64,000 nt of DNA, taken from contig NZ_FNIL01000006.1 of assembly GCF_900103955.1 (NCBI RefSeq), positions 62,001-126,000 on the forward strand, written 5' to 3'. The DNA is from Alkalicoccus daliensis (GTDB taxonomy: Bacteria; Bacillota; Bacilli; Bacillales; Salisediminibacteriaceae). Of this stretch, positions 1-64,000 are shown piece by piece. A program made the position numbers and the translations under genes. A model generated the notes under the pieces. It ran no database searches and was not told the origin of the DNA. It was given only the letters and a program-made list of their open reading frames with translations. Within the stretch, counting starts at the first letter, position 1, and each line of letters starts with the position of its first letter.

Positions 1-2
1 CA

Positions 3-479
3 ACTGGGAAATCAATTAATTACCAGTATGTGGAAGAGCATGGAAAGTCAGCAGCAGTGCTAATTTTAAGTTTGTTTGAAGAAGAAAAAACAATTGCTGA
101 TGTATTTTTAATCACTCCGTTTAAAGCAGTCGCGGAACAGCTGAAGACAGAATTAAAGAAGCAGGCAGATTTTCTGGCAAGCATCTCCAACACAAATAAA
201 AAAGAAGTCATCCGCTGGATAAATAGAAATACTGGCACTGTGCACACCTTTCAAGGAAAAGAAGCAAGGACTGTTTTGTTCATCGTTGGTACAGACGAGA
301 ATCAACAAGGGGCAGCCCAGTGGATCGTTTCAAAACCGAACATTTTGAACGTAGCAGTTACTCGTGCGAAAAAGAACTTCATTTTAATAGGCGACCATAA
401 CCGTTTAAAACAAATGTCCTACTTTAAAGAAATAAACCATAGTTTGGAAAAAAAATATTTGGAGACTTTATTAAAGTAA
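3..479 (+). CDS. SF1 DNA/RNA helicase, C-terminal part (5' end outside window)
   Basis: The reading frame is open to the left edge, so only the last ~159 residues are present. Three superfamily 1 helicase motifs of the Dna2/Upf1 type are visible in order: the motif IV region (ITPFKAVAEQLK), motif V (VHTFQGKEA) and motif VI (NVAVTRAKK, with the arginine finger). The frame ends soon after motif VI, as in stand-alone AAA_12-type helicase domains. The N-terminal Walker A and B motifs must lie upstream of the window, so the full architecture and function (repair helicase, or a larger DUF-helicase fusion) cannot be told. A GTG at 30 is in frame but is very unlikely to be the real start. A bidirectional terminator follows. 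Confidence 0.85.
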   Translation, partial: TGKSINYQYVEEHGKSAAVLILSLFEEEKTIADVFLITPFKAVAEQLKTELKKQADFLASISNTNKKEVIRWINRNTGTVHTFQGKEARTVLFIVGTDENQQGAAQWIVSKPNILNVAVTRAKKNFILIGDHNRLKQMSYFKEINHSLEKKYLETLLK

Positions 480-552
480 TAAAACACTTTATTATTAAAG
501 CTGTCTCAGTACTGCTTAGATGATATTTACAGTTTGTATTCTGATTTATTTG

Positions 553-591
553 AAAATGATCCCATAAGATAAAATCTTATGGGATCATTTT
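553..591. terminator. Bidirectional intrinsic terminator
   Basis: An 18-bp perfect inverted repeat (553-570 with 574-591) with a 3-base loop, A-rich on the left arm and T-rich on the right. It sits between the convergent helicase gene and the three-domain gene and could stop transcription from both sides. Confidence 0.8.
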
Positions 592-677
592 CTGTACTCA
601 ATCGCTATTGAAGCTATGAAATTATATTTAATCAAACAGGCTTAATTCATAATATTCCCCATATATATTCGTTCTTT

Positions 678-3440
678 TTATGCTAATACCTTTTTCAATA
701 CTCTAGAAAAAGGGTTTGATTTTTGTGGAACTTTCTCCGGAGAAGCTTCCAGAACAGCCCAGCTGAAAAGGTTAATACCATCCAGTGCGTTAGGATGAAT
801 ATGATCTGTAAGCCACTTCCGCGGATTACGTGTTTGATACTTATCATATATTATTTTGTTCGGATCAATAAACAGCGCTTTATTCGAGCTGCAATAGGTT
901 TCCAGTGCTTTACTGTATTCTTCCAGCATAGCAAATCGTTCCGGTTTTTTCAGCTTCGACACTGGGTCGTGATTGTCTGTGGTCCAAGGGGCAATAAACA
1001 CAAAGGAAGCATCTTTTTTCACTTCCCGGATGCCGGACACAAACTGATCAATGTTTGCAGTGTATTCTTCCGGAGTCATTGCACATCGCTTAGGATCACG
1101 GTAACGGACATCGTTTGTTCCTAATGCGACTACATACAAATCACTTTTACTTTCCACTATTTCTTTTTTGTTTTTCTCTAAAAGTGATGTCGTTCCCCCA
1201 TCTATGGAGAATTGGACAACTTCCAAATTGGGCATCCCGGCAGTAATAGGTTCATACCAACCGTACCCTCCATTTTGAGTTCCTTCAGTAATGGAATCTC
1301 CAATAAAGCAAACCTTTTCAGTCTCTTTAAGCAACTGATAAAATGCTTTATTTTTCCAAGCCCCTTTCTTTTCAAGCGGAATTACTTGGTTACGAACATA
1401 TCCTTTTGATTTCCCCTCTGCTCTATCTGCAAATAAATAATATTTTTCCTGCAATTGATCAATAGGGAGACTTTCTCCGAGCATAGTACCGGTAATAAGT
1501 TCGTGCACTACCTTAACCCTGTCATATTCCATGGTGGAAAATGTTTTTCGCAGTTCAGGATTATGAATAATATCAAAGATAGGCAATGACTTATAGTTTT
1601 TATCCAGGTAAGAATGTGCATAAAGCGGTATACATGCTGCAGCGAAAGGTTTCCCTGTTTTCGGATCAAGATATAAGTGACTGAAGGCCGAGGCATCTCC
1701 ATCTTTCGCAGTATAGGAATTCACGAAGTTTCCAGGACAATGCAGAATAAGTACGTCTGTATTTTCTATAGGATTTTTCCGCCATTCGTAAGGTTGTACT
1801 GCCTGAGGATGATCACTTAAAATAAGGTCAGCACCTTCTTCCACAAAAATATCACACCATACAGTCTGCATACTATCCGGTGAGTGCCTAAATTGTTGTC
1901 CCATATGAGGGAGTACTACAATACAATCAGGTTTTCCCCTTTTGATTCTTTCAAAATCTTCCTTTACATCCCTTCTAACCTGCTCAAAGTTTTCATCATT
2001 TGGTGAGACAAGCAGAGAAGTAAGATGCTTGTTTTCTTTCTTTAAAAAGAAATTGTTATCATATCCATTACTTTTATGAGTATAAGCGAGAATAGCAACT
2101 TTCAAACCCTTAATTTCATAAATAGGTAACTTCTCTTTTTCTGCCTGATTTCTATAGCCGCCTCGATGTTTTAAACCTACTTCATCTAAAATATCGAATG
2201 TTCTCATAGCTCCATCCTCTCCGCAATCAAGAAGATGATTATGTGCAGTAGTTACAAAATCAAAACCAGCCTGTTTAACCTCTCTTGCATAACTGTCTGG
2301 AAAGTTCAGTGTCAGCGGCAGAGCATCTCCATAGCAGCTGGTGCTGTATTCATATTTTTCGCCGGCAGTCGGTCCTTCGAAAACACCCATAGCAAAGTCA
2401 GACTCTGCAAGATGTTTCTTCACATATGTGAACATCGGACTAAATTCATATGTCTTGGTAGCTGGGTCGTATGCATTTAAAACTTGATCTCTGAAAAGAA
2501 TTAAACTTCCTACAAAGGAAAGACAGACCCCTTCCTCCAGCCGTTTCTTTTCGCTTTTCTTAATAATCGGGTGCATCTCCGGACTAGATTTTTTCTGCTT
2601 GGAATCACTTTTAATTTGTCTGGTAACTTTTTTTTGATACGAGGCTGCCAGCTCACGGACTATCTCTTGAGAAGCTCGCTCTGAAGATAAGAGTGCTTCT
2701 ATATTTTCAATAGCATGTGCAAGCTTTCCACTTTTCACTCTTTTTCTTGCTTTGTCTAAATGCCAATCAAGTATTTTTTCTTTATCAATAATATATTCAA
2801 TTTTGGTGTTTTGAAAAAAGTTCACTGCAACTTGCTTCAATTCTCCCGATTCAAGTAAAGCTCTTGCAGTGTAATGACCAGCGTTATCCAATGCATGATA
2901 TTCTGCATCAGGATAAGCAACTTTAATAAAAAAGTCTACATAGTACCGATCAATATAATTTTTTTCATCGAAAAACACACAGACACGTTTCTCAGTTATT
3001 GCTGACTGATGAAGCTCTTTATGTTTAAATCCTTTATTTTTGAAACGCGAGTCCATAAGCTTGTTTATAACAGGATGAGCAGGAATACGCGGACTCATAG
3101 CAAGTATATTAGCATTTACTGCTCCCCCGAAATAAAGCGCACCATATGCTCCCAGACTTGAGCCATATGTATACACTTCTTTACCAGCAATACTTCCTTC
3201 TACAATAGCAGAAAACTTATCTGCCGAAAGAAACTGATATTGGGTAGTACGTTTTTGCGCCACATATATATAATCATATCCTTGATTATATATTAATTTA
3301 TCACCGAATCCCGTTTCTTCCAGGTTAGAATCTATCTCACCAAAAGTTATGATTACTTTCTCGCTTCTTTTTTCCACATTTTTGTGATACGTAATTTTAT
3401 AATTTTTTTGTGAAGTCAACACGTTTGTTTCGTATTTCAT
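678..3440 (-). CDS. Three-domain protein: alpha/beta-hydrolase + CapA-like + SGNH hydrolase
   Basis: A 920-residue protein with three separate enzyme-like modules and no signal peptide. Residues ~28-212 look like an alpha/beta-hydrolase: nucleophile elbow GSSLG with Ser95 and a late His (NAGHY, His189). A charged helical linker follows (~220-300). Residues ~305-620 resemble the CapA/PgsA metallophosphatase-like fold, with TAHNH (400-402), LPHMG (His512) and SDHPQ (His544). Residues ~708-890 are an SGNH/GDSL hydrolase: GDSIT with Ser716, GTND with Asn776, and the Asp879/His882 pair in TDHIHPN. An AAAGGAG site 5 bases before ATG fixes the start. The gene lies downstream of an ATP-grasp gene on the same strand. 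A role in modifying a surface glycan or capsule (esterification or de-esterification) is inference from the domains; the exact reaction is unknown. Confidence 0.75.
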   Translation of the reverse strand: MKYETNVLTSQKNYKITYHKNVEKRSEKVIITFGEIDSNLEETGFGDKLIYNQGYDYIYVAQKRTTQYQFLSADKFSAIVEGSIAGKEVYTYGSSLGAYGALYFGGAVNANILAMSPRIPAHPVINKLMDSRFKNKGFKHKELHQSAITEKRVCVFFDEKNYIDRYYVDFFIKVAYPDAEYHALDNAGHYTARALLESGELKQVAVNFFQNTKIEYIIDKEKILDWHLDKARKRVKSGKLAHAIENIEALLSSERASQEIVRELAASYQKKVTRQIKSDSKQKKSSPEMHPIIKKSEKKRLEEGVCLSFVGSLILFRDQVLNAYDPATKTYEFSPMFTYVKKHLAESDFAMGVFEGPTAGEKYEYSTSCYGDALPLTLNFPDSYAREVKQAGFDFVTTAHNHLLDCGEDGAMRTFDILDEVGLKHRGGYRNQAEKEKLPIYEIKGLKVAILAYTHKSNGYDNNFFLKKENKHLTSLLVSPNDENFEQVRRDVKEDFERIKRGKPDCIVVLPHMGQQFRHSPDSMQTVWCDIFVEEGADLILSDHPQAVQPYEWRKNPIENTDVLILHCPGNFVNSYTAKDGDASAFSHLYLDPKTGKPFAAACIPLYAHSYLDKNYKSLPIFDIIHNPELRKTFSTMEYDRVKVVHELITGTMLGESLPIDQLQEKYYLFADRAEGKSKGYVRNQVIPLEKKGAWKNKAFYQLLKETEKVCFIGDSITEGTQNGGYGWYEPITAGMPNLEVVQFSIDGGTTSLLEKNKKEIVESKSDLYVVALGTNDVRYRDPKRCAMTPEEYTANIDQFVSGIREVKKDASFVFIAPWTTDNHDPVSKLKKPERFAMLEEYSKALETYCSSNKALFIDPNKIIYDKYQTRNPRKWLTDHIHPNALDGINLFSWAVLEASPEKVPQKSNPFSRVLKKVLA

Positions 3441-3499
3441 AATATCTCCTTTATAATTTCAATATTCATTTATAACAATCGATTATAACTAACCGGATT

Positions 3500-3525
3500 A
3501 TCTAAATGATAAAAACAATTTAGAT
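3500..3525. other. AT-rich 8-bp hairpin in intergenic gap
   Basis: ATCTAAAT and ATTTAGAT face each other across 10 bases between the ATP-grasp gene and the three-domain gene. The stem is weak and has no T-run, so it is not convincing as a terminator. The two genes may be co-transcribed. Confidence 0.25.
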
Positions 3526-3568
3526 TATTAAATGTTGAATTCCCTTTATACAGAATCACTTTATTAAT

Positions 3569-4618
3569 TTACCGCAGCTTCTCCCATTTCATGTCTGTAA
3601 AACAAGGACCCACAAGAGCTTCGTGATATTTTATCCCCGGATATGCGGCATTCCATTCAATGATCTTTACGTCTCCATGTTCCGTAATTGCTAAGTCCCA
3701 GCCGACAATGGTGAACTGCGGAAGTTTCCGATGAATATTCTCACATTCTTTTACTGCTCTACTAAAGTGAGGCACACTTGCTCCTGCAAATTTCACTTTT
3801 GAATCAGGGTGCTCGTAATGCTTTTTCCACTGATGATCAATACCGAATTCTCCTAAATCTCCGTTCTGATTAACGATAGGTACACTTACAGCATCTGAGC
3901 TTTCTACAAATTGCGAATCCTTTCTCCCAAGCCGGAGCGTAGCTGCACGCATTCTGATAGAATGATCAAGCCCCTTCACTGTAGTTATTCTGATGGTAGC
4001 TACACTCCCCGTAATAAACTCATTAAACCATGCCGCCTGTTTTATTGGAGTTTGTACTACGCAGTCTCCCATCTGCTTCATTTCCGATAAATTAAAACTC
4101 TGCTTATTAACTTTAATAACACCTTTTCCTTTATTCGTAAGATCTCGTTTAATATAAAGCTCTTCATCCGTTTCAAACAATTTCTTTTGAATATCCTTAT
4201 CCCGAATTAAGTCATACTCCGCAGTATACAGCGCATTATCTATCCAATAAAATTTATCAGGCAGCAGTTCGCTTCCAATTATTTTTTTGCTCAACGTTTT
4301 AACATTTGCTATTTTGCCTATTCCTTTATTTACTTTTGGTGCTACTACATAACCAAAAAAATTATCAGGTATCCATCCTTCGATAAACTCTTCATTATAA
4401 GCTGTATAAACATACAGCCAGTAGGCATAAGCAGCAGAGCCAAAAGTGGCTTTCGAATATTCATCTATTTCAGATTTTTGCTTTTTTGAAAGAACATAGT
4501 TTGAATTGTTTTCAATGTGGTTTAAAGCTTCCAGCGCTTGTTTTTTGTGTCTAAGATTCGCTTGATCTTTGGCCGAATTTTTATAAGATGGACGAAGTCG
4601 CTTTATTATTGCTTTCAT
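3569..4618 (-). CDS. Sugar-transfer-associated ATP-grasp protein
   Basis: About 349 residues. The C-terminal two thirds resemble the sugar-transfer-associated ATP-grasp family: an ATP-grasp body with the catalytic Arg/Asn region near the end (FTIVGWDLAITEHGDVKIIEWN), where the Asp, Glu and Asn would bind Mg-ATP. The N-terminal ~60 residues are basic and helical. The family is found in capsule and exopolysaccharide loci and is thought to ligate an amino-acid-like or carboxylate group to a glycan; no substrate is established. AAAGGAG lies 7 bases before the second ATG (residue 3 of the longest frame) but only 1-2 bases before the first, so I place the start at 4618. The three-domain hydrolase gene follows after 128 bases, so the pair may act on the same surface polymer. 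Confidence 0.7.
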   Translation of the reverse strand: MKAIIKRLRPSYKNSAKDQANLRHKKQALEALNHIENNSNYVLSKKQKSEIDEYSKATFGSAAYAYWLYVYTAYNEEFIEGWIPDNFFGYVVAPKVNKGIGKIANVKTLSKKIIGSELLPDKFYWIDNALYTAEYDLIRDKDIQKKLFETDEELYIKRDLTNKGKGVIKVNKQSFNLSEMKQMGDCVVQTPIKQAAWFNEFITGSVATIRITTVKGLDHSIRMRAATLRLGRKDSQFVESSDAVSVPIVNQNGDLGEFGIDHQWKKHYEHPDSKVKFAGASVPHFSRAVKECENIHRKLPQFTIVGWDLAITEHGDVKIIEWNAAYPGIKYHEALVGPCFTDMKWEKLR

Positions 4619-5211
4619 TTGCATTCTCCTTTCACTTGCACTAATTTCGATAAATAAGAAAATCTTATACTCTGTTAATTATTCGCAGCAAGATAGCAGC
4701 AGAGTTTTTTATGCTGATCTGCTTCTTTTCATATTAACAGAATTTCAGATTGATTTTATTAACTATAGGTTTCTTTATAAAAAAAGAAGGTTTTTCCATA
4801 AATCCCTCATCGGTATAATAAAGGAAATAATATATCATATAAAACAGCCTTCATACTATACTCTCAGTACAAAGGCTGCTTAATATTCGACTGTGCAATT
4901 TCGATATAATCTTTTTTATTATCTATACTTTTTGGGAACTGCCCATATCAGGTCAAACAACCGCACCTTAGAATAATATCCATTCGATTGAAAAACAATT
5001 ACCCTGCTTTTTTTCTCTCCTTAATCCTGCAAGTTCTGATACATTCATATCACCTTTTTCGTTTAAGTAATCTTCTTATTAATGTTATTACACACATGCA
5101 GTTATAAAGAATCAATTTTTCCACTTATATGTACATAAATGAATAAAATTTAGTCTTTAAACCTGCATAAACCAGTGTTTTATTAGGTGTGCTGGTTTTT
5201 GTTTTTTTATT
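4619..5211. other. Non-coding gap with two weak hairpins
   Basis: About 590 AT-rich bases without a convincing gene. CAGCCTT (4845-4851) pairs with AAGGCTG (4872-4878). AACCAG (5170-5175) pairs with CTGGTT (5192-5197), followed by a T-rich run on the plus strand. Neither hairpin has a plus-strand gene to terminate. The promoter of the ATP-grasp gene should lie in the 4625-4750 part, but I see no clear -35/-10 pair. Confidence 0.35.
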
Positions 5212-5358
5212 TAGTTAACGAAAAATATCGGTAGATGCAGGTGCAGAAAGTGCCTGAAACATTTCCTCCAGTACTTTTATGTAATCGTCGCGGAAGAAAT
5301 GCTGTTACACATTGATTCCCATGCCGCGGTTCAGAATACCGTTTTTAAAATGTTCCAC
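5212..5358 (-). pseudogene. Possible C-terminal remnant of a protein gene
   Basis: Immediately after the permease stop, the minus strand reads a ~48-codon frame with protein-like composition, broken by one TAA after NRGMGINV and ending with SAPASTDIFR. It has no start and no ribosome site. It may be the tail of a decayed gene that once followed the permease. I cannot name the family. Confidence 0.25.
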
Positions 5359-6180
5359 TTACTCTTTTACAGAACCTGAAGTAAGTCCTGCAACAATACG
5401 ACGCTGAAAGATCAGCACTATAACTACGATAGGAATCGTCACTAGCACAGTTGCTGCAGTTATATCTCCCCATGGGATCGTGTATTGGGACTGATACATT
5501 GATAACCCTACCGGAATGGTCCGCCAGTTATCGTCTGAGTTAATGGTTAACGCAAAGAGATATTCATTCCATGCTGCAATAAACACCAGAATCGCGGTCG
5601 TAAATACCCCCGGTGCGGCAAGCGGAAAAATAATTTTCCGGAATGTCTGGAACGGTGTTGCCCCATCCAGCTTCGCGGATTCCTCCAGCTCGAAAGGAAT
5701 CTTTTTGAAAAATGTTGCTAAAATCCAGATCGCAAGCGGCAGGCTGATTGTAATATACGGAATCACGAGACCCATATAGCTGTTTCGCAGTCCAAGACCC
5801 TGAATCAAATTAAAAATTGGGGAGATAATAGCTATCTGCGGGAACATTGCGGCCGCAAGTACGATTCCCAGAATTGTTCCTTTGAATTTAATCGGCAGAC
5901 GAGTTATAGAATAAGCTGAAAGCGAAGCAACCGAAATTGCAATTACTGTTGTCAACGTGGACACTGCAATACTATTCCACATATACCGGAATAATGGACG
6001 AGTTTCAATTGCGTTTATATATGATTGGAAAGTAGGGTCTGTGGTAAACCAGCTGTATCCGCCGAAAATTTCCCCCTGAGGTTTGATGGATGTTAAGAAC
6101 ACCCATAAAAATGGGAACATCGTTACGAAAATAAAAATACTGAGAAAGATATAAAATGGTAATCCGGCTTTTTTCCTCAT
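5359..6180 (-). CDS. Carbohydrate ABC transporter permease, MalG type
   Basis: 273 residues with about six membrane helices, the usual size for MalG/CUT1 inner-membrane subunits. The cytoplasmic EAA loop that docks with the ATPase is clear: ESAKLDGATPFQTFRKIIFP. It forms the import channel with the MalF-type partner just upstream (15-base gap) and takes substrate from the lipoprotein encoded before that. No ATPase gene is nearby, so a shared MsmX/UgpC-type ATPase is likely. It is the last intact gene of the LacI-linked cluster. Confidence 0.93.
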   Translation of the reverse strand: MRKKAGLPFYIFLSIFIFVTMFPFLWVFLTSIKPQGEIFGGYSWFTTDPTFQSYINAIETRPLFRYMWNSIAVSTLTTVIAISVASLSAYSITRLPIKFKGTILGIVLAAAMFPQIAIISPIFNLIQGLGLRNSYMGLVIPYITISLPLAIWILATFFKKIPFELEESAKLDGATPFQTFRKIIFPLAAPGVFTTAILVFIAAWNEYLFALTINSDDNWRTIPVGLSMYQSQYTIPWGDITAATVLVTIPIVVIVLIFQRRIVAGLTSGSVKE

Positions 6181-6195
6181 ATTGGCTGCCTCCTT

Positions 6196-7530
6196 TTAGC
6201 TTTTTCCTTTTTTATCTTCAAATAAGTCTGAACCGATCAGCTTAATGAAGAGAATACTGATGATCGCTACAGAGAGGAACATAATCACGGAAAGAACGGA
6301 ACCTTCCCCAAAATTCTGCTGCGCAAAGAGTACCTGATAGGCATAAACAGATACAGATTCGGTGCTGTTTGCAGGTCCCCCGCCTGTTAATACATAAATC
6401 AAGTCGAATACCCGGAAGGCATCCAGTGTTCTGAACAGGAGTGCTACAAGAATCGCTGATTTCAGCATTGGCAGCGTAATATAGAGGAACTGCTGGAATT
6501 TGCCAGCGCCGTCCACTTCCGCTGCTTCGTACAGTGATTCTGAAATCGTCTGCAGTCCTGCGAGTAAAAGCAGCGCCATGTATGGCATCGTCTTCCATAC
6601 GTCCGCTAATATAACGGAAAACATCGCTCCGGACCCTGTACTCAACAGAATGGAAGAGTCGGAAATCAAACCGAGCTGATGAAAGTAATGCGCCACGATC
6701 CCAAACTGTCCATCGTACAAATAGCTCCACATCATCGCACTTACAGCCGTAGGGATGGCCCAGGGGATAAGAACTGCTGCCCGGACAGCGCCACGACCGA
6801 TAAAGGCACGATTTATAACAATTGCTACCGCCAGCCCGATAATTAATTCAAAAAATACGGATACTACCGTGAAAAATATGGTATTCCACATTGCATCCCA
6901 TGTACGTCCCTCAGTTAAGTATTTACCATAGTTGGACAAACCGATAAAATTCGGCCGGATTAACGCCCGGTCCAGCTGGTCTATCGTATTGCCGGCACTG
7001 GCCAGCTGTTCTCCCAGCTCTTCATCATCTGTCGCCATTTGAAATTCACTGATGTCTTCCGTCGCGCTTTCAAGAATCTCTGTATACTCTTCCGAAAAAT
7101 TGTTGCTGATTTCTCCATAGCGCAGATCGTTATCATTTACAGGCTCGAAATTTGTTACCATTTCATCAACGATGGCGTACTGTTCCGCCAGGTTATCTGA
7201 AGTCACGATCTGCTGATGATACTCATCAATCTGTGTTTGAATCTCTGCAATTCTATCTTCCATTTCGGTACCTTCTACCTCTGAAAGAAGAGATTCTATA
7301 TCCCTTTCATAAAAAAAGTAGTTGTCGGCATATCGTTCCATATCAATCTGATAGCTGAGGGTTGTCTGGTTTCTCGTCGGATCATTCAGGCGGTAGTCGA
7401 ACATACTGTTATAAAACGACTGGGCCACCGGCCAAAGTGTAATCGCAAATATTAAAATCAGGGCCGGGAGCACCATTAGATAACCCAGCTGTTTTTCGTT
7501 TAACTGAAAACCTTTTTTCTTATCACCCAT
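6196..7530 (-). CDS. Carbohydrate ABC transporter permease, MalF type with large external insert
   Basis: 444 residues, ~150 longer than most Firmicute CUT1 permeases. Membrane helix 1 (~residues 15-36) is followed by a ~150-residue polar, glutamate-rich, helical stretch (~45-195) predicted to lie outside the cell, then the usual membrane core. The EAA loop is EAAEVDGAGKFQQFLYITLP. The insert is reminiscent in position and size of the MalF P2 loop of enteric bacteria, which contacts the binding protein, though it follows TM1 here. It is translated just before the MalG partner and separated from the binding-protein gene by a 203-base gap with a terminator-like hairpin. Confidence 0.92.
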   Translation of the reverse strand: MGDKKKGFQLNEKQLGYLMVLPALILIFAITLWPVAQSFYNSMFDYRLNDPTRNQTTLSYQIDMERYADNYFFYERDIESLLSEVEGTEMEDRIAEIQTQIDEYHQQIVTSDNLAEQYAIVDEMVTNFEPVNDNDLRYGEISNNFSEEYTEILESATEDISEFQMATDDEELGEQLASAGNTIDQLDRALIRPNFIGLSNYGKYLTEGRTWDAMWNTIFFTVVSVFFELIIGLAVAIVINRAFIGRGAVRAAVLIPWAIPTAVSAMMWSYLYDGQFGIVAHYFHQLGLISDSSILLSTGSGAMFSVILADVWKTMPYMALLLLAGLQTISESLYEAAEVDGAGKFQQFLYITLPMLKSAILVALLFRTLDAFRVFDLIYVLTGGGPANSTESVSVYAYQVLFAQQNFGEGSVLSVIMFLSVAIISILFIKLIGSDLFEDKKGKS

Positions 7531-7684
7531 ATGTATTTCCTCCTTTACGTCTAAAAATTACAGCAGCTCGTGATATCGATTTCAACAGTAATTAAAGAAA
7601 CACAACAAATTACGTCAATAGACGTAAAATTATTTGATTGGAAGTGTTTTTTCTTATAGGCTGTCTTGAAAATAAAAGTTTTGC

Positions 7685-7719
7685 TAAAAAATAAGGAAGT
7701 GAACAGAGTGTCCACTCCC
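7685..7719 (-). terminator. Attenuating terminator after binding-protein gene
   Basis: On the minus strand an imperfect hairpin (7695-7719, GGGAGTG arm against CACTTCC) is followed by a T-rich run (7685-7694). It lies between the solute-binding protein and permease genes, where partial termination would give excess binding protein. Confidence 0.55.
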
Positions 7720-7733
7720 TACAAGAACTATTT

Positions 7734-9128
7734 TTATTCATCCAGTGCTGATTCAATTTCCTGTTCCATATTTTCAATTGCTTCTTCTGCAGAAATATCA
7801 CCAGCAAGAGCTCGGGAAAGTTCAATCTGCATAATATCTGAGATCTGTGGATAAATTGGTGTGACTGGTCTTGGGATTGCATTTTCCAATGTTTCTACAA
7901 ATTCTTCATCCGCAAACAATGGTGCAGCCTCCTGCACTTCTTCATCATCATATAAAGCACGGATTGTTGGAGCTCGTCCACCTTCGACAGCAGAAATTTT
8001 CTGTCCTTCTTCTCCCGTTTTAAATTTCACAAACTCCCAGGCTGCTTCAACGTTTTGCGAGTTACGATTGATCATTGTCATCCAGCCACCCAGACCAGCG
8101 GCACTTCCCTCATCTCCCGCGGGTAAAAGAGAAAAGCCGACATTTCCAGTTACTTCTGAAATCTCTTCATTCTGGGCATTTGCCTGCATATAAGGCCAGT
8201 TTCGAGCAAAGATGGCTTGTCCATTGATGAATGCATTTTCAGTTGCCGGTTCATCAAAATTAAGAATATCTCCTGGTACAAAGTCAGACGCTACAATTTC
8301 GATCATTTTTTCCAAAGCAGTCACCGCTTCAGGTGAATTAATGGTTACGTTTTGGTCTTCATCAATTACCTCCGCTCCATAAGCACCAAAGAATTCAATC
8401 GCGTTTACGACTAGACCTTCATACTGATTGGCCTGCATCAAATAACCGAAATCAGTTCCTTCTTCTCCTTGAAGCTCCTGAGACATTTCAATCAGTTCAT
8501 CCCAGGTTTCCGGAGGAGAATCTACAATATCCGTGCGGTAGTATAGAAGCCCTGCATCTGTGTAAGTTGGCATGGCCCACATGCGGCCGTCAAAGTTGCC
8601 GGAGTCAACAGTTCCCTCAAAGTAGTCATCCAGATTGATATCATCTGCTTCAATAAAACGGTCGAGTTCCAGTGCATACCCTGCCTGGGCAAATTCTGCC
8701 GGCCAGATTACATCTGCATCAAATACGTCTATTGTATCGTCTCCCCCGCTGAATTCCGTAACGTACTGGTCATGTGACTGACCAGTATCGGCAGTCATTT
8801 CTCTGACTTCTACGGTAATATTTGGATTTTGCTCTTCAAACGCCTCTACAAGCGCGTCGGTAGCATTTGTAGTGTCCTGTCCCGATGCGTAAGTAATCGT
8901 AATTTCTTCCCCGTCATTCTCATTTACATTGCTTGATTCATTTACAGTATTATTTCCCTCTACGTCTGTATTATCAACTTCTCCGTCGCCTGCATTTATA
9001 TTTCCATTGTTAGCAGTGCCTGCACCATTTTCATTATTGTCCGCTTCTCCATTATTCCCGCAGGCTGCAAGAACCCCTGCCATTGACAAAGCCAGAATAC
9101 TTTTTAATACTTTTGTTTTAATCTTCAC
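7734..9128 (-). CDS. Sugar ABC transporter solute-binding lipoprotein
   Basis: 464 residues. A lipoprotein signal peptide ends in the lipobox LAAC with Cys23, followed by a ~50-residue Asn/Gly/Asp/Glu linker and a family-1 extracellular solute-binding fold (ITVEVREMTADTGQSHDQYV, WPYMQANAQNEE). An AGGAGG six bases before GTG at 9128 fixes the start; an upstream in-frame ATG at 9200 lacks a ribosome site and would spoil the signal peptide. The mature protein is strongly acidic. It is the first gene of a binding protein-MalF-MalG block. A perfect cre box 116 bases upstream suggests its own CcpA-controlled promoter. Substrate unknown, probably an oligosaccharide or polyol. Confidence 0.92.
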   Translation of the reverse strand: MKIKTKVLKSILALSMAGVLAACGNNGEADNNENGAGTANNGNINAGDGEVDNTDVEGNNTVNESSNVNENDGEEITITYASGQDTTNATDALVEAFEEQNPNITVEVREMTADTGQSHDQYVTEFSGGDDTIDVFDADVIWPAEFAQAGYALELDRFIEADDINLDDYFEGTVDSGNFDGRMWAMPTYTDAGLLYYRTDIVDSPPETWDELIEMSQELQGEEGTDFGYLMQANQYEGLVVNAIEFFGAYGAEVIDEDQNVTINSPEAVTALEKMIEIVASDFVPGDILNFDEPATENAFINGQAIFARNWPYMQANAQNEEISEVTGNVGFSLLPAGDEGSAAGLGGWMTMINRNSQNVEAAWEFVKFKTGEEGQKISAVEGGRAPTIRALYDDEEVQEAAPLFADEEFVETLENAIPRPVTPIYPQISDIMQIELSRALAGDISAEEAIENMEQEIESALDE

Positions 9129-9243
9129 AATGATCCTCCTAAATGATTTAAGGTTATAAAATAACGATTTCAGATGTTTTAATAATAGAAAATTATTCAA
9201 AAATAACCTCTGATAAATTCTCTCTATTGTTAACCCAAATAAA

Positions 9244-9257
9244 TGATACCGCTTTCA
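9244..9257 (-). promoter_or_regulatory. CcpA cre box upstream of binding-protein gene
   Basis: Read on the minus strand, TGAAAGCGGTATCA matches all defined positions of the Bacillus cre consensus TGWAANCGNTNWCA. It lies 116 bases before the GTG of the binding-protein gene, in the 230-base gap after the HisD-like gene, so carbon catabolite repression of the transporter is likely. I could not assign a -35/-10 pair with confidence. Confidence 0.75.
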
Positions 9258-9358
9258 TAACTTGGTATTTTTTATAAAGATACATTCAATACATTTATTG
9301 ATTTTTTACTTTAAGTAAGGTTTTACCTGATAATATCAAATATTTTACTAAAGAAAAT

Positions 9359-10636
9359 TTAAAGCATTTCATACTTCTTTACTCTTAAAGTAGCTTGCTT
9401 TTTGTGACCCATAAAGCCCTCAAGTTCACATAATCGCTCAGCATACTTGCCTATCTCAGCACTTGCAGATTCTGTCAGCCGCTGGTAGGTGCAATTTTTC
9501 AGGAATTTACCAACCCATAGGCCTCCCGTGTACCTCGCCGCCTGCTGTGTAGGTAACGTATGATTTGTGCCAACTACTTTATCACCATAAGCAACATTTG
9601 TTTCCGGGCCGAGGAAGAGCCCCCCATAGTTTGTAAGATTTCTTAAAAAGTAGTCAGGATCAGCAGTCAATACTTCTACATGTTCATAAGCGAGCTTGTC
9701 CGCTTCCACAACGGCTTCCTGAAGATCCTCTACCAATATAATTGAACCATAGTCCCTCCATGACACTTCTGCTACATCAGCAGTCGGAAGCGTTTCTAAT
9801 TGACGGGAAACTTCTTCTTCGATTGATTCAGCAAGCGTCCGGGAAGTGGTAATTACCGCTCCTGGAGAAGTGGGTCCATGCTCCCCCTGCCCGAGAATGT
9901 CTGTGACTACCATTTCTACGTCTGCTGTGTGATCTGCAATAACAAGTGTTTCGGTGGGACCTGCCAAAAGATCGATACCTACTTTACCGAACAACTGCCT
10001 TTTTGCTTCCGCTACAAAAGCGTTGCCCGGCCCTACAATCATATCGACCTTGTCTATTGATTCGGTTCCAATAGCCATTGCAGTCAGTGCCTGCACTCCT
10101 CCAAGAATGTATATTTCATCCGCTCCTGCCAAATGCATGGCGGCTACCGTTGCTTTCGGAATTTCTCCATTTATAGGCGGTGTGCAAGCAATCACCCGTT
10201 TTACACCAGCAACCTTTGCCGTAAGTATACTCATATGGGAAGAAGCCACCATCGGATAACGTCCTCCTGGAATATAACAGCCCACATTGTTTACAGGAAT
10301 GTTTTTATGTCCCAGAATTACTCCGGGTCTTGTTTCTACTTCCAAATCGTGAATTGAATTTAATTGATGTTCCGCGAAATTTTTAATCTGTTCCTGTGCA
10401 AATTTAATATCATTAATTACCTGATCAGGTAACTCTTTAATTATTTCTTCAGCCTCCTCCTTCTTCAGAAGGAAACTTTCGGGCTCCCACTTATCGAATT
10501 GTTGAGAGAGTTCTTTTACTGCCCCATCTCCTTCAAGTTCAATTTTTTGAATAATATCTCTTACAGCAGTTTCTACTTTCATGCTCGCTTCTTTTGTATT
10601 GCTGGAGAGAGCTCCAGACTTTATAAAAGTTGCCAT
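9359..10636 (-). CDS. HisD-family NAD-dependent dehydrogenase, copy 1
   Basis: 425 residues of the histidinol dehydrogenase family. The residues of the HisD active site are kept: Gln and His of GQGEHG and Asp of [14 protein letters not shown] as zinc ligands, the Glu-His pair in YEHVEVL, and the late His in EGFMGHKK. No histidine genes are nearby. The gene sits between a transporter gene and an aldolase gene, so it is a catabolic paralogue like HpsN-type dehydrogenases that oxidise a primary alcohol to an acid in two steps. Substrate unknown. AGGAGG precedes ATG 10636; an upstream ATG would overlap the aldolase gene and lacks a site. A second, divergent HisD paralogue lies three genes upstream. 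Confidence 0.87.
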
Positions 10637-10658
10637 TACTTCGTATCCTCCTTTTATT

Positions 10659-11417
10659 TCATTCTGCTCCGCGGAGTACTTCATCAAAGTTTTTTTTCAA
10701 CATAGCTGTTGTGACTACCGAAACAAAGGAAGCACCCTTTTCGAAAGCTGATGCCAGATCTTCCTTTGAGGTAGCAATCGTACCCATATGAATTCCTGAC
10801 TTTTTGCTTTTTGTGTATAGGGAATTTATCACTTCCTGCACCTCAGGGTGACCGGCACCATCTTTATACCCCATGTTCACAGATAAATCCGTAGGTCCTA
10901 TAAAAGCAATATCAATTCCGGGTACACTTACGATTTCTTCAAAGTTTTTCACCGCTTCCGGCGTTTCGATATGGACAGATATTAATATATTGTCATCAGA
11001 TTTATCCATAAAAGATTTACCAGAGTCATAACCATATCCGGCTGCCCTCATTGAAAATGCGGTTCCTCTTCTTCCTGCCGGAGGATATTTTGCTCTCTGC
11101 ACTACAAGTTCAGCATCTTCTTTTGTGTTTACCATAGGTATTTGTATACCGTAAGCTCCTCTGTCCAAAACTTTTTGAATACTGGAAGGATTATAGTCGG
11201 TCCTTACTATAGGTATTAAATCCACCAGGCGGGCTGTTCGTATCATATCTTCAAGTTCAGACCAGCTGTACGCTCCATGTTCGTCATCAATAATAATAAA
11301 ATCATATCCGGCGTGCCCGAGCATTTCTACGATAGCTGGAGAATAAATTCCCATGATGGCGCCTGCTGTATTTTCTCCCGCCTTTAATTTTTCTTTTACT
11401 TTATTACTTTCGATCAA
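10659..11417 (-). CDS. HpcH/HpaI family class II aldolase
   Basis: 252 residues, the normal length for the 2-keto-3-deoxy acid aldolases (HpaI, GarL, RhmA). Key elements are visible: DDEHGAYSW (catalytic His region), HIETPEA with the metal-binding Glu and PTDLSVNMG with the metal-binding Asp. Such enzymes split 2-keto-4-hydroxy acids into pyruvate and an aldehyde. In this operon it probably performs the terminal cleavage after oxidation by the HisD-like enzymes (inference). The start is TTG, 7-8 bases after AGGAGG. It is 15 bases from the alpha/beta-hydrolase gene and 22 from HisD copy 1. Confidence 0.88.
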
Positions 11418-11432
11418 CTAATTTCCTCCTCT

Positions 11433-12125
11433 CTATATCTTTATCCAATATTCCATTACTGCTGTTACTGCTTCCGGCTGGTCCAGCGTACTTAAATGGC
11501 CACAGTTTTCAATCATGATAAGAGTTGCAGAAGGTATTAATTCTGACATTTCTTCCTGGATTTTTTCAGTACAAACCTTATCTTGCTTTCCCCCTACAAT
11601 CAGGGTGGGGCATACGATACCGGGCAGTACTTCCCTTCCGTTTGGCCTATTCGCATTAGCTCTCAATTGATTAATAAAGCCTTTTTCACCAATATTTCTG
11701 CACATTTGGTAAACGTCAGAAATTAACTGTTCATTAAGTTTTTCTGCATAAAGCATAGGAGGAATAAACTGGTTTTGAATTACTTCGTGAAATTGATTGT
11801 TTAATGTTAATACTTCCTGCTCTTTCCACGTTTCTTTCTGTGAAGAGCTGGCTGGTGATGGATTTGAATTCAGCAGCGCTAGTTTCAACACTCTTTCCGG
11901 TGCTATATTCATTATTTCTATAGCCACAATCCCTCCCAGAGACAACCCTGCTAAAATAAACCTTTCCGGTGCATTGTCTAAAATGTTTCTGGCCATCTTG
12001 TGGATAGAATCTTCATTTGAAATATCAGCAATAATTACATCTGTCCATTCGCTGAATTTGCTTTTTTGATGCTGCCAGAGCATATCATCACAAAGAGTAC
12101 CTGGAATTAACACGATTGGATCCAT
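11433..12125 (-). CDS. Alpha/beta-fold hydrolase
   Basis: 230 residues, cytoplasmic. The catalytic triad can be read: nucleophile Ser in GLSLGG, Asp in GGKQDKV, and His in NCGHLS. The oxyanion region is near the N-terminus (LIPGTLCDD). It resembles small carboxylesterases and 3-oxoadipate enol-lactonase-like enzymes. Within the cluster it may open a lactone or cleave an ester made from the imported compound; this is inference. AGGAGG lies 6 bases before ATG. Confidence 0.85.
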   Translation of the reverse strand: MDPIVLIPGTLCDDMLWQHQKSKFSEWTDVIIADISNEDSIHKMARNILDNAPERFILAGLSLGGIVAIEIMNIAPERVLKLALLNSNPSPASSSQKETWKEQEVLTLNNQFHEVIQNQFIPPMLYAEKLNEQLISDVYQMCRNIGEKGFINQLRANANRPNGREVLPGIVCPTLIVGGKQDKVCTEKIQEEMSELIPSATLIMIENCGHLSTLDQPEAVTAVMEYWIKI

Positions 12126-12141
12126 CCGCTGCCTCCTGACC

Positions 12142-13404
12142 TTACCCTTTATTTTTCAATCGCAGCTCTGCAGAGAGTTGATGTCCTTCCAAACCTTCGA
12201 TGCTTGATTGCTGCACTGCATGATCTGCTAAATACGCTACACCTTTCCCTTTAATTTCCTGGTGTGTTGCTACTCGTACATAGCTTCCTACCCATAGTCC
12301 CCCTGTATAGCGGGCACCCCGCTGCGTCGGCAGCGTGTGATTCGTTCCCGAAACCTTATCAGAAAACACGACAGAGCTGTCTTCGTTGATAAATAAAGAA
12401 CCGTAATGATGTAACTGCGGCATTGCCCCACGGCTGTCTTTCAAGTGCAGATGCAGATGCTCAATGGCAAGGTCATTACAAATTTTTATACCTTCTTCCA
12501 GAGACTCTGCGATAATGACCTCCCCCATATTTTCCCAGGAATCATGTGCAGGAGAAGTTTCGGAAAAATCTTTCAGGTAACTTTCTACTTCCTGCAGCGT
12601 TTCCTCTGCTTTTTGTTTGGAGGTCGATACAAGAATTGCACGTGCATAGGGATCATGTTCCGCCTGGGCAAGTAAATCAGCAGCACAGACAAAAGCATCT
12701 GCAGTTTCGTCGATCAAGAGTAAGACTTCACTCGGGCCTGCAATTAAATCGATACCCACTTTCCCGAACACTTGTCTTTTTGCTTCTGCTACGAAGCGAT
12801 TTCCCGGCCCGCTGATTATATCGACTGCCGGGATCGATTCTGTTCCCAGCGCCATTGCCCCGATGGCCTGTGCTCCTCCAATTGCGAATATGTCTGTAGC
12901 TCCTGAATACTGAAGTCCATATAACACAGCAGGGTGAATCCCCCCGTGATAGTTCGCCGGACTGCAGGCTACTATCTGCTTTGCTCCTGCTACTTTTGCC
13001 GGGGCTACCACCATAGGCCCTGACGATAACAGCGGGAATCTTCCTCCTGGTACATAAGCTCCTACTTTTTCAATTGGGAGAATCCGATGTCCCATAACAA
13101 TCCCTTCCCCAAACTCTTCCTCCATTGGAGTGAGACACTTCAGCTGGGCTTCTGCAAACTTAGACACTCTGTCTACAATTCGTTCGATCAGTTCCTTTAC
13201 TTCCTCGGAAAGTGTCTCATTACTTTTCGCTATTTCTTCTTCTGAAACTCTTACTTCACGCACAGAGTCTCCAAACATTTTTTCATATTTTTTAACTCCA
13301 GCATCTCCCTCTTTTTTAATGTCACTAATAATGTTTTTCACCTTGTCTTCCACATCTATTGCAGATGCTTCCTCAAGCGCTTTTGCTTGTTTTAAATATT
13401 CCAT
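12142..13404 (-). CDS. HisD-family NAD-dependent dehydrogenase, copy 2
   Basis: 420 residues. As in copy 1, the zinc ligands and catalytic residues of the histidinol dehydrogenase family are present ([38 protein letters not shown]). It differs widely from copy 1 outside the active site, so the two are unlikely to come from a recent duplication and may oxidise different intermediates. GGAGGAG four bases before ATG 13404 decides the start over an ATG five codons upstream. It follows the MalG-type permease gene after 19 bases, tying the enzyme to the second transporter of this operon. Confidence 0.87.
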   Translation of the reverse strand: MEYLKQAKALEEASAIDVEDKVKNIISDIKKEGDAGVKKYEKMFGDSVREVRVSEEEIAKSNETLSEEVKELIERIVDRVSKFAEAQLKCLTPMEEEFGEGIVMGHRILPIEKVGAYVPGGRFPLLSSGPMVVAPAKVAGAKQIVACSPANYHGGIHPAVLYGLQYSGATDIFAIGGAQAIGAMALGTESIPAVDIISGPGNRFVAEAKRQVFGKVGIDLIAGPSEVLLLIDETADAFVCAADLLAQAEHDPYARAILVSTSKQKAEETLQEVESYLKDFSETSPAHDSWENMGEVIIAESLEEGIKICNDLAIEHLHLHLKDSRGAMPQLHHYGSLFINEDSSVVFSDKVSGTNHTLPTQRGARYTGGLWVGSYVRVATHQEIKGKGVAYLADHAVQQSSIEGLEGHQLSAELRLKNKG

Positions 13405-13423
13405 ATTACTCCTCCTCAAGCTT

Positions 13424-14281
13424 TTATTTCAAACCGCCGGAACTCATTCCCAACACAAACTGTTTACGCACAATCAGCATAAAAACAATCGTCGGAATAA
13501 CATAGATCATTCCAGCAGCAGCCATCTCGTTCCAAATGACACCGTCCTGGCCGACAAAATAAGATAATGCGACAGGAAGCGTAACAGCATCCTGATTCGT
13601 AAGAATTAACGCAAACATATATTCATTCCATGTAATAACAAAACAGAAGACGGTTGCAGTGATGATTCCCGGTCTCGCCATCGGCAGAAGGATATGCCAG
13701 ATTACTTCGAACCTGTTTGCACCATCCATTAAGCCTGCTTCTTCTATCCCTATTGGGATGTTGTCGATAAACCCTTTGATCAGCCAAATTGCATAAGGGA
13801 TGGTAGCACCCAGATTAACAATTATCAGGGCAAGTGTAGTGTCTAAAATTCCCCAGTTTCTGAAAATCATGAAAAACGGGATTACGTTTACGATTAATGG
13901 AATAAATTGTGTCGCCAATATAGCAAACATAAACAGCTGCTTTCCCGGCATGTTAAAACGGGATATGCTGTAAGCTGCAAGTACACTTACAGGAATAGCG
14001 ATAGCAAGTGTCACCACCACTACAATCGTACTGTTTGCATAAAATCTTCCGAAATTATAGTTGGTTCCGAATACCTGCCTGAAATTATCCAGCGTCGGTT
14101 CGAAAAACACACTTAATGTATACACTTCATTAGCCGGTTTAAAAGCGGTGAGAAACATCCAAAAGATCGGTAAAAAAAGAAAGATCACGATTAACAGCAC
14201 ACCTATATTTTCAAAAACAGCGCTGGCAACTTTCATTACTGCTCTTCTATTCGAAGATTTATCTCGGTTTACATCATCCAT
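13424..14281 (-). CDS. Carbohydrate ABC transporter permease, MalG type (second transporter)
   Basis: About 285 residues, six membrane helices, EAA loop EEAGLMDGANRFEVIWHILLP. The ATG used here overlaps the stop of the upstream permease as TAATG, typical of coupled subunits; an in-frame ATG nine bases earlier (14290) is an alternative but sits too close to the GGTGGGG ribosome site. It forms the channel with the MalF partner and the binding lipoprotein of the same operon. Confidence 0.92.
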   Translation of the reverse strand: MDDVNRDKSSNRRAVMKVASAVFENIGVLLIVIFLFLPIFWMFLTAFKPANEVYTLSVFFEPTLDNFRQVFGTNYNFGRFYANSTIVVVVTLAIAIPVSVLAAYSISRFNMPGKQLFMFAILATQFIPLIVNVIPFFMIFRNWGILDTTLALIIVNLGATIPYAIWLIKGFIDNIPIGIEEAGLMDGANRFEVIWHILLPMARPGIITATVFCFVITWNEYMFALILTNQDAVTLPVALSYFVGQDGVIWNEMAAAGMIYVIPTIVFMLIVRKQFVLGMSSGGLK

Positions 14282-15159
14282 TAGTTCCATTCCCCACCTT
14301 TCACAAGCTTCCTCATGTACAGAAGAACAAAACCAACGGTCATGATCGCCAGTATATACCCTAAGGCTGCCCCGTATCCCATATCAAAGTACCGGAAGGA
14401 GGTATTGTAAATCATGAAGTTCAATACTTCAGTTGAATTCCCGGGACCACCTGAAGTTAATGTAACGATAGGGTCAAATTGTTTAATGGCAAACATAGTC
14501 ATCAGAATGGACGCAATCAGGATAATCGGCTGGAGCATAGGAATGGTAATGCGGAACAGTGTTTGTACAGCGTTCGCCCCGTCAATTTTTGCCGCTTCAA
14601 AAACTTCTTTCGGCATTCCCATTAATCCACTGATGAACATCAGGCTCATAAACGGAAGCCATATCCAGACAGCTACTGATACTAGCGCAGCCATCGCCGT
14701 GGTCGGATGGCCGAGCCAGACAACATCTGCTAAAGGAGGAATTAAAAAACCAATGATATTAGCAAATAAACCGTAATCCGGATTCAGCATAAACCTCCAG
14801 GAATAACCGACCAATGCCGGACTTAATGCAAAGGGGATAATCAGCACCGCACGAAGATAGGAAAGATGTAATTTATCCTTACTCAGCAGGATCGCAACGG
14901 CTATACCAGCAGAAATTGTAATGACCACGGTACTAAGCGTGAAAATCAACGTTACCTGCACACTGTTCCAAAATACTGCATCAGAAAATGCCTGTACGTA
15001 ATTATCCAAAGCTACAAACTCTCCGAGCTCTACTGACTGTGTTAAGTTCCAGTCATGAAGACTGATCCAAAAAGAGCGGATCAGAGGCAATAAAGTAGTG
15101 ACACCAACAATAATGAGAGCAGGGGCTAATAGTAAATATTTAAAATACTTGCCTTCCAT
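14281..15159 (-). CDS. Carbohydrate ABC transporter permease, MalF type (second transporter)
   Basis: 292 residues, normal CUT1 size without the insert seen in the other MalF of this cluster. EAA loop FEAAKIDGANAVQTLFRITIP. AGGGGGT precedes ATG 15159; a longer in-frame version would begin within the hairpin after the binding-protein gene and is unlikely. The MalG partner overlaps its stop codon. Confidence 0.92.
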   Translation of the reverse strand: MEGKYFKYLLLAPALIIVGVTTLLPLIRSFWISLHDWNLTQSVELGEFVALDNYVQAFSDAVFWNSVQVTLIFTLSTVVITISAGIAVAILLSKDKLHLSYLRAVLIIPFALSPALVGYSWRFMLNPDYGLFANIIGFLIPPLADVVWLGHPTTAMAALVSVAVWIWLPFMSLMFISGLMGMPKEVFEAAKIDGANAVQTLFRITIPMLQPIILIASILMTMFAIKQFDPIVTLTSGGPGNSTEVLNFMIYNTSFRYFDMGYGAALGYILAIMTVGFVLLYMRKLVKGGEWN

Positions 15160-15216
15160 TAAGTTACCCCCTAAGACATCTGTATTATTTTCCTCTATAA
15201 AAGTGTTACACCTTCC

Positions 15217-15235
15217 CCCTGCCAAACAGGCAGGG
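15217..15235. other. GC-rich hairpin between binding protein and permease genes
   Basis: CCCTGCC and GGCAGGG pair with a 5-base loop, in the 90-base gap after the binding-protein gene. No T-run follows on the minus strand, so it is more likely a barrier to 3' exonucleases that stabilises the binding-protein mRNA than a terminator. Confidence 0.6.
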
Positions 15236-15249
15236 AAAAGAGTTGGTTT

Positions 15250-16611
15250 TTACTCATAGTAACCGTTGTCTTCCATCAGACTTTCCACTTCCTCCGCTGC
15301 TTCCGTTAACCGTTCTTCCACAGAGGCGCCGGTAGCCATATCAGAAATTGCTCTGCTTATTGCATCAGAGACCTGCGGCCAATGCTCGAACTGCGGCAAT
15401 GTCTGCGCTTCTTCGAATCCTTCCGCACCGGTAAGGAAGAAGTCGTCCAGCAGATCATTTAACTCTTCATCTCGTAAATTTTCTGTCTGAGAAATGTCAG
15501 TAGAGAATTGATCAGATGGACTTTCTTCTCTCAACGCATCTCCTACTACGCTTTTTTCCAGTTCAGGATCAGTCAGCCATTTTAAAAATTCCCAGGCTGC
15601 ATCTTTATTTTGTGAACCTTCCATCATTCCAATTGGGAAAGAAGAAACATTGGAACTGCCGCCTTTACCTTCCCACATAGGAACAGTGGCGAAGTTCACA
15701 TTCCCTGAAACTTCTTCCGCGGCTGCTTCTGGATTATTAAACTCGGAATATACCCACCACCAGCCGATCCACATCGCAGAATTTCCCTGCCTGAAATGTG
15801 TTCGTGCATCCTGCTCTCCAAAAGTGACGGAGCCGTCCGGCGCAAGATCTTCTTCCAGCAGATTAATATATCTTTCTGTTGCTTCAATTCCCTCTTCACT
15901 ATCAAACACTGGCCTCATATCCTCATCAAAAATATCTCCGCCGTTGCTCCATAGATAAGAAGTCCACATATAAAGGTTCTGGCCGTTATTTCCTACCTGA
16001 TAATACGGCGTAATCGCACTAAGTTCAGTATTTTCAGTTATTTCTCTGCCTGCTTCTTCCACATCCTCCCACGATTCAGGAGTATCCAGGTTTAAATCTT
16101 CAAACACGTCTTCCCGGTAAAACATCATCTGCACATTCGCTCTTGCCGGCAGACTGATCACATTATCATTAAAGGTAGATAAATTCATCGTGGAGTCAGG
16201 GAACCGTTCAAAATCATAATCATCTCTTTCCGCATATTCGTTCAGCGGTTCAAGAAACTGGCTGATGGAAGGCCCCATAATATCCAGATACGTAACAAGG
16301 TCAAATGTTCCATCGCCTGAAATTCCTTCTGCAGTAATTCTGTCGAGCAGATTTTCATAAGGAATCCCTATGAATTCCACTTCGATTCCTGTTTCCTCTG
16401 TAAATTCATCGCTTCTGGCTTCCCATGCATTAAACTGGCCGATATCTCCTTCCGTTACTGCCACGGTAATCGTTTCCCCTTCAAGATCTCCTGCCTCTAC
16501 ATCCGTTTCCCCCGGGTTTTCATTTGCATCTCCGTTACCTCCGCAGCCGGCTAATACAACACTGAAAGCCATGAGGGAAAAACCGTAACAACTTTTTTTA
16601 ATTTTCTTCAT
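15250..16611 (-). CDS. Sugar ABC transporter solute-binding lipoprotein (second transporter)
   Basis: 453 residues. Signal peptide with lipobox LAGC (Cys23), then an acidic linker and a family-1 solute-binding fold (GTFDLVTYLDIMGPSISQF; WIGWWWVYSEF; AAWEFLKWLTDPE). It delivers substrate to the MalF/MalG pair encoded just downstream. AAGGAG lies before ATG. It follows the amidase gene after 60 bases, so this transporter may import an amide or ester-linked compound that the operon's hydrolases break down (inference). Confidence 0.92.
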   Translation of the reverse strand: MKKIKKSCYGFSLMAFSVVLAGCGGNGDANENPGETDVEAGDLEGETITVAVTEGDIGQFNAWEARSDEFTEETGIEVEFIGIPYENLLDRITAEGISGDGTFDLVTYLDIMGPSISQFLEPLNEYAERDDYDFERFPDSTMNLSTFNDNVISLPARANVQMMFYREDVFEDLNLDTPESWEDVEEAGREITENTELSAITPYYQVGNNGQNLYMWTSYLWSNGGDIFDEDMRPVFDSEEGIEATERYINLLEEDLAPDGSVTFGEQDARTHFRQGNSAMWIGWWWVYSEFNNPEAAAEEVSGNVNFATVPMWEGKGGSSNVSSFPIGMMEGSQNKDAAWEFLKWLTDPELEKSVVGDALREESPSDQFSTDISQTENLRDEELNDLLDDFFLTGAEGFEEAQTLPQFEHWPQVSDAISRAISDMATGASVEERLTEAAEEVESLMEDNGYYE

Positions 16612-16671
16612 AATAAGGGCTCCTTTTTCCTTAGAATTATTAATCGCTGTTAATCTATGACATGCATCTAA

Positions 16672-18057
16672 CTAGTGCACGTCATGCCCAATGAATGAAT
16701 GCAGCTTCTTTGTACGCATCTGATAAAATTCTTCTAAGAAATGCTTTTCATAAGCCAGTGCAGCATGAATAATCCTTTCTTCCTGGAAATAATCACCAAT
16801 CAGCTGCAGCCCGACAGGTAATTCTTCTTCAGTAAAAGCACACGGAATTGATATCGCAGGGTTGCCGCTGAGATTAAAAACACTTGTAAAGCGAATCATC
16901 GTATCATTTATGTCTTCTGTTACAGAGCCAAAACTAAGATTTTTCACACTTTTGTGAAAAGGCAGGTTGGGAATCGTCGGAGTTGCGATAATGTCTACCG
17001 TTTCAAAGATATGCGCTAATGAGTGTTTCATTTTTTTCCTTGTCTCCAGTGCGTGAAAATATTCATGTGCAGAAATTATCCCGCTTTTCCTAAAGACTGC
17101 TTTTGCTCCTTCACTGTATTTATCCAGCAGTGTTTTCGCCTGTTCCTTATGCACATAACCTACTTCGGAGGTAGCTATTGTTTTCGCAGTTTCTATCGAG
17201 CCTGCCGCAAAGGTTCCATCAATTTCTATCAGAGAAGCTCCGAGTGATTCCAGTTTTCTTAAAGCTTCCAGATAGAAATGATTTACTTCTTCATTAATAT
17301 TTTCGGTGAAATAGGAACTCGGGACCCCAACTTTCACTTTGCTCAGCGGCAGCTGTTTTGTTTCTTGAAGTTTCGTAAATACATTCATTATTTCTGCCAG
17401 GTCTTCCACATTATGCGTAAGGACCCCGGAATGATCGAGGGACCAGGAGAGAGGATAGATCCCCTGCATATCTATCAATCCATAGGTCGGCTTTAAGCCG
17501 ACGGTACCGGTACATGAAGCCGGGACTCTCACTGAACCAGCAGTATCCGTACCGATAGAAGCGGAACAGAAGCCCGCAGCTACTGCTGCAGCGGCACCAC
17601 TGCTGGATCCTCCTGCTGTTAATCCTTCACCCCACAGGTTAGTTACATCCCCATAATAGGGATTACTTGATGTGATCCCGAAGGCGTATTCATATAAATT
17701 TGTTTTTCCGATTGTTACCGTTCCTGCATGCTGCAGTCTGTTTACAACTTCTGCGTTTTCCAACGGTATATTATGCTCCTGAATAGGAGAACCATTTGTA
17801 GTTTTTATATTTTTCGTATTAATATTGTCTTTGTAACTGACTGGTACACCCTCAAGTTTCCGAGCTTTTTGCTTCATAAAATTTTTTTCGGCGAGTTCTG
17901 CCTGAGCCAGAATTTCTGCTTCCGGCAATGTAATAAATGATTGAAGCAGCGGATCGTATTTTTTGATTCTTTCTATATATGCTTTGGCAGTTTCCATGGG
18001 AGAGAATTGTTTATTTTGATAGCCTGCTATCAGCTCATTTATTTTCGTATATTCCAT
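16672..18057 (-). CDS. Amidase (amidase signature family)
   Basis: 461 residues, typical AS-family length. The Ser-cisSer-Lys triad is visible: Lys76 in SYKDN, the Ser-rich GGSSSGAAAAV (150-160), and the nucleophile Ser175 in GTDTAGSVRVPA. Family members hydrolyse amides (GatA, acylamidases, allophanate or urea derivatives). No GatB/GatC is nearby, so this is a catabolic enzyme rather than the tRNA amidotransferase. No signal peptide, so it acts in the cytoplasm on imported substrate. The gene begins 29 bases after the SnoaL-like gene. Confidence 0.9.
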   Translation of the reverse strand: MEYTKINELIAGYQNKQFSPMETAKAYIERIKKYDPLLQSFITLPEAEILAQAELAEKNFMKQKARKLEGVPVSYKDNINTKNIKTTNGSPIQEHNIPLENAEVVNRLQHAGTVTIGKTNLYEYAFGITSSNPYYGDVTNLWGEGLTAGGSSSGAAAAVAAGFCSASIGTDTAGSVRVPASCTGTVGLKPTYGLIDMQGIYPLSWSLDHSGVLTHNVEDLAEIMNVFTKLQETKQLPLSKVKVGVPSSYFTENINEEVNHFYLEALRKLESLGASLIEIDGTFAAGSIETAKTIATSEVGYVHKEQAKTLLDKYSEGAKAVFRKSGIISAHEYFHALETRKKMKHSLAHIFETVDIIATPTIPNLPFHKSVKNLSFGSVTEDINDTMIRFTSVFNLSGNPAISIPCAFTEEELPVGLQLIGDYFQEERIIHAALAYEKHFLEEFYQMRTKKLHSFIGHDVH

Positions 18058-18086
18058 TATCCTCCTCCCTCCTGAAGGTCGAGTAC

Positions 18087-19340
18087 TTAAGAAACTCCTG
18101 TGAAATTCCCGTCATCTGAAGAAAAATCACCGTCGTCTGCTTCTTCTTCACTTTCATCAAATGAATGAATTTGTCTTAATACTTCCATTCCATCAAACAG
18201 CATCCATTCTTCCGCTATTTTTTGATTTTTAACTTTAAAATGGTTCATACCATTTATTTCTATCGCTCTTCCGCTAGGATAGCCAAAATATCCTATGCCC
18301 CCATGGATGCCCTGGATTCTCCAACGTACTGCTACATCGTATTCATCTCCGGAGGCACTCTTATTGCAAGTAACTCTGTCGAGAAGAACCTTTGCATTTG
18401 GTACGGAAGCAAATAAACTGATGAACATTCCCTGAATTTCGCTGTGACCGACCACATCTTTATTGCAGACATAGTGGATGACTGCGTTATCTTCATAGAA
18501 GTCTTTTACACGGTTAAATGAACGGTGTTCCCACACTTTATTAAACATGTTCAGAATAAAGTCTCCTATTTCAAAGCTGTCGAACTTCGGCACATAATTT
18601 TTAGGAGGGAGGCCTGCTTCTGCAGTTTCAGAAGATCCAAATTTTAATGGGGGTGCAAGTTTTTCTGTCTGCTTCGCAAGCCTCTTTGCTATTTCCACCG
18701 GATCGAATCCCAGCTGCTGTACTAAGTGGTAAGTATCCATAACTAACCACTCTTCATAAATCTTGTTTTCATGGATTAAACAGTCTGCGGTTGTCCGGAA
18801 TACCACTCTCTTTCCAGTAGCCGGTCCATAAAGCGTGTCTCCCAGATTTGTTGCTACGGACCTGCCTCTGTGGGAAGTGAAGAAACCGTCCTTATCATTT
18901 CCTGACCAGACGACACTCCAGCCGAGTCCTGTTCTATCTGGAAAAGCCTGCAGTGTCTGCAGCGTTCCTGCTATTACTTCATTCACTCCGTGACTGTTAA
19001 TTAATCCGCGGTGAATCTGCACCCCATAGCTGTAGGTATCATAAATTAAGCCAATATCTTTTTCTTTCCAGATCTGCCGGGTGATTTTTACAATATAATC
19101 AATAATATTGTGGTAATCCCCGAAGCCTTCCATACTTTGTTTTTTCCACTGGTGGTCTTGAATCCGCATATAACCGTCGTCGTCTTTTGTGTCTATGGAA
19201 TTAACCTCACTATTGTCTGCATAATATACAAAATTGTTATCAAGCTTTTTAGTGCTCATTTTCATCCCCGTTTCGCTGGATTGATTTGTTGTTTCGACTG
19301 TTTTTTCCGGGTTCTTTTTTTCTTCCTCCTTGCCTTTCAT
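18087..19340 (-). CDS. Tandem SnoaL/NTF2-like protein
   Basis: 417 residues with two NTF2-like alpha+beta barrel repeats of the ester cyclase/SnoaL type. Repeat 1 covers ~55-215 (IWKEKDIGLIYDTYSYGVQI, then FFTSHRGRSVAT, then EEWLVMDTYHLVQQLG). Repeat 2 covers ~255-400 (VWEHRSFNRVKDFYEDNAVI, then RWRIQGIHGG, then EEWMLFDGMEVLRQI). A ~40-residue charged, low-complexity N-terminus precedes them. The fold is used for isomerases, cyclases and dehydratases acting on small polar ligands. Its constant place beside dehydrogenases suggests an isomerase or lactonising step, but no reaction can be assigned. AGGAGG precedes ATG. Confidence 0.75.
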   Translation of the reverse strand: MKGKEEEKKNPEKTVETTNQSSETGMKMSTKKLDNNFVYYADNSEVNSIDTKDDDGYMRIQDHQWKKQSMEGFGDYHNIIDYIVKITRQIWKEKDIGLIYDTYSYGVQIHRGLINSHGVNEVIAGTLQTLQAFPDRTGLGWSVVWSGNDKDGFFTSHRGRSVATNLGDTLYGPATGKRVVFRTTADCLIHENKIYEEWLVMDTYHLVQQLGFDPVEIAKRLAKQTEKLAPPLKFGSSETAEAGLPPKNYVPKFDSFEIGDFILNMFNKVWEHRSFNRVKDFYEDNAVIHYVCNKDVVGHSEIQGMFISLFASVPNAKVLLDRVTCNKSASGDEYDVAVRWRIQGIHGGIGYFGYPSGRAIEINGMNHFKVKNQKIAEEWMLFDGMEVLRQIHSFDESEEEADDGDFSSDDGNFTGVS

Positions 19341-19421
19341 CCTCTGCCTCCTTCATTTTTCATGACTGTAAAAATTGTACGTTGATTGGGCACTCAGTAT
19401 TTTTACTGAGTTCGTTCTTTA

Positions 19422-20024
19422 TTATTCTCCCATTTTCAGTTTTTCTGCAATTTCTTTTTCCAGTTCTTTAAAGTTTTTCGGGGGAATCATTTTTCCAGTG
19501 TCATCTGCATGAAATCCATATTCCTCTGCTTTTTTCATTACTTCCGGGGCCCAATAAGGATCTTTTCCTTCAAATACTTCATGCTGTTCCAGCACTGCGA
19601 ATAACCATGCTTCTTCTTCGCCTACATTTTCCAGTCCCCGGTATAACCCTGGAGGAAGTGTAATAAGATCCCATGGCTCTAATATAACTTCTCCTTCTAC
19701 TTCATCCGGTTCATTTCCCCAGTAGAATCTCCATTTTCCGCTCAGAGGTACAAAAGCTTCGATATAATCATGCGTATGATAGGCAGGACCATTCCCCGGC
19801 AGAGCTTTCACCATACCTATCTGGAATCCATGCGGCTCTGTAATAAGTGGATTATAATCTGGATTTTCGCTTGCAGTATCTCCTATGACTGCATAATTAA
19901 TTCTTTGGTGCCCTGGAAGAATACTATCAATAAACATGAGTGGAATCCCCTGAGATTTCATTTCGTCAAATCTGATGACTCTTTTCTTCATATCCTCATT
20001 TGTTATTTTCGGATGTGCATTCAT
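19422..20024 (-). CDS. Cupin-domain protein
   Basis: 200 residues with one cupin barrel at ~70-165. Cupin motif 1 contributes HTHDYIEAFVPLSG (two His and a Glu as likely metal ligands). Motif 2 reads PPGLYRGLENVG, where the usual His is replaced by Tyr or Arg, so metal binding may be incomplete. Possible roles are sugar isomerase or lyase, or a ligand sensor. It lies second in the operon after the SDR gene, and so belongs to the LacI-controlled pathway. Confidence 0.78.
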   Translation of the reverse strand: MNAHPKITNEDMKKRVIRFDEMKSQGIPLMFIDSILPGHQRINYAVIGDTASENPDYNPLITEPHGFQIGMVKALPGNGPAYHTHDYIEAFVPLSGKWRFYWGNEPDEVEGEVILEPWDLITLPPGLYRGLENVGEEEAWLFAVLEQHEVFEGKDPYWAPEVMKKAEEYGFHADDTGKMIPPKNFKELEKEIAEKLKMGE

Positions 20025-20059
20025 TATTTTTCCCCTTCCTGTTTTTAAGAATTTATTTT

Positions 20060-20827
20060 TTACCAGACTGTCCAGCCTCCGTCAACGTAAATTGTCTGGC
20101 CGGTAACCATGCTGGAGGAATCTGAACTAAGAAATAAAGCAGCCCCATATAAATCTTCTATTTTCGCAAGACGCCCGAGTGGTATTCTATTAAGTATTTG
20201 TTCATGGAACTCTTTATCTTTAAACATATTCTCTGTCATGGGAGTTTCTATAAAAGTCGGCGCAATAGCATTAACATTTATTTGGCTCGAAGCCCATTCA
20301 ATTGCCAGCGCTTTTGTTAACTGCGTAATGCCTCCTTTACTTGCACAGTATGGCGTCCTGCCAAAATATCCTACCTGCGCCATTTGAGAGGACATATTAA
20401 TAATTTTGCCGGACCCTTGTACTTTCATATGCTTTCCTGCTTCCTTACTTAAAAAAAAGACACTTTTCAAATTCAGGTCCAGCATCATATCCCAATCCTG
20501 TTCGGTTACATCCTCCGGAGGCTTCGGTAAATTAATACCTGCATTGTTTAACAGGATATCAATGCTGCCAAATACTGCTAAAATATCATCTATTAATTTC
20601 GGTATCTTATTCGTATTTAATAAATCAAAAGGAAACACAGCGATACGATTTTTTTCGAGTGACAGGTCCTCTGCAACTGTGTTTAACTGAGCTTCGTCTC
20701 TTGCAACAAGTGCTACATTTGCGCCGGCAGCAGCCATTAACCCAGCTAACTCTTTACCGATTCCTTTGCTTGCTCCAGTAATGACAGCTGTTTTCCCTCT
20801 TAAACTAAATAATTCCTCTATTTTCAA
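20060..20827 (-). CDS. Short-chain dehydrogenase/reductase (gluconate 5-dehydrogenase-like)
   Basis: 255 residues, classical SDR. TGASKGIG is the NAD(P) motif, NNAG follows, and the catalytic residues are Ser (NMSSQMAQVG) and Tyr/Lys in YCASKGG. It resembles KduD and gluconate 5-dehydrogenase-type enzymes that oxidise sugar acids or polyols. The start is TTG at 20827, 8 bases after a GGGGGGT site; a longer frame would run through the two LacI-type operators. It is the first gene of the operon and lies 19 bases from the nearer operator, so it is directly under the local regulator. Confidence 0.88.
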   Translation of the reverse strand: MKIEELFSLRGKTAVITGASKGIGKELAGLMAAAGANVALVARDEAQLNTVAEDLSLEKNRIAVFPFDLLNTNKIPKLIDDILAVFGSIDILLNNAGINLPKPPEDVTEQDWDMMLDLNLKSVFFLSKEAGKHMKVQGSGKIINMSSQMAQVGYFGRTPYCASKGGITQLTKALAIEWASSQINVNAIAPTFIETPMTENMFKDKEFHEQILNRIPLGRLAKIEDLYGAALFLSSDSSSMVTGQTIYVDGGWTVW

Positions 20828-20845
20828 GATTCTCACCCCCCTCTT

Positions 20846-20859
20846 TGTATACGTATTCA
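20846..20859. promoter_or_regulatory. LacI-type operator 1
   Basis: TGTATACGTATTCA, a near-palindrome centred on CG as LacI-family operators are. The same 14-mer is repeated 18 bases away and a variant lies before the lacI-family gene. It is between the SDR start and its promoter region. Confidence 0.7.
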
Positions 20860-20863
20860 AAAA

Positions 20864-20877
20864 TGTATACGTATTCA
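20864..20877. promoter_or_regulatory. LacI-type operator 2
   Basis: An exact second copy of TGTATACGTATTCA, 18 bases from the first. Tandem sites at this spacing fall on nearly the same helical face, which suits cooperative repression of the SDR-led operon. Confidence 0.7.
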
Positions 20878-21090
20878 ATAAAAGTTACAGTTTCAAAGCT
20901 ATCACATTATTTGAATTTTGTAAATATTCTTTTTTATTAGATTTGTAAGCGCATTCTTTTTTGGAATTAATAAACCTTATCACTTTATTTTAATTTTGTA
21001 AATATTCAATTATTATTAACGTTATTTCTCTAACTGCTTTTATTTTGTTATTTGATTGCTGGCAGAAAATGTGCTACGTTTTATAGAAAT

Positions 21091-21110
21091 TATAATTGAA
21101 TGCGTATTCA
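21091..21110 (+). promoter_or_regulatory. lacI-family gene -10 box and operator 3
   Basis: TATAAT (21091-21096) is a perfect -10 hexamer, though its -35 is weak. Directly attached is TGAATGCGTATTCA (21097-21110), which differs from the operon sites at few positions and is a near-perfect palindrome. It would cover the transcription start, so the regulator probably represses itself. Confidence 0.65.
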
Positions 21111-21135
21111 TAAATTAAAAAGGTGGGTCTTACAT

Positions 21136-22161
21136 ATGAAAGAGAGGGTTAATTCGAAGGATGTTGCAAAAAAAGCAGGAGTATCTCAAGCAACCGTTTC
21201 CCGTGTAATAAATAAGTACCCGCATATTAGAGATACGACAAAAGAAAAAGTGTTAAATGCAATCAATGAATTGGGTTTTACTGTCGATCAGGTCGCGAGA
21301 AGTTTAAACACTAGAAAAACATCCACTATCGGCTTACTTGTCGGGGACATTTCAAATTCTTTCTTTGCAGAAACTTCAAAAGAAATCATCAGCATTGCAA
21401 GAAGTCTCGGATATGATGTAATGCTTTCCAACACTGATCACCAAAGTGATAACCTTAAAACGTCTCTTGCAACATTAATAGGCAAGAGAGTCGATGGTAT
21501 CATCGTTGGTTCTGTCGAAAGATTTGATGAGCAGATTCAGACACTGCACGATTCCAAATTCCCGGTAATTCTTTATAATACCAGATTAGCTTCCGGAAAC
21601 TGTAACGCTGTAGTGATAGATAATTTTAAAGGAGCAAGAATAGCAACAGAACACCTTATCAGTTTACACCACAAAAAAATAGCCTATGTCACCCTTCCAT
21701 TAAATTATTCCACACTGTACGAACGTATGGAGGGCTATAAGCAAGCCTTGGCAGACAGCGATATACCTTACGATCCTGCTTCAGTTTATATAGGAGAAAT
21801 TTCCACACAGGCAATAGAAAACTTTATAGATATAATAATGTCCTCACCCGAAAAATGTACAGCTGTTTTTGCAGCATCAGATCAAATTGCCATAAAAATA
21901 ATGGAAATCTGCAAATCAAAAAAAATCAAAGTTCCAGAAGATATCTCTATTATCGGGTTTGATAATATTGATTTATCAAGAAGTCCCTTTATCGACTTAA
22001 CGACGATTTCCCAGCAGCATATTAAAATGTCCGAAATTGCAGTCCATAATTTAGTGAATATGATTGAAAATAAAGATATGGAAGAGGAGAACCAAAATGC
22101 GAGCAGTGTGCTTGAACCGCAATTAATAATACGCGGGTCGACGAAAGTATTGGACAAATAA
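21136..22161 (+). CDS. LacI-family transcriptional regulator
   Basis: 341 residues. The N-terminal helix-turn-helix (SKDVAKKAGVSQATVSRVIN, residues 7-26) is followed by the hinge helix and a periplasmic-binding-like sensor domain (~60-335). Divergent to the catabolic operon, with three matching palindromes between them, so it is very probably the local repressor, released by the imported compound or an intermediate. The start used has AAGGTGGG before ATG 21136; an ATG at 21100 lies inside operator 3 and has no ribosome site. Confidence 0.92.
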   Translation: MKERVNSKDVAKKAGVSQATVSRVINKYPHIRDTTKEKVLNAINELGFTVDQVARSLNTRKTSTIGLLVGDISNSFFAETSKEIISIARSLGYDVMLSNTDHQSDNLKTSLATLIGKRVDGIIVGSVERFDEQIQTLHDSKFPVILYNTRLASGNCNAVVIDNFKGARIATEHLISLHHKKIAYVTLPLNYSTLYERMEGYKQALADSDIPYDPASVYIGEISTQAIENFIDIIMSSPEKCTAVFAASDQIAIKIMEICKSKKIKVPEDISIIGFDNIDLSRSPFIDLTTISQQHIKMSEIAVHNLVNMIENKDMEEENQNASSVLEPQLIIRGSTKVLDK

Positions 22162-22235
22162 CATCGGAGGTTACAAATTTCATTTTTGAGTGGCGAAGCC
22201 GATTAACTTTTTTAGAGTAATAGCATATTCGATAT

Positions 22236-22396
22236 GAGGCTGGGTCAGAATCATAATCTCAGCCTTATAAACCAAATAATAAGATGTCTAAGAACCCTAT
22301 TAAAACAAATAAACCGAACTCTCATGAAACTCTGATGAGAGTGCCAAAAGATAGTTCGGTTTTATTCATGTGATAAAAAGCTTTTGCCCCATCCTC
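22236..22396. mobile_element. Candidate MITE with IS1182-like ends
   Basis: A 161-bp non-coding element. The left end GAGGCTGGGTCAGAA and the inverted right end GAGGATGGGGCAAAA agree at 12 of 15 bases and resemble ends I associate with IS1182-type elements of Bacilli. Inside are two nested hairpins: AAACCGAACT (22311-22320) with AGTTCGGTTT (22353-22362), and ACTCTCAT (22318-22325) with ATGAGAGT (22335-22342); the former is followed by T's. No clear target duplication. It probably also serves as the terminator of the lacI-family gene. Confidence 0.45.
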
Positions 22397-22754
22397 TGCT
22401 CCATTTCATTAAGTCTGTAAATCGTTGTTTCCGTTAATTCTACTTCATGCTTGTCACTTTCCTGATATAATAAGAAATGCATTATCCCCCATACTTTTTA
22501 TAGCATTTTTCTTTCATTCAGTTGACCTATATCAGGTACCCCCTCTTTTAATAAGGAATTTTCTCTTAGTTAATTTAATGGCTGGTATACACTTTATTCT
22601 TTTCATAAAAGAAGCTAACGTCATTACAAACTCTGCATTCGAAAAAATTCTATTTATTCTGTATTGAAATATTGTTCAGCTATACATCAATTCCTTTCTT
22701 TACCACTACTTTTACAGTGCTTTTTATCTTAGCAGCTTTTACAATTCCCTACTA
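22397..22754. other. Non-coding gap
   Basis: About 360 AT-rich bases between the MITE-like element and the terminator of the second catabolic operon. An 80-codon open frame on the plus strand (22425-22667) lacks a ribosome site and has the composition of random AT-rich DNA. I see no feature in it. Confidence 0.4.
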
Positions 22755-22793
22755 AAAAGATCAGCTTAAAGGAGTACCTTTAACTGATCTTTT
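22755..22793 (-). terminator. Strong intrinsic terminator of the GntR-linked operon
   Basis: AAAAGATCAG and CTGATCTTTT enclose a second stem of TTAAAGG and CCTTTAA with a 4-base loop and one bulged C. On the minus strand it is followed by TTTTTAG. It begins three bases after the kinase stop codon, so it closes the operon. Confidence 0.88.
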
Positions 22794-22795
22794 GG

Positions 22796-24307
22796 TTATG
22801 CCCACTTTTTATAGAGTTCTCGTAAAGTCAATGCTGCTTCCTTATATTTGCCGTATAAGTTCCTGTATTTTTCTGTTTTTACCAATTCAGGATGGTATTT
22901 CTCAGTAGTTTTTACTACGGTCCGGCTTGCAGTTACGATATCATCAAACCACCCCGCAGTAACTGAAGCCAGCAGTGCTGCTCCGAGAGGCGAAGCGTCA
23001 TGATTTCCCAATTTACCTACAGGGAGATTACAAATATTACTGATCATTTGGCACCACGCCCTATTATTGCTGCCTCCGGCGCCGATGACAATCGTTTCAA
23101 TCGGAATATCAATAGATTGATACAGCTCTATGCTTTCATAAATATGAAAACTGATGCCTTCTAACACTGCATGAAACATCTCTGCTTTCGTATGGGAAGC
23201 TCGCAAACCTAAAAATGTACCATTCTCATAGGACTGAAAGTGAGGAGAGCCGCTCCCGGTAAGAAAGGGAAGAAAAATTAATCCATTGCTCCCCGGTGGT
23301 ACATCCTGTATTTCCTTTTCAATTGCGGTCATTCTTTTTTTATCAATTCTCGTACTGTCTTCGCTTCCATAAATTAATTTATAGCCCCATTCTGCTCCAA
23401 ATCCTCCACTGAAAACCGTGCCCATTGCATAGACTTCCCCACCCACAACACTTGGGTGATGTGTTACTTTTCCATACAGGCGGGCGTCCACTTCCTTTAA
23501 TGACACAACAATTTGGGCAGAAGAACTTAAAGTTACTTGGAGGACCCCTTGTTGAATAGAGCCTGTCCCAGCCTGGCTGCAGGCAATGTCTGCTCCTCCG
23601 ACTGCCACAGGCGTACCTTCCTTCACCCTCATTGCTTCAGCGACAGCAGCTGAGATTCTTCCTCCTTCTTCCATGGAAGATACGAGCGGAAGGAATTTCT
23701 CAGGATCAATATGGAAGTCTTCCATCAGACCTCTGTCCCACTGTTGGTCATGTATGTTATAAAGCATTGTATTACCGGCATCTGTTCTGTCACTTTTCAA
23801 TTCTCCTGTCAGACGGAATCTTATAAAATCCTTCGGCGACATAATGTAAGCCGTTTTTGCAAGTATTTCCGGTTCGTACTCCTGCAGCCATAACAATTTC
23901 GGTAAAGAAAAAGCTTCAATAGGAGAATTTCCTGTTCTTTCTTCCAAATCTGCTTTTCTTGTCTCTCTCAATCTATTCGTAATTATTTCAGAGCGGGTGT
24001 CTGCCACCATCATGCTGTTTCTCAGCACTTGAAAATTTTTATCTAAATACACAAGTGCCGACATATTTCCAGAAAGACCTATCGCTTCTACTTTTTCTGC
24101 ATCAATCTTTGTGCACAGCGTGTTCAGCCCTTTTTGAACTGCGGTCCACCAGTCTTCCGGGTTTTGTTCTATCCAGTGCTTATATGGATAGTGAGTAGCA
24201 TACTCATAGGAAGCGGAAGCCGCAATTTGATAGCTTCCTTTCGCTAAAGCTGCACATTTTGTTGAGCTTGTCCCAATATCTATTGCAATAATATAGGAGT
24301 CTTCCAC
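22796..24307 (-). CDS. FGGY-family carbohydrate kinase
   Basis: 503 residues, typical for the family. The N-terminal phosphate motif is AIDIGTSSTKCAAL (8-21). The C-terminal FGGY domain contains VIGAGGSNNRAWCQMISN, and the adenosine-binding LGAALLA follows. Closest in feel to xylulokinase or gluconate kinase-like members, but specificity cannot be read from sequence. It phosphorylates a sugar, polyol or sugar acid in the cytoplasm. GTG start with AAGGAGG 7 bases upstream. Last gene of the operon, 12 bases after the SIS gene. Confidence 0.9.
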   Translation of the reverse strand: MEDSYIIAIDIGTSSTKCAALAKGSYQIAASASYEYATHYPYKHWIEQNPEDWWTAVQKGLNTLCTKIDAEKVEAIGLSGNMSALVYLDKNFQVLRNSMMVADTRSEIITNRLRETRKADLEERTGNSPIEAFSLPKLLWLQEYEPEILAKTAYIMSPKDFIRFRLTGELKSDRTDAGNTMLYNIHDQQWDRGLMEDFHIDPEKFLPLVSSMEEGGRISAAVAEAMRVKEGTPVAVGGADIACSQAGTGSIQQGVLQVTLSSSAQIVVSLKEVDARLYGKVTHHPSVVGGEVYAMGTVFSGGFGAEWGYKLIYGSEDSTRIDKKRMTAIEKEIQDVPPGSNGLIFLPFLTGSGSPHFQSYENGTFLGLRASHTKAEMFHAVLEGISFHIYESIELYQSIDIPIETIVIGAGGSNNRAWCQMISNICNLPVGKLGNHDASPLGAALLASVTAGWFDDIVTASRTVVKTTEKYHPELVKTEKYRNLYGKYKEAALTLRELYKKWA

Positions 24308-24319
24308 TGTGGATCCTCC

Positions 24320-25051
24320 TTACAAATGTTTTATTTTGCTGCGGTATTTTTCCAGATATTTTTCATTCTTTTCCATTCCTCCGGTTACGTTGCCGCTTAC
24401 CAGGACTGGCACTTCTTTTTTCTGCTCCAGCAGCTGTTCTACAATCATCGTTACGAGTGTATTCATTAGAAACGAGCCAATAATCGTAGATCCGGGAGCC
24501 ATGCCGATATTTCTTTCTTCGACTTCGACCAGCGCATCTCCTTTTGGAAGGGTATTATCTATCACCCAGTCTGCAATATCAATCAGCTTTTTGCCTGACT
24601 GATGTTTTGATTCTTCCTCCCCGTAATTACTGCTCGTTAAAGCAATCACACGGAGCCCTCTTTCTTTTGCTGTCAGCGCCATTTCTATTGGTACATTATT
24701 CGTGCCGGAATTAGATACGATTACAATAAATTCCCCTTCCCGCACATGATAATTATCTAAAATGGGAGAAGCATATCCTTTCATTTTTTCCATTTTTGAG
24801 CTTTTAATCGCACCTTCATGCAGCATCAGGCTCGTTTCCAGAATAGGACTGACCGGCACAAGGCCCCCTGCTCTGTAAAACAGCTCTTCTGTAATCATAT
24901 GCGAATGCCCACAGCCAAACATATGAAGCACCTGATCTTCATTAATCGAGAGAGCAATTTCTTTGGAAAGATTCCACAATTCCGTTTTATTCATCTCAAA
25001 CGCTTTCGTAATATGTTCCTGAATAAGCTTGTAATACTTCTCTGCAAACAT
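24320..25051 (-). CDS. SIS-domain sugar isomerase-like protein (UPF0309 type)
   Basis: 243 residues forming one SIS domain. The phosphosugar site is visible in MFGCGHSH and VIVSNSGTNNVPIEMA, and GMAPGSTIIGSFLMN follows. The family, long annotated UPF0309, is related to phosphosugar isomerases and often accompanies amino-sugar genes. It has no helix-turn-helix, so it is an enzyme rather than an RpiR regulator. With the FGGY kinase next to it, it could isomerise the phosphorylated sugar, or act before the kinase. Confidence 0.82.
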   Translation of the reverse strand: MFAEKYYKLIQEHITKAFEMNKTELWNLSKEIALSINEDQVLHMFGCGHSHMITEELFYRAGGLVPVSPILETSLMLHEGAIKSSKMEKMKGYASPILDNYHVREGEFIVIVSNSGTNNVPIEMALTAKERGLRVIALTSSNYGEEESKHQSGKKLIDIADWVIDNTLPKGDALVEVEERNIGMAPGSTIIGSFLMNTLVTMIVEQLLEQKKEVPVLVSGNVTGGMEKNEKYLEKYRSKIKHL

Positions 25052-25063
25052 GATGTCCCTCCC

Positions 25064-25807
25064 TCACAAAATATTCTCAGGTACACCCAGCTGTTGAAAT
25101 AGCATATTTGCTTCTTCAATATGAGAAGACCCATTTTTTAACACAGGCATATTGTGACCTGGAAGCAGCTCATCCACGTGCATAAAGCTTAACTTTTGGA
25201 TACTCTGTTTTAACTTCTGCAAATCAAAATCATGCGTGGACAACATGGAAATTTTCCCTTGGCCGAACACTGTATCGCCGGAAAACAACCGCTTTCTTCC
25301 CTCTGCACTTTCTATATAAAAAGAACTGCAATGCTTTGAATGCCCCGGAGTGGAAATTATTTTGATTGAATAGGGACCTATATCTATTTCTTGGCCATCC
25401 TGAAAAGAAACATCCGGGGAAATGCCGGGAAACGAGTAATCCTCCGGATAAAATCCAAATTTTCGTGCAGCATTTAAATCAATTGCTGTTTCATCACCGC
25501 GTATCAGTATTTCTTTTGCGGAAGCCGGTGCGTATAACAGAGCATTGGATGCCTCCTTTATTTTAGCTGCCCCCCCGGCATGATCGGCATGCACGTGTGT
25601 GAGCAGCACATGGGTAATATTCTTAAGAGAAGTTCCGCACCACAGCAGCTGTTCTTCCCACAGATGAAAGTCCAGCCCGGTTCCTGTATCTATAAGAATC
25701 TGTATGTCTTCATGTATCATCAAATAACCATTACAATCTGCCGCGTGTGTAAGATGTGCTCCCATTCTGCCGCTGCCAACTAAGAAAAGATCCTCTGCCA
25801 GCTTCAT
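25064..25807 (-). CDS. Metallo-beta-lactamase-fold hydrolase
   Basis: 247 residues. The di-metal motif THVHADHAGG, the later His in TPGHSKH, the bridging Asp in FSGDTVFG and the last His in LLPGHNM are all present. Similar folds act as lactonases, glyoxalase II and phosphonate or thioester hydrolases. Here a lactonase step in sugar-acid breakdown is plausible, not shown. ATG 25807 overlaps the RidA stop as ATGA, so translation is coupled; a longer frame inside RidA is unlikely. Confidence 0.87.
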   Translation of the reverse strand: MKLAEDLFLVGSGRMGAHLTHAADCNGYLMIHEDIQILIDTGTGLDFHLWEEQLLWCGTSLKNITHVLLTHVHADHAGGAAKIKEASNALLYAPASAKEILIRGDETAIDLNAARKFGFYPEDYSFPGISPDVSFQDGQEIDIGPYSIKIISTPGHSKHCSSFYIESAEGRKRLFSGDTVFGQGKISMLSTHDFDLQKLKQSIQKLSFMHVDELLPGHNMPVLKNGSSHIEEANMLFQQLGVPENIL

Positions 25808-26271
25808 GATACTTCTTCCTTCACCTGAAAAATCATTTCCAGTTCTACACACGCATTAAAGGGAAGTTCACTCGTGCCTAATGCTGCTCTGGCATGTTTT
25901 CCTTTTTCTCCAAAGATTTCGATCAGCAGCTCCGACGCAGCATTAATTACGATCGGCTGTTCACCAAAATCTTCTCCTGACCTGACGTATCCAATCACCC
26001 GGACAACTCTTTCCACTCTGTTCAGGGAGCCAAGCACACTGCGGACTTCACCAAGACAGTTTAAGCAGGCAAGCCTGGCTCCTTTCTGAGCCTCTTCTAC
26101 ACTTATTGTAGTTCCCACCCGGCCAGTATATATCATTTCTGTCCCTTTCTCCGGTGTCTGACCGGAGATATACAGCAGATCGTTTACTACTACGCCGGGC
26201 AGAAAATTGAACCGTGGCTCTACTGCGGGTATATCAATATGCAGTGACTTTACTTTTTCTTCAGGAGTCAT
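25804..26271 (-). CDS. RidA/YjgF-family enamine/imine deaminase
   Basis: 155 residues. The conserved Arg is in HARAALGTSELPFNACVELE, and the fold begins with the usual ISGQTP segment. RidA hydrolyses reactive enamines and imines released by PLP enzymes such as threonine/serine dehydratases. Its presence beside a threonine-synthase-like PLP enzyme therefore suggests a deamination step in this pathway. GGAGG precedes ATG 26271, which lies 11 bases inside the upstream oxidoreductase gene; its stop overlaps the next start. Confidence 0.88.
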   Translation of the reverse strand: MTPEEKVKSLHIDIPAVEPRFNFLPGVVVNDLLYISGQTPEKGTEMIYTGRVGTTISVEEAQKGARLACLNCLGEVRSVLGSLNRVERVVRVIGYVRSGEDFGEQPIVINAASELLIEIFGEKGKHARAALGTSELPFNACVELEMIFQVKEEVS

Positions 26272-27298
26272 TTGTTTCCTCCCTTGTGATAATCTGTTTT
26301 GTTTTTCCAGATGCAATGATTGCCTCCGCCAGATAAAAAGATGCACATGCCTGTTCCAGCGGCATCCAGTCAAAGTTTTTATTCTGCAGCAGACATTCAC
26401 AAAAATATTCCAGCTCCCGTTTCAACGCCCCGCCTGGTCCGTGAATACCCGGCGGCCACAGGCGGGTATCCGGTTCACCTGCCTCCTTTTCCGTCCAGAC
26501 CTGAAAACCAGCGTTCGGCTGCTGGTATTTCGCTGTTCCCTTCGTTCCAATCAGCTCTATATATTCTTTAATCGTGCCTTGTAAATCCAAAGTTCCCAAC
26601 TCATTTAGTGTAGGCGGTGCTCCTTCCGGCAGCATCCAGGAAGACATAATGACGGCCTGCAGACCATTTTCAAACTCAATTAATGCCTGGAATGAATCCG
26701 GTGACGTTTCTCCGACGGCATGAGACTCCATCGCATACACAGTCTTCCACTGTGCGTCTGCGTACCAGATAATTAAATCCAGATCGTGAATTCCTGACTC
26801 GAATACAGGATGCACTCTATGACCAAACCCTTGGAACCAGCTGCGGTTAAAGTCTCTGATTGCCCTTATCTGTGACAGCTTTCCCAACACTCCTTCTTCC
26901 AGTGCTTTTTTTATGGAAATCTGCTCCTGGCTGAACCTGCTGATGTGCCCTGTCATGATCTGCCCCGCCCGTGCTGTTTTTCGAATTTTGTTTATTTCCT
27001 CTCTCGAAGTAGCAAGCGGCTTTTCCACAAAAACCTTTTTATTGTGATGCAGTGCTTCCAGAATAATTGCGCCGTGCGTATCTTCATTTGAAGTAATATC
27101 TACCGCGTCCACTTCTAACTGCCACAGTTCCTCCACTGATGAAAACCCATGGGGAATATGATACTTTTCCTGCACTTCTTTTAGTCTTTGCGGGTCTGGC
27201 TCCACTACTGCCAGCACGTTTACTTCCGCGATTGTCTGCAGGATTTCAATATGAAGACTTCCAAACCTGCCAGCACCAATTACAGCAAGTTGTATCAA
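26261..27298 (-). CDS. Gfo/Idh/MocA-family oxidoreductase
   Basis: 345 residues. The Rossmann motif is AVIGAGRFG, EKPLA carries the catalytic Lys, and the His/Asp pair is in SGIHDLDLIIWY. Family members oxidise or epimerise sugars, inositols and glycosides with NAD(P). A TTG at 27298 with AAGGTGGG 7 bases upstream is the likely start, because the alternative GTG lies within that ribosome site. The gene follows the MalG-type permease gene and overlaps ridA by 11 bases. Confidence 0.88.
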   Translation of the reverse strand: MIQLAVIGAGRFGSLHIEILQTIAEVNVLAVVEPDPQRLKEVQEKYHIPHGFSSVEELWQLEVDAVDITSNEDTHGAIILEALHHNKKVFVEKPLATSREEINKIRKTARAGQIMTGHISRFSQEQISIKKALEEGVLGKLSQIRAIRDFNRSWFQGFGHRVHPVFESGIHDLDLIIWYADAQWKTVYAMESHAVGETSPDSFQALIEFENGLQAVIMSSWMLPEGAPPTLNELGTLDLQGTIKEYIELIGTKGTAKYQQPNAGFQVWTEKEAGEPDTRLWPPGIHGPGGALKRELEYFCECLLQNKNFDWMPLEQACASFYLAEAIIASGKTKQIITREETNDS

Positions 27299-27317
27299 AT
27301 AGGATCCCACCTTACTA

Positions 27318-28127
27318 TTACGTTTTTACCGCGCCGGACGCCAATCCTCTGACAAAGTATCTGCCGACGAAGGCAAAGAATATGAGAACAGGAATCACAG
27401 TTAACACTGCTCCTGCAGTCGTCCAACCCCACCGTACGGTATACTGCCCCATAATCGCGTTCATTCCGGTAGTCAGCACCCGCTGAGAATCTTCGGTAAT
27501 TAAGATCGAAGCAAACGTAAATTCTGTCCAGGCAAGTACAAAGGCATAGATTGCAATTGTCGCAATTCCCGGCTTGATCAACGGTATGATGATTAAAAAC
27601 AACGTTTTCATCGGTCCCGCTCCATCGATAGAAGCAGCCTCATCCAGTTCAGTCGGAATCGCGTCGAAGAACCCCCGCATGAGCCATACTGCAAAAGGTG
27701 CTGCAAACGTAACGTTAATAATGACGAGACTCCACAAAGAATTTACAAGTCCCAGATCCGACATCAGCTGATAAACGGGCACTAACAGCAGGACACCGGG
27801 GAAAATATAGGATGCAAGAATTAATCGAAAAAGAAAATTCCTTCCGATAAATTGAAACCGGAAAATCCCGTAGGCAGCAGGAATTACGATTAACACCGTA
27901 AAAACCATCGTCATCCCTGCCACAAACACACTGTTAAACAAGTTTGTTAAATAAGGTGTCTGCTCCAGCAGCTCTACGTAATGTACGAGTGTAAAAGTTT
28001 CCGGCCATAAATCCGGGCTTAAAATCTGGTCAGATGGTTTAAACGAGGAAATTAATACCCAGTAGAAAGGGAAAGCAATTAAAATGATTAAAAACGTTCC
28101 AACGAAAATACGGATCAACTTATTCAT
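27318..28127 (-). CDS. Carbohydrate ABC transporter permease, MalG type
   Basis: 269 residues, six membrane helices. EAA loop DEAASIDGAGPMKTLFLIIIP. Pairs with the MalF-type permease 18 bases upstream. GGGAGAG precedes ATG. No ATPase is encoded in this operon. Confidence 0.93.
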   Translation of the reverse strand: MNKLIRIFVGTFLIILIAFPFYWVLISSFKPSDQILSPDLWPETFTLVHYVELLEQTPYLTNLFNSVFVAGMTMVFTVLIVIPAAYGIFRFQFIGRNFLFRLILASYIFPGVLLLVPVYQLMSDLGLVNSLWSLVIINVTFAAPFAVWLMRGFFDAIPTELDEAASIDGAGPMKTLFLIIIPLIKPGIATIAIYAFVLAWTEFTFASILITEDSQRVLTTGMNAIMGQYTVRWGWTTAGAVLTVIPVLIFFAFVGRYFVRGLASGAVKT

Positions 28128-28145
28128 CTTTTCTCTCCCTCCCTC

Positions 28146-29084
28146 TTATTCTTTTGGTGCTGCAAATTTAATAAACAGCGTAGCAAAAATAACTAAAATT
28201 AACGCGGTAATCACCGACATCGCCGAAGCTGATCCTACCGCATACTGTCGGAAAGCAGTCTGATAAATCTGTACGGGCAGCGTGGTGGAGTACCCAGCCG
28301 GTCCGCCTTCTGTAAGCACCCAGATTAAATCAAAAATATTGAACATCCAGAGGGTTCCGACAAGTCCGATGGCAAAAGTCACCGGTGCAATTGAAGGAAT
28401 AGTAATAAATCGGAACGTCTGAATACGATTCGCCCCGTCTACTGCCGAAGCTTCATAAAGTTCCTCCGGAATATTCGCTAAAGCAGCCAATAAAACTACT
28501 GCCAAGAAGGGAAACCAGTTCCAGGAATTAATGAAAATAATAATTGGCAGCGTCAGGGAAGGATTTCCTAAAAAATTGATCGAGGAATCAATCAGCCCTG
28601 TATTAATTAATATTGCATTTAAAATTCCGTAGGAACCATTAAAAATCCACTGCCAGAAGATCGCAACAACAATCGTCGGTACAATCCACGGAATTACCAT
28701 CCACGTCCTGGCTATATTCGAAATTTTCCTGTTGTTATTCAGCAGCAGTGCAATGGAAAAAGCAAGCACTGTCTGCAGCAGGCCATTTCCCAGCACCCAG
28801 ATCAGGCTTCTGCCGGAAGAAGACCAAAAAGCAGAAGATGTGAGTACATTTATATAATTTGTCAGTCCAATAAATTCCCCCGCAGATCCTGCAAATCCGG
28901 TGTCATAAAAACTTTCTCTTACGACGCTTATGAGCGGGATGAAGATGGTGACTAGAATCCAGAAGACGATAGGGAAAACAAGCAGGTACGGAAATATCGT
29001 TTTCCATATCATCCATTTCGGTTTGGACGGCATAGGTTCACTTGCTGCTTTTGAAGCTTTTACGGTAGAGTTATCGGCATTCAT
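28146..29084 (-). CDS. Carbohydrate ABC transporter permease, MalF type
   Basis: 312 residues, with a ~20-residue cytoplasmic N-terminus before the first membrane helix. EAA loop YEASAVDGANRIQTFRFITIP-like, as in CUT1 permeases. Its ribosome site (GGGTGTGAT) is weaker than those of its neighbours, and a hairpin stands between it and the binding-protein gene; both should lower its expression relative to that protein. Confidence 0.92.
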   Translation of the reverse strand: MNADNSTVKASKAASEPMPSKPKWMIWKTIFPYLLVFPIVFWILVTIFIPLISVVRESFYDTGFAGSAGEFIGLTNYINVLTSSAFWSSSGRSLIWVLGNGLLQTVLAFSIALLLNNNRKISNIARTWMVIPWIVPTIVVAIFWQWIFNGSYGILNAILINTGLIDSSINFLGNPSLTLPIIIFINSWNWFPFLAVVLLAALANIPEELYEASAVDGANRIQTFRFITIPSIAPVTFAIGLVGTLWMFNIFDLIWVLTEGGPAGYSTTLPVQIYQTAFRQYAVGSASAMSVITALILVIFATLFIKFAAPKE

Positions 29085-29111
29085 TTATTATCACACCCTA
29101 ATAAGAAAATA

Positions 29112-29196
29112 GAGGCTCTCATAATTTCAGGAAGACTTTCCACAGCAAAAGGTATTTTCCTCTTTAAAATGAAGTCGCTGAATTAAGAGAAGCCTC
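29112..29196 (-). terminator. Attenuating hairpin after binding-protein gene
   Basis: On the minus strand, the arm 29178-29196 (GAGGCTTCTC...) pairs with 29112-29130 (...GAGAGCCTC) with a few bulges and a ~47-base loop, followed by TATTTTCTTATT. It lies in the 129-base gap after the binding-protein gene and could terminate part of the transcripts. Confidence 0.5.
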
Positions 29197-29213
29197 ATGT
29201 AAGGAAGCTTATT

Positions 29214-30584
29214 TTATTCCTGCACTGCTTCCTCCATTTGTTCCTGCCCCCACTCTACTGCTTCTTCCGGCGTCATATCGTTTATAATAATCTGCTGCAA
29301 TGTTTCAGCAATATAGTTCGGCCCGGCAATCTGCCCAATCCTTGAGGCAACTCCGTCTGTAAACCCGAACAGCTGTCCATGCTGAGAGTAATCAATAAGA
29401 AAATCAACATGTTCTCTGTACTGTTCTACTACCGGATCTTCATAGAAGCTTCCGTCCGTTCCATCCTCCGTTACGGGCAGGAAGAGTCCAGGGTCTGCGT
29501 TTAAGAAGTCTCCATAGTTGTCAGGATCAAACATAAATTCGAAAAATGCTTCAATACCTGCCTGCTTCTCTTCTTCATCCGTCAGCATCATTACCGCATT
29601 GGAATAATAAATACTTCCCTCTTCTCCGTTAGGTCCCTGGGGAATCGGAGCTACTCCAAGGCTTTCTGCCGGCTGGCCGGATTCGTCTTCAAACGGTGCA
29701 AGATACTGTCCTTTTTCAATTGCCATGGAAGCATTGCCGGAGTTAAACTGTGCCTGCGGTTCCCCCCACCCGTAAGACGTGCTGTCGGAAGGAGAATATT
29801 CCAGTAAATCCGCATAAAGTTCATAGGAATCTACAGTTTCCTGCGTATTAAAATTCACATTGTTGTCGGAATCTATAATGTCTTTTGCCCCACCAGAAAC
29901 CATAATACTGTAGAGCACCTGATCTGTTGCCATCGTGCTGGAGGCAGGAAGTGCAATTCCATTGCGGTCGCCGTCATTTAATGTTTCGGCCGCTGCAAGG
30001 AGGTCCTCCCAAGTTTCCGGAACTTCCAGACCAGCTTCCTCAAAGTGATCTGCCCGGTACCATAATGCCTGTACCATTCCGTACAGCGGAACTGCCCATG
30101 TATGATCTTCATACTGATAAGGAACTAATGCAGTTTCAATAAATCCATGGTCTGCATCTATCTGCTCCACAATATCTTCTACCGGCTGCAGCACATCCAG
30201 ATCCTGAATTAATGCTGTATAGTCGGGGATAGTGAAAAGAAGATCCGGTCCTTCTCCCGCTTGTATCGCAGAAGGAAACTGTACATAGGCATCATCCCAA
30301 TTCTGGACCTGACTGTTAATCACATAATCATCCTGCGATTCGTTGAACCGGTCAAACACCTCATTAAATCGTTCTACTCGGTGTGGCGGTTCTTCCATGT
30401 GCCAAAGCGTAATTTCTACTGCTTCCCCAGATCCTTCCGCCTCATTTTCTGCATTATTCCCCCCATTTCCTGTGTTGCCTGCATTTGCTTCTTCTCCATT
30501 TTCTTCTGCACCGCCGCAGGCTGCCAAGGTTACGGTAAAGCCGCCAATAAGAGTACTCCATAAAACCTTTTGATAGATTTTCAC
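29214..30584 (-). CDS. Sugar ABC transporter solute-binding lipoprotein
   Basis: 456 residues. Lipoprotein signal with LAAC (Cys23), then an Asn/Glu/Gly linker and a family-1 solute-binding fold that starts ITLWHMEEPPHRVERF. The start is the GTG at 30584, with AGGGAG 8 bases upstream; an earlier GTG three codons away lies in the ribosome site. It feeds the two permeases downstream. Substrate unknown; gene context points to an amino-sugar derivative or sugar/amino-acid conjugate. Confidence 0.92.
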   Translation of the reverse strand: MKIYQKVLWSTLIGGFTVTLAACGGAEENGEEANAGNTGNGGNNAENEAEGSGEAVEITLWHMEEPPHRVERFNEVFDRFNESQDDYVINSQVQNWDDAYVQFPSAIQAGEGPDLLFTIPDYTALIQDLDVLQPVEDIVEQIDADHGFIETALVPYQYEDHTWAVPLYGMVQALWYRADHFEEAGLEVPETWEDLLAAAETLNDGDRNGIALPASSTMATDQVLYSIMVSGGAKDIIDSDNNVNFNTQETVDSYELYADLLEYSPSDSTSYGWGEPQAQFNSGNASMAIEKGQYLAPFEDESGQPAESLGVAPIPQGPNGEEGSIYYSNAVMMLTDEEEKQAGIEAFFEFMFDPDNYGDFLNADPGLFLPVTEDGTDGSFYEDPVVEQYREHVDFLIDYSQHGQLFGFTDGVASRIGQIAGPNYIAETLQQIIINDMTPEEAVEWGQEQMEEAVQE

Positions 30585-30598
30585 TATTCCCACTCCCT

Positions 30599-31777
30599 CT
30601 ATTTAGTAATAGATAAATCCTTTAACCCATGCCCGGTTCCCACACTGATTACAATATCTTTTTCCTGCAGGCTGCCTCTGATTTTTTTAACCGCTGTCAC
30701 AGCTGCTGCGGCAGATATTTCTAACAGAATCCCTTCTTTACTCGCGATATCTTTTCTTTCCTGCAGAAGCTCTTTTTCACAGATCCTTACCGCAGTTCCT
30801 TCTGATTCTCTAATAACAGACAGCGTTCTGGTACCATCTTCAGGATAGTTTGTTAAAGGATCTGCAATACCAACAGCACTTGTTCCTGTTCCTTTATCCC
30901 AGCCGCTTACTTTTGCCGATCCTTCCCGGTATGCCTGCACAATAGGAGAGACATTTTCTGCCTGTACGCCTACCATTCTTGGAAGTTTCTTGGTTAAGCC
31001 TAACTGCTTCAATTCCTGAAACCCTTTATACACTCCTATTAGGAGAGGCCCCGCCCCAATCGGTACAACAATCCAGTCCGGCACCTGTTTTTGCAGCTGA
31101 TACCATAATTCATAAGCTACTGTTTTATTTCCCTCGATCGCAATCGGGTTAATAAACGTTGAAGTAACATTAAATAACTGTGTTTTCACCGCTTCTTCTT
31201 TCACGATATGGTAGGCTTCACTGAAGTTCCCTTCGATCGGAACCACATCTGCCCCATAAACATGCATTAACTGCAGTTTTTCAGAGGAAGCAGTCTGCGG
31301 CACGTAGATTTTACAATACATACCACTCTTTGCAGCATAGGCACTTGCCGCCACTGCAGTGTTACCTGTAGAAGCAGTAATGATCCCTTTCAGCTGATGC
31401 TCTTTTGCAAAAGAAACAGCAACAGCTAACGGCCGATCTTTAAATGCTCCTGTAGGCTGTATAGATTCATTTTTTAAAAACCAATTTGAAAGGTTTTCTT
31501 CCTTCCTTGAATAATCGAGAGAGAGAAGAGGCGTGCCACCTTCTCCCATAGTGACAGAATATTCAGTCTTCACAGGCAGCAGCTCATCAAATTCCCATAT
31601 CGAAGTGCTGACGGGGAATTTTTTAGACTGAAGTTTTTCTGCAAGAGACGATGGGAGGTCATATTCCACATTTAAAATCCCATTACATTCAGGACAGCGA
31701 TAGAGCACTTTCATTTCATAATTTTGCTTACAGGATAAGCACTGCAGTTCGTAATATGTTTTTTCAATATGCGTCAC
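30599..31777 (-). CDS. Threonine-synthase-like PLP-dependent enzyme
   Basis: About 392 residues. An N-terminal zinc ribbon (Cys13-x2-Cys16, Cys28-x2-Cys31) precedes a fold-type II PLP domain with the Schiff-base Lys in TGAFKDRP and the phosphate loop TASTGNTAV. Such proteins include threonine synthase, threonine/serine dehydratases and diaminopropionate lyases. No homoserine genes are nearby, while RidA is in the same operon, so an ammonia-releasing beta-elimination is more likely. The start is uncertain. GTG 31777 lies inside the GGGAGGTG ribosome site. An ATT at 31768 has ideal spacing and overlaps the upstream TGA by one base. TTG 31798 is further upstream. Confidence 0.82.
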   Translation of the reverse strand: MTHIEKTYYELQCLSCKQNYEMKVLYRCPECNGILNVEYDLPSSLAEKLQSKKFPVSTSIWEFDELLPVKTEYSVTMGEGGTPLLSLDYSRKEENLSNWFLKNESIQPTGAFKDRPLAVAVSFAKEHQLKGIITASTGNTAVAASAYAAKSGMYCKIYVPQTASSEKLQLMHVYGADVVPIEGNFSEAYHIVKEEAVKTQLFNVTSTFINPIAIEGNKTVAYELWYQLQKQVPDWIVVPIGAGPLLIGVYKGFQELKQLGLTKKLPRMVGVQAENVSPIVQAYREGSAKVSGWDKGTGTSAVGIADPLTNYPEDGTRTLSVIRESEGTAVRICEKELLQERKDIASKEGILLEISAAAAVTAVKKIRGSLQEKDIVISVGTGHGLKDLSITK

Positions 31778-32948
31778 CTCCCTGCGTAATAAATGCAAGC
31801 AGTATATCGAAACACTGGCTCAGCTGCTCTATTTCAATCCATTCTTCCGACGAATGTGCCTGTGCAATGCTCCCCGGACCAAATACCACTGCCGGTAAAT
31901 GCGGGTGGTGCGTCTGGGCAAGAGCTGCATCTGTCCAAAAAGGCAGCCCTCCTATATGCGGAGTTTTATTCACGGAAGTATGTACTGCTTCAGCCAGACG
32001 CACTACATACTTATTACTGCTGTCAGTTGAAAGTGGTCCGTGGGGGACACCTTTAAAATTATCCATTTCTTTAATATCTATCTGCAGATTCATTCGGGCA
32101 CTGCTGACGTTCTCAGTCAGCTGCTCAAGTTCATGCAGCACTGAGCTTGCTGTCTCTCCCGGAAGCAGTCTTCTTTCGAGAAGTACCTGACAGCTTTCTG
32201 GAACGGTGACCGGTCTTACACCTCCCTGAATCTGCCCTATGTTCACCGTCGCTTCACCGAGAACTTTGTGTGTTTTCTGCATAAGTTCTTTTTGATATAC
32301 TGCTTCTACTTCTGCGATCCAGGCAGCAGCATCATAGATTGCATTCTGCCCCTCTGATGGAACACTTCCGTGGGCGGACTTCCCGTGAAATACAGCCTCT
32401 ATCCATGTGACACCTTTATGCGCTATTCCTATCTCCAGCGAAGTAGGCTCTCCCACAATTAAAAAATCTGCTTCTTTCAGATGGGGTGCTAACGAATCCA
32501 TCCCAGGACTGTAGGACTCTTCACCGATCGTCCAGGCAGCTTTTATTTTCCCCTGAAACTTGGCCGGATTTTCCTGAAGATGTACGAGTAAGTCCATTAC
32601 TACCGCAATGAACCCTTTCATATCTACAGCGCCGCGCCCATATAATCTGCCCTCTCTGCAGAAAGGCGTGAAAGCATTATGCATATCTCCGGGAGGCACC
32701 GTATCTAAATGACCGTTAAAAACGAAAACAGGACCTTCCTTCTGAGAATCTATCTCGATAATAATGTTCGACCTGTCACCTATTACCCGCTGCACTGTTA
32801 CCTGCAGCCCATGAGATTCTGCGTATTGTTTAAGAAGTAACCCTGCTTCTTTTTCCTGTTCCGGATATTCCTCATGGCTTTCAATGAAAATCAATTGTTC
32901 TGCAAGGGACAGCCAGTGTTCCATTCTGCTTGCTCCCACTGCCGTCAT
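31764..32948 (-). CDS. M20-family metallohydrolase (ArgE/DapE/ACY1 type)
   Basis: 394 residues. Metal-binding NGHLDTVPPGD, catalytic Glu pair GEES, the dimerisation lid domain starting HKGVTWIEAVFHGKSAHGS, and a late metal-binding His (SIAQAHSSEEW). The family removes acyl groups from N-acyl-amino acids or cleaves dipeptides. In this operon a deacylation of the imported compound would free the amino group for the PLP enzyme encoded next (inference). The ATG at 32948 directly follows the TAA of the upstream gene. An ATG eight codons later (32924) has a better GGGAG site and may be the true start. Confidence 0.88.
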   Translation of the reverse strand: MTAVGASRMEHWLSLAEQLIFIESHEEYPEQEKEAGLLLKQYAESHGLQVTVQRVIGDRSNIIIEIDSQKEGPVFVFNGHLDTVPPGDMHNAFTPFCREGRLYGRGAVDMKGFIAVVMDLLVHLQENPAKFQGKIKAAWTIGEESYSPGMDSLAPHLKEADFLIVGEPTSLEIGIAHKGVTWIEAVFHGKSAHGSVPSEGQNAIYDAAAWIAEVEAVYQKELMQKTHKVLGEATVNIGQIQGGVRPVTVPESCQVLLERRLLPGETASSVLHELEQLTENVSSARMNLQIDIKEMDNFKGVPHGPLSTDSSNKYVVRLAEAVHTSVNKTPHIGGLPFWTDAALAQTHHPHLPAVVFGPGSIAQAHSSEEWIEIEQLSQCFDILLAFITQGGDAY

Positions 32949-33887
32949 TTACTTTCCCCAGCCGTGTTCTTCTAAAAATTCTTTCGCTTCTTCTGCCACC
33001 CGATCAAAATCAGCTAAAGAAATTGCAGAAGGCTCGCCCACACCATAAAGGCCCCCAGCCTGCCACGCTTCCCATTCCACTGAATTATAGCCTTTGAAAT
33101 TCACGCTTTTTAATGCATCTGACATTTCCACAAAGTCTACAAACCCGCCGCCAAACCATACATGCTGTGACTGCATAATATTCGGAAAGCCTACTTCATC
33201 TTTTACGTGCACGACTTTGATCCTGTCTCCCAGCAGACTGATCGCTTTTGGAATCGGCATTCTCGGTTTTACTGTAGTATAGAACGTTCCGACATCTACA
33301 CAGATGTACACGTTGCTCCGATCTACTTCTTCCAGTAATTTCATTGCTGACTCCACCGTATTGATAATAGTGCCCTGAATAAGCTCAATACATACGTCGA
33401 CCCCTTTTTTCTTTCCGTAGTCTGCCACTTCTACCGTTGCATCCACTACCTGTTTCCATGCTTCTTTTCTGGTAATAAGCGTATATAACGGTGGATCATA
33501 GTAGCCATCTCCAATGAGGGTCACTACTGATTCACAGCCCATGTCCGAAGCCGCATCAATAGCTCTTTTGAATTTTTCTATTCCTGCTTCTCTGTCGAAA
33601 TGCCGTGGTGTTACAAAGGTGGTATGACAGCCGATAGAAGAAAAGGCAAGACCTGTTTTTTCGGCAGTCTTCTTTACTTTCTCTACCCCATCCTTGTACT
33701 CGTGCGAACGCCACTCCTGAATTTTTGGATAAATAACATCAAAGCCTTCGTAGCCATAGGAAGCAATCTGCTCTACACACCATTCCAGCGGTTTGTCTCC
33801 CCAGGAATTCCAGGCAGGCCCTGCAATTTCAAGTCTTCCCCAAGGCATGTTCGGCCAGATTTCAAAAGACAGTTTAAGATGATCCAT
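32949..33887 (-). CDS. Sugar phosphate isomerase/epimerase-like TIM-barrel protein
   Basis: 312 residues of the xylose isomerase-like (AP endonuclease 2) superfamily. Likely metal ligands are Glu in CIELIQGT, Asp and His in CVDVGTFYT and KVVHVKDEV, and Glu in SVEWEAW. Family members epimerise or isomerise keto-sugars and inosose. First gene of the operon; AGGAGG lies 6 bases before ATG, and the promoter and operator are within 95 bases upstream. Confidence 0.87.
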   Translation of the reverse strand: MDHLKLSFEIWPNMPWGRLEIAGPAWNSWGDKPLEWCVEQIASYGYEGFDVIYPKIQEWRSHEYKDGVEKVKKTAEKTGLAFSSIGCHTTFVTPRHFDREAGIEKFKRAIDAASDMGCESVVTLIGDGYYDPPLYTLITRKEAWKQVVDATVEVADYGKKKGVDVCIELIQGTIINTVESAMKLLEEVDRSNVYICVDVGTFYTTVKPRMPIPKAISLLGDRIKVVHVKDEVGFPNIMQSQHVWFGGGFVDFVEMSDALKSVNFKGYNSVEWEAWQAGGLYGVGEPSAISLADFDRVAEEAKEFLEEHGWGK

Positions 33888-33930
33888 ACAATCCCTCCTA
33901 ATATAGTGCTCTCTTTAACTGGTTGTCTTG

Positions 33931-33942
33931 TGGTCTATACCA
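33931..33942. promoter_or_regulatory. GntR/UTRA (dre-type) operator of the operon
   Basis: TGGTCTATACCA, an almost perfect palindrome that differs by one base from the dre core TGGTCTAGACCA known for NagR/DasR-type HutC-subfamily regulators. It lies just downstream of the -10 box, where bound repressor would block initiation. Confidence 0.82.
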
Positions 33943-33950
33943 TTAATAAT

Positions 33951-33979
33951 GTTATAACACACCAAATAAAGTAACTCAA
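33951..33979 (-). promoter_or_regulatory. SigA promoter of the GntR-linked catabolic operon
   Basis: On the minus strand, TTGAGT (33974-33979) and TATAAC (33951-33956) are separated by exactly 17 bases. Each differs from the consensus hexamer by one or two bases. The dre-type operator begins about 9 bases downstream. Confidence 0.75.
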
Positions 33980-34020
33980 GAGTTTTTTGAAAATTCTAAT
34001 ATAAATTACTGTAAGATTAT

Positions 34021-34740
34021 TTACCTTTTCATTTGCGTGACAAATTTATACTTGTCTCCTCGATAGACAGAAGTAACATATTCAAAATGATGGCCGCTCG
34101 CTAAATAGCTGACTCGCTTCATCAGCAGCACCGGGGCACCTACTTCAATATTTAATAATTCCGCTTCATGTTCTCTCGCTAATGAAGGCTCAATTGTCTG
34201 GGACGCTCCTTCGATCTTCATTCCCTTCGACTCTACGTATTGGTAGAAAGAAGATTTAAGGTTGTTCAGCTCAATTTCCGGAAACAAGTAAGCTGGCAGA
34301 GTCATTACTTCATATGCAATCGGTTCCTCATCCGCTAACCGAATACGGGAGAGCTCATATCCTTTGGAGCCTTCCTCCACTTGCAGATGTCTGCTTTTCT
34401 GCAGGGAAATCCCCACCTCTTTAAAGTCAATCAGCTTTACTCCCGGTGTGAGGCCCCTCCAGAGCATATCTTCGGAAAAACTTGTTAAATCCATTAACGG
34501 CTGTTCAAATCTTTTTATATTTACAAACGTTCCTTTTCCTTTCTCTTTATACAGGAGCCCTTCTGATACCAAGTTGGATATCGCCTGACGGATCGTCATT
34601 CTGCTTACATTAAAATCATAGGCAAGTTCACGCTCGGAAGGAATCATTTCCTCCTCTGCAAGTTCACCTTTTTCAATTTGGCTGCGCAAAATTTCTTCAA
34701 TCTGATAATAAATTGGAATAGGAGATTGTTTATTAATCAT
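34021..34740 (-). CDS. GntR-family regulator, HutC subfamily (UTRA domain)
   Basis: 239 residues. The winged helix-turn-helix is at ~10-75 (PSERELAYDFNVSRMTIRQAIS) and the UTRA ligand-binding domain at ~90-235. Homologues such as NagR and DasR bind phosphorylated amino sugars. Matching operators lie before the catabolic operon and before this gene itself, so it probably represses both and responds to a pathway intermediate. AAAGGTGG precedes ATG. Confidence 0.92.
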   Translation of the reverse strand: MINKQSPIPIYYQIEEILRSQIEKGELAEEEMIPSERELAYDFNVSRMTIRQAISNLVSEGLLYKEKGKGTFVNIKRFEQPLMDLTSFSEDMLWRGLTPGVKLIDFKEVGISLQKSRHLQVEEGSKGYELSRIRLADEEPIAYEVMTLPAYLFPEIELNNLKSSFYQYVESKGMKIEGASQTIEPSLAREHEAELLNIEVGAPVLLMKRVSYLASGHHFEYVTSVYRGDKYKFVTQMKR

Positions 34741-34792
34741 TTAGGGACCACCTTTACTCTTTTTTTAAATATTTTATCATTATCCTCTCTAC

Positions 34793-34804
34793 AGGTCTAT
34801 ACCA
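34793..34804. promoter_or_regulatory. GntR/UTRA operator before the regulator gene
   Basis: AGGTCTATACCA shares its 10-base core GGTCTATACC with the operon operator and is extended by a flanking G. It lies 53 bases before the ATG of the regulator gene, so autoregulation is likely. Confidence 0.75.
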
Positions 34805-35079
34805 GTTCACCGAATGAAGTAACTGTTTTTTGTTTATTTTTAACAATTAATTCGATTTCATTGAGAAGGGCAGATGTTGACCATAATAGACATCTCATTC
34901 AATTTTATGAGTTTCTATATTAACGCTTCAAACTATCTTATTCTTTTGGACCCTTCAATTTTAAACGACAGTGGGCTGGTTCAATAGATTTTTAATATTC
35001 ACCTTACTATCCATCATTTCTTATTATTTTAGTTTTCTTTAATACCCGTACTCCAATTATGAATGCCAAGTGCAATAAC

Positions 35080-35133
35080 GTAAGCGTTAAAAATCCGCAC
35101 CTAGGATTTTAGGTGCGGATTTTTAACGCTTAC
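35080..35133. repeat. Perfect 24-bp inverted repeat with 6-base loop
   Basis: Arms 35080-35103 and 35110-35133 are exact complements; the loop is GGATTT. It can act as a terminator in either direction but lies 275 bases from the nearest intact gene upstream, among gene remnants. It may be a dispersed palindromic element. Confidence 0.7.
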
Positions 35134-35190
35134 TTCTCATCATGCGGTCTTTCATTGAAAAACTCCTTAAAGCTGCATAAGAATCTGCAC

Positions 35191-35289
35191 GCAGCGATGG
35201 AGGCAGCGAATTTAGAATTTTTGCTTGCACTTCCAATAACAAAGCCGGGAGTGGCCATAATAGCGATATTCAATGTCATTACTAATTAG
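35191..35289 (+). pseudogene. Remnant of a MalG-type ABC permease gene
   Basis: The plus strand reads AAMEAANLEFLLALPITKPG and then VAIIAIFNVITN before TAG. This resembles the EAA loop and next membrane helix of carbohydrate permeases, with the DGA part deleted. No start or ribosome site. It suggests that another transporter operon once stood in this gap. Confidence 0.5.
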
Positions 35290-35552
35290 AGTGAGTTTTG
35301 TTTGCTGAATTATCGATTGTTCCAACACCAACTCCTTCTGTTATTTATATTCTTCAAACAAATAAACAGAAGGAGCAGCTTCAGAATCTGTAAAGTAAAT
35401 TAGAGGTGGCATTAAATTACACTGAGGCATAAAAGCTCATGGGTGTACCTACCGCTTTTTAATGATTTACTTTTTTTACCTATATAATATACATCTCTTT
35501 GTTTTCTCTAAAAGGCGATATTATCACCGGGGTAATCTTATTACTTATATTC
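35290..35552. other. Non-coding gap with an 11-bp hairpin
   Basis: CTCCTTCTGTT (35332-35342) and AACAGAAGGAG (35365-35375) pair across 22 bases without a T-run. The remaining sequence up to the UspA gene shows no gene. The sequence between the GntR gene and 35080 likewise holds only the regulator's promoter region. Confidence 0.4.
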
Positions 35553-36014
35553 TTATTTAACTTCCGTCTCTGAACGTACGATCAACACATCACAGGAGGC
35601 ATGCCGGGTAATATGCTGCGATACACTTCCAATGAGAAAGCGTTCCACGGCGTTTAACCCGGTAGCTCCGGTGACGATTAAATCCACGTTATGCTTTTGG
35701 GCTACATCTTTTGCAATTTTCACTTTTGGGGAACCATAGTCGAGAACCACCGTGACGTTGCTTGCCCCTTCCTTCTCAGCAAGCTCCTTATACTCATCCA
35801 ACATGCCGATTGCATACTGCTCAGCTTCGGGGAAAGTAGTCTGGTTATGAGGGCCCGCAGGTCCCACGACAGCAGTGGAACGGGGCTCGAAGATGTGAAC
35901 CAAGATCAATTTAGCACCATGGTCTTTTGATAATAGGACTGCTTTTCTAAATGCACGTTTGGCTTCGTCCGATCCGTCTACCGCAACAAGGATAGTACTA
36001 TAACGAAATGTCAT
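35553..36014 (-). CDS. Universal stress protein, UspA family
   Basis: 153 residues, one Usp domain. The ATP-binding signature is complete (VDGSD near the N-terminus, then GATGLNAVERFLIGSVSQHI, i.e. G-x2-G-x9-GS), so it is of the nucleotide-binding type. Cytoplasmic; roles in stress survival are general to the family. GAGGAGGAG lies 5 bases before ATG. Stands alone between remnant-filled gaps. Confidence 0.93.
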   Translation of the reverse strand: MTFRYSTILVAVDGSDEAKRAFRKAVLLSKDHGAKLILVHIFEPRSTAVVGPAGPHNQTTFPEAEQYAIGMLDEYKELAEKEGASNVTVVLDYGSPKVKIAKDVAQKHNVDLIVTGATGLNAVERFLIGSVSQHITRHASCDVLIVRSETEVK

Positions 36015-36199
36015 ATTAATCTCCTCCTCGTGAGTGCAGATTAAGTGCCAAATAGCAGTTAAGATACCTTATACTATCGATTATCTCATGTTTTTCATGT
36101 TAAAACCATACAGATCTCCCCGTGAGAATTTACAGTTGAATAAGTGGATCAGATAGATCCCATGATAATATATAATTTCTTTCACGAAGATGGTCATAT

Positions 36200-36353
36200 T
36201 TATGTTTCAAACCAGGAGCATACCTGATACTAAAGGAAAAAATCAGGTGCTGCAGATTGCAATTCTGCTTTTTCACTCAACAATTCATTAATTAACTCAT
36301 CCTATTCTTTTCTATTTTGTTCAAGATTTTTTAGTTCTGTCGCTTCAATCATC
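36200..36353 (-). pseudogene. Possible decayed short gene
   Basis: On the minus strand a protein-like frame of ~50 codons begins MIEATELKNLEQNRKE and is broken by two in-frame TAG codons (after KE and after APDFFL). Glutamate- and leucine-rich, suggesting a helical protein. No ribosome site. The rest of the 36015-36514 gap contains only the start region of the kinase gene. Confidence 0.25.
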
Positions 36354-36514
36354 TGCACACTTTCACAATTTTATTATCAGTTTTTAAAACGTTTGTTTTG
36401 TAATTTGAAGAGTTTGAGATAAATTCGACTCCGGTACTTATTTTTCATTTACCTTCCTCACCAAAACATATGATAAAGTATAAACTAACTATTTTTCGGA
36501 AGGAGGAGGCAGGT

Positions 36515-38221
36515 GTGGCGCTCCGCAATAAATTTCAGACGTTGGTAATTTTCCTGGTGATTCTGCCTCTTCTCATCGTCGGCTGGCTTACATATGATCT
36601 GGGTTCTTCTATATACCGCGATCAGATAAATGAACATATGCAGGATACATTGAATGCGATTGACCTTAACATCCGCACAACGATGAACGAAGTGGATTCA
36701 TTTTCTGATTACGTCGTTACTTCCGGTCCGGTTATGAATCATTTAACCGTGGATACCTGGGCGAACCCCCAGCAGGAGGTGCAGAATGAAAATATGATCT
36801 CCCAATTATCCTTCAGCAGTGATCTTACCTATGATTTTTCCCTTATCCCTAACACGGGAGAAGCCTTATATTTTATTGCTCCTCCGGAAGAGCGGTTTGT
36901 GCAGCTGGAGGACTCCTCCCTTGCAGATGCAATTATTGAAAAAAGAGGCCGCACCCACTGGACCGGCCCCTCGAGTGAAGAGATGGAAGAAGGATTTTCT
37001 CCCGTATTCACCGTAGGGCGGAGTGTCATTCATCCGCAGACACTTGAGCAGCTGGGGCTATTCTTTTTATTTGTGAATCCAGACCTGCTGCAGTCCGCAG
37101 ATTCTCTCGGTGCCAACAGTGAAACCTCCTGGAGCATTTTAAATGAAAACGGGGAAACGGTGTATAATACTTCGCCGGATCTGCTGGGAGCTGAAATAGA
37201 TAACAGTGTTTTGCAGCAGACAGAAGGAACTTATACTTATGAGGATCAGGAATTTTTTTATACTTCTACGGAAACAGCCCAGGACTGGACGCTCGTATCT
37301 TTTATCAATGTACAGAACATGAGTACAATTCTGGTGCCTGCGAGAATTTTTATTGCAGGTATTATCGCCTCACTCCTGCTGCTGCTTTTTCTTTTTCATA
37401 AGCTCTTTTCCCAAAGGCTTCTTCAGTTTATTCAACGGTTTAACGAAGGAATGACAGAAGCGGCGGAAGGAAATCTTCAGGTGAAAATGGAGCATTATAA
37501 AGAAGAAGAATTCCAGACACTCGGCACAAGCTTTAACTACATGGTTCAGGAGCTGAAAACTACGATTAAGCAGGTAGAAGAAGAACAGCAGCAAAAGCAG
37601 CGTGCCGAATTTAAAGTATTACAGCATCAGATTAATCCGCACTTTTTATACAATACGCTTGAATCTGTGAATGCGTTAGCCAGCTTAAATAAAACAGAAG
37701 AAGTGCAGCATATGGTGACAAATCTGGGAAAACTGCTGCGCATCAGCTTAAAAGGCCCTTATGAAATCTCTCTTGCTGAAGAAATTAAGCACGTTTCAAG
37801 TTATCTGGAAATTCAAAGGGTGCGTCACTCCTATACTTTTGATTATGAAGTTCAAATGGAGCCGGAATTAAAAACACAGCACGTGCTAAAACTGATACTT
37901 CAGCCAATTGTAGAGAACGCCATTGAACATGGGATGGCATCCACGGCATTTAATGTGATCAAGATTCAAGCATTCCTTTCTGAAAACAGCCTCGCCCTGC
38001 GGGTAACTGATAATGGACCCGGCTTCCCGGAAACAGTGTTGAAAGAATTAAATCAAAGAACGCAATTAACTGCATTTGAAGGCCACGGCGTATTGAATGT
38101 ACATGACCGTATACAGCTTTATTACCTAAAGCACAGCGGTTTACTTATCTGCTCTGAGCCTGGACTTACTATCGTGCAGTTAAGGATCCCTTTAGAAGAG
38201 AAGGAGGAAGAAAATGTATAG
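36515..38221 (+). CDS. Two-component sensor histidine kinase, YesM/LytS type
   Basis: 568 residues. Membrane helix 1 at ~10-30, an extracellular sensor of ~240 residues, membrane helix 2 at ~275-297, a HAMP linker, the His_kinase domain with the phospho-accepting His in HQINPHFLYNTLESVNAL (~370-378), and an ATPase domain with ENAIEHGM and DNGPGFP. GTG 36515 follows GGAGGAGG; an ATG at 36470 has no site. Its last 8 bases overlap the response regulator gene. It likely senses an external sugar or a loaded binding protein and switches on the transporter and GH32 genes downstream. Confidence 0.92.
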   Translation: MALRNKFQTLVIFLVILPLLIVGWLTYDLGSSIYRDQINEHMQDTLNAIDLNIRTTMNEVDSFSDYVVTSGPVMNHLTVDTWANPQQEVQNENMISQLSFSSDLTYDFSLIPNTGEALYFIAPPEERFVQLEDSSLADAIIEKRGRTHWTGPSSEEMEEGFSPVFTVGRSVIHPQTLEQLGLFFLFVNPDLLQSADSLGANSETSWSILNENGETVYNTSPDLLGAEIDNSVLQQTEGTYTYEDQEFFYTSTETAQDWTLVSFINVQNMSTILVPARIFIAGIIASLLLLLFLFHKLFSQRLLQFIQRFNEGMTEAAEGNLQVKMEHYKEEEFQTLGTSFNYMVQELKTTIKQVEEEQQQKQRAEFKVLQHQINPHFLYNTLESVNALASLNKTEEVQHMVTNLGKLLRISLKGPYEISLAEEIKHVSSYLEIQRVRHSYTFDYEVQMEPELKTQHVLKLILQPIVENAIEHGMASTAFNVIKIQAFLSENSLALRVTDNGPGFPETVLKELNQRTQLTAFEGHGVLNVHDRIQLYYLKHSGLLICSEPGLTIVQLRIPLEEKEEENV

Positions 38222-39341
38222 TGTGCTTCTTGTGGATGATGAAAAACTGATTCTGGAAAGTCTGGAGAAAACCTTCCCGTGGGAAGAGCTTGACTGCAGC
38301 ATAGTCGGCACCGCTTCAAATGGCCAGGAAGCGCTGCGTAAATATCAAGCACTCCTCCCCAATATAGTTATTACTGATATAAAGATGCCTGATATGACCG
38401 GCATTGAATTTTTAGAAACAATCTTTTCCCAACGGGAGGTCGACGAAGTAATTGTACTGAGCGGTTATGACGACTTTGAATATGTAAGAAGCGCACTTCA
38501 GTTCCGGGCCTTTCATTATTTACTCAAGCCGCTCGACAGGGCTGAACTGAAAGAAGTCCTGCTGGATGCAAAAAAGCAAATTAACAAGAAAAAAGAGGCA
38601 CAGATTGCTGCTTGGAAAACACAGCTGTATGAAGCAATTTTTACAAAAAAGCAGCACACAACTCTGCCTTTTTCAAACTATACATTGATGGTAATTGAAC
38701 ACACAGATCCAGCTGACTGGCAGGAATTGTATTTTACAGCTGAATATATATTTGCATACCCTCTTTCTGCAGATACAGTGCTCCTGGCAGGTACAGGCGA
38801 ACAGGCGCCGGAACAAATGAAAAAGCAGTTTCTCACAGTATCAGCAGAGCAGCCTTCTTTAAAAGCCGCCATCAGCCCGATGATTGATACACCAGAAGAA
38901 TTAAATGAAGCCTTCAAGTCAGCACAAGAATATCTGGATAAACAATCTTTCATTGCTGCTTCCCTCATTACAAGTGATTTGTATGAAGAGTATGTCAGCC
39001 AGGAATCTGTGACACATAAATATATCTATGAAGCAAAAGAATATGTTACGCGGCATTGCCATGACCACCTCCGCAGCGAAGATGTAGCAAAAAAGTTCGG
39101 CTTCAGCACAAGCTATTTCAGTACATTGTACAAACAGGCACACGGTATTTCCTTTTCTGATCATATTAAAACAGAACGTTTAAAAAAGGCGCAGCAGCTC
39201 TTAACAGAAACAAATAAACCTGCCTATGAAGTAGCTGAAATTGTAGGATATGAAGACCAGCGCTATTTCAGCCAGGTATTTAAAAAGGAGTTCGGTTTTA
39301 CACCGAGTGACTATAGAAAAAAACATACGAAGCTCCGCTGA
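38214..39341 (+). CDS. Response regulator with AraC-type output domain (YesN type)
   Basis: 375 residues. Receiver domain at 1-120 with acidic pocket DDE (8-10), phospho-acceptor Asp55 in ITDIKMPD, and Lys in LLKPLDR. A middle region of ~130 residues has no clear motif. The C-terminal AraC double helix-turn-helix covers ~270-372 (SEDVAKKFGFSTSYFSTLYK, then AYEVAEIVGYEDQRYFSQVF). Translationally coupled to the kinase gene. It probably activates the fructan/sucrose transport genes that follow. Confidence 0.93.
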   Translation: MYSVLLVDDEKLILESLEKTFPWEELDCSIVGTASNGQEALRKYQALLPNIVITDIKMPDMTGIEFLETIFSQREVDEVIVLSGYDDFEYVRSALQFRAFHYLLKPLDRAELKEVLLDAKKQINKKKEAQIAAWKTQLYEAIFTKKQHTTLPFSNYTLMVIEHTDPADWQELYFTAEYIFAYPLSADTVLLAGTGEQAPEQMKKQFLTVSAEQPSLKAAISPMIDTPEELNEAFKSAQEYLDKQSFIAASLITSDLYEEYVSQESVTHKYIYEAKEYVTRHCHDHLRSEDVAKKFGFSTSYFSTLYKQAHGISFSDHIKTERLKKAQQLLTETNKPAYEVAEIVGYEDQRYFSQVFKKEFGFTPSDYRKKHTKLR

Positions 39342-39370
39342 ATCTGTATACAGACTCAGCTTTCCAGAAG

Positions 39371-39403
39371 GATCATGGCAGCATTCCCCCCATGATCTTT
39401 TTT
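39371..39403 (+). terminator. Intrinsic terminator of the two-component operon
   Basis: GATCATGG and CCATGATC form an 8-bp stem with an 11-base loop, followed by TTTTTT. It separates the regulator genes from the transporter operon. Confidence 0.88.
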
Positions 39404-39484
39404 AGATCAAAGCAATCACTGAAAATCAAATCGTTTATTTTTTTTCGAAAAATATTCTACATAAATCAAATCATCACCTCATTC

Positions 39485-39498
39485 CGAAAGCGCTTACT
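39485..39498 (+). promoter_or_regulatory. Candidate CcpA cre box
   Basis: CGAAAGCGCTTACT matches the cre consensus except at the two outermost bases. It lies 36 bases before the binding-protein ATG, close to the expected promoter or transcript start, and suits glucose repression of a fructan/sucrose operon. Confidence 0.6.
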
Positions 39499-39533
39499 TT
39501 CATTTAAGCTAAGAACCAAGGAGGCGAAATCAT

Positions 39534-40784
39534 ATGAAAAAATCATTTTATTTACTAGCTTCAAGCGCCGTATTACTAGCACTGGCGGCATGCGGGAATA
39601 ACGAAGAAAGTGCCAGCGGGTCCAACGCAGAAAACGAAGAAAGAACGACAGTTGAATTTTTCCAGGTGAAAGCAGAAGCTGTGGATACGTTCAATGTCTT
39701 AATTGAACAGTTTGAAGAAGAAAATCCTGATATTGAAATTGATCAAAATACGGTGCCAGACGGAATGACCGTTCTGACTACCCGATTTTCTACAGGCGAC
39801 ATTCCTGACTTATTTATTACTTATCCAGTAGAAGAAGATTACGTCCTGCGGGTCAATAACGATTACTTAATGGATATTACGGACGAAGGTTTCATCGATG
39901 ATATCAACCCTGAAATTCAGGACCGGTACATAGAAAATGGCAGGATGTATGGTGCTGCCCTTTCGCTGAATGCGAATGGCGTGCTTTACAACAAGGAAAT
40001 TTTCGAGTCGAACAATATAGAGACTCCGGAAACCTGGGATGAGTTTACTGCTATTTTTGAAGAATTGGAAGCAGCTGGAGAAACACCTTTAATCATGGGG
40101 AATCAAAATGTAGATCAGACTTCTATTTTTAACTTGAACTTTATTGCCCAAAAATTTGATGCCGATTTTTGGGAACGCTTTAACGAAGGAGAAATAGATA
40201 TAACCGAGGATGAAGAGTGGCGGGAAGCTTCAGAAAAAATGCTGGAAATACTTCAGTATGCGCAATCTGACCATATGGGCACAAACTATGACCAGGGAAA
40301 TGAAATGTTCGCAGGCGGAGAAGGTGCGATGTACTTTATGGGTGCATGGGTGCTTCCTACCCTCCGTGAAATGAATCCGGACTTCAATGAAAATTTCGGC
40401 TACTTCCCTTTTCCACAGACGAATAATCCGGAGGAAAATGTCACTATCTCTGGAGTCGATGTCGGTTTATCCATAGCGGAAGATACAGAACATCCTGAAG
40501 AAACATTGAAGTTTGTCGAGTTTTTAATTGAGGAAGCACAGCAGTTTGCAAATATGGATGGTTCTTTCAGCGCAGTAGAAGGCGTGGAAGTGCAGGACGA
40601 GGTGCTTGAAGGACTTTCTCCACATGTAGAAAATAACCAGGTGGCAAACTGGCCTAACCATTACTGGGCTGGCGGCACGGCAGCAGAGGCGGATTTCCGC
40701 TCCCACACGCAGAACTTCTTTAACCATGAAGATATAGACCAGTATTTAGCAGATTTAGAAAGTATGTTCAGCAGCTATCGTTAA
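39534..40784 (+). CDS. Sugar ABC transporter solute-binding lipoprotein (fructan/sucrose operon)
   Basis: 416 residues. Lipobox LAAC with Cys20, then an acidic linker and a family-1 solute-binding fold (IPDLFITYP, GMTVLTTRFSTGD, GEGAMYFMGAWVLPTLREM). AAGGAGG precedes ATG. The mature protein is strongly acidic. With a GH32 enzyme at the end of the operon, its ligand is probably sucrose or fructo-oligosaccharides. Confidence 0.92.
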   Translation: MKKSFYLLASSAVLLALAACGNNEESASGSNAENEERTTVEFFQVKAEAVDTFNVLIEQFEEENPDIEIDQNTVPDGMTVLTTRFSTGDIPDLFITYPVEEDYVLRVNNDYLMDITDEGFIDDINPEIQDRYIENGRMYGAALSLNANGVLYNKEIFESNNIETPETWDEFTAIFEELEAAGETPLIMGNQNVDQTSIFNLNFIAQKFDADFWERFNEGEIDITEDEEWREASEKMLEILQYAQSDHMGTNYDQGNEMFAGGEGAMYFMGAWVLPTLREMNPDFNENFGYFPFPQTNNPEENVTISGVDVGLSIAEDTEHPEETLKFVEFLIEEAQQFANMDGSFSAVEGVEVQDEVLEGLSPHVENNQVANWPNHYWAGGTAAEADFRSHTQNFFNHEDIDQYLADLESMFSSYR

Positions 40785-40819
40785 TAGAAATCCCTTATAC
40801 ACTGACTGATTATTATATC

Positions 40820-40860
40820 AGCTGCCGCAAAAGATATTCCTTTTTGGGGCAGCTTTTTTC
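40820..40860 (+). terminator. Intra-operon terminator after binding-protein gene
   Basis: AGCTGCC (40820-40826) pairs with GGCAGCT (40848-40854), followed directly by TTTTTT. It lies between binding-protein and permease genes, so read-through would set their ratio. Confidence 0.8.
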
Positions 40861-40887
40861 TACCCTTTATTATTGGAGAGGATACTG

Positions 40888-41769
40888 ATGAATAATAATG
40901 CCTATAAAAGCTTAAGCAAAGGGTACATGATGTTTCTTCTGCCCGGGCTGCTGCTTTTATCCATTTTCTACATTTACCCAGTACTAAGCGCCGTTTATAT
41001 GAGCATGACAAACTGGGACGGAGTCAGCCGTACCCATGATTTCGTCGGCTTCAGCAATTATTTAACAGCTGCGACTGACGGCAGATTTTTAAATGCACTT
41101 TCTTTCACCCTGCAGTACGCCTTTGTTTCGACAGTACTATCTAACATCATTGCCCTCAGTGTCGCGCTGGCATTGGTGAAGAAAATTAAATTCAGAAATA
41201 CCTTCCGCGCAATTTATTTTTTCCCCGCGGTATTAAGTATGCTGATTATCGGGTATATCTGGCAGCAGATTTTCTATAACGTAATACCTTACATCGGGGA
41301 AAGAATCAACGTGGAAGCATTACAGACAAATATGCTCGGAAATCAGGACCTTGCTTTCTGGGCACTGGTGATAGTCACAGTATGGCAGGCTTCTGCAATT
41401 CTCGTGGTAATCTACATGGCAGGCCTGCAGACTGTTCCGGAAGACGTATATGAATCAGCTGCAATTGACGGCGCAAGCGGCTGGAAGCAGTTTTTCAAAA
41501 TCACACTGCCCCTGATTGTTCCATCTATCACAATTTGTTTTATTCTCGCAATGAAGCAGCACTTAATGGTGTACGATTATATTGTTGCTTTAACAGGAGG
41601 CGGCCCGGGATTTGCTACTGAATCAGTAACACTGCTTATTTACAATCTCGGGTTTTTAAATAATCGCTTTGGCTATGGTACAGCTGTGGCGCTCATGTTA
41701 TTCGTGTTTATCATTATTGTTTCTATCATTCAGATCAGTTACTTAAGGAAAAAGGAGGTGCAGCTGTAA
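40888..41769 (+). CDS. Carbohydrate ABC transporter permease, MalF type (fructan/sucrose operon)
   Basis: 293 residues, six membrane helices. EAA loop YESAAIDGASGWKQFFKITLP. GGAGAGG lies 6 bases before ATG 40888; an in-frame TTG five codons earlier is part of that site. Its stop overlaps the start of the MalG partner (TAATG). Confidence 0.93.
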   Translation: MNNNAYKSLSKGYMMFLLPGLLLLSIFYIYPVLSAVYMSMTNWDGVSRTHDFVGFSNYLTAATDGRFLNALSFTLQYAFVSTVLSNIIALSVALALVKKIKFRNTFRAIYFFPAVLSMLIIGYIWQQIFYNVIPYIGERINVEALQTNMLGNQDLAFWALVIVTVWQASAILVVIYMAGLQTVPEDVYESAAIDGASGWKQFFKITLPLIVPSITICFILAMKQHLMVYDYIVALTGGGPGFATESVTLLIYNLGFLNNRFGYGTAVALMLFVFIIIVSIIQISYLRKKEVQL

Positions 41770-42590
41770 TGGAGCATCCGCTTAAGAAATTCAGCCTGTA
41801 CGCGTTTATTATTGCCGGCGCCTTATTTATCTTATTTCCACTTTATTTAACAGTGGTGACCGCCTTTAAAACACCTTCTGAATCCGCCGAATCCCTGCTT
41901 GGGCTGCCAAGCAGTATCCAGTTCACCAACTTTATTCAGGCTGCAGAAATGAGTAATTATTTCAGTGCCTTTTATAATTCTTTTTTCATCACTGTGCTGT
42001 CCGTAATAATTATTATTTTGCTCGGTTCTATCGCTTCTTTCTCTATTGCGAGAAATCAGCATAAACGATTTTACCGGGTAATGTACTACTTTTTCGTCAG
42101 CGGGCTGTTTGTGCCTTTCCAAGTAATGATGCTGCCATTAGTACAGCAGCTGAGTGCACTGGGGATGCTGAACAAATGGGGGCTTATTATGCTTTACGCC
42201 ACCTATGGTCTGTTTCAGTGTGTATTCCTTTATGTAGCATATTTCCGGTCGATCCCCAGGGAAATTGAAGATGCAGCATTAATTGATGGGTGCGGCGTCT
42301 TTCGAATGTTCTGGTATATTATTTTTCCGATGCTGAAACCAATGACAGTTACTTTAATTGTCTTAAATATTATCTGGATCTGGAACGACTTCTTAATGCC
42401 ACTTGTGATATTAAGCAGTGCTGACGACTGGACCTTGCCTCTGATGCAGTATGTATTTGAATCGCAGTACGCAGCAAACTACAATCTTGCATTCGCTTCC
42501 TACTTAATGGTGCTTACGCCTGTAATTATCGTGTACCTGTTTTTACAGCGGCATATTATCGGCGGCGTCTCTGATGGAGCTGTAAAATAA
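41769..42590 (+). CDS. Carbohydrate ABC transporter permease, MalG type (fructan/sucrose operon)
   Basis: 273 residues, six membrane helices. EAA loop EDAALIDGCGVFRMFWYIIFP. Its ribosome site AAAGGAGGTG lies inside the end of the upstream permease gene, and start and stop overlap by one base, so the two subunits are translationally coupled. No ATPase follows; a shared MsmX-type ATPase is expected. Confidence 0.93.
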   Translation: MEHPLKKFSLYAFIIAGALFILFPLYLTVVTAFKTPSESAESLLGLPSSIQFTNFIQAAEMSNYFSAFYNSFFITVLSVIIIILLGSIASFSIARNQHKRFYRVMYYFFVSGLFVPFQVMMLPLVQQLSALGMLNKWGLIMLYATYGLFQCVFLYVAYFRSIPREIEDAALIDGCGVFRMFWYIIFPMLKPMTVTLIVLNIIWIWNDFLMPLVILSSADDWTLPLMQYVFESQYAANYNLAFASYLMVLTPVIIVYLFLQRHIIGGVSDGAVK

Positions 42591-42614
42591 ATTTTTAGAA
42601 AGCAGGGATTTATT

Positions 42615-44000
42615 ATGAATACGATTGTTACAAACTACACGACAGAGAAAGCAGATACATTCATCCGGGAGAAGCTCCCCCTTCTTCCAAACAGCATATA
42701 TCGCCCTTCCTATCATATCACTGCTCCTGTCGGCTGGATCAATGATCCGAATGGGCTTGTTTATTTCAAGGGAGAATATCATGCATTTTATCAGTATTAT
42801 CCTTATGGCACAGAATGGGGACCTATGCATTGGGGGCATGTGAAAAGCAAGGATCTGTTGATCTGGGAACACCTTCCTGTTGCACTTGCTCCAGAATACG
42901 AGTATGAAAAAGGGGGCTGTTTCTCAGGGAGCGCGGTGGTGCATCATGATAAACTGTATTTAATTTACACCGGCCACAATGAAGAAAAAAGCCCAAAAGA
43001 AGTGCAGTGCGCAGCAGTGTCTGAAGACGGGATCCATTTTGATAAGTTTCCAGCACCAATCATTCCTTCTCTTCCAGCACAGGCTTCCGAAGATTTCCGG
43101 GACCCGAAAGTGACATGGAGAAACGGAAAATGGTATCTCTTTATAGGCACCTCTTATAACAACCGCGGCAGACTCGTCTATTATACTTCAGAAAATCTAA
43201 CGAACTGGAGCTACCAAGGAATAGTTTTGGAAGGGGGGGCTCATCAGGGGACAATGTGGGAATGTGTAGACCTTTTTTCTTTGGAAGACAAAGACGTCTT
43301 GATTTATTCACCTATGGGATTGATGGACTCTAAAACACGTTACATTGTCGGCAATTGGAACAAGGACGGTTTTGAAACGCTGACAGAAGGGGAAATCGAC
43401 CATGGCACGGATTTTTATGCCCCGCAGACATTTGAAGATGCCAAAGGAAGAAGAATCCTTATTGGCTGGATGAACATGTGGGAAAAAGCAATGGAAGAAA
43501 AGAAAGAAGGCTGGGCAGGTGCCCTCACTCTCCCGAGAGAACTTTCCCTACTAGATAATCATCTAGTAATGACACCCGTTGCGGAATGGAAAGACGCTGT
43601 TTTAAAGAAGCATCCTGTTGCAGTAAAACAGGAGAACCCACAGGTAAACCTGGAATTCACTCATCTTTTTTTCCATTATAAAGGCCGCAGTGATCAAGAT
43701 GTGGAATGGAGTGTAACGTCCGGGCAAGGGGATGCTTTTACCCTGCATGTTGATTCATCCAAAAAACACATTATGCTGAATCGTACCGGAATGCTTGCTG
43801 GAGAGAAAGATTGTTTAACAGTTCCATTACCAGAGGAAGCAGATCAAATCGAACTGGAAGCCTTTATTGATCATTCTGCCTTCGAGCTTTTTATCAATCA
43901 TCAGCTGACAGTCTCTCTAAGGATTTACTTCCAGGAAACAAACGTTGTTTTTGAACAGCTTTCTCCAGACAATGAAACACTGATTTACAGCTATGAATAA
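42615..44000 (+). CDS. Glycoside hydrolase family 32 beta-fructosidase
   Basis: 461 residues without a signal peptide, so intracellular. The three GH32 hallmarks are present: WINDPNG with nucleophile Asp44, FRDPKV with the transition-state Asp, and WECVD with the acid/base Glu. A C-terminal beta-sandwich follows (~340-461). It releases fructose from sucrose, sucrose-6-phosphate or short fructans. As import here is by an ABC transporter and no PTS gene is present, the substrate is probably unphosphorylated. Last gene of the operon. Confidence 0.93.
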   Translation: MNTIVTNYTTEKADTFIREKLPLLPNSIYRPSYHITAPVGWINDPNGLVYFKGEYHAFYQYYPYGTEWGPMHWGHVKSKDLLIWEHLPVALAPEYEYEKGGCFSGSAVVHHDKLYLIYTGHNEEKSPKEVQCAAVSEDGIHFDKFPAPIIPSLPAQASEDFRDPKVTWRNGKWYLFIGTSYNNRGRLVYYTSENLTNWSYQGIVLEGGAHQGTMWECVDLFSLEDKDVLIYSPMGLMDSKTRYIVGNWNKDGFETLTEGEIDHGTDFYAPQTFEDAKGRRILIGWMNMWEKAMEEKKEGWAGALTLPRELSLLDNHLVMTPVAEWKDAVLKKHPVAVKQENPQVNLEFTHLFFHYKGRSDQDVEWSVTSGQGDAFTLHVDSSKKHIMLNRTGMLAGEKDCLTVPLPEEADQIELEAFIDHSAFELFINHQLTVSLRIYFQETNVVFEQLSPDNETLIYSYE

Positions 44001-44020
44001 TTCCCTGAGTTAAAGTCTTC

Positions 44021-44062
44021 CGCGGAGAAACCCAATTGAGGTTTTCTCCGCGAAAATGTTTT
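44021..44062 (+). terminator. Terminator after GH32 gene
   Basis: CGCGGAGAAACC (44021-44032) pairs with GGTTTTCTCCGCG (44040-44052) with one bulged base, followed by AAAATGTTTTTA. A strong GC-rich stem with a moderate T-tract. Confidence 0.8.
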
Positions 44063-44164
44063 TATAAGCTCGTCTATCAAAACTTTTTTCCCCTTAGAAT
44101 TCCAAGTTATAAAAACTAAGGGTAACAGGACAGTTTTATCCTTCGGGTTTTAATATCCATTAAC

Positions 44165-44208
44165 GGCTTCAAGTATTTATTAGTAATCCCCTGCTTTGAA
44201 GCCTTTTA
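44165..44208 (+). terminator. Second terminator-like hairpin between convergent genes
   Basis: GGCTTCAA (44165-44172) pairs with TTGAAGCC (44196-44203), then TTTTACCTTTTT. It acts as a back-up for plus-strand transcripts approaching the convergent VOC gene. Confidence 0.55.
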
Positions 44209-44214
44209 CCTTTT

Positions 44215-44601
44215 TCACTTCTCATACAACTCAATCGGCAGCTCATCCGGATCCGAGAAGAAAGTAAACAGCTTGGAAGTGTGCGGATCCACCCGCACTT
44301 CCTCGACTGCAATTCCTTCCTGCGTTAACTCCGCTACTGCTTCCTCCAGATAGTCTACTTCAAAAGCTAAATGGCGCAGCCCTCTCGCTTCGGGAAAGCT
44401 AGGCCTTTCAGGAGCGCCCTGAAAGGAAAACAGCTCTATCTGGTACTCTCCATCTACTGCAAGATCCAGCTTATAGGAATCACGCTCTTCTCGGTACACT
44501 TCCTGCAGAGGCTCCAGTCCCAGGACACGTATATAAAAGTCTTTTGATTTTTCGTAGTCGGCGCAGATGATTGCGATATGGTGGATTTTATTGAGTTTCA
44601 T
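44215..44601 (-). CDS. VOC-family protein (glyoxalase/dioxygenase superfamily)
   Basis: 128 residues with two beta-alpha-beta-beta-beta modules. Metal ligands expected for the family are present: His in IHHIAIIC, Glu in IELFSF, His in LRHLAFEV and Glu in PIELYE. This pattern fits the YaeR/GloA2-like group, but the substrate is unknown. It follows the unknown membrane protein gene on the same strand after 11 bases. Confidence 0.85.
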   Translation of the reverse strand: MKLNKIHHIAIICADYEKSKDFYIRVLGLEPLQEVYREERDSYKLDLAVDGEYQIELFSFQGAPERPSFPEARGLRHLAFEVDYLEEAVAELTQEGIAVEEVRVDPHTSKLFTFFSDPDELPIELYEK

Positions 44602-44612
44602 TTTTCGGTCCC

Positions 44613-45881
44613 CTATTGAAACAAAGCAGCTGCTGTGATTCGTGATTTCTGCTGTTCGCTTGTTTCGTTTAATTTCTTCAATGCATTTTTTACATCTTGT
44701 AAGGAAAAAGCTGCTTCTTTATTTGCCTCCAGATGCTCATTCAGAATCTCTGCAAAAGTCTCTTCCTTTAATGTGGAAGGCACCGTTACAATTTGCTCCA
44801 GCAAAAGGAAAAATTTATCCTTCATACGGAGCTGTCCCTGATTTTTTTCAGGATGCAGCAAGTCTTTAAACAGCTTACGGACTTCAGCTTGAAAATACTC
44901 ATTCTGCAGTCCCCGCTCGTCAAATGTATACTTCACCAGCTGAATAAAAGCATATTCTTCTGCTTTTTTTATAGTATCATCTCTACTGTACTTTCTCTGT
45001 TCCATCCTGGTTGTATACACCGCATCCATATAATACTTTCTCAGATAGGAAAGGAATTTATATCGGAAGATGACTGCCGGGTCCCCAAATAGATTGATAT
45101 GTGTCATTACACGCGTAATATTATATAAACGAATTGGTGCAAATCTATCTTTTTCTTTCCGCTCCCCGCCGAATAAACGCAGGATCTCCAATGTCCATTT
45201 ATCCTGATGCTCCACGGAACGAAAAAGCTGAAAGTATTCGTAGGATATATCTTTTATGTTTCCTTCTCTTCTGTATTGATAAGGAAGTTTGCCTCCAAAG
45301 TTCTTTTTCATATACCTGCTGATTTTACGAGGGTGATAAATCATAGACTCCGGACCAAAAATGTCTTCAAATGCCTTCTGTGAATCTGCGTTATATGTAT
45401 TAAAATAGTCAATTACATTATTAGAAAGCTTTTTCTCTGTCCTGGAGCCTCCGCTCATCTTCGTAATTACATCTGCCTCCTGGTGATCCAGGCTTTCACT
45501 TTCATAATAGAGGCCAACTAATTCATCCCGGTAAATCTGATTCCGCACGCGGGAATTTTCGGCAATAATGTAGGAGAAAAAATAGTATATAGCAAAGATT
45601 AAGCTGCAAACTAAAAACAGAAAGCTTGCCAGACGAAAGACCGGGTGCTCTATAAACATTAGAAAAAGAGAGAGGATATTTACAACAGCAAACAGCACCA
45701 GCAAATGGTAGATCCTTATTATGTACAGCAGTTTGAATTTACGTACGAGAAACTTCCCGTAGTCCACCCCCACTACCCGCTTTGTTTCCGCGAGTGATGT
45801 TAAGCCGATAATGGTCATATTAATTGCAATAATAGCCAGTATCAGGCTGTTATCATAAATCATGTCCTGAAATGCAACCAT
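44613..45881 (-). CDS. Unknown membrane protein with large cytoplasmic domain
   Basis: 422 residues; I do not recognise the family. Three hydrophobic segments are visible near the N-terminus (~12-32, ~55-78 and ~82-108), followed by ~310 charged, mostly helical residues with many aromatic and basic residues. No catalytic motif is apparent. GAGGT lies 6 bases before ATG. It is probably co-transcribed with the VOC gene. It could be a membrane-anchored sensor or scaffold. Confidence 0.7.
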   Translation of the reverse strand: MVAFQDMIYDNSLILAIIAINMTIIGLTSLAETKRVVGVDYGKFLVRKFKLLYIIRIYHLLVLFAVVNILSLFLMFIEHPVFRLASFLFLVCSLIFAIYYFFSYIIAENSRVRNQIYRDELVGLYYESESLDHQEADVITKMSGGSRTEKKLSNNVIDYFNTYNADSQKAFEDIFGPESMIYHPRKISRYMKKNFGGKLPYQYRREGNIKDISYEYFQLFRSVEHQDKWTLEILRLFGGERKEKDRFAPIRLYNITRVMTHINLFGDPAVIFRYKFLSYLRKYYMDAVYTTRMEQRKYSRDDTIKKAEEYAFIQLVKYTFDERGLQNEYFQAEVRKLFKDLLHPEKNQGQLRMKDKFFLLLEQIVTVPSTLKEETFAEILNEHLEANKEAAFSLQDVKNALKKLNETSEQQKSRITAAALFQ

Positions 45882-45920
45882 TCCGATACCTCACTTTCAG
45901 TGAATTAATTACGCAGCGTT

Positions 45921-45960
45921 AAAAACAGCCTCCAACAGTTTCCATCACCGTCGAAGGCTG
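45921..45960 (-). terminator. Terminator of the UDP-glucose dehydrogenase gene
   Basis: On the minus strand CAGCCTTCGAC pairs imperfectly with GTTGGAGGCTG across a 13-base loop, followed by TTTTTAA. Starts about 10 bases after the stop codon. Confidence 0.75.
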
Positions 45961-45970
45961 CAGTCATTTA

Positions 45971-47137
45971 TCAATCCGCATTGAACAAATCACGCGTATA
46001 TACTTTATCTTTTACATCGAGTAAGTCTTCCGACAGGCGGTTCGCCACGATGACGTCCGCTTCTTCCTTGAATTCCTCAAAGTCATGCATTACTTTAGAG
46101 CCGTAGAATTCTGCTTCATCAAGCGCAGGCTCGTAGACTACTACTTCCACACCTTTTGCTTTAATCCGCTTCATGACGCCCTGAATCGCGGACTGGCGGA
46201 AGTTGTCGGAGTCGGTTTTCATTGTCAGGCGGAAGATTCCTACTTTTTCCGGTTTCCGCTCCAGGATCATCTGGGCAATGTGGTCCTTTCTTGTACGGTT
46301 CGCATCGACAATTGCGGCCATAATGTTGTTCGGCACGTCCTCATAGTTTGCGAGGAGCTGCTTCGTGTCTTTCGGCAGGCAGTAGCCCCCGTAGCCGAAG
46401 GAAGGGTTATTGTAATGCGTGCCGATCCGCGGATCAAGGCTTACCCCGTCAATAATCTGCTGGGGATCCAGCCCGCGTACTTCTGCATAGGAATCGAGTT
46501 CATTAAAGAAAGCTACCCGCATGGCAAGGTAGGTATTCGCAAACAGCTTGATTGCTTCCGCCTCCGAAGAATTTGTCATCAGTACGTCGATGTCTTCTTT
46601 GATTGCTCCCTGCACCAGCAGATCTGCAAAAGTTTTAGCTCTTTCCGACTGTTCTCCCACCACAATGCGGGATGGATACAGGTTGTCATAGAGAGCCTTT
46701 CCTTCCCGCAGGAATTCGGGAGAGAAAATAATGTTTTCTGTGTTGTACTTTTCTTTCAGTTCTGCAGTATAGCCTACAGGAATGGTGGATTTAATAACCA
46801 TTACTGCCTCTGGATTAATTTCCAGTACTTTCGTAATTACTGCTTCTACAGAAGAAGTATCAAAATAATTCGTTTCCGGATCATAGTTTGTCGGCGTGGA
46901 GATAATCACAAAATCCGTATTCTTAAATGCCTGCTTTGCATCAAGCGTCGCAAGTAGGTTTAACTCCCTTTTTTCCAGGTACTCGGCCATGAGATCATCA
47001 AAAATGGGCAGCTTTTTATTATTAATCATGTTTACTTTCTCTTCTACAATATCCAACGCTACCACTTCATTATGCTGTGCTAATAAAATGGAGTTGGATA
47101 ACCCCACATACCCCGTACCGGCTACTGCTATTTTCAT
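45971..47137 (-). CDS. ugd: UDP-glucose 6-dehydrogenase
   Basis: 388 residues, the short form typical of capsule loci. The Rossmann motif is GTGYVGLS (7-14); the catalytic Cys253 lies in [14 protein letters not shown]. It oxidises UDP-glucose to UDP-glucuronate in two NAD steps, giving an acidic precursor for exopolysaccharide or teichuronic acid. It stands just outside the EPS operon, separated by an IS element, and has its own ribosome site and terminator. A second nucleotide-sugar dehydrogenase is encoded within the EPS operon. Confidence 0.92.
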
Positions 47138-47389
47138 TCATTGACACTCCTTCATGTATTATCCATGCAGCTTTTCCACTGCGTTCACTAGAATATATGT
47201 ACTTTCATTTCCTTCCTCATTTTATCTTATTCTCGAGGGAATTACCATTCTATAGTAAAAACAATGCTTCTTATTATGTACCATCTTTAAAAATTAATAT
47301 AACTTCTTCTGTTATTATTTGGTAAGATAGATCTAGAAGAATCTAGACAGATCCACCTATTACTCCCTAAAAGAAAGAAGGTTCCTTTT

Positions 47390-47722
47390 ATGGTATTTAC
47401 AGAAGGTATGATAAAAAGTATGAAGCGTGATAAAAAGCGGATACAGACCGTGGTGGAAATGAGCGCTGTAATCTCCAGCGTCAGTGAGACGATAAAAGAA
47501 ACTTTTTATGTTCATATTATCATGAACCGCACTGGCACTGAACCGGAAATAGTTATTATTAATGGCCTCGATATGCTTTCTCCTGTAGAAGATGAAATTA
47601 CGCCGGAAGAAATGAATGCTTATTTTAATGCGTTCGAAGTTTATAAAGAGTTTATGCCGCAGATACAGGAGTTTTATGATGGTGGAGGAAGTTATTTTTT
47701 ACGGAGACAGTGGCTGCTGTAG
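47390..47722 (+). CDS. Small hypothetical protein
   Basis: 110 residues; not recognised. Soluble, mixed alpha/beta composition, with an acidic second half (SPVEDEITPEEMNAYF) and no signal peptide. AAAGAAGG lies 8 bases before ATG and a clear terminator follows, so the gene looks real. Single transcription unit between ugd and the IS element. Confidence 0.65.
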   Translation: MVFTEGMIKSMKRDKKRIQTVVEMSAVISSVSETIKETFYVHIIMNRTGTEPEIVIINGLDMLSPVEDEITPEEMNAYFNAFEVYKEFMPQIQEFYDGGGSYFLRRQWLL

Positions 47723-47757
47723 TGATATTTTGCTGCCTTATAGATTAACCCTTTTTC

Positions 47758-47786
47758 ATGTCCGATGCTCGCCGGACATTTTCTTC
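47758..47786 (+). terminator. Intrinsic terminator
   Basis: ATGTCCG (47758-47764) and CGGACAT (47773-47779) with an 8-base loop, followed by TTTCTTCT. Follows the small hypothetical gene. Confidence 0.8.
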
Positions 47787-47948
47787 TACTTGTAGTAAAC
47801 AATAACCTCAATCAAATCCTTTCTTATAAATTTAATAACTGACTTTCATTTTTTCCTCAGTAATTATTTTGAAAATTTTATACATTTAGCCGATTTAGTT
47901 CACAGCCAGCCTTTACCCACGTGGTTCCCTGTGACTGCTAGACTAAAG

Positions 47949-47971
47949 TGGTTCATGCGTAGTTTTGGGGA
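47949..47971 (+). repeat. Left inverted repeat of the ISL3-type element
   Basis: Begins TGGTTCATGCG and ends TTTTGGGGA; exact complement of 49638-49660. Confidence 0.9.
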
Positions 47972-48021
47972 GACTATCATTGAATATTATCGAGAAATAG
48001 AAACAAAAAGGAGTGTTTTCC

Positions 48022-49573
48022 ATGCATACACTGCCTAATTTCTATGAACCAATCGAAGGAATGGATATTGTCGCTTGGCAGGAAAGCTCGGAAAAAATAG
48101 AAGTGGTGGCTGTTTCATCAAAGAAAACAGGCAGCTGCCCACAATGCCACTGTTCTAACCACAAAAAACATAGCCGCTATGTGCGAATGTTGCGAGACCT
48201 GCCGGTCTCCGGGAAACAGGTCACGCTCCTGCTTCAAACGAATAAATGGTTTTGCTTGCAATCCCTATGTCATGTAAAGATATTTACAGAACGACTCCCA
48301 GGGATTTCCCCTTCCAAACGAAATACGGACCGACTGCAGCTGTTATTGCAGGAACTGGCTTTTTCTATGAGTGCCAAGGCTGCAGAGCGCTGCAGCAAAG
48401 CCATGGGTATCCCCCTCAGTCATGATGCTTTTTTATACTTGATCCGTGCGACGCCGGAATCATCATCGAAAGAAACTCCCTTTCGTCGCAATAGATGATT
48501 TTGCTCTGCGAAAAAGGTTTCACTATGGAACAATTGTGGTTGATTTACTTACGCACAGACCGATTGATTTATTCCCAGGGCGTACGGAAGAACAAGTGAA
48601 GCATTGGCTCCTCCATCATCCTTCCATTCAAACGGTCAGTCGGGATGGCTCGAGAGCCTATCAAACCGCGATTACAGAAACATCGCCTCATATTATTCAG
48701 GTCACTGACCGCTGGCATATTTTAAAAGGTTTGTTCGAATCCGCCAAGGAAGAAGTCTATCATTACTTCCCTGCGAAACGAAAGGATCCACCGATCATTC
48801 CCAAATCTCCAACCTCTTCCTCCAAAAGGAAAAGTGACCGAAAACGGGAAGAAAGGGAAGAGAAGCATTGGCAGAGGATCCAGCAGGTGCAATTACGCCA
48901 TGAACAAGGAGAATCTGTTGCGGGATTAGCCCGCGCCTTTCACCTGGCACGCGGGACGATTTATCATTACTTAACCGTGCAAACACCACCAAGCCATAAA
49001 CGGGGTTCTCCCTACGATTCCTATCGTTCTCTTATCCATGCATTGATCCAGCAAGGAAAGAAGGGAGATGAGATTGAGGTGGTATGCAGGCAATCCGGCT
49101 ATCAGGGTGCTCGTTCTACTCTCAATACGATGATTGCCCAAGAGAGACAACAACTTCTTCCTCCAGCCTCGGTGATTAAACCCAGTGAAGTGTTCAAAAC
49201 GCTGTGGAGCATGTCTCATCCGAAGCAGCCAACTGGAGAAATAAAGGAAGAATGGGAGGCCTGATGGCCTCCGCTCCAGCAACTACTATCCTTTTTAGTT
49301 ACTTTTCGTCAAATGTTTGTGCAGAAAGACGATACTCTTTTTGATTCTTTTCTTCAGATAAAAGAATGGGCTGCTTTCCCTGCGATCCAACGTTTTCTTC
49401 GAAGAGTCAACAAAGATTCTCTGGGGATTCGCCATGCTGTTCTTCTGCCTTGGAGTAATGGCGTAGTTGAGGGGCATGTGCATCGATTGAAAGTGCAAAA
49501 AGCGATCATGTATGGCAGAGCTTCCTTTGACCTGTTACGAAAACGTGTATTATATCGTTCTGTTATTTTATAA
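48022..49573 (+). pseudogene. ISL3-type transposase, two lesions
   Basis: The N-terminal zinc ribbon (CPQCHCSNHKK, then CLQSLCHVK) and helix-turn-helix run in one frame to ~48470. The catalytic part then continues one base off (VAIDDFALRKRFHYGTIVVD, TVSRDGSRAY), so a +1 shift near the AAACTCCCTTTCG stretch breaks the gene. A TGA at 49262-49264 interrupts the second frame, which then reads on in phase to the conserved C-terminus (NGVVEGHVHRLKVQKAIMYG, with the last catalytic Glu). AAGGAG precedes ATG 48022. The protein is very probably not made in active form, unless a full copy elsewhere supplies it. Confidence 0.88.
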
Positions 49574-49637
49574 ACAAACGCCTCATTGTTATTGTGAAAA
49601 AAGAAAAACAAATAGGAACGCTAGAAGAGGGAGCAGT

Positions 49638-49660
49638 TCCCCAAAACTACGCATGAACCA
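49638..49660 (-). repeat. Right inverted repeat of the ISL3-type element
   Basis: Exact complement of 47949-47971, 65 bases after the transposase end. Confidence 0.9.
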
Positions 49661-49858
49661 TTTCTACTTGACCGTTACATTCCCTCTATACCTCGACAAT
49701 ATGGGTGGAAAGTAAGGCCCCTTCATGATATCGAACATAATTCTAACCTAGTTTTAGAGCATCCAAAGCCACCCCTATTTGCAACAACTGCTTATAATGA
49801 AGTACCTGCTTACTAATTTTATTCTTTAAAAGAATATGGGTTCTTAATGAAAAAGAAA

Positions 49859-49893
49859 GACGTTGAAAAAGAGTTTTTCTCTTCTTCAATGTC
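49859..49893 (-). terminator. Terminator of the exopolysaccharide operon
   Basis: A 15-bp stem with one mismatch and one G-U pair (49859-49873 with 49879-49893), 5-base loop. On the minus strand it is followed by TTTCTTTTTC. It lies 60 bases beyond the flippase stop codon. Confidence 0.7.
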
Positions 49894-49953
49894 TCAAACA
49901 AGCTACTTACTGCTTAAACTTTTTTGAATAAAATAAATTAAAAGTCGTCAACA

Positions 49954-51207
49954 TTAAAAATATAACAACTTTATTAATACTATACTCTTAGTAACAAGTT
50001 CCACAATAGAAGCTAAAATTAATACGTAAGACGCTCCTTCTAACCCATAGGAGGGTATTAATAAATACCCCCCTATTAAACTTGCACTTACATACACTCC
50101 ACCTATTAAGGGCTGAATTTTAAAAGAACGTGTGGCAGTAATTCCATACCCTAAAAATGAAGCTACATATTTAATTACTCCTGCTATCATAATTAATATA
50201 AAAACATATGAATAATTAGCATAATCTTCTTGGTATAATATTGTTAATATTTCCTCCCCCATTATTATCGCTCCCATTAGAGCTAAACTACCTACTAACA
50301 ATCCAATTAAAATTAATTTATAAATTAATTTCCTGAAACTATATGTATTCCCGCTTGCATAATATTTTGCTAACCTCGGTGTAGCTGATTGACCTAAAGC
50401 ACTAATAACAGTATTACCAGCTATTATAAGGTATGCCAAAGCCGCGAAATACCCTAATGCTTCTTGACCAATATAATATTCTAAAAAATATTTAGGTGTA
50501 TTAGTATTTAAAGATCCCATCATTAGAACAACACCTAAAGGTAAAGAAAGAATAACAATATTCTTCATCTTAGCAAAATTGAAAGTAGGCTTGAATTTTG
50601 CAAATCGCTTAGCATTATATACATCAAAAAGTATTAAAACCATTCCCCATGTTATTACTAAAGATAAGCTCCCATAAATGATACTATTAGTAATCCAAAG
50701 TATAGTTCCAAAAGTAACCAGAGATAAAATTCCTTTTATTATTTTTGATATAGCAATATAATCCATAAATTCATTCTTTTGCATTAAACCAAAAGAGATA
50801 TCACTAATAGATTCAACAATTTTAGCTACACTTATAATCAATATGACCAGCATAGTTTCAAAAGAATAGTTAGTAAGTAAAATGATAAGACATATTATTA
50901 AAAGAGCAATAAAAGACATAAGCGACCTTAGCCCTAGATAATCATTAAAAGTATATCTTTCCACTGTATCGGTCGCTTGTATAGCTCTCAATTGTAGGTT
51001 AGTCAACATCATAACAGGAGCAGTTATTGCTAGAGCCAATGCAAATATTCCTACCATTTCTGGCGTTCCTAATTTCGCTAAAACTACTAACATCCCCCAT
51101 TGACATGCTGCGTACACAAGATTGCCTGCAAGAGTCCAAGACATATTCTTTCTAAGAGAAAGTGGCTTTAAAAAATCTTTATTATTTGTTTTACTAAAAT
51201 TCAACAT
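49954..51207 (-). CDS. Oligosaccharide flippase, Wzx type
   Basis: 417 residues with ~12 membrane helices, in the MVF/MATE-like polysaccharide transporter superfamily. It should flip undecaprenyl-linked repeat units to the outer face for the EpsG-type polymerase. AGGAAGG lies before ATG. Last gene of the EPS operon; a ~600-base gap separates it from the preceding glycosyltransferase gene. Very AT-rich codon use, like the central part of the locus. Confidence 0.88.
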   Translation of the reverse strand: MLNFSKTNNKDFLKPLSLRKNMSWTLAGNLVYAACQWGMLVVLAKLGTPEMVGIFALALAITAPVMMLTNLQLRAIQATDTVERYTFNDYLGLRSLMSFIALLIICLIILLTNYSFETMLVILIISVAKIVESISDISFGLMQKNEFMDYIAISKIIKGILSLVTFGTILWITNSIIYGSLSLVITWGMVLILFDVYNAKRFAKFKPTFNFAKMKNIVILSLPLGVVLMMGSLNTNTPKYFLEYYIGQEALGYFAALAYLIIAGNTVISALGQSATPRLAKYYASGNTYSFRKLIYKLILIGLLVGSLALMGAIIMGEEILTILYQEDYANYSYVFILIMIAGVIKYVASFLGYGITATRSFKIQPLIGGVYVSASLIGGYLLIPSYGLEGASYVLILASIVELVTKSIVLIKLLYF

Positions 51208-51807
51208 GGACCTTCCTCATCTCTTATATAATGAAAAGTAATACATCTAGAATTTAATATATAGGTAGTATCAATAAGTTGATGCAAGGTACTTAGGGTA
51301 TCGCTTCAAAGTAGAATTTGCCCAGTTTCTCCTCTGATTCTTTTGTAACGAATTCGAAACCTCTCCTATAGCACCGGTTAAACCGTTGTGGAATCTGCGT
51401 TCATCGTTTGTTATAATCTCCTCCTCTTATAGTTTACATTATTTACACTGTCATTTTTTTGGAAAGTAAGAAACACATTTAGATCCTATACCCAAGATTG
51501 GAAGACTTCCGAATATCTTTCCAGAATTTCTTTGTAAGCTTGAGTAATAGCTCTATTTTTATACCCGAGTGTAGCAAATTGGCTGTAAGTTTTAACCTAA
51601 GACGTATCGGACAATTATTTTACATAGTTCAGTGTATTTTACATACTATATAACGTAATGTTGGAAAACCGATTTTGAATAGTCTTCCGCAATTTCTTTT
51701 TACAATCTAAGAAGTTCATTAAAAATATGAATAAGAAAGTTCTTAAAATTTTTAGGTTTAGCAACTAACTAAATTCTATTTGAACTTCATAAAGTACTTC
51801 TTTGATT
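51208..51807. other. Intergenic gap within the EPS operon
   Basis: About 600 bases, unusually long inside this tight operon. On the minus strand a 50-codon stretch (51287-51426) reads EEEIITNDERRFHNGLTGAI and ends PKYLASTY; it has no usable start and looks like the tail of a lost gene. The rest shows no gene. An acyl- or glycosyltransferase gene may have been deleted here. Confidence 0.4.
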
Positions 51808-52914
51808 TTATGAAAGAATTTCTTTAAAACAACTTTCGTAATCTTTAACTATTTTTTTTGCATCAAAAAATTTTGCTCTTTTCCCTCCTTCAATTAAATA
51901 CTTTCTTCTCATTTCATTGTTTTTTAATAGTTCAATTGATTCACTTGCTAGAATTCCTATATTACTAACTGGTACTAAGACTCCATATCTATTTTCTTCG
52001 ATTATCTCGTCTGGCCCTGATTTACAGTTAGTAGAAATCACAGGTACTTCTGAGGCCATTGCTTCAACTATTACATGACCAAAACCTTCCCACTTAGAAC
52101 TCAATATAAACAAATCAGCTAACCTCATATATTTATATGGATTACTTTTAAACCCAAGAAAAACAACTCTATCTTCAATATTTAAATCAACACACAGGTC
52201 TTTTAAACTTTTTTCTAAAGGTCCTATGCCAAGAATTAAAAGTCTTACATTAACTTCTTTGTTTATAATTTCAAATGCTTTCAATAGAGTTTGATAATCT
52301 TTTTGCTCAGCTAACCTCCCTACAGCTATCATTAATTTCTCTTTATCTTTTCTCTCAAAATCCTCTACTGTGTCTAAACTTAATTTGTAGACTTGGTCTA
52401 CTTCAACTGGATTATAAATAACTTTTATTTTATTTTCTTTGATTTTAAAATTATTTACTAAATCTAATTTCACTCCTTCAGATAAAGTAATAACTTGATT
52501 AGATATAAAATTATATGTTATGTAAGTGAATATTTTATTTATTGGAGTGACCTTTCCTGACTGAGTTCTGTTATTAGCTTCTCTAACAATTGTGGGAATT
52601 TTAGAAAACGATAATAATTTAGCTAATAATAAAATAATATTATTCCCATTAATTGTACTAAATAATAAGTCGGGTTTTTCTAAAATGATACATCTACGTA
52701 ATTTAAAAATACTCCCTCTTAGTCTATCTCCATTCAGTATTATCACAGATACATGTTTCGACAACAAATCTAAATATACATTATTTTCTTTTTTTACAAG
52801 TACTATAACTGCCTCATACTTTTCTTTATTTAAATTATTAATAATATTTACAACTGTCCGTTCTGCACCGCCTCCCGATAACGAATACATAAAGAAGAGA
52901 ATCTTAATTTTCAC
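51808..52914 (-). CDS. Glycosyltransferase family 4
   Basis: 368 residues, GT-B fold. Acceptor-side motif SGGGAERTV near the N-terminus; donor-side EGFGHVIVEAMASEVPVIST with the Glu pair typical of retaining GT4 enzymes, preceded by LFILSSKWEG. It adds a sugar from a nucleotide donor to the growing lipid-linked repeat unit on the inner membrane face. GTG start with GGAGGAAA upstream. Confidence 0.9.
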   Translation of the reverse strand: MKIKILFFMYSLSGGGAERTVVNIINNLNKEKYEAVIVLVKKENNVYLDLLSKHVSVIILNGDRLRGSIFKLRRCIILEKPDLLFSTINGNNIILLLAKLLSFSKIPTIVREANNRTQSGKVTPINKIFTYITYNFISNQVITLSEGVKLDLVNNFKIKENKIKVIYNPVEVDQVYKLSLDTVEDFERKDKEKLMIAVGRLAEQKDYQTLLKAFEIINKEVNVRLLILGIGPLEKSLKDLCVDLNIEDRVVFLGFKSNPYKYMRLADLFILSSKWEGFGHVIVEAMASEVPVISTNCKSGPDEIIEENRYGVLVPVSNIGILASESIELLKNNEMRRKYLIEGGKRAKFFDAKKIVKDYESCFKEILS

Positions 52915-52930
52915 TTATATTTCCTCCAAT

Positions 52931-54031
52931 TTATTCTTTGATTTCAAATAAAATATTTTCGTAAGGAATCATAAACATTCCTCTATGAGAATCCCCAAAA
53001 TATGCAAAATAACTATATATTATACAATAAATAATAAACAAAATCAGAAAAAGAAATTTCATAGCATAATCTTTATTAACTTTTATAGTTGCTGCCATTA
53101 AAAAAATGAAACTAATATTTACATACCAAATCATTCTACCTATTCCTATAATTGGAGAAAACATATCAGTTGTAACATAAATTATAAATAATGCAAAATA
53201 GAAGTTATAGAACTTATTATGCTGAAATTTATTATAGTGCAATAAAAATAATATCAGAAAAGGTATAATTGTTATAAAGCCAACATTAATTATTCCTATT
53301 GTTTCTATGTAGTTTTGATACCTACTTGCTGTTATAAAAGGGTAAACAAGTAATCTTATTGATATTAAAGCTATTGGTAAAATAACTATTAATTTAAGTA
53401 ATGAACTACTTTTAATATTTTTTTTGTAATCTATATTAATAAATAATAAAATTAATGCAAATAAAGCTGAATAATGAAACATAGTTGCTAGTAAAACCAT
53501 TATTATATATTTTGTTTTGTTATTATTTAAAATAAATTGATAAGCTAATAAAATTATTGATACAGCTAAACCCAACCTTATTATTCCAAAATAATAAAAG
53601 TATTGAGTTGTTGCAAACATAAACACAATAAGTGGTAACGATGCATTCCCTATTTGATTAGCAAAGATTTTATAGAAACAATACACTGTAAAAGCAGAAG
53701 TAATAATTATTAACCATTGAAAATCATCAAATATTACATAAATAATTCTATTTAAAATATAAAAACCTGGTTCAGTTGTATAAGTTTGATAGTATTGTCC
53801 TAATCCTACACTGTTTGCATAAACATAACTTCTAAGATAATTTAAATCATCAACTCCTATACTAGGACTTCTCAACCCCATAACTAAGATCAATACACTC
53901 ATTGATAGGAGCCAAAAAAATAAGTGTGGCACTTTTTCACCATTTTTGTTGTACCTGAAGTACCTCTCTGCTAGACCTGCAAATAAAGTGGCTAACATTA
54001 TAGTTAATATATAAAATATATAAGAATACAT
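52931..54031 (-). CDS. EpsG-family polysaccharide polymerase (Wzy-like)
   Basis: 366 residues, ~10 membrane helices. The conserved EpsG element RSPSIGVDDLNYLR lies in the first extracellular loop. Members polymerise repeat units in Gram-positive exopolysaccharide synthesis. TTAGGAG precedes ATG. Extremely AT-rich. Confidence 0.87.
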   Translation of the reverse strand: MYSYIFYILTIMLATLFAGLAERYFRYNKNGEKVPHLFFWLLSMSVLILVMGLRSPSIGVDDLNYLRSYVYANSVGLGQYYQTYTTEPGFYILNRIIYVIFDDFQWLIIITSAFTVYCFYKIFANQIGNASLPLIVFMFATTQYFYYFGIIRLGLAVSIILLAYQFILNNNKTKYIIMVLLATMFHYSALFALILLFINIDYKKNIKSSSLLKLIVILPIALISIRLLVYPFITASRYQNYIETIGIINVGFITIIPFLILFLLHYNKFQHNKFYNFYFALFIIYVTTDMFSPIIGIGRMIWYVNISFIFLMAATIKVNKDYAMKFLFLILFIIYCIIYSYFAYFGDSHRGMFMIPYENILFEIKE

Positions 54032-54072
54032 ATTAGTTATGCTCCTAACTTACAACTTCAAATTCCTATACG

Positions 54073-55263
54073 CTATTCTTCATTGAGTGAATTTTTAAAT
54101 TCCTTTAAAAATCTTTTTCTCCGTATTTCAATTAATGCTTTATCATACATTTTAGCTTCTAAGTAATTTCGCTTCGCTTGCAAAATCATATTCTCTTTAT
54201 TAAAGCTAACAATCATATTAGCTATATTTTCTATATATTTTTTGTTTTTATTAATAATAAACTTCGATTCAAGTAACTCTGGAATCCCTCCACTTTTTGT
54301 ACCAAATGCAGGAAGGCCAAAACTCATAGCTTCTATTAAAGCTCGGGGCAAACCTTCGGTTTTACTTGGTTGCACATAAACGTCAATTTTCTTTAACCAT
54401 TCAAAAATCATATGATGTGACATGGTACCATAGAATTTTATATTTGCTCTCACTTTATATTTTTCTGCAATTTCAATTAAACGATTCTGGTCTCCACCTC
54501 CCACTAGGTGATAGCTAATATTTTTATAGCCTCTTTTGTTTAGTAAACCAATTGCTTTAATTACATCTTCTTGACCCTTATATTTAACGTTAACATCTCC
54601 AATTGTTCCAAGAGAGATTTTTTCTTTATAATTTGAATTATTAATTAATCTCAGTCTATTGTTTAGAACTTCCTCTTTAAAATCTGTTAATACTACATTT
54701 GAACAATTAACACTTTTTCCTAAAGTAGGATAACGTTTTTGCAAAAAGTTACTTGTAACATATATTGTAAAAGTAGCTTTTTTAACTTTGTTTCTCATTT
54801 TCATAAAACTAAAATAAGCAAGCATTTTTCCTTTATAATTATAATTCCATAAAGTATCTAATGAGCACCCAACTACTTCTATCAAATAAGGTTTTTGATG
54901 TTTTTTAGCATATCTTATAGCTAGATTCCCAGCGTTGCTAGGCAATCTAGCTATAATATAATCATTTTTAATTACATTTCTTTCGATAATTTTCATTTTA
55001 TTCATATTTTCTTTAATATTAATAAACGACTTAACTGAATTTTTTGTGTCAGGAAGCAATTCACAAGGATTATTTAATATATTAAAATTTTTTTCAGCAT
55101 AATCCGAGTCATAAATATACTCTTCTTTTCTTCCTATAATTGTTATGTTAGAAAAAACAGATTTATACCTTTCCCAAACCTCTTCGTTATAACTTCCACC
55201 TGTATAATAGTTTCCATATTCATCTTTTTTTATCTTAGTATCATGTACAAAAAGCAAACTCAT
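54073..55263 (-). CDS. Glycosyltransferase, GT4-like
   Basis: 396 residues, GT-B fold. The donor-binding half shows TIGDVNVKYKGQEDVIKAIG, KIDVYVQPSKTEGLPRALIEA and the Glu of the EX7E-like motif. Transfers a sugar onto the lipid-linked repeat unit; donor unknown. GAGGTGA lies 5 bases before ATG. Confidence 0.87.
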   Translation of the reverse strand: MSLLFVHDTKIKKDEYGNYYTGGSYNEEVWERYKSVFSNITIIGRKEEYIYDSDYAEKNFNILNNPCELLPDTKNSVKSFINIKENMNKMKIIERNVIKNDYIIARLPSNAGNLAIRYAKKHQKPYLIEVVGCSLDTLWNYNYKGKMLAYFSFMKMRNKVKKATFTIYVTSNFLQKRYPTLGKSVNCSNVVLTDFKEEVLNNRLRLINNSNYKEKISLGTIGDVNVKYKGQEDVIKAIGLLNKRGYKNISYHLVGGGDQNRLIEIAEKYKVRANIKFYGTMSHHMIFEWLKKIDVYVQPSKTEGLPRALIEAMSFGLPAFGTKSGGIPELLESKFIINKNKKYIENIANMIVSFNKENMILQAKRNYLEAKMYDKALIEIRRKRFLKEFKNSLNEE

Positions 55264-55281
55264 TTATTCACCTCATATCTG

Positions 55282-56265
55282 TTAACGTGTCAAATTTTCT
55301 TTATACCACTTTATTGCAGCCTCAATTCCCGCTTCAAAACTCCATTGAGGCTCATAATTCAACATTTTTCTTGCTCTAGATACATCTGCATTACTATGCT
55401 TAATATCACCAGCTCTTTCAGGTCCAAATATTGGTTTTACACTTTCCTTTTTTAGTACTTTACATAGGATTTCAAAAATATCTATTAAATACTCTCTACC
55501 ACCATAAGCAATATTATAGGCTTCTCCAGCCGCCTCACCTTGAGCTTTACAAGCTTTTAAATTTGCCTCGATTACATTTTCAATATAAGTGAAATCTCTA
55601 CTTTGTTTTCCATCACCATTAATTGTTGGGGATTGATTGTTGAGTAATTGTTTAATGAATTTCGGGATTACTGCTGCATAAGCTCCATCTGGATCCTGTC
55701 TTCTCCCAAAAACATTGAAGTAACGAAGTCCATATGTGTCAAGGCCATACAATTTTGCATACAACTTCCCATATTCTTCATCTACTTTTTTTGTTAATGC
55801 ATAGGGCGAAAGAACATTCCCTTCCCTACCTTCTTGTTTAGGGAGATTTGGTTCATCTCCATAAACAGATGAACTTGATGCATACACAAATTTTTTAACC
55901 CGGTTTTGTTTAGCTGCTTCCATCATAAATAAAGTACCTTTAATATTGATCTCTTCATAGAATAGAGGCATTTCAATACTTCTTGGGACACTACCCCAAG
56001 CAGCCTGATGCAGTACATAGTCTATACCTTCGCATACTTTCATACATGTCTCTAAATTAGTAATATCACCTTCAATAAAAGTGTAATTTTGATTATCAAT
56101 AAACAATTCTACATTTTCATTTTTACCAGTAGAAAAATTATCTATTCCTGTTACTTCATATCCCAAATTGAGAATAGCTTCTACTAAATTTGAACCAATA
56201 AATCCAGCTGAGCCCGTCACTAAAAACTTACTTCCTTTTGGAAATTTCAAATCTTTATATCCCAC
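55282..56265 (-). CDS. UDP-GlcNAc(A) C4-epimerase, TviC/WbpP-like
   Basis: 327 residues, extended SDR. TGSAGFIGSN (18-27) binds NAD; catalytic Ser132/133 and Tyr155/Lys159 (SPYALTKK). The segment AAWGSVPRSIE is characteristic of the WbpP/TviC group acting on N-acetylated UDP-hexoses. With the adjacent dehydrogenase it should make UDP-GalNAcA (or the reverse order through UDP-GalNAc). GTG start with GGAGG upstream; one base separates it from the dehydrogenase gene. Confidence 0.85.
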   Translation of the reverse strand: MGYKDLKFPKGSKFLVTGSAGFIGSNLVEAILNLGYEVTGIDNFSTGKNENVELFIDNQNYTFIEGDITNLETCMKVCEGIDYVLHQAAWGSVPRSIEMPLFYEEINIKGTLFMMEAAKQNRVKKFVYASSSSVYGDEPNLPKQEGREGNVLSPYALTKKVDEEYGKLYAKLYGLDTYGLRYFNVFGRRQDPDGAYAAVIPKFIKQLLNNQSPTINGDGKQSRDFTYIENVIEANLKACKAQGEAAGEAYNIAYGGREYLIDIFEILCKVLKKESVKPIFGPERAGDIKHSNADVSRARKMLNYEPQWSFEAGIEAAIKWYKENLTR

Positions 56266-56266
56266 T

Positions 56267-57646
56267 TTACAACCTCCAATATAAAAAGCTTTCTTCTGCT
56301 TCTGATTTATTGAATAACCCTTTTACATCAATTAATACACGAGCATTTTTTAGATCTTCTAGATAGGACTCTGAAAACAAACTACTACTGCCCTCAATTA
56401 ACGCATTACTTTTTTTGGTTATTTTAAACATTTTCTTAATATCTTCTAATTTGATCATTTTAAATGCTTCATGTGGCACAGCCATTATTACCGCATCTAC
56501 ATCGTTAACTTCCTCGACTTCGCTTAAGGTTATTCCATATACACGCAATAAATCTTCTTTATCAGCAACTGGGTCTATAATTTTCACTTCTACTCCGTAC
56601 TCTTCTAACTCTTCGGTAATATCTATTATTCTCGTATTTCTAACATCTGGAGTATTTTCTTTGAATGTAAAACCAAATATAGCAACTTTGGCGCCTTGAA
56701 TCTGTTTATTAGCTTTTATCATTTTCTTTACTGTATTTTCAGCGATATACTTTCCCATTCCATCGTTAATTTTTCTCCCTGAAAGTATTATCTGAGAATG
56801 ATATCCTAACTGCTCTGCTTTATATGTAAGGTAATATGGATCAACACCTATGCAGTGTCCTCCAACAAGACCTGGACTAAATTTCAAAAAATTCCATTTA
56901 GTACCTGCTGCTTTTAACACTGCATTTGTATCAATATTCATCTTATTAAAGATAATAGAGAGTTCATTCATAAATGCAATATTAATGTCCCTTTGTGCAT
57001 TTTCAATTACTTTTGCTGCTTCTGCCACTTGAATTGTTTCCGCTTTATGGACGCCCGCATCCACTACCAATTCATACACTTGGGCTGCTATATTTAATGT
57101 ATCGTCATCCATGCCAGATACTACTTTAACGATAGTTTCAAGACGATGCACTTTATCACCTGGATTAATTCTTTCAGGAGAGTACCCAACTTTAAAATCT
57201 ACACCACATTTTAAACCAGACTCTTTTTCTAAAATAGGTACACAAATATCTTCTGTAACACCAGGATAAACTGTTGATTCAAAAATCACTATTGATCCTT
57301 TTGTTAGATTTCTTCCAAGTATATGGCTTGCTGATTCAATAGGAGTTAGATCCGGAGTATGGTCGGAATTAACAGGGGTCGGTACAGAAACAATATGAAA
57401 TTTTGCTTCCGTTAACTTCTTTTCATCGGAAGTAAAATCTACTGTAGTATTTTTAATTATTTCATTCCCTACTTCTTTTGTTGGGTCTATTCCAGCTTTA
57501 TAAAGGTCAATCTTTTCTTTATTAACATCAAAACCTATAACCTCCGCTTTACCCGCAAAAGCTACAGCGATAGGCATACCTACATACCCTAAACCAATGA
57601 TAGATATCTTTTCTGTCTTATTAACAATTTTTTCATATAAACTCAT
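56267..57646 (-). CDS. UDP-N-acetyl-hexosamine 6-dehydrogenase, TviB/WbpO-like
   Basis: 459 residues, long nucleotide-sugar dehydrogenase form. GLGYVGMP (18-25) binds NAD; catalytic Cys265 in GGHCIGVDPYY; GFTFKENTPDVRNTR near 325-340. This sequence class acts on UDP-GlcNAc or UDP-GalNAc rather than UDP-Glc, giving an acidic amino sugar. AAGGAG precedes ATG, which lies 14 bases inside the upstream glycosyltransferase gene. Confidence 0.88.
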   Translation of the reverse strand: MSLYEKIVNKTEKISIIGLGYVGMPIAVAFAGKAEVIGFDVNKEKIDLYKAGIDPTKEVGNEIIKNTTVDFTSDEKKLTEAKFHIVSVPTPVNSDHTPDLTPIESASHILGRNLTKGSIVIFESTVYPGVTEDICVPILEKESGLKCGVDFKVGYSPERINPGDKVHRLETIVKVVSGMDDDTLNIAAQVYELVVDAGVHKAETIQVAEAAKVIENAQRDINIAFMNELSIIFNKMNIDTNAVLKAAGTKWNFLKFSPGLVGGHCIGVDPYYLTYKAEQLGYHSQIILSGRKINDGMGKYIAENTVKKMIKANKQIQGAKVAIFGFTFKENTPDVRNTRIIDITEELEEYGVEVKIIDPVADKEDLLRVYGITLSEVEEVNDVDAVIMAVPHEAFKMIKLEDIKKMFKITKKSNALIEGSSSLFSESYLEDLKNARVLIDVKGLFNKSEAEESFLYWRL

Positions 57647-58751
57647 TATGTTCTCCTTTTTTAATTACATTTTCTATTTCCACAAGATAAGAATCAACGA
57701 CTTTCCTTCTATCAAATTGACTTTCGATTTTCTTCCTTGCGGAAAATCCCATAGCTTTTTTTTGACTATAAGTTAAATTAATGAATTTGTTTAGCGTATT
57801 GTATAAACTATCAACATTTTTCGGTTCTAAGCCTAAGCCTGAGATCCCTTCATCAAATATTTCCTTACATCCTGAGATCGATGAAGCTATTATTGGTCTT
57901 CCTATTGCTCCAGCTTCCAAAAGAACATTAGCCATTCCTTCATGATAAGAAGGTAAAATTACAGCATTACAATTAATAATAAATTCTTTTACATTTTCTT
58001 GAACTCCATGAAAGGTAATAATATTCAATCTTTCCAATTCCTCAGCTTTATCCATGTAATCTTCTTCATAAAAGCCCACTGCTTCAAAATTAACTTTTTC
58101 ATTGATTTTTTTTATTAATTTAGCTGCTTCCGCTAATTCTTCAATTCCTTTCTCCTTCATTACTCGGCCAATATAAAGTATATTTATTTCTTGACTCTCT
58201 TTTGGATATTTGTTGAAGGGAAATTCTTCTAAATTCACTCCTGATCCTGGAACAAGTTTGTGAGAATCAAGTGCAATATTATGCTTTTTAAAGAAATTCA
58301 TATTCTCATTATTTTGAAAAAATAGGGTTTGTACATTTTTAAATGCAATTTTATATAAATTTATTATTATATTTCGCATGATTCCATCTTTTTCTAAAGC
58401 AGTTCCTAATCCTGTAATAGTAGCTATGTACGGTACTTTAAGAGATCTGCAGGCTAAACCGCCATATATATTAGGTTTTATTGTGTAACTAATTACTATA
58501 TCCGGTTTAATTTTTTTAATCATTCTTCTATACTCTGCAATTAATTTAAAATCATTGACTACATTCGTACCGTGACGCTCAATATTAGTTTCAACATAAT
58601 GAGCTCCTATTTCTTTTAATAATTCTATTTTTTTTCCGTATGGGGAGGATATGTAAACTTCATATTTATTGCTTATTAATTGCTCAACTAATTCTTTCCT
58701 AAAATTATAAATAACCACATCATGATTCACTAATATTAGTACTTTACTCAT
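57633..58751 (-). CDS. Glycosyltransferase family 4 (EpsD/CapJ-like)
   Basis: 372 residues. GT-B fold with KPDIVISYTIKPNIYGGLAC in the N-domain, a pattern typical of transferases adding the second sugar after a QuiNAc-type priming sugar, and LPSYHEGMANVLLEAGAIGRP in the C-domain. Its start overlaps the stop of the epimerase/reductase gene by four bases (ATGA). Confidence 0.87.
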   Translation of the reverse strand: MSKVLILVNHDVVIYNFRKELVEQLISNKYEVYISSPYGKKIELLKEIGAHYVETNIERHGTNVVNDFKLIAEYRRMIKKIKPDIVISYTIKPNIYGGLACRSLKVPYIATITGLGTALEKDGIMRNIIINLYKIAFKNVQTLFFQNNENMNFFKKHNIALDSHKLVPGSGVNLEEFPFNKYPKESQEINILYIGRVMKEKGIEELAEAAKLIKKINEKVNFEAVGFYEEDYMDKAEELERLNIITFHGVQENVKEFIINCNAVILPSYHEGMANVLLEAGAIGRPIIASSISGCKEIFDEGISGLGLEPKNVDSLYNTLNKFINLTYSQKKAMGFSARKKIESQFDRRKVVDSYLVEIENVIKKGEHNEFI

Positions 58752-59620
58752 TTTTTACTACTTCCTAACTCAGTCTCTTCAATAGAGCTCTTGAAATCAT
58801 GTACTCTATAGTTCTTTTTATAATCACTAATTTTCATCTCATAAACTAAATTACCAAAGACCTTATTAAAAATTTTTATTTTGCCTACCAAAGGAATTAA
58901 TATAGGGTTAAAAGTTCTAATTAACCTAATTTTTTTCCCATGTACTTCAGAAATAGTTTTTACAATATCACTTGTTTTAACATATTCGTTATTCTGTGGA
59001 AAAAAAAGTCCTCTTTCTTCATGTTCAATCATTAATCGGATAAACTCAGAGAGATTATTAATATGAAGAATACTGCGTTGATTATCAACATTAGGAAAGA
59101 TAGGAAGTTTACGAGCTACTTTAGCTAGTTTAGGATAATTTCCTTTTGAATCTTTGCCATAAATCATTGGAGGTCTTATAATAACGACTTTAAACTTCTC
59201 ATCTTCTAAAAGACTTATTCCTTCTTCTGCTTGAAGTTTACTTTTACCATAGAAGTCGCTTGGGTTTGGTTGAGTTTTTGAATCGATAACTTTAGATTCT
59301 TTACTACTTTCTCCATATACAATGATGCTGCTCATAAAAATAAACTGTTTCACTCCATCGTTTTTCGCTTTTTCTGCCACTTCGACCGTAAGGTCTCGAT
59401 TAATTTTGTAATATTGCTCTTCCATTTTAGGATTGGAAGATACGTGTGCTATCCCTGCAACATGAAACACGATATTATAATCCGAAAAACTTTTCTCTTT
59501 CCATGCCTCTCCTCTTACACTTATAGCATCCAGTGAGTATGCATAGGGATACTGATCTAACCAGTTTTTTAAACTCTTTCCGACATAGCTGTTTGCTCCT
59601 GTTACTAAAATTTTTTTCAT
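58748..59620 (-). CDS. NAD-dependent epimerase/reductase (likely 4-keto-6-deoxy-HexNAc reductase)
   Basis: 290 residues, extended SDR. TGANSYVGKS is the NAD site; the catalytic set is SSIIVYG and YGKSKLQAE. Homologues such as WbpV/WreQ reduce the 4-keto sugar made by EpsC/WbpM-type dehydratases to UDP-QuiNAc or UDP-FucNAc, the usual first sugar for the priming transferase encoded next to it. That role here is inference. Overlaps both neighbours by four bases. Confidence 0.8.
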   Translation of the reverse strand: MKKILVTGANSYVGKSLKNWLDQYPYAYSLDAISVRGEAWKEKSFSDYNIVFHVAGIAHVSSNPKMEEQYYKINRDLTVEVAEKAKNDGVKQFIFMSSIIVYGESSKESKVIDSKTQPNPSDFYGKSKLQAEEGISLLEDEKFKVVIIRPPMIYGKDSKGNYPKLAKVARKLPIFPNVDNQRSILHINNLSEFIRLMIEHEERGLFFPQNNEYVKTSDIVKTISEVHGKKIRLIRTFNPILIPLVGKIKIFNKVFGNLVYEMKISDYKKNYRVHDFKSSIEETELGSSKK

Positions 59621-60255
59621 AAAGAGCGATTCTCCTTACTACTAGCTATTTCTTTATCAATTTCTATATCTCTTACTCCACCTTCAAGTACTCCATCATT
59701 TCTCATCACGCTTAGTATTGTTCCAAAGAAACACTTCACATCCATTTTCAAACCAATATTTTTTACATAATCTCCGTCAAGCTTTGATTTTAAAGAAATA
59801 GGCAGTTCATCTCTTCCATTAATTTGTGCCCATCCTGTTAACCCTGTAGGAACATTATTCGCCCCATACTTATCACGTTCAGCAATAAGATCATATTGAT
59901 TCCATAAAGCCGGCCTTGGACCGATGATACTCATATCGCCCTTTAGTATATTAATAATTTGAGGAAGCTCATCTAAACTAGTCTTCCTTAAAAATTTTCC
60001 ACTTTTAGTAATAAATGCATCCGGATCTTGTAAAAGGTGAGTTGGCATATCCTTTGGGGTCTCTGCTCGCATTGTTCTGAATTTTAATATATAAAAATAT
60101 TTTTTATTACTCCCAACTCGCTTTTGTTTGAAGAACACTGGTCCTTTCGAATCAATCTTTATAATTATTGCCAGTATAAGAAAAACAGGCCATAAAAATA
60201 GCATAGCTAAGAAAGATAAAGTAAAGTCCATCAATCTTTTAATTTTAAAATACAT
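59617..60255 (-). CDS. Priming sugar-phosphate transferase (EpsL/PglC type)
   Basis: 212 residues, the small monotopic PGT form with one N-terminal membrane segment (~10-32). Conserved KRVGSNKK, FRTM, the DELPQ element in TSLDELPQIINILKGDMSI and GPRPAL are present. It transfers sugar-1-phosphate from UDP-sugar to undecaprenyl phosphate, starting repeat-unit assembly. AAGGAGG precedes ATG. Confidence 0.92.
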   Translation of the reverse strand: MYFKIKRLMDFTLSFLAMLFLWPVFLILAIIIKIDSKGPVFFKQKRVGSNKKYFYILKFRTMRAETPKDMPTHLLQDPDAFITKSGKFLRKTSLDELPQIINILKGDMSIIGPRPALWNQYDLIAERDKYGANNVPTGLTGWAQINGRDELPISLKSKLDGDYVKNIGLKMDVKCFFGTILSVMRNDGVLEGGVRDIEIDKEIASSKENRSL

Positions 60256-60334
60256 CTTAATACCCTCCTTTATAACTCAATTAATTTCAAGAAACTATTT
60301 TTTAGGCGCTATCCCTATTTAATAAGTTTAGTTT

Positions 60335-62155
60335 TTACTTTGCCATAGCGAATTTTCCTAATTTCTCTTCTTTAAAATGCGCAATATCCAACACTATTTC
60401 TCTTAACTCTGTAGGAGTGTTTCTACCAAACTGGGCTAACAAATTATGAATTACTTCAATATTCACTGGAGGCGTTTTTCCACGATAAATCATCGGATAT
60501 ATTTGTTCTTGATGCACCTCATTTTCTCCAAGTAACTCCTCAAATAGTTTTTCTCCAGGTCTCATTCCAGCGTATTTAATAGGAATTTCATTTTCAGAGA
60601 ACCCTGACAATCTAATAAGATTCTTAGCGAGATCTACTATTTTAACCGGCTCTCCCATATCAAGTACAAAAGTTTCTCCACCTTCTGCAATTGCACCTGC
60701 CTGCAGAACTAACCTCGAAGCTTCCGGAATCGTCATAAAATACCTTGTCATATCAGGGTGAGTAACTGTGACAGGTCCACCCACTGCAATCTGCTGCTTG
60801 AAGAGTGGAATTACACTTCCGCGGCTTCCTAATACATTCCCAAAGCGAACTGCGACAAATTTTGTGTTGCTGACACGATCCATATGCTGCACGACCATTT
60901 CTGCAATTCGTTTTGAAGCTCCCATCACACTAGTAGGGTTTACGGCTTTATCAGTTGAGATCATTACAAAAGATTTCACACCGGCAATATCTGCAGCTTC
61001 CGCTACGTTCTTTGTACCGATTACATTGTTTTTGATTGCCTCATGGGGATTTTTTTCCATTAATGGAACATGCTTATGAGCCGCTGCGTGATAAATAACT
61101 TCTGGCGTATATTTGAGCATAATGGCTTTCATTCTTTCTTTATCCTGGACGTCTGCAATTTCCGCTTCCAGAATAATTTCCGGAAATTTCATTTTCAGTT
61201 CCATTTCAATGGTATAAATGCTGTTTTCTCCATGTCCTAATAGAATGAGCCTTTCCGGAGAGTAACGTGCGATCTGTCTGCACACTTCTGAACCGATCGA
61301 ACCTCCTGCACCTGTAACAAGAACAGTTTTCCCACTGAGCTTTCTCTCAATTTTTTCCGTCTCGAGTTCTACGGGATCTCTCCCGAGTAAATCTTCTACC
61401 TGGACATCACGCATCGCAGTAACATTTACACGCCCGGACATAATATCTTCAATTGAAGGCATAATCTGCGTTCTTACCTTTGTTTCTGCACACTGTTCAA
61501 AAATCTTGTTTAAATTTTTTTTAGATAAGGAAGGGATTGCAATGATGATATGTTCAATTTCTTTTTCGTGTGCAATTTTTTCAATTTCATTGCTTGATCC
61601 GAGGACTGGTACCCCCATCATTTCTAAATGGAGCTTTGAATGATCATCATCGATAAAAGCTACGGGGCGCAGTTCCGATACTTCACTGTTCATCAACTGT
61701 CTCGCTACCATTGTGCCACCGTTGCCTGCCCCGATGATCAGTGTTCGCTTCTTATTAGGGTCGACTTTGAATTTCGTATCGCGGTATAGCCTCCAGGAGA
61801 AACGCGAAGCTCCGATCAGAAGGATGTGCAACATCCATGTGATTAACAGCGTTCGTGAATACACCGTTTGAAACATAGCTATTTGCATTAGTGCCACTAC
61901 TGCAATTGAAAAAGTTACAGCTGTGAAAATAGAGGAAAGCTCTTTAATACTTGCATACTGCCAAACGCGTTTATAAAGCTTAAAAATATGCGCAAAAATG
62001 TGGTGGCTGATTATAAGAGCAATGGAAGTAGCAATCAGACCGGCAGTCAGAATCTGCGCTGCGGGAGCAATCAGCCAGTTACCTACAAAAATAGACAGCA
62101 TTACGATCAGAGAATCAATCAGTATAAGTAAGCCGAGTCGTGTTCGATAACCCAA
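60335..62155 (-). CDS. epsC: Membrane UDP-GlcNAc 4,6-dehydratase (EpsC/CapD/WbpM-like)
   Basis: 606 residues. Four membrane helices (~8-28, 38-58, 76-96, 102-118), a CoA-binding-like Rossmann domain (GAGNGG, 142-147), then the catalytic SDR domain with TGAGGSIGSE (281-290). The active site is the WbpM/PglF type, STDKAVNPTSVMGASK, with Met in place of the usual Tyr. It forms UDP-4-keto-6-deoxy-HexNAc for QuiNAc/FucNAc or bacillosamine-type sugars. TTG start with AGGAGG 8 bases upstream. A long structured leader precedes it. Confidence 0.93.
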   Translation of the reverse strand: MGYRTRLGLLILIDSLIVMLSIFVGNWLIAPAAQILTAGLIATSIALIISHHIFAHIFKLYKRVWQYASIKELSSIFTAVTFSIAVVALMQIAMFQTVYSRTLLITWMLHILLIGASRFSWRLYRDTKFKVDPNKKRTLIIGAGNGGTMVARQLMNSEVSELRPVAFIDDDHSKLHLEMMGVPVLGSSNEIEKIAHEKEIEHIIIAIPSLSKKNLNKIFEQCAETKVRTQIMPSIEDIMSGRVNVTAMRDVQVEDLLGRDPVELETEKIERKLSGKTVLVTGAGGSIGSEVCRQIARYSPERLILLGHGENSIYTIEMELKMKFPEIILEAEIADVQDKERMKAIMLKYTPEVIYHAAAHKHVPLMEKNPHEAIKNNVIGTKNVAEAADIAGVKSFVMISTDKAVNPTSVMGASKRIAEMVVQHMDRVSNTKFVAVRFGNVLGSRGSVIPLFKQQIAVGGPVTVTHPDMTRYFMTIPEASRLVLQAGAIAEGGETFVLDMGEPVKIVDLAKNLIRLSGFSENEIPIKYAGMRPGEKLFEELLGENEVHQEQIYPMIYRGKTPPVNIEVIHNLLAQFGRNTPTELREIVLDIAHFKEEKLGKFAMAK

Positions 62156-62190
62156 GGTGGAGTCCTCCTCATTTGTTTAGTACATGCTGC

Positions 62191-62319
62191 AAAAACACAA
62201 AGCCCTTTATCTCATTTCATCGAATGTGAAAAACGGCTTTACGTTTTATGTCTGCTTACTTCATTGGTTCATTTAACCAAGTTGCTCATATAGATGAAGA
62301 GGGCTTTTATTACACCCTC
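62191..62319 (-). promoter_or_regulatory. Candidate regulatory RNA leader before epsC (EAR-like position)
   Basis: The 495-base gap between the phosphatase gene and epsC is where the EAR/epsC antitermination RNA lies in Bacillus subtilis. On the minus strand, GAGGG (62319-62315) can pair with CCCTC (62303-62299). AAAGCC (62240-62235) can pair with GGCTTT (62204-62199), followed by GTGTTTTT, a terminator. Alternatively AAAGCCCT (62307-62300) can pair with AGGGCTTT (62206-62199), which excludes both of those stems. A third hairpin, TTGGTT/AACCAA, lies at 62264-62280. Sequence identity to EAR could not be tested. The remaining 62320-62650 holds no gene. Confidence 0.5.
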
Positions 62320-62650
62320 CTGTTTTTTCTTGAAAATCATTAAAGGGTTTACGAATATTCCTTAATTTAGATGTCTAGCTGAAGAAGGAGATTTAAAGAA
62401 GAAACAATTTTTAAAGTGAGGCTACTTAATAAACGTAAAGGCTTATGTAAATCAAAAGAACCCCACTATTTTTTTATAATATTATTCCATAGTTTACCAC
62501 ATAATGAATGTTAGAAATAGGTCTTTCTTTTATATTTTCTCATAATACCCAATTTTTATGAGTCGATTCTTCCTTATTCATCATCAATTCGTATTATTCA
62601 GCTTCCTAATCGAAAGAAATTAATATATTCACTGGGTATATAGATTCACT

Positions 62651-63424
62651 TTATTTCTTAAGAATCTTCTCTATAAAAGATTTTGGCTTTACTTTCTGCG
62701 GTGGCTCCAGCAGAACATATTCGTTTGCAATGATTAATTCCGCATTTCTTTGAAACCTTTCTGTCATATTTACTCCATATTTATTTGTAGTAAATTCATA
62801 AGCCTCGTACATATAGAATCCTCGAGAGGTAGTATTGTGCGCATCACTTGCAACCACATGCGTAAGGTTCGCTTCTATTAAATCCTGCGAAAACCGCTGA
62901 ATATTTTTTCCGAATTTCCCGAGAATACTAGCTGCGGTCACCTGGGTAATCGCTCCATTCTGTACAAATTGGAACAGCTTGTCCGGATGCTCCATCAAAA
63001 CTTTATTTCTTTCCGGGTGAACGATCACAGCAACATATCCTTTTATCTGCAGATCGTACAGAAGCTGTTTGGCGTAGCGGGGCACCTGGTTAGACGGAAA
63101 CTCAATAAAGATATATTTCGATTCATTGAGCGGGAGGATTTTCTTAGCATCGATATCTTCCAGCAGTTCTCCGTAAATACGTACTTCCTGCCCGGGAAGA
63201 ATCGTAAGATCCATTTGATTTTTCTGCAGAATTGCATTCGCTTTTTCTACTGCTTTTTTAATTGTCTCTGCCTCATTCAGGTAAGTGCCATTCTGATGGT
63301 GCGGGGTGGCTGTAATCTGGGTAATCCCGTTTTCAATTGCGGCTTTCGACATCGTAAGCATCTCATTTTCAGAGGAAGCTCCGTCATCAAGTCCCGGAAG
63401 AATGTGGCTGTGTAAATCAATCAT
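62651..63424 (-). CDS. Protein-tyrosine phosphatase, CpsB/YwqE (PHP) family
   Basis: 257 residues, PHP-type metal-dependent phosphatase. Metal-binding motifs are DLHSHILPGLDDG, TPHH, the Glu of GQEVRI, VHPER and ASDAHN. It dephosphorylates the tyrosine cluster of the BY-kinase encoded just upstream and so tunes polymer length or export. AAAGGAG 8 bases before ATG 63424 decides the start over an in-frame GTG three codons earlier. Confidence 0.92.
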   Translation of the reverse strand: MIDLHSHILPGLDDGASSENEMLTMSKAAIENGITQITATPHHQNGTYLNEAETIKKAVEKANAILQKNQMDLTILPGQEVRIYGELLEDIDAKKILPLNESKYIFIEFPSNQVPRYAKQLLYDLQIKGYVAVIVHPERNKVLMEHPDKLFQFVQNGAITQVTAASILGKFGKNIQRFSQDLIEANLTHVVASDAHNTTSRGFYMYEAYEFTTNKYGVNMTERFQRNAELIIANEYVLLEPPQKVKPKSFIEKILKK

Positions 63425-63456
63425 ACAAAACACTCCTTTACGTGAAAGAGAGAGCC

Positions 63457-64000
63457 TCAGCTCTCTCCATAATAATAATAATACTGGGATTCTTCCATCG
63501 CGCGGTCATTCAAAACCGCTCCCAGAATATTTGCATCTACTTTTCTTAATGACTCTACGGCCTTCTGTGCATGTTCTTCCTCTGTCTGACCGCTGCGGAC
63601 TACCAGAATTGTACCGTCTACCAAGCCGGCAATAATCTGCGGATCAGTTACTGCATTTACCGGCGGGGCATCAAAAATAACATAATCATACACAGCCGTT
63701 GCATCTCTTACAAATTTTTTCATACGCGCCGATCCAAGCAGCTCACTCGGATTCGGCGGTAATGGACCAGATGGTAGTACATCAAGCCTTTCAATAGAAG
63801 TTTCAAAAACTGAATCTTCTAAGGAAGCTTTGTTTGTTACCACATTCGTAAATCCTGCCTGGTTCGGCACCTGAAATGAGAAGTGTACTGTCGGTTTGCG
63901 AAGATCTGTATCGACAAGCAGCACTTTATTATCCTGCTGTGCAAGTACGATACTTAAATTCGCTACAGTGGTTGACTTCCCTTCTCCCGGAGAAGAAGAC
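63457..64000 (-). CDS. BY-type tyrosine kinase CpsD/EpsB, truncated by window edge
   Basis: The C-terminal ~180 residues are present; the 5' part lies outside the window. Walker A is in SPGEGKSTT at the very edge, Walker A' in LLVDTDLRKP and Walker B in VIFDAPP. The C-terminus has the autophosphorylated tyrosine cluster QYYYYYGES. With the transmembrane modulator expected upstream, it controls EPS polymerisation and export. Confidence 0.93.
   Translation of the reverse strand, partial: SSSPGEGKSTTVANLSIVLAQQDNKVLLVDTDLRKPTVHFSFQVPNQAGFTNVVTNKASLEDSVFETSIERLDVLPSGPLPPNPSELLGSARMKKFVRDATAVYDYVIFDAPPVNAVTDPQIIAGLVDGTILVVRSGQTEEEHAQKAVESLRKVDANILGAVLNDRAMEESQYYYYYGES

Follow-up and report, generated by a model that had tools for sequence, protein, structure and literature searches.

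A sugar-uptake operon of Alkalicoccus daliensis with a candidate oxidative amino-sugar module and a threonine synthase look-alike

Introduction

Why does one operon pair sugar-uptake and phosphosugar genes with an M20 deacylase, a PLP enzyme resembling threonine synthase (ThrC) and a RidA-family protein? The question arises from contig NZ_FNIL01000006.1 of Alkalicoccus daliensis, of which we analyzed a stretch of 64,000 nucleotides (hereafter the window). A sequence-only reading had proposed import of an N-acylated amino-sugar acid or a sugar/amino-acid conjugate, deacylation, PLP-dependent loss of ammonia assisted by RidA, and isomerization and phosphorylation of the resulting keto-sugar acid. 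We find that the operon has a two-part make-up, a sugar core and a putative amino-sugar module, and that its PLP enzyme is non-ThrC in character by motif, tree and context. With modest confidence, we favor a composite operon in which an oxidative amino-sugar module, joined to the sugar core, would feed a KDG-type kinase and KDPG aldolase. Literature searches for such a cluster or its steps, largely outside subscription journals, yielded no published description of this gene set.

Results

The operon runs from 34804 to 22755 on the minus strand of the window and comprises the following features, in order of transcription:

34794..34804, minus: operator-like site TGGTATAGACC upstream of the GntR gene (motif search)
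34021..34740, minus: GntR/UTRA regulator, core (Pfam GntR and UTRA above cut-off)
33932..33942, minus: second operator-like site TGGTATAGACC, upstream of the TIM-barrel gene (motif search)
32949..33887, minus: AP_endonuc_2 TIM barrel, probable sugar epimerase or isomerase, core (domain match)
31764..32948, minus: M20 ArgE/DapE-family deacylase, module (TIGR01910)
30599..31777, minus: fold-type II PLP enzyme, threonine-synthase-like, module (domain match PF00291, motifs, tree; start uncertain, GTG 31777 or ATT 31768)
29214..30593, minus: SBP_bac_1 binding protein, core (domain match; core-locus homologues)
28146..29084, minus: MalF-type permease, core (core-locus homologues)
27318..28127, minus: MalG-type permease, core (core-locus homologues)
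26261..27310, minus: Gfo/Idh/MocA dehydrogenase, module side (domain match)
25804..26271, minus: RidA-family protein of PF14588 type, module (domain match, alignment; ATG 26271)
25064..25807, minus: MBL-fold hydrolase, module side (domain match, alignment; ATG 25807)
24320..25051, minus: SIS_2/UPF0309 protein, NagS relative, core (PRK02947)
22796..24307, minus: FGGY carbohydrate kinase, core (family and domain matches)
22755..22793, minus: Rho-independent terminator hairpin (folding energy compared with shuffles)

Genes and gene order on this strand agree with the sequence-only reading, except that it had counted 11 genes where there are 12. For some open reading frames, including RidA and the MBL-fold gene, the start codon lies downstream of the longest-frame start. 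Intergenic gaps are tight or overlapping throughout, except for those between the GntR and TIM-barrel genes (133 nt) and between the SBP and MalF genes (129 nt). The strong terminator that had been claimed was borne out, the hairpin folding at -19.1 kcal/mol (z -4.54) with equally stable structures in 0 of 200 shuffles. The dre-like operator was likewise found ahead of the regulator gene, together with the downstream copy that had escaped the earlier reading. The GGTATAGACC pattern matches twice across the window, compared with a mean of 0.00 in 100 shuffles, and TGGTMTAGACC occurs with zero mismatches in two copies in the 3.78 Mb genome, both within the operon; no match to the operator motif was found in one core-operon locus, L095. 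The "clear SigA promoter" did not hold up, as a consensus scan of positions 20500-37500 was at chance level (37 promoter-like sites versus 36.7 +/- 6.5 in shuffles).

The core genes GntR/UTRA–TIM–SBP–MalF–MalG–SIS–FGGY stand without the other operon genes in four distant genomes of the same phylum (L095, L096, L119 and L120, the last ending at a contig end), and none of these four loci contains a match to M20, ThrC-like, RidA or Gfo. L096 has a weak MBL match, distant from its core operon. The regulator homologue is the first gene of the core operon in L095, L096 and L119. In the TIM barrel, E, D, H and E residues, which we take to be the metal ligands of the AP_endonuc_2 family, are identical in all four aligned proteins (A. 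daliensis, L095, L096 and L119); among plasmid records its best relatives reach only about 30% identity. The nearest solved structures of the binding protein leave its ligand unfixed. The SIS protein passes PRK02947 (281.3 bits versus a cut-off of 135), has 3cvj and SCO4393/NagS as its closest solved structures and, counted by eye on the alignment, is identical to NagS at all nine mutated residues (H53, S54, R64, S91, E94, S119, S121, D179 and N228). Four of its relatives were examined, out of 41 plasmid records: three adjoin nagA and one adjoins a gene of the KDGP-aldolase family.

Among the remaining genes, the deacylase passes TIGR01910 (ArgE/DapE deacylase; 222.8 bits versus a cut-off of 217.6), and its residues H80, D82, D109, E143, E144, E167 and H365 are invariant in the three sequences compared. 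The MBL-fold hydrolase keeps the full metal set (HxHxDH and the H, D and H residues); its identification as a metallo-beta-lactamase resistance enzyme was rejected, the class B3 model scoring 89.3 bits versus a cut-off of 240. Relatives of the Gfo/Idh/MocA dehydrogenase lie within clusters of Arthrobacter and Planococcus. Two RidA relatives, chosen from 405 plasmid records solely for their RidA similarity, have no M20 or ThrC-like neighbor: the surroundings in Peptoclostridium show nothing similar, and the Phyllobacterium gene stands with an amidohydrolase/deacetylase, an IclR and a class V PLP gene. No relative was found in the viral contigs searched.

The PLP enzyme shares with ThrC its family (PALP), the PLP lysine in PTGxFKDR and a four-cysteine N-terminal motif of archaeal type, and it scores 187.4 bits with the TIGR00260 'threonine synthase' model (cut-off 167.1), compared with 349.7 for the genome's own ThrC, which is confirmed by NCBIfam and encoded at a separate locus (L124) in the order hom-thrC-thrB. 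The motif test separates the two: the PLP enzyme has TSTFINPIAIEG instead of NS...NPxRxEGQK and GAGPLL instead of GNAGN, and both ThrC motifs are kept in the genome's own ThrC and in the consensus of 77 archaeal ThrC. By automatic loop reading, 63 of these 77 carry PVGNAGN and the others carry variants or misreadings. Residues N154, S155 and R160 of the motif (T. thermophilus numbering) presumably bind the substrate phosphate. In the tree, 11 module PLP enzymes and 11 ThrC are split by a branch with 100/99 support; on the module side both the NS...R motif and, in every member, the GNAGN loop are missing, the loop variants there including GAGSFL (Arthrobacter) and GDGPVL (L137) (for L100, the motif comparison used a partial protein and the trees the whole one). 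Two further ThrC-like loci, G021/L007 and L071 (Spirochaeta), fall outside the module clade in one of the trees, and L071 is without any marker gene. The 'threonine-synthase-like' label is apt for the family and improbable for the function, and we rejected a true threonine synthase on motifs, tree and genome context; this identity, which the sequence-only reading had named as counting against it, is unlikely.

The neighbors of this clade recur. At its 10 other loci we found M20 in nine, RidA in seven, a KDG-type kinase in six and KDPG aldolase in five, and on the oxidation side Gfo in four and MBL in three, counts that are not wholly independent where they include L097 and L100, since both loci were also retrieved by the MBL query. 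Among the loci picked by ThrC-like similarity alone (L010-L013 and L136-L138, the L012 and L136 PLP enzymes being near-identical), M20 and RidA are present in all seven, the kinase in five and the aldolase in four. L138 presents a single compact run, MalF-MalG-M20-ThrC-like-RidA-(151-aa ORF)-PfkB-KDPG aldolase. In Planococcus the MBL gene lies between Gfo/Idh and M20, in a cluster that also holds RidA, a KDG-type kinase and KDPG aldolase; the Arthrobacter gene set is similar, and MBL lies near Gfo/Idh- and M20-type genes in Arthrobacter and Haladaptatus. L112 combines the ThrC-like gene with Gfo/Idh and a sugar ABC set and no further module gene, and sugar-type transporters stand near the module in L138, L097, L100, L112 and L137. 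SIS and FGGY have no match in the stretches searched of the 11 module-type loci; a TIM-barrel match in L013 is weak (22% identity, 2.6e-6).

As a control, none of seven marker genes was found in the stretches searched around the 77 archaeal ThrC, loci of unequal length (48 of at least 15 kb) compared with mostly bacterial markers and with one kinase reference fewer than in the module-locus count. Among the 80 loci listed from the contig scan, all are archaeal ThrC except L012, L013 and L071. Plasmids gave 36 records with ThrC-like matches, of which five clusters were examined (Arthrobacter, two Haladaptatus, Haloprofundus and Haloarcula); Haloprofundus and Haloarcula were left out of the module count because of their loop, GDGCTI, and in Haloprofundus an M20 gene adjoins the ThrC-like gene. 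The L013 ThrC-like protein had no plasmid match at 1e-60. Occurrences may have been missed, since two genome searches scored four candidates per genome.

KDG kinase and KDPG aldolase are absent from the A. daliensis operon, and a KDG-kinase-like/KDPG-aldolase pair is encoded elsewhere in the genome. KDG-type kinases score under the equivalog cut-offs, and for two of the five scanned another model is best. Gene content, recurrent linkage and the existence of genomic homologues of the enzymes for the final two steps are established directly. LPMO_10 has no match in the A. daliensis genome, so an oxidized amino sugar would need to be made inside the cell or taken from others.

Discussion

The probable job of the module genes is to remove both the acyl group and the nitrogen of an amino-sugar acid. 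In the pathway we propose, whose substrate, step order and every enzyme activity we infer from these genes, the core would import a sugar, probably one containing an amino sugar, and handle a phosphosugar. Gfo/Idh would oxidize C1 of an N-acyl-2-amino-2-deoxy-aldose to a lactone, which the MBL enzyme would open, so that the sugar becomes an N-acyl alpha-amino acid. The ArgE/DapE-type enzyme would take the acyl group off, the PLP enzyme would eliminate the 3-OH as water to give an enamine/imine, and RidA would hydrolyze the latter, releasing ammonia and leaving a 2-keto-3-deoxy-aldonate (KDG or an isomer), from which the kinase and aldolase encoded elsewhere could yield pyruvate and glyceraldehyde-3-phosphate. 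Since fold-II PLP enzymes usually act on L-amino acids, and C-alpha of glucosaminate has the D configuration, a different epimer may be the actual sugar. The predicted deacylation by M20 followed by PLP-dependent ammonia loss with RidA is supported by co-occurrence of the trio in unrelated contexts, often with the kinase and aldolase genes. The lactone opening suggested earlier is plausible from the position of the MBL gene in other clusters; because MBL and Gfo/Idh are missing from many module loci, the C1-oxidation/lactonase half is the weaker one. The earlier assignment of TIM barrel, SIS and FGGY to the keto-acid finds no support, given the core operons without a module, the lack of SIS and FGGY in the stretches searched of module-type loci and the KDG-kinase-like and aldolase genes elsewhere; the version of the earlier reading with a sugar/amino-acid conjugate is conceivable. 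We infer gain of the module by the core in this operon, not its loss from the other core operons.

The M20 and PLP families are those of amino-acid enzymes, and the module might instead degrade hydroxy-amino acids carrying an N-acyl group (or a peptide, or a conjugate of sugar and amino acid), M20 freeing an amino acid of the serine/threonine type, the PLP enzyme dehydrating it, RidA clearing 2-aminoacrylate or 2-aminocrotonate and the sugar genes taking the other half. An IlvA-like dehydratase in L010, L011 and L013 (with an IlvA-like gene also in L137), a fold-III enzyme in the same three loci whose sole NCBIfam match is 3-hydroxy-D-aspartate aldolase BhcC (145-170 bits versus a cut-off of 690) and an amino-acid-type binding protein (SBP_bac_3) in L012 would suit such a route, but it has no clear use for the recurrent kinase and aldolase, the transporters near the module are sugar-type, and we consider it unlikely. 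We give much less credence to degradation of N-acyl-homoserine lactones or acyl-homoserine by MBL lactonase, M20 acylase and gamma-elimination of homoserine to 2-oxobutyrate and ammonia by the ThrC-like enzyme with RidA. Each enzyme type fits its step, the MBL metal set is complete and ThrC is a homoserine-phosphate enzyme; against this, MBL is absent from seven of the 10 module loci, the kinase, aldolase and Gfo/Idh are left unexplained, the regulator and transporter here are sugar-type, and no AHL lactonase model is among the 25 NCBIfam matches listed, of 51.

A route that bypasses the PLP enzyme is similarly improbable: FGGY would give an amino-sugar phosphate, the NagS-like SIS protein would dehydrate it to a 2-enamide, M20 would deacylate this and RidA would hydrolyze the enamine, leaving the ThrC-like enzyme another role. 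The nine identical NagS residues speak for it, as does the deacetylation of 6P-chromogen I by NagA described in the accessible text of the NagS report (PMC12680351), but SIS and FGGY are absent from the module-type loci and M20, ThrC-like, RidA and Gfo from the core loci. The GntR/UTRA regulator, MalEFG-type importer, TIM barrel, SIS and kinase also resemble, in our estimation, the frl set (fructosamine import, kinase, SIS deglycase and TIM 3-epimerase), to which genes for the released amino acid might have been added, and there is a weak match to the fructoselysine 3-epimerase model (39.6 bits versus a cut-off of 305). The Frl fructosamine operon has a PfkB-type kinase and an FrlB-type SIS; here the kinase is FGGY and the SIS is SIS_2 (PF13580/UPF0309), so that membership was rejected, nagA adjoins most SIS relatives examined, and an Amadori-product operon of this kind seems very unlikely.

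Beyond the composite operon, we tentatively put forward, at somewhat less than an even chance, an undescribed oxidative N-acyl-amino-sugar route across Bacillota, Actinomycetota and haloarchaea. In it, C1 oxidation would create an N-acyl amino acid, and the Ong enzymes of other families would be replaced by a deacylase resembling ArgE and by a threonine-synthase look-alike that has taken on the role of sugar-acid ammonia-lyase; in this genome a single operator would govern the route together with a NagS-like amino-sugar operon to which it is fused. If true, Gram-positive bacteria and archaea could pass amino-sugar nitrogen and carbon into the Entner–Doudoroff end of metabolism along a route hidden by current annotation, since the key enzyme passes the curated TIGR00260 cut-off; a loop other than GNAGN (mostly GAGPL) with M20 and RidA neighbors would offer a simple criterion for locating these genes and mending their annotation. 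The chemistry of the marine Ong pathway would then have been solved a second time, by separate assembly.

We take RutC, a gene name that appears in one of the systems compared here, to be a Rid-family name. ThrC itself lies on the other side of the tree, and the genome's own copy keeps the NS...R motif and GNAGN loop and has hom and thrB beside it. The Natrarchaeobius GlcNAc-GlcN-glucosaminate-KDPG route, itself only predicted, shares deamination of an oxidized amino sugar towards KDPG and has an IclR gene and one named RutC in its cluster; unlike the module, in the portion of the source available, CE14 deacetylation comes first and the ammonia-lyase is of DGA type (PMC12343721). A further known PLP enzyme, as far as its accessible description goes, catalyzes sugar amino acid elimination via an enamine/imine, as proposed here, but it is a different enzyme and its substrate is a phosphorylated acid. 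NagS, a GlcNAc-6-P dehydratase (PLoS Biol 2025), shares with the SIS protein its SIS/UPF0309 family and nine mutated active-site residues, and homologues at 26-36% identity have no or negligible GlcNAc-6-P activity according to the available text (PMC12680351).

The closest parallel is the Ong oxidative chitin pathway of Pseudoalteromonas/Vibrio (Nat Commun 2022), in which, in the part of the report accessible, deacetylase, PLP deaminase, RidA and KdgK act for N-acetylglucosaminate, OngC alone sufficed in vitro and the RidA protein yielded no product (PMC9537276). A single cluster that encodes deacylation, PLP-dependent deamination and RidA, with KDG and KDG-6-P as products, is common to the Ong pathway and the module as predicted from its genes, and so is an SSS-type symporter, present also in the Planococcus locus. 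The differences seen there lie in the deacylase (D-aminoacylase type in OngB, M20 in the module), the deaminase (fold-type III in OngC; fold-type II, PF00291, threonine-synthase-like in the module), the regulator (MurR/RpiR versus GntR/UTRA in A. daliensis) and the Gfo/Idh and MBL enzymes, which could make the acid from an aldose. The hosts differ too: the complete Ong pathway is reported from Gammaproteobacteria and one betaproteobacterium (PMC9537276), and the module is found in Bacillota, Actinomycetota and haloarchaea. On our best reading, the gene set appears to run parallel to that marine pathway while drawing its key enzymes from different families.

Organization of the operon and its flanks

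The operon and the features around it lie as follows in the window:

5359-20878, minus strand: gene set adjoining the operon
21100-22161, plus strand: LacI-type gene that goes with this set
22755-34804, minus strand: operon of twelve genes, read from 34804 to 22755
29080-29216: moderate hairpin (z -2.35) in the gap between the binding protein (SBP) gene and malF
31764-31798: strong Shine-Dalgarno sequence GGAGGTGA of the PLP gene, located at the stop codon of M20, with ATT (31768) after it in place of a usual start
35084-35129: long inverted repeat with a 20-bp stem, between a universal-stress-protein-like ORF and the GntR gene

The operon encodes, in order, a GntR/UTRA regulator, a TIM barrel protein, an M20 deacylase, a threonine-synthase-like PLP enzyme, the binding protein, MalF, MalG, Gfo/Idh, RidA, an MBL-fold protein, a SIS protein and an FGGY kinase, the two permeases having been identified by visual inspection and by BLAST comparison of loci. 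Gene junctions overlap or are tight, except for GntR–TIM (133 nt) and SBP–MalF (129 nt), where the hairpin perhaps tunes transporter stoichiometry, and a strong terminator hairpin (z −4.54) closes the operon. The sequence-only reading had the gene set and the terminator right but counted eleven genes, and the clear SigA promoter that it proposed did not hold up, as promoter-like sites occur at chance level. The sequence TGGTATAGACC occurs twice genome-wide, once upstream of GntR and once upstream of the TIM gene; the pattern GGTNTANACC is also found directly upstream of GntR in two related operons from other genomes of the phylum (L096 and L119), and was not found upstream of GntR in a third (L095). 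The adjoining set holds two hisD-like dehydrogenases, a GarL/HpaI-type aldolase, an amidase, an SDR, two transporter sets of MalEFG appearance and a 200-aa ORF with no Pfam or NCBIfam match, and possibly serves another unusual sugar-acid or alcohol route.

The PLP enzyme differs from threonine synthase

With 187.4 bits against a TIGR00260 (threonine synthase) cut-off of 167.1, the PLP enzyme would be named thrC by annotation pipelines. A separate hom-thrC-thrB locus lies elsewhere in the genome, and its products score above the cut-offs of the models for homoserine dehydrogenase, threonine synthase (349.7 bits) and homoserine kinase. Both this ThrC and a consensus built from 77 archaeal ThrC proteins among the matches listed contain the motif NS…NPxRxEGQK; at this site the PLP enzyme reads TSTFINPIAIEG, and it has GAGPLL in place of the GNAGN loop. 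Counted from the alignment, the equivalent Thermus thermophilus residues are N154, S155, R160 and N188, which we take to contact the phosphate of substrate or cofactor. A midpoint-rooted tree, in which the program flags long branches, places 11 module proteins on one side of a branch and 11 ThrC proteins on the other (support 100/99).

At 1e-60 none of seven other genomes of the genus matched and one of 34 other family genomes did, with a protein of another type; at least two of 396 other genomes of the order passed 1e-75 and, in a profile search, at least three of 397 other genomes of the phylum passed 1e-90. Two loci picked by similarity to the enzyme (L012, 10031-13984; L136, 11509-16459) each carry a close group of three threonine-synthase-like paralogues, whose PLP loops differ (GAGPL, GGGGI and GGGDL) and which perhaps serve different sugar-acid epimers.

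A probable catabolic module travels with the PLP enzyme

At ten other loci with a module-type PLP enzyme we found M20 (9/10), RidA (7/10), a KDG-type kinase (6/10), KDPG aldolase (5/10), Gfo/Idh (4/10) and MBL (3/10); a further annotated Rid-family gene in Arthrobacter fell below the BLAST threshold and is outside the RidA count. The seven loci picked by the PLP enzyme alone all had M20 and RidA, five a kinase and four an aldolase. As a control, not one of the seven marker genes was found in the examined stretches of the 77 archaeal ThrC loci among the matches listed, 48 of these stretches being at least 15 kb long. The most telling cluster is that of L138, which reads MalF–MalG–M20–PLP–RidA–151-aa ORF–PfkB kinase–KDPG aldolase. 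A Planococcus cluster (IclR–RidA–kinase–KDPG aldolase–hypothetical–SSS symporter–Gfo/Idh–MBL–M20–class V PLP) follows the same plan, but its PLP enzyme is of another kind.

On plasmids, all four records with an MBL relative have one or more further genes of the module type close by, and in four of seven with a Gfo/Idh relative (Arthrobacter, Planococcus and two Haladaptatus) this gene is clustered with others of the module; two of the remainder are from Listeria, the one examined having N-acetylmannosamine-6-P epimerase, PTS and ROK neighbours, and one is from Rhizobium. The sequence-only reading had identified the correct components, and the comparison of loci supports the M20–PLP–RidA chemistry that it predicted. 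At L010, L011 and L013 the ThrC-like enzyme stands beside a BhcC-like fold-III enzyme, an IlvA-like dehydratase and TRAP-type transporters.

The core operon occurs without the module

The TIM-barrel gene had no relative at 1e-40 among 396 other genomes of the order and two among 397 others of the phylum, presumably Bacillota; within the classes of these two, two more (one a fragment) appeared among 58 others in one class, and none among 16 others in the other. Three of the resulting clusters (L095, L096 and L119) combine GntR–TIM with SBP, MalF, MalG, SIS and FGGY in varying order, and the fourth (L120) ends inside TIM at a contig end. M20, the PLP enzyme, RidA and Gfo/Idh had no match in the examined stretches of any of the four, and a weak MBL-fold match in L096 lies over 6 kb away from the operon. 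Of the additional genes here, the M20–PLP block separates TIM from SBP, and the Gfo–RidA–MBL block separates MalG from SIS; we infer that the module was added to the core rather than lost from other core operons. The earlier view that TIM, SIS and FGGY act on the keto-acid is not supported; the comparison sets these genes apart as an operon that would have a substrate of its own.

The SIS protein belongs to UPF0309, and the closest relatives of solved structure are 3cvj and NagS, a GlcNAc-6-P dehydratase; by eye on the alignment, it is identical to NagS at all nine residues mutated in the NagS study (PMC12680351). The same study describes no or negligible activity of distant NagS homologues on GlcNAc-6-P. 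We opened four of 41 records of SIS relatives on plasmids: those of Planococcus and Priestia adjoin nagA, nagB, nagE and GntR, that of Rhizobium nagA and GntR, and that of Listeria monocytogenes a KDGP-aldolase family gene, creatininase and PTS. Kinship to NagS and the nagA-type neighbours indicate that the core probably acts on a phosphorylated amino sugar.

A proposed route and its relation to known systems

For the module, we infer activities and step order as follows. Gfo/Idh would oxidize C1 of an N-acyl-hexosamine, and MBL would open the lactone to an N-acyl α-amino acid, the kind of substrate on which an ArgE/DapE-type deacylase and a PLP eliminase would act; the PLP step would yield an enamine or imine, species whose breakdown by RidA is discussed in PMC9529869. 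Placing C1 oxidation before deacylation is our addition to the earlier reading. The end product would be KDG or an isomer, with the comparison of loci pointing to KDG. A KDG-kinase-like and a KDPG-aldolase gene are adjacent elsewhere in the genome (L121), with further copies at other sites. The best model for this kinase is KDG/KDGal kinase, at a score under the equivalog cut-off, and the aldolase passes TIGR01182. LPMO_10 had no match in the genome.

In the paper library searched, we found no description of a cluster with this gene make-up. A predicted haloarchaeal route (PMC12343721) has the oxidized intermediate in common with the module. The Ong pathway, a marine oxidative chitin route, proceeds through N-acetylglucosaminate, a deacetylase, a PLP deaminase, RidA and KdgK and is reported by its authors as complete only from Gammaproteobacteria and one betaproteobacterium (PMC9537276). 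The module shares this logic, but its two key enzymes come from other families, and its regulation and reported taxonomic range differ as well. It is therefore best described as a predicted system that works like the Ong pathway and is not a member of it.
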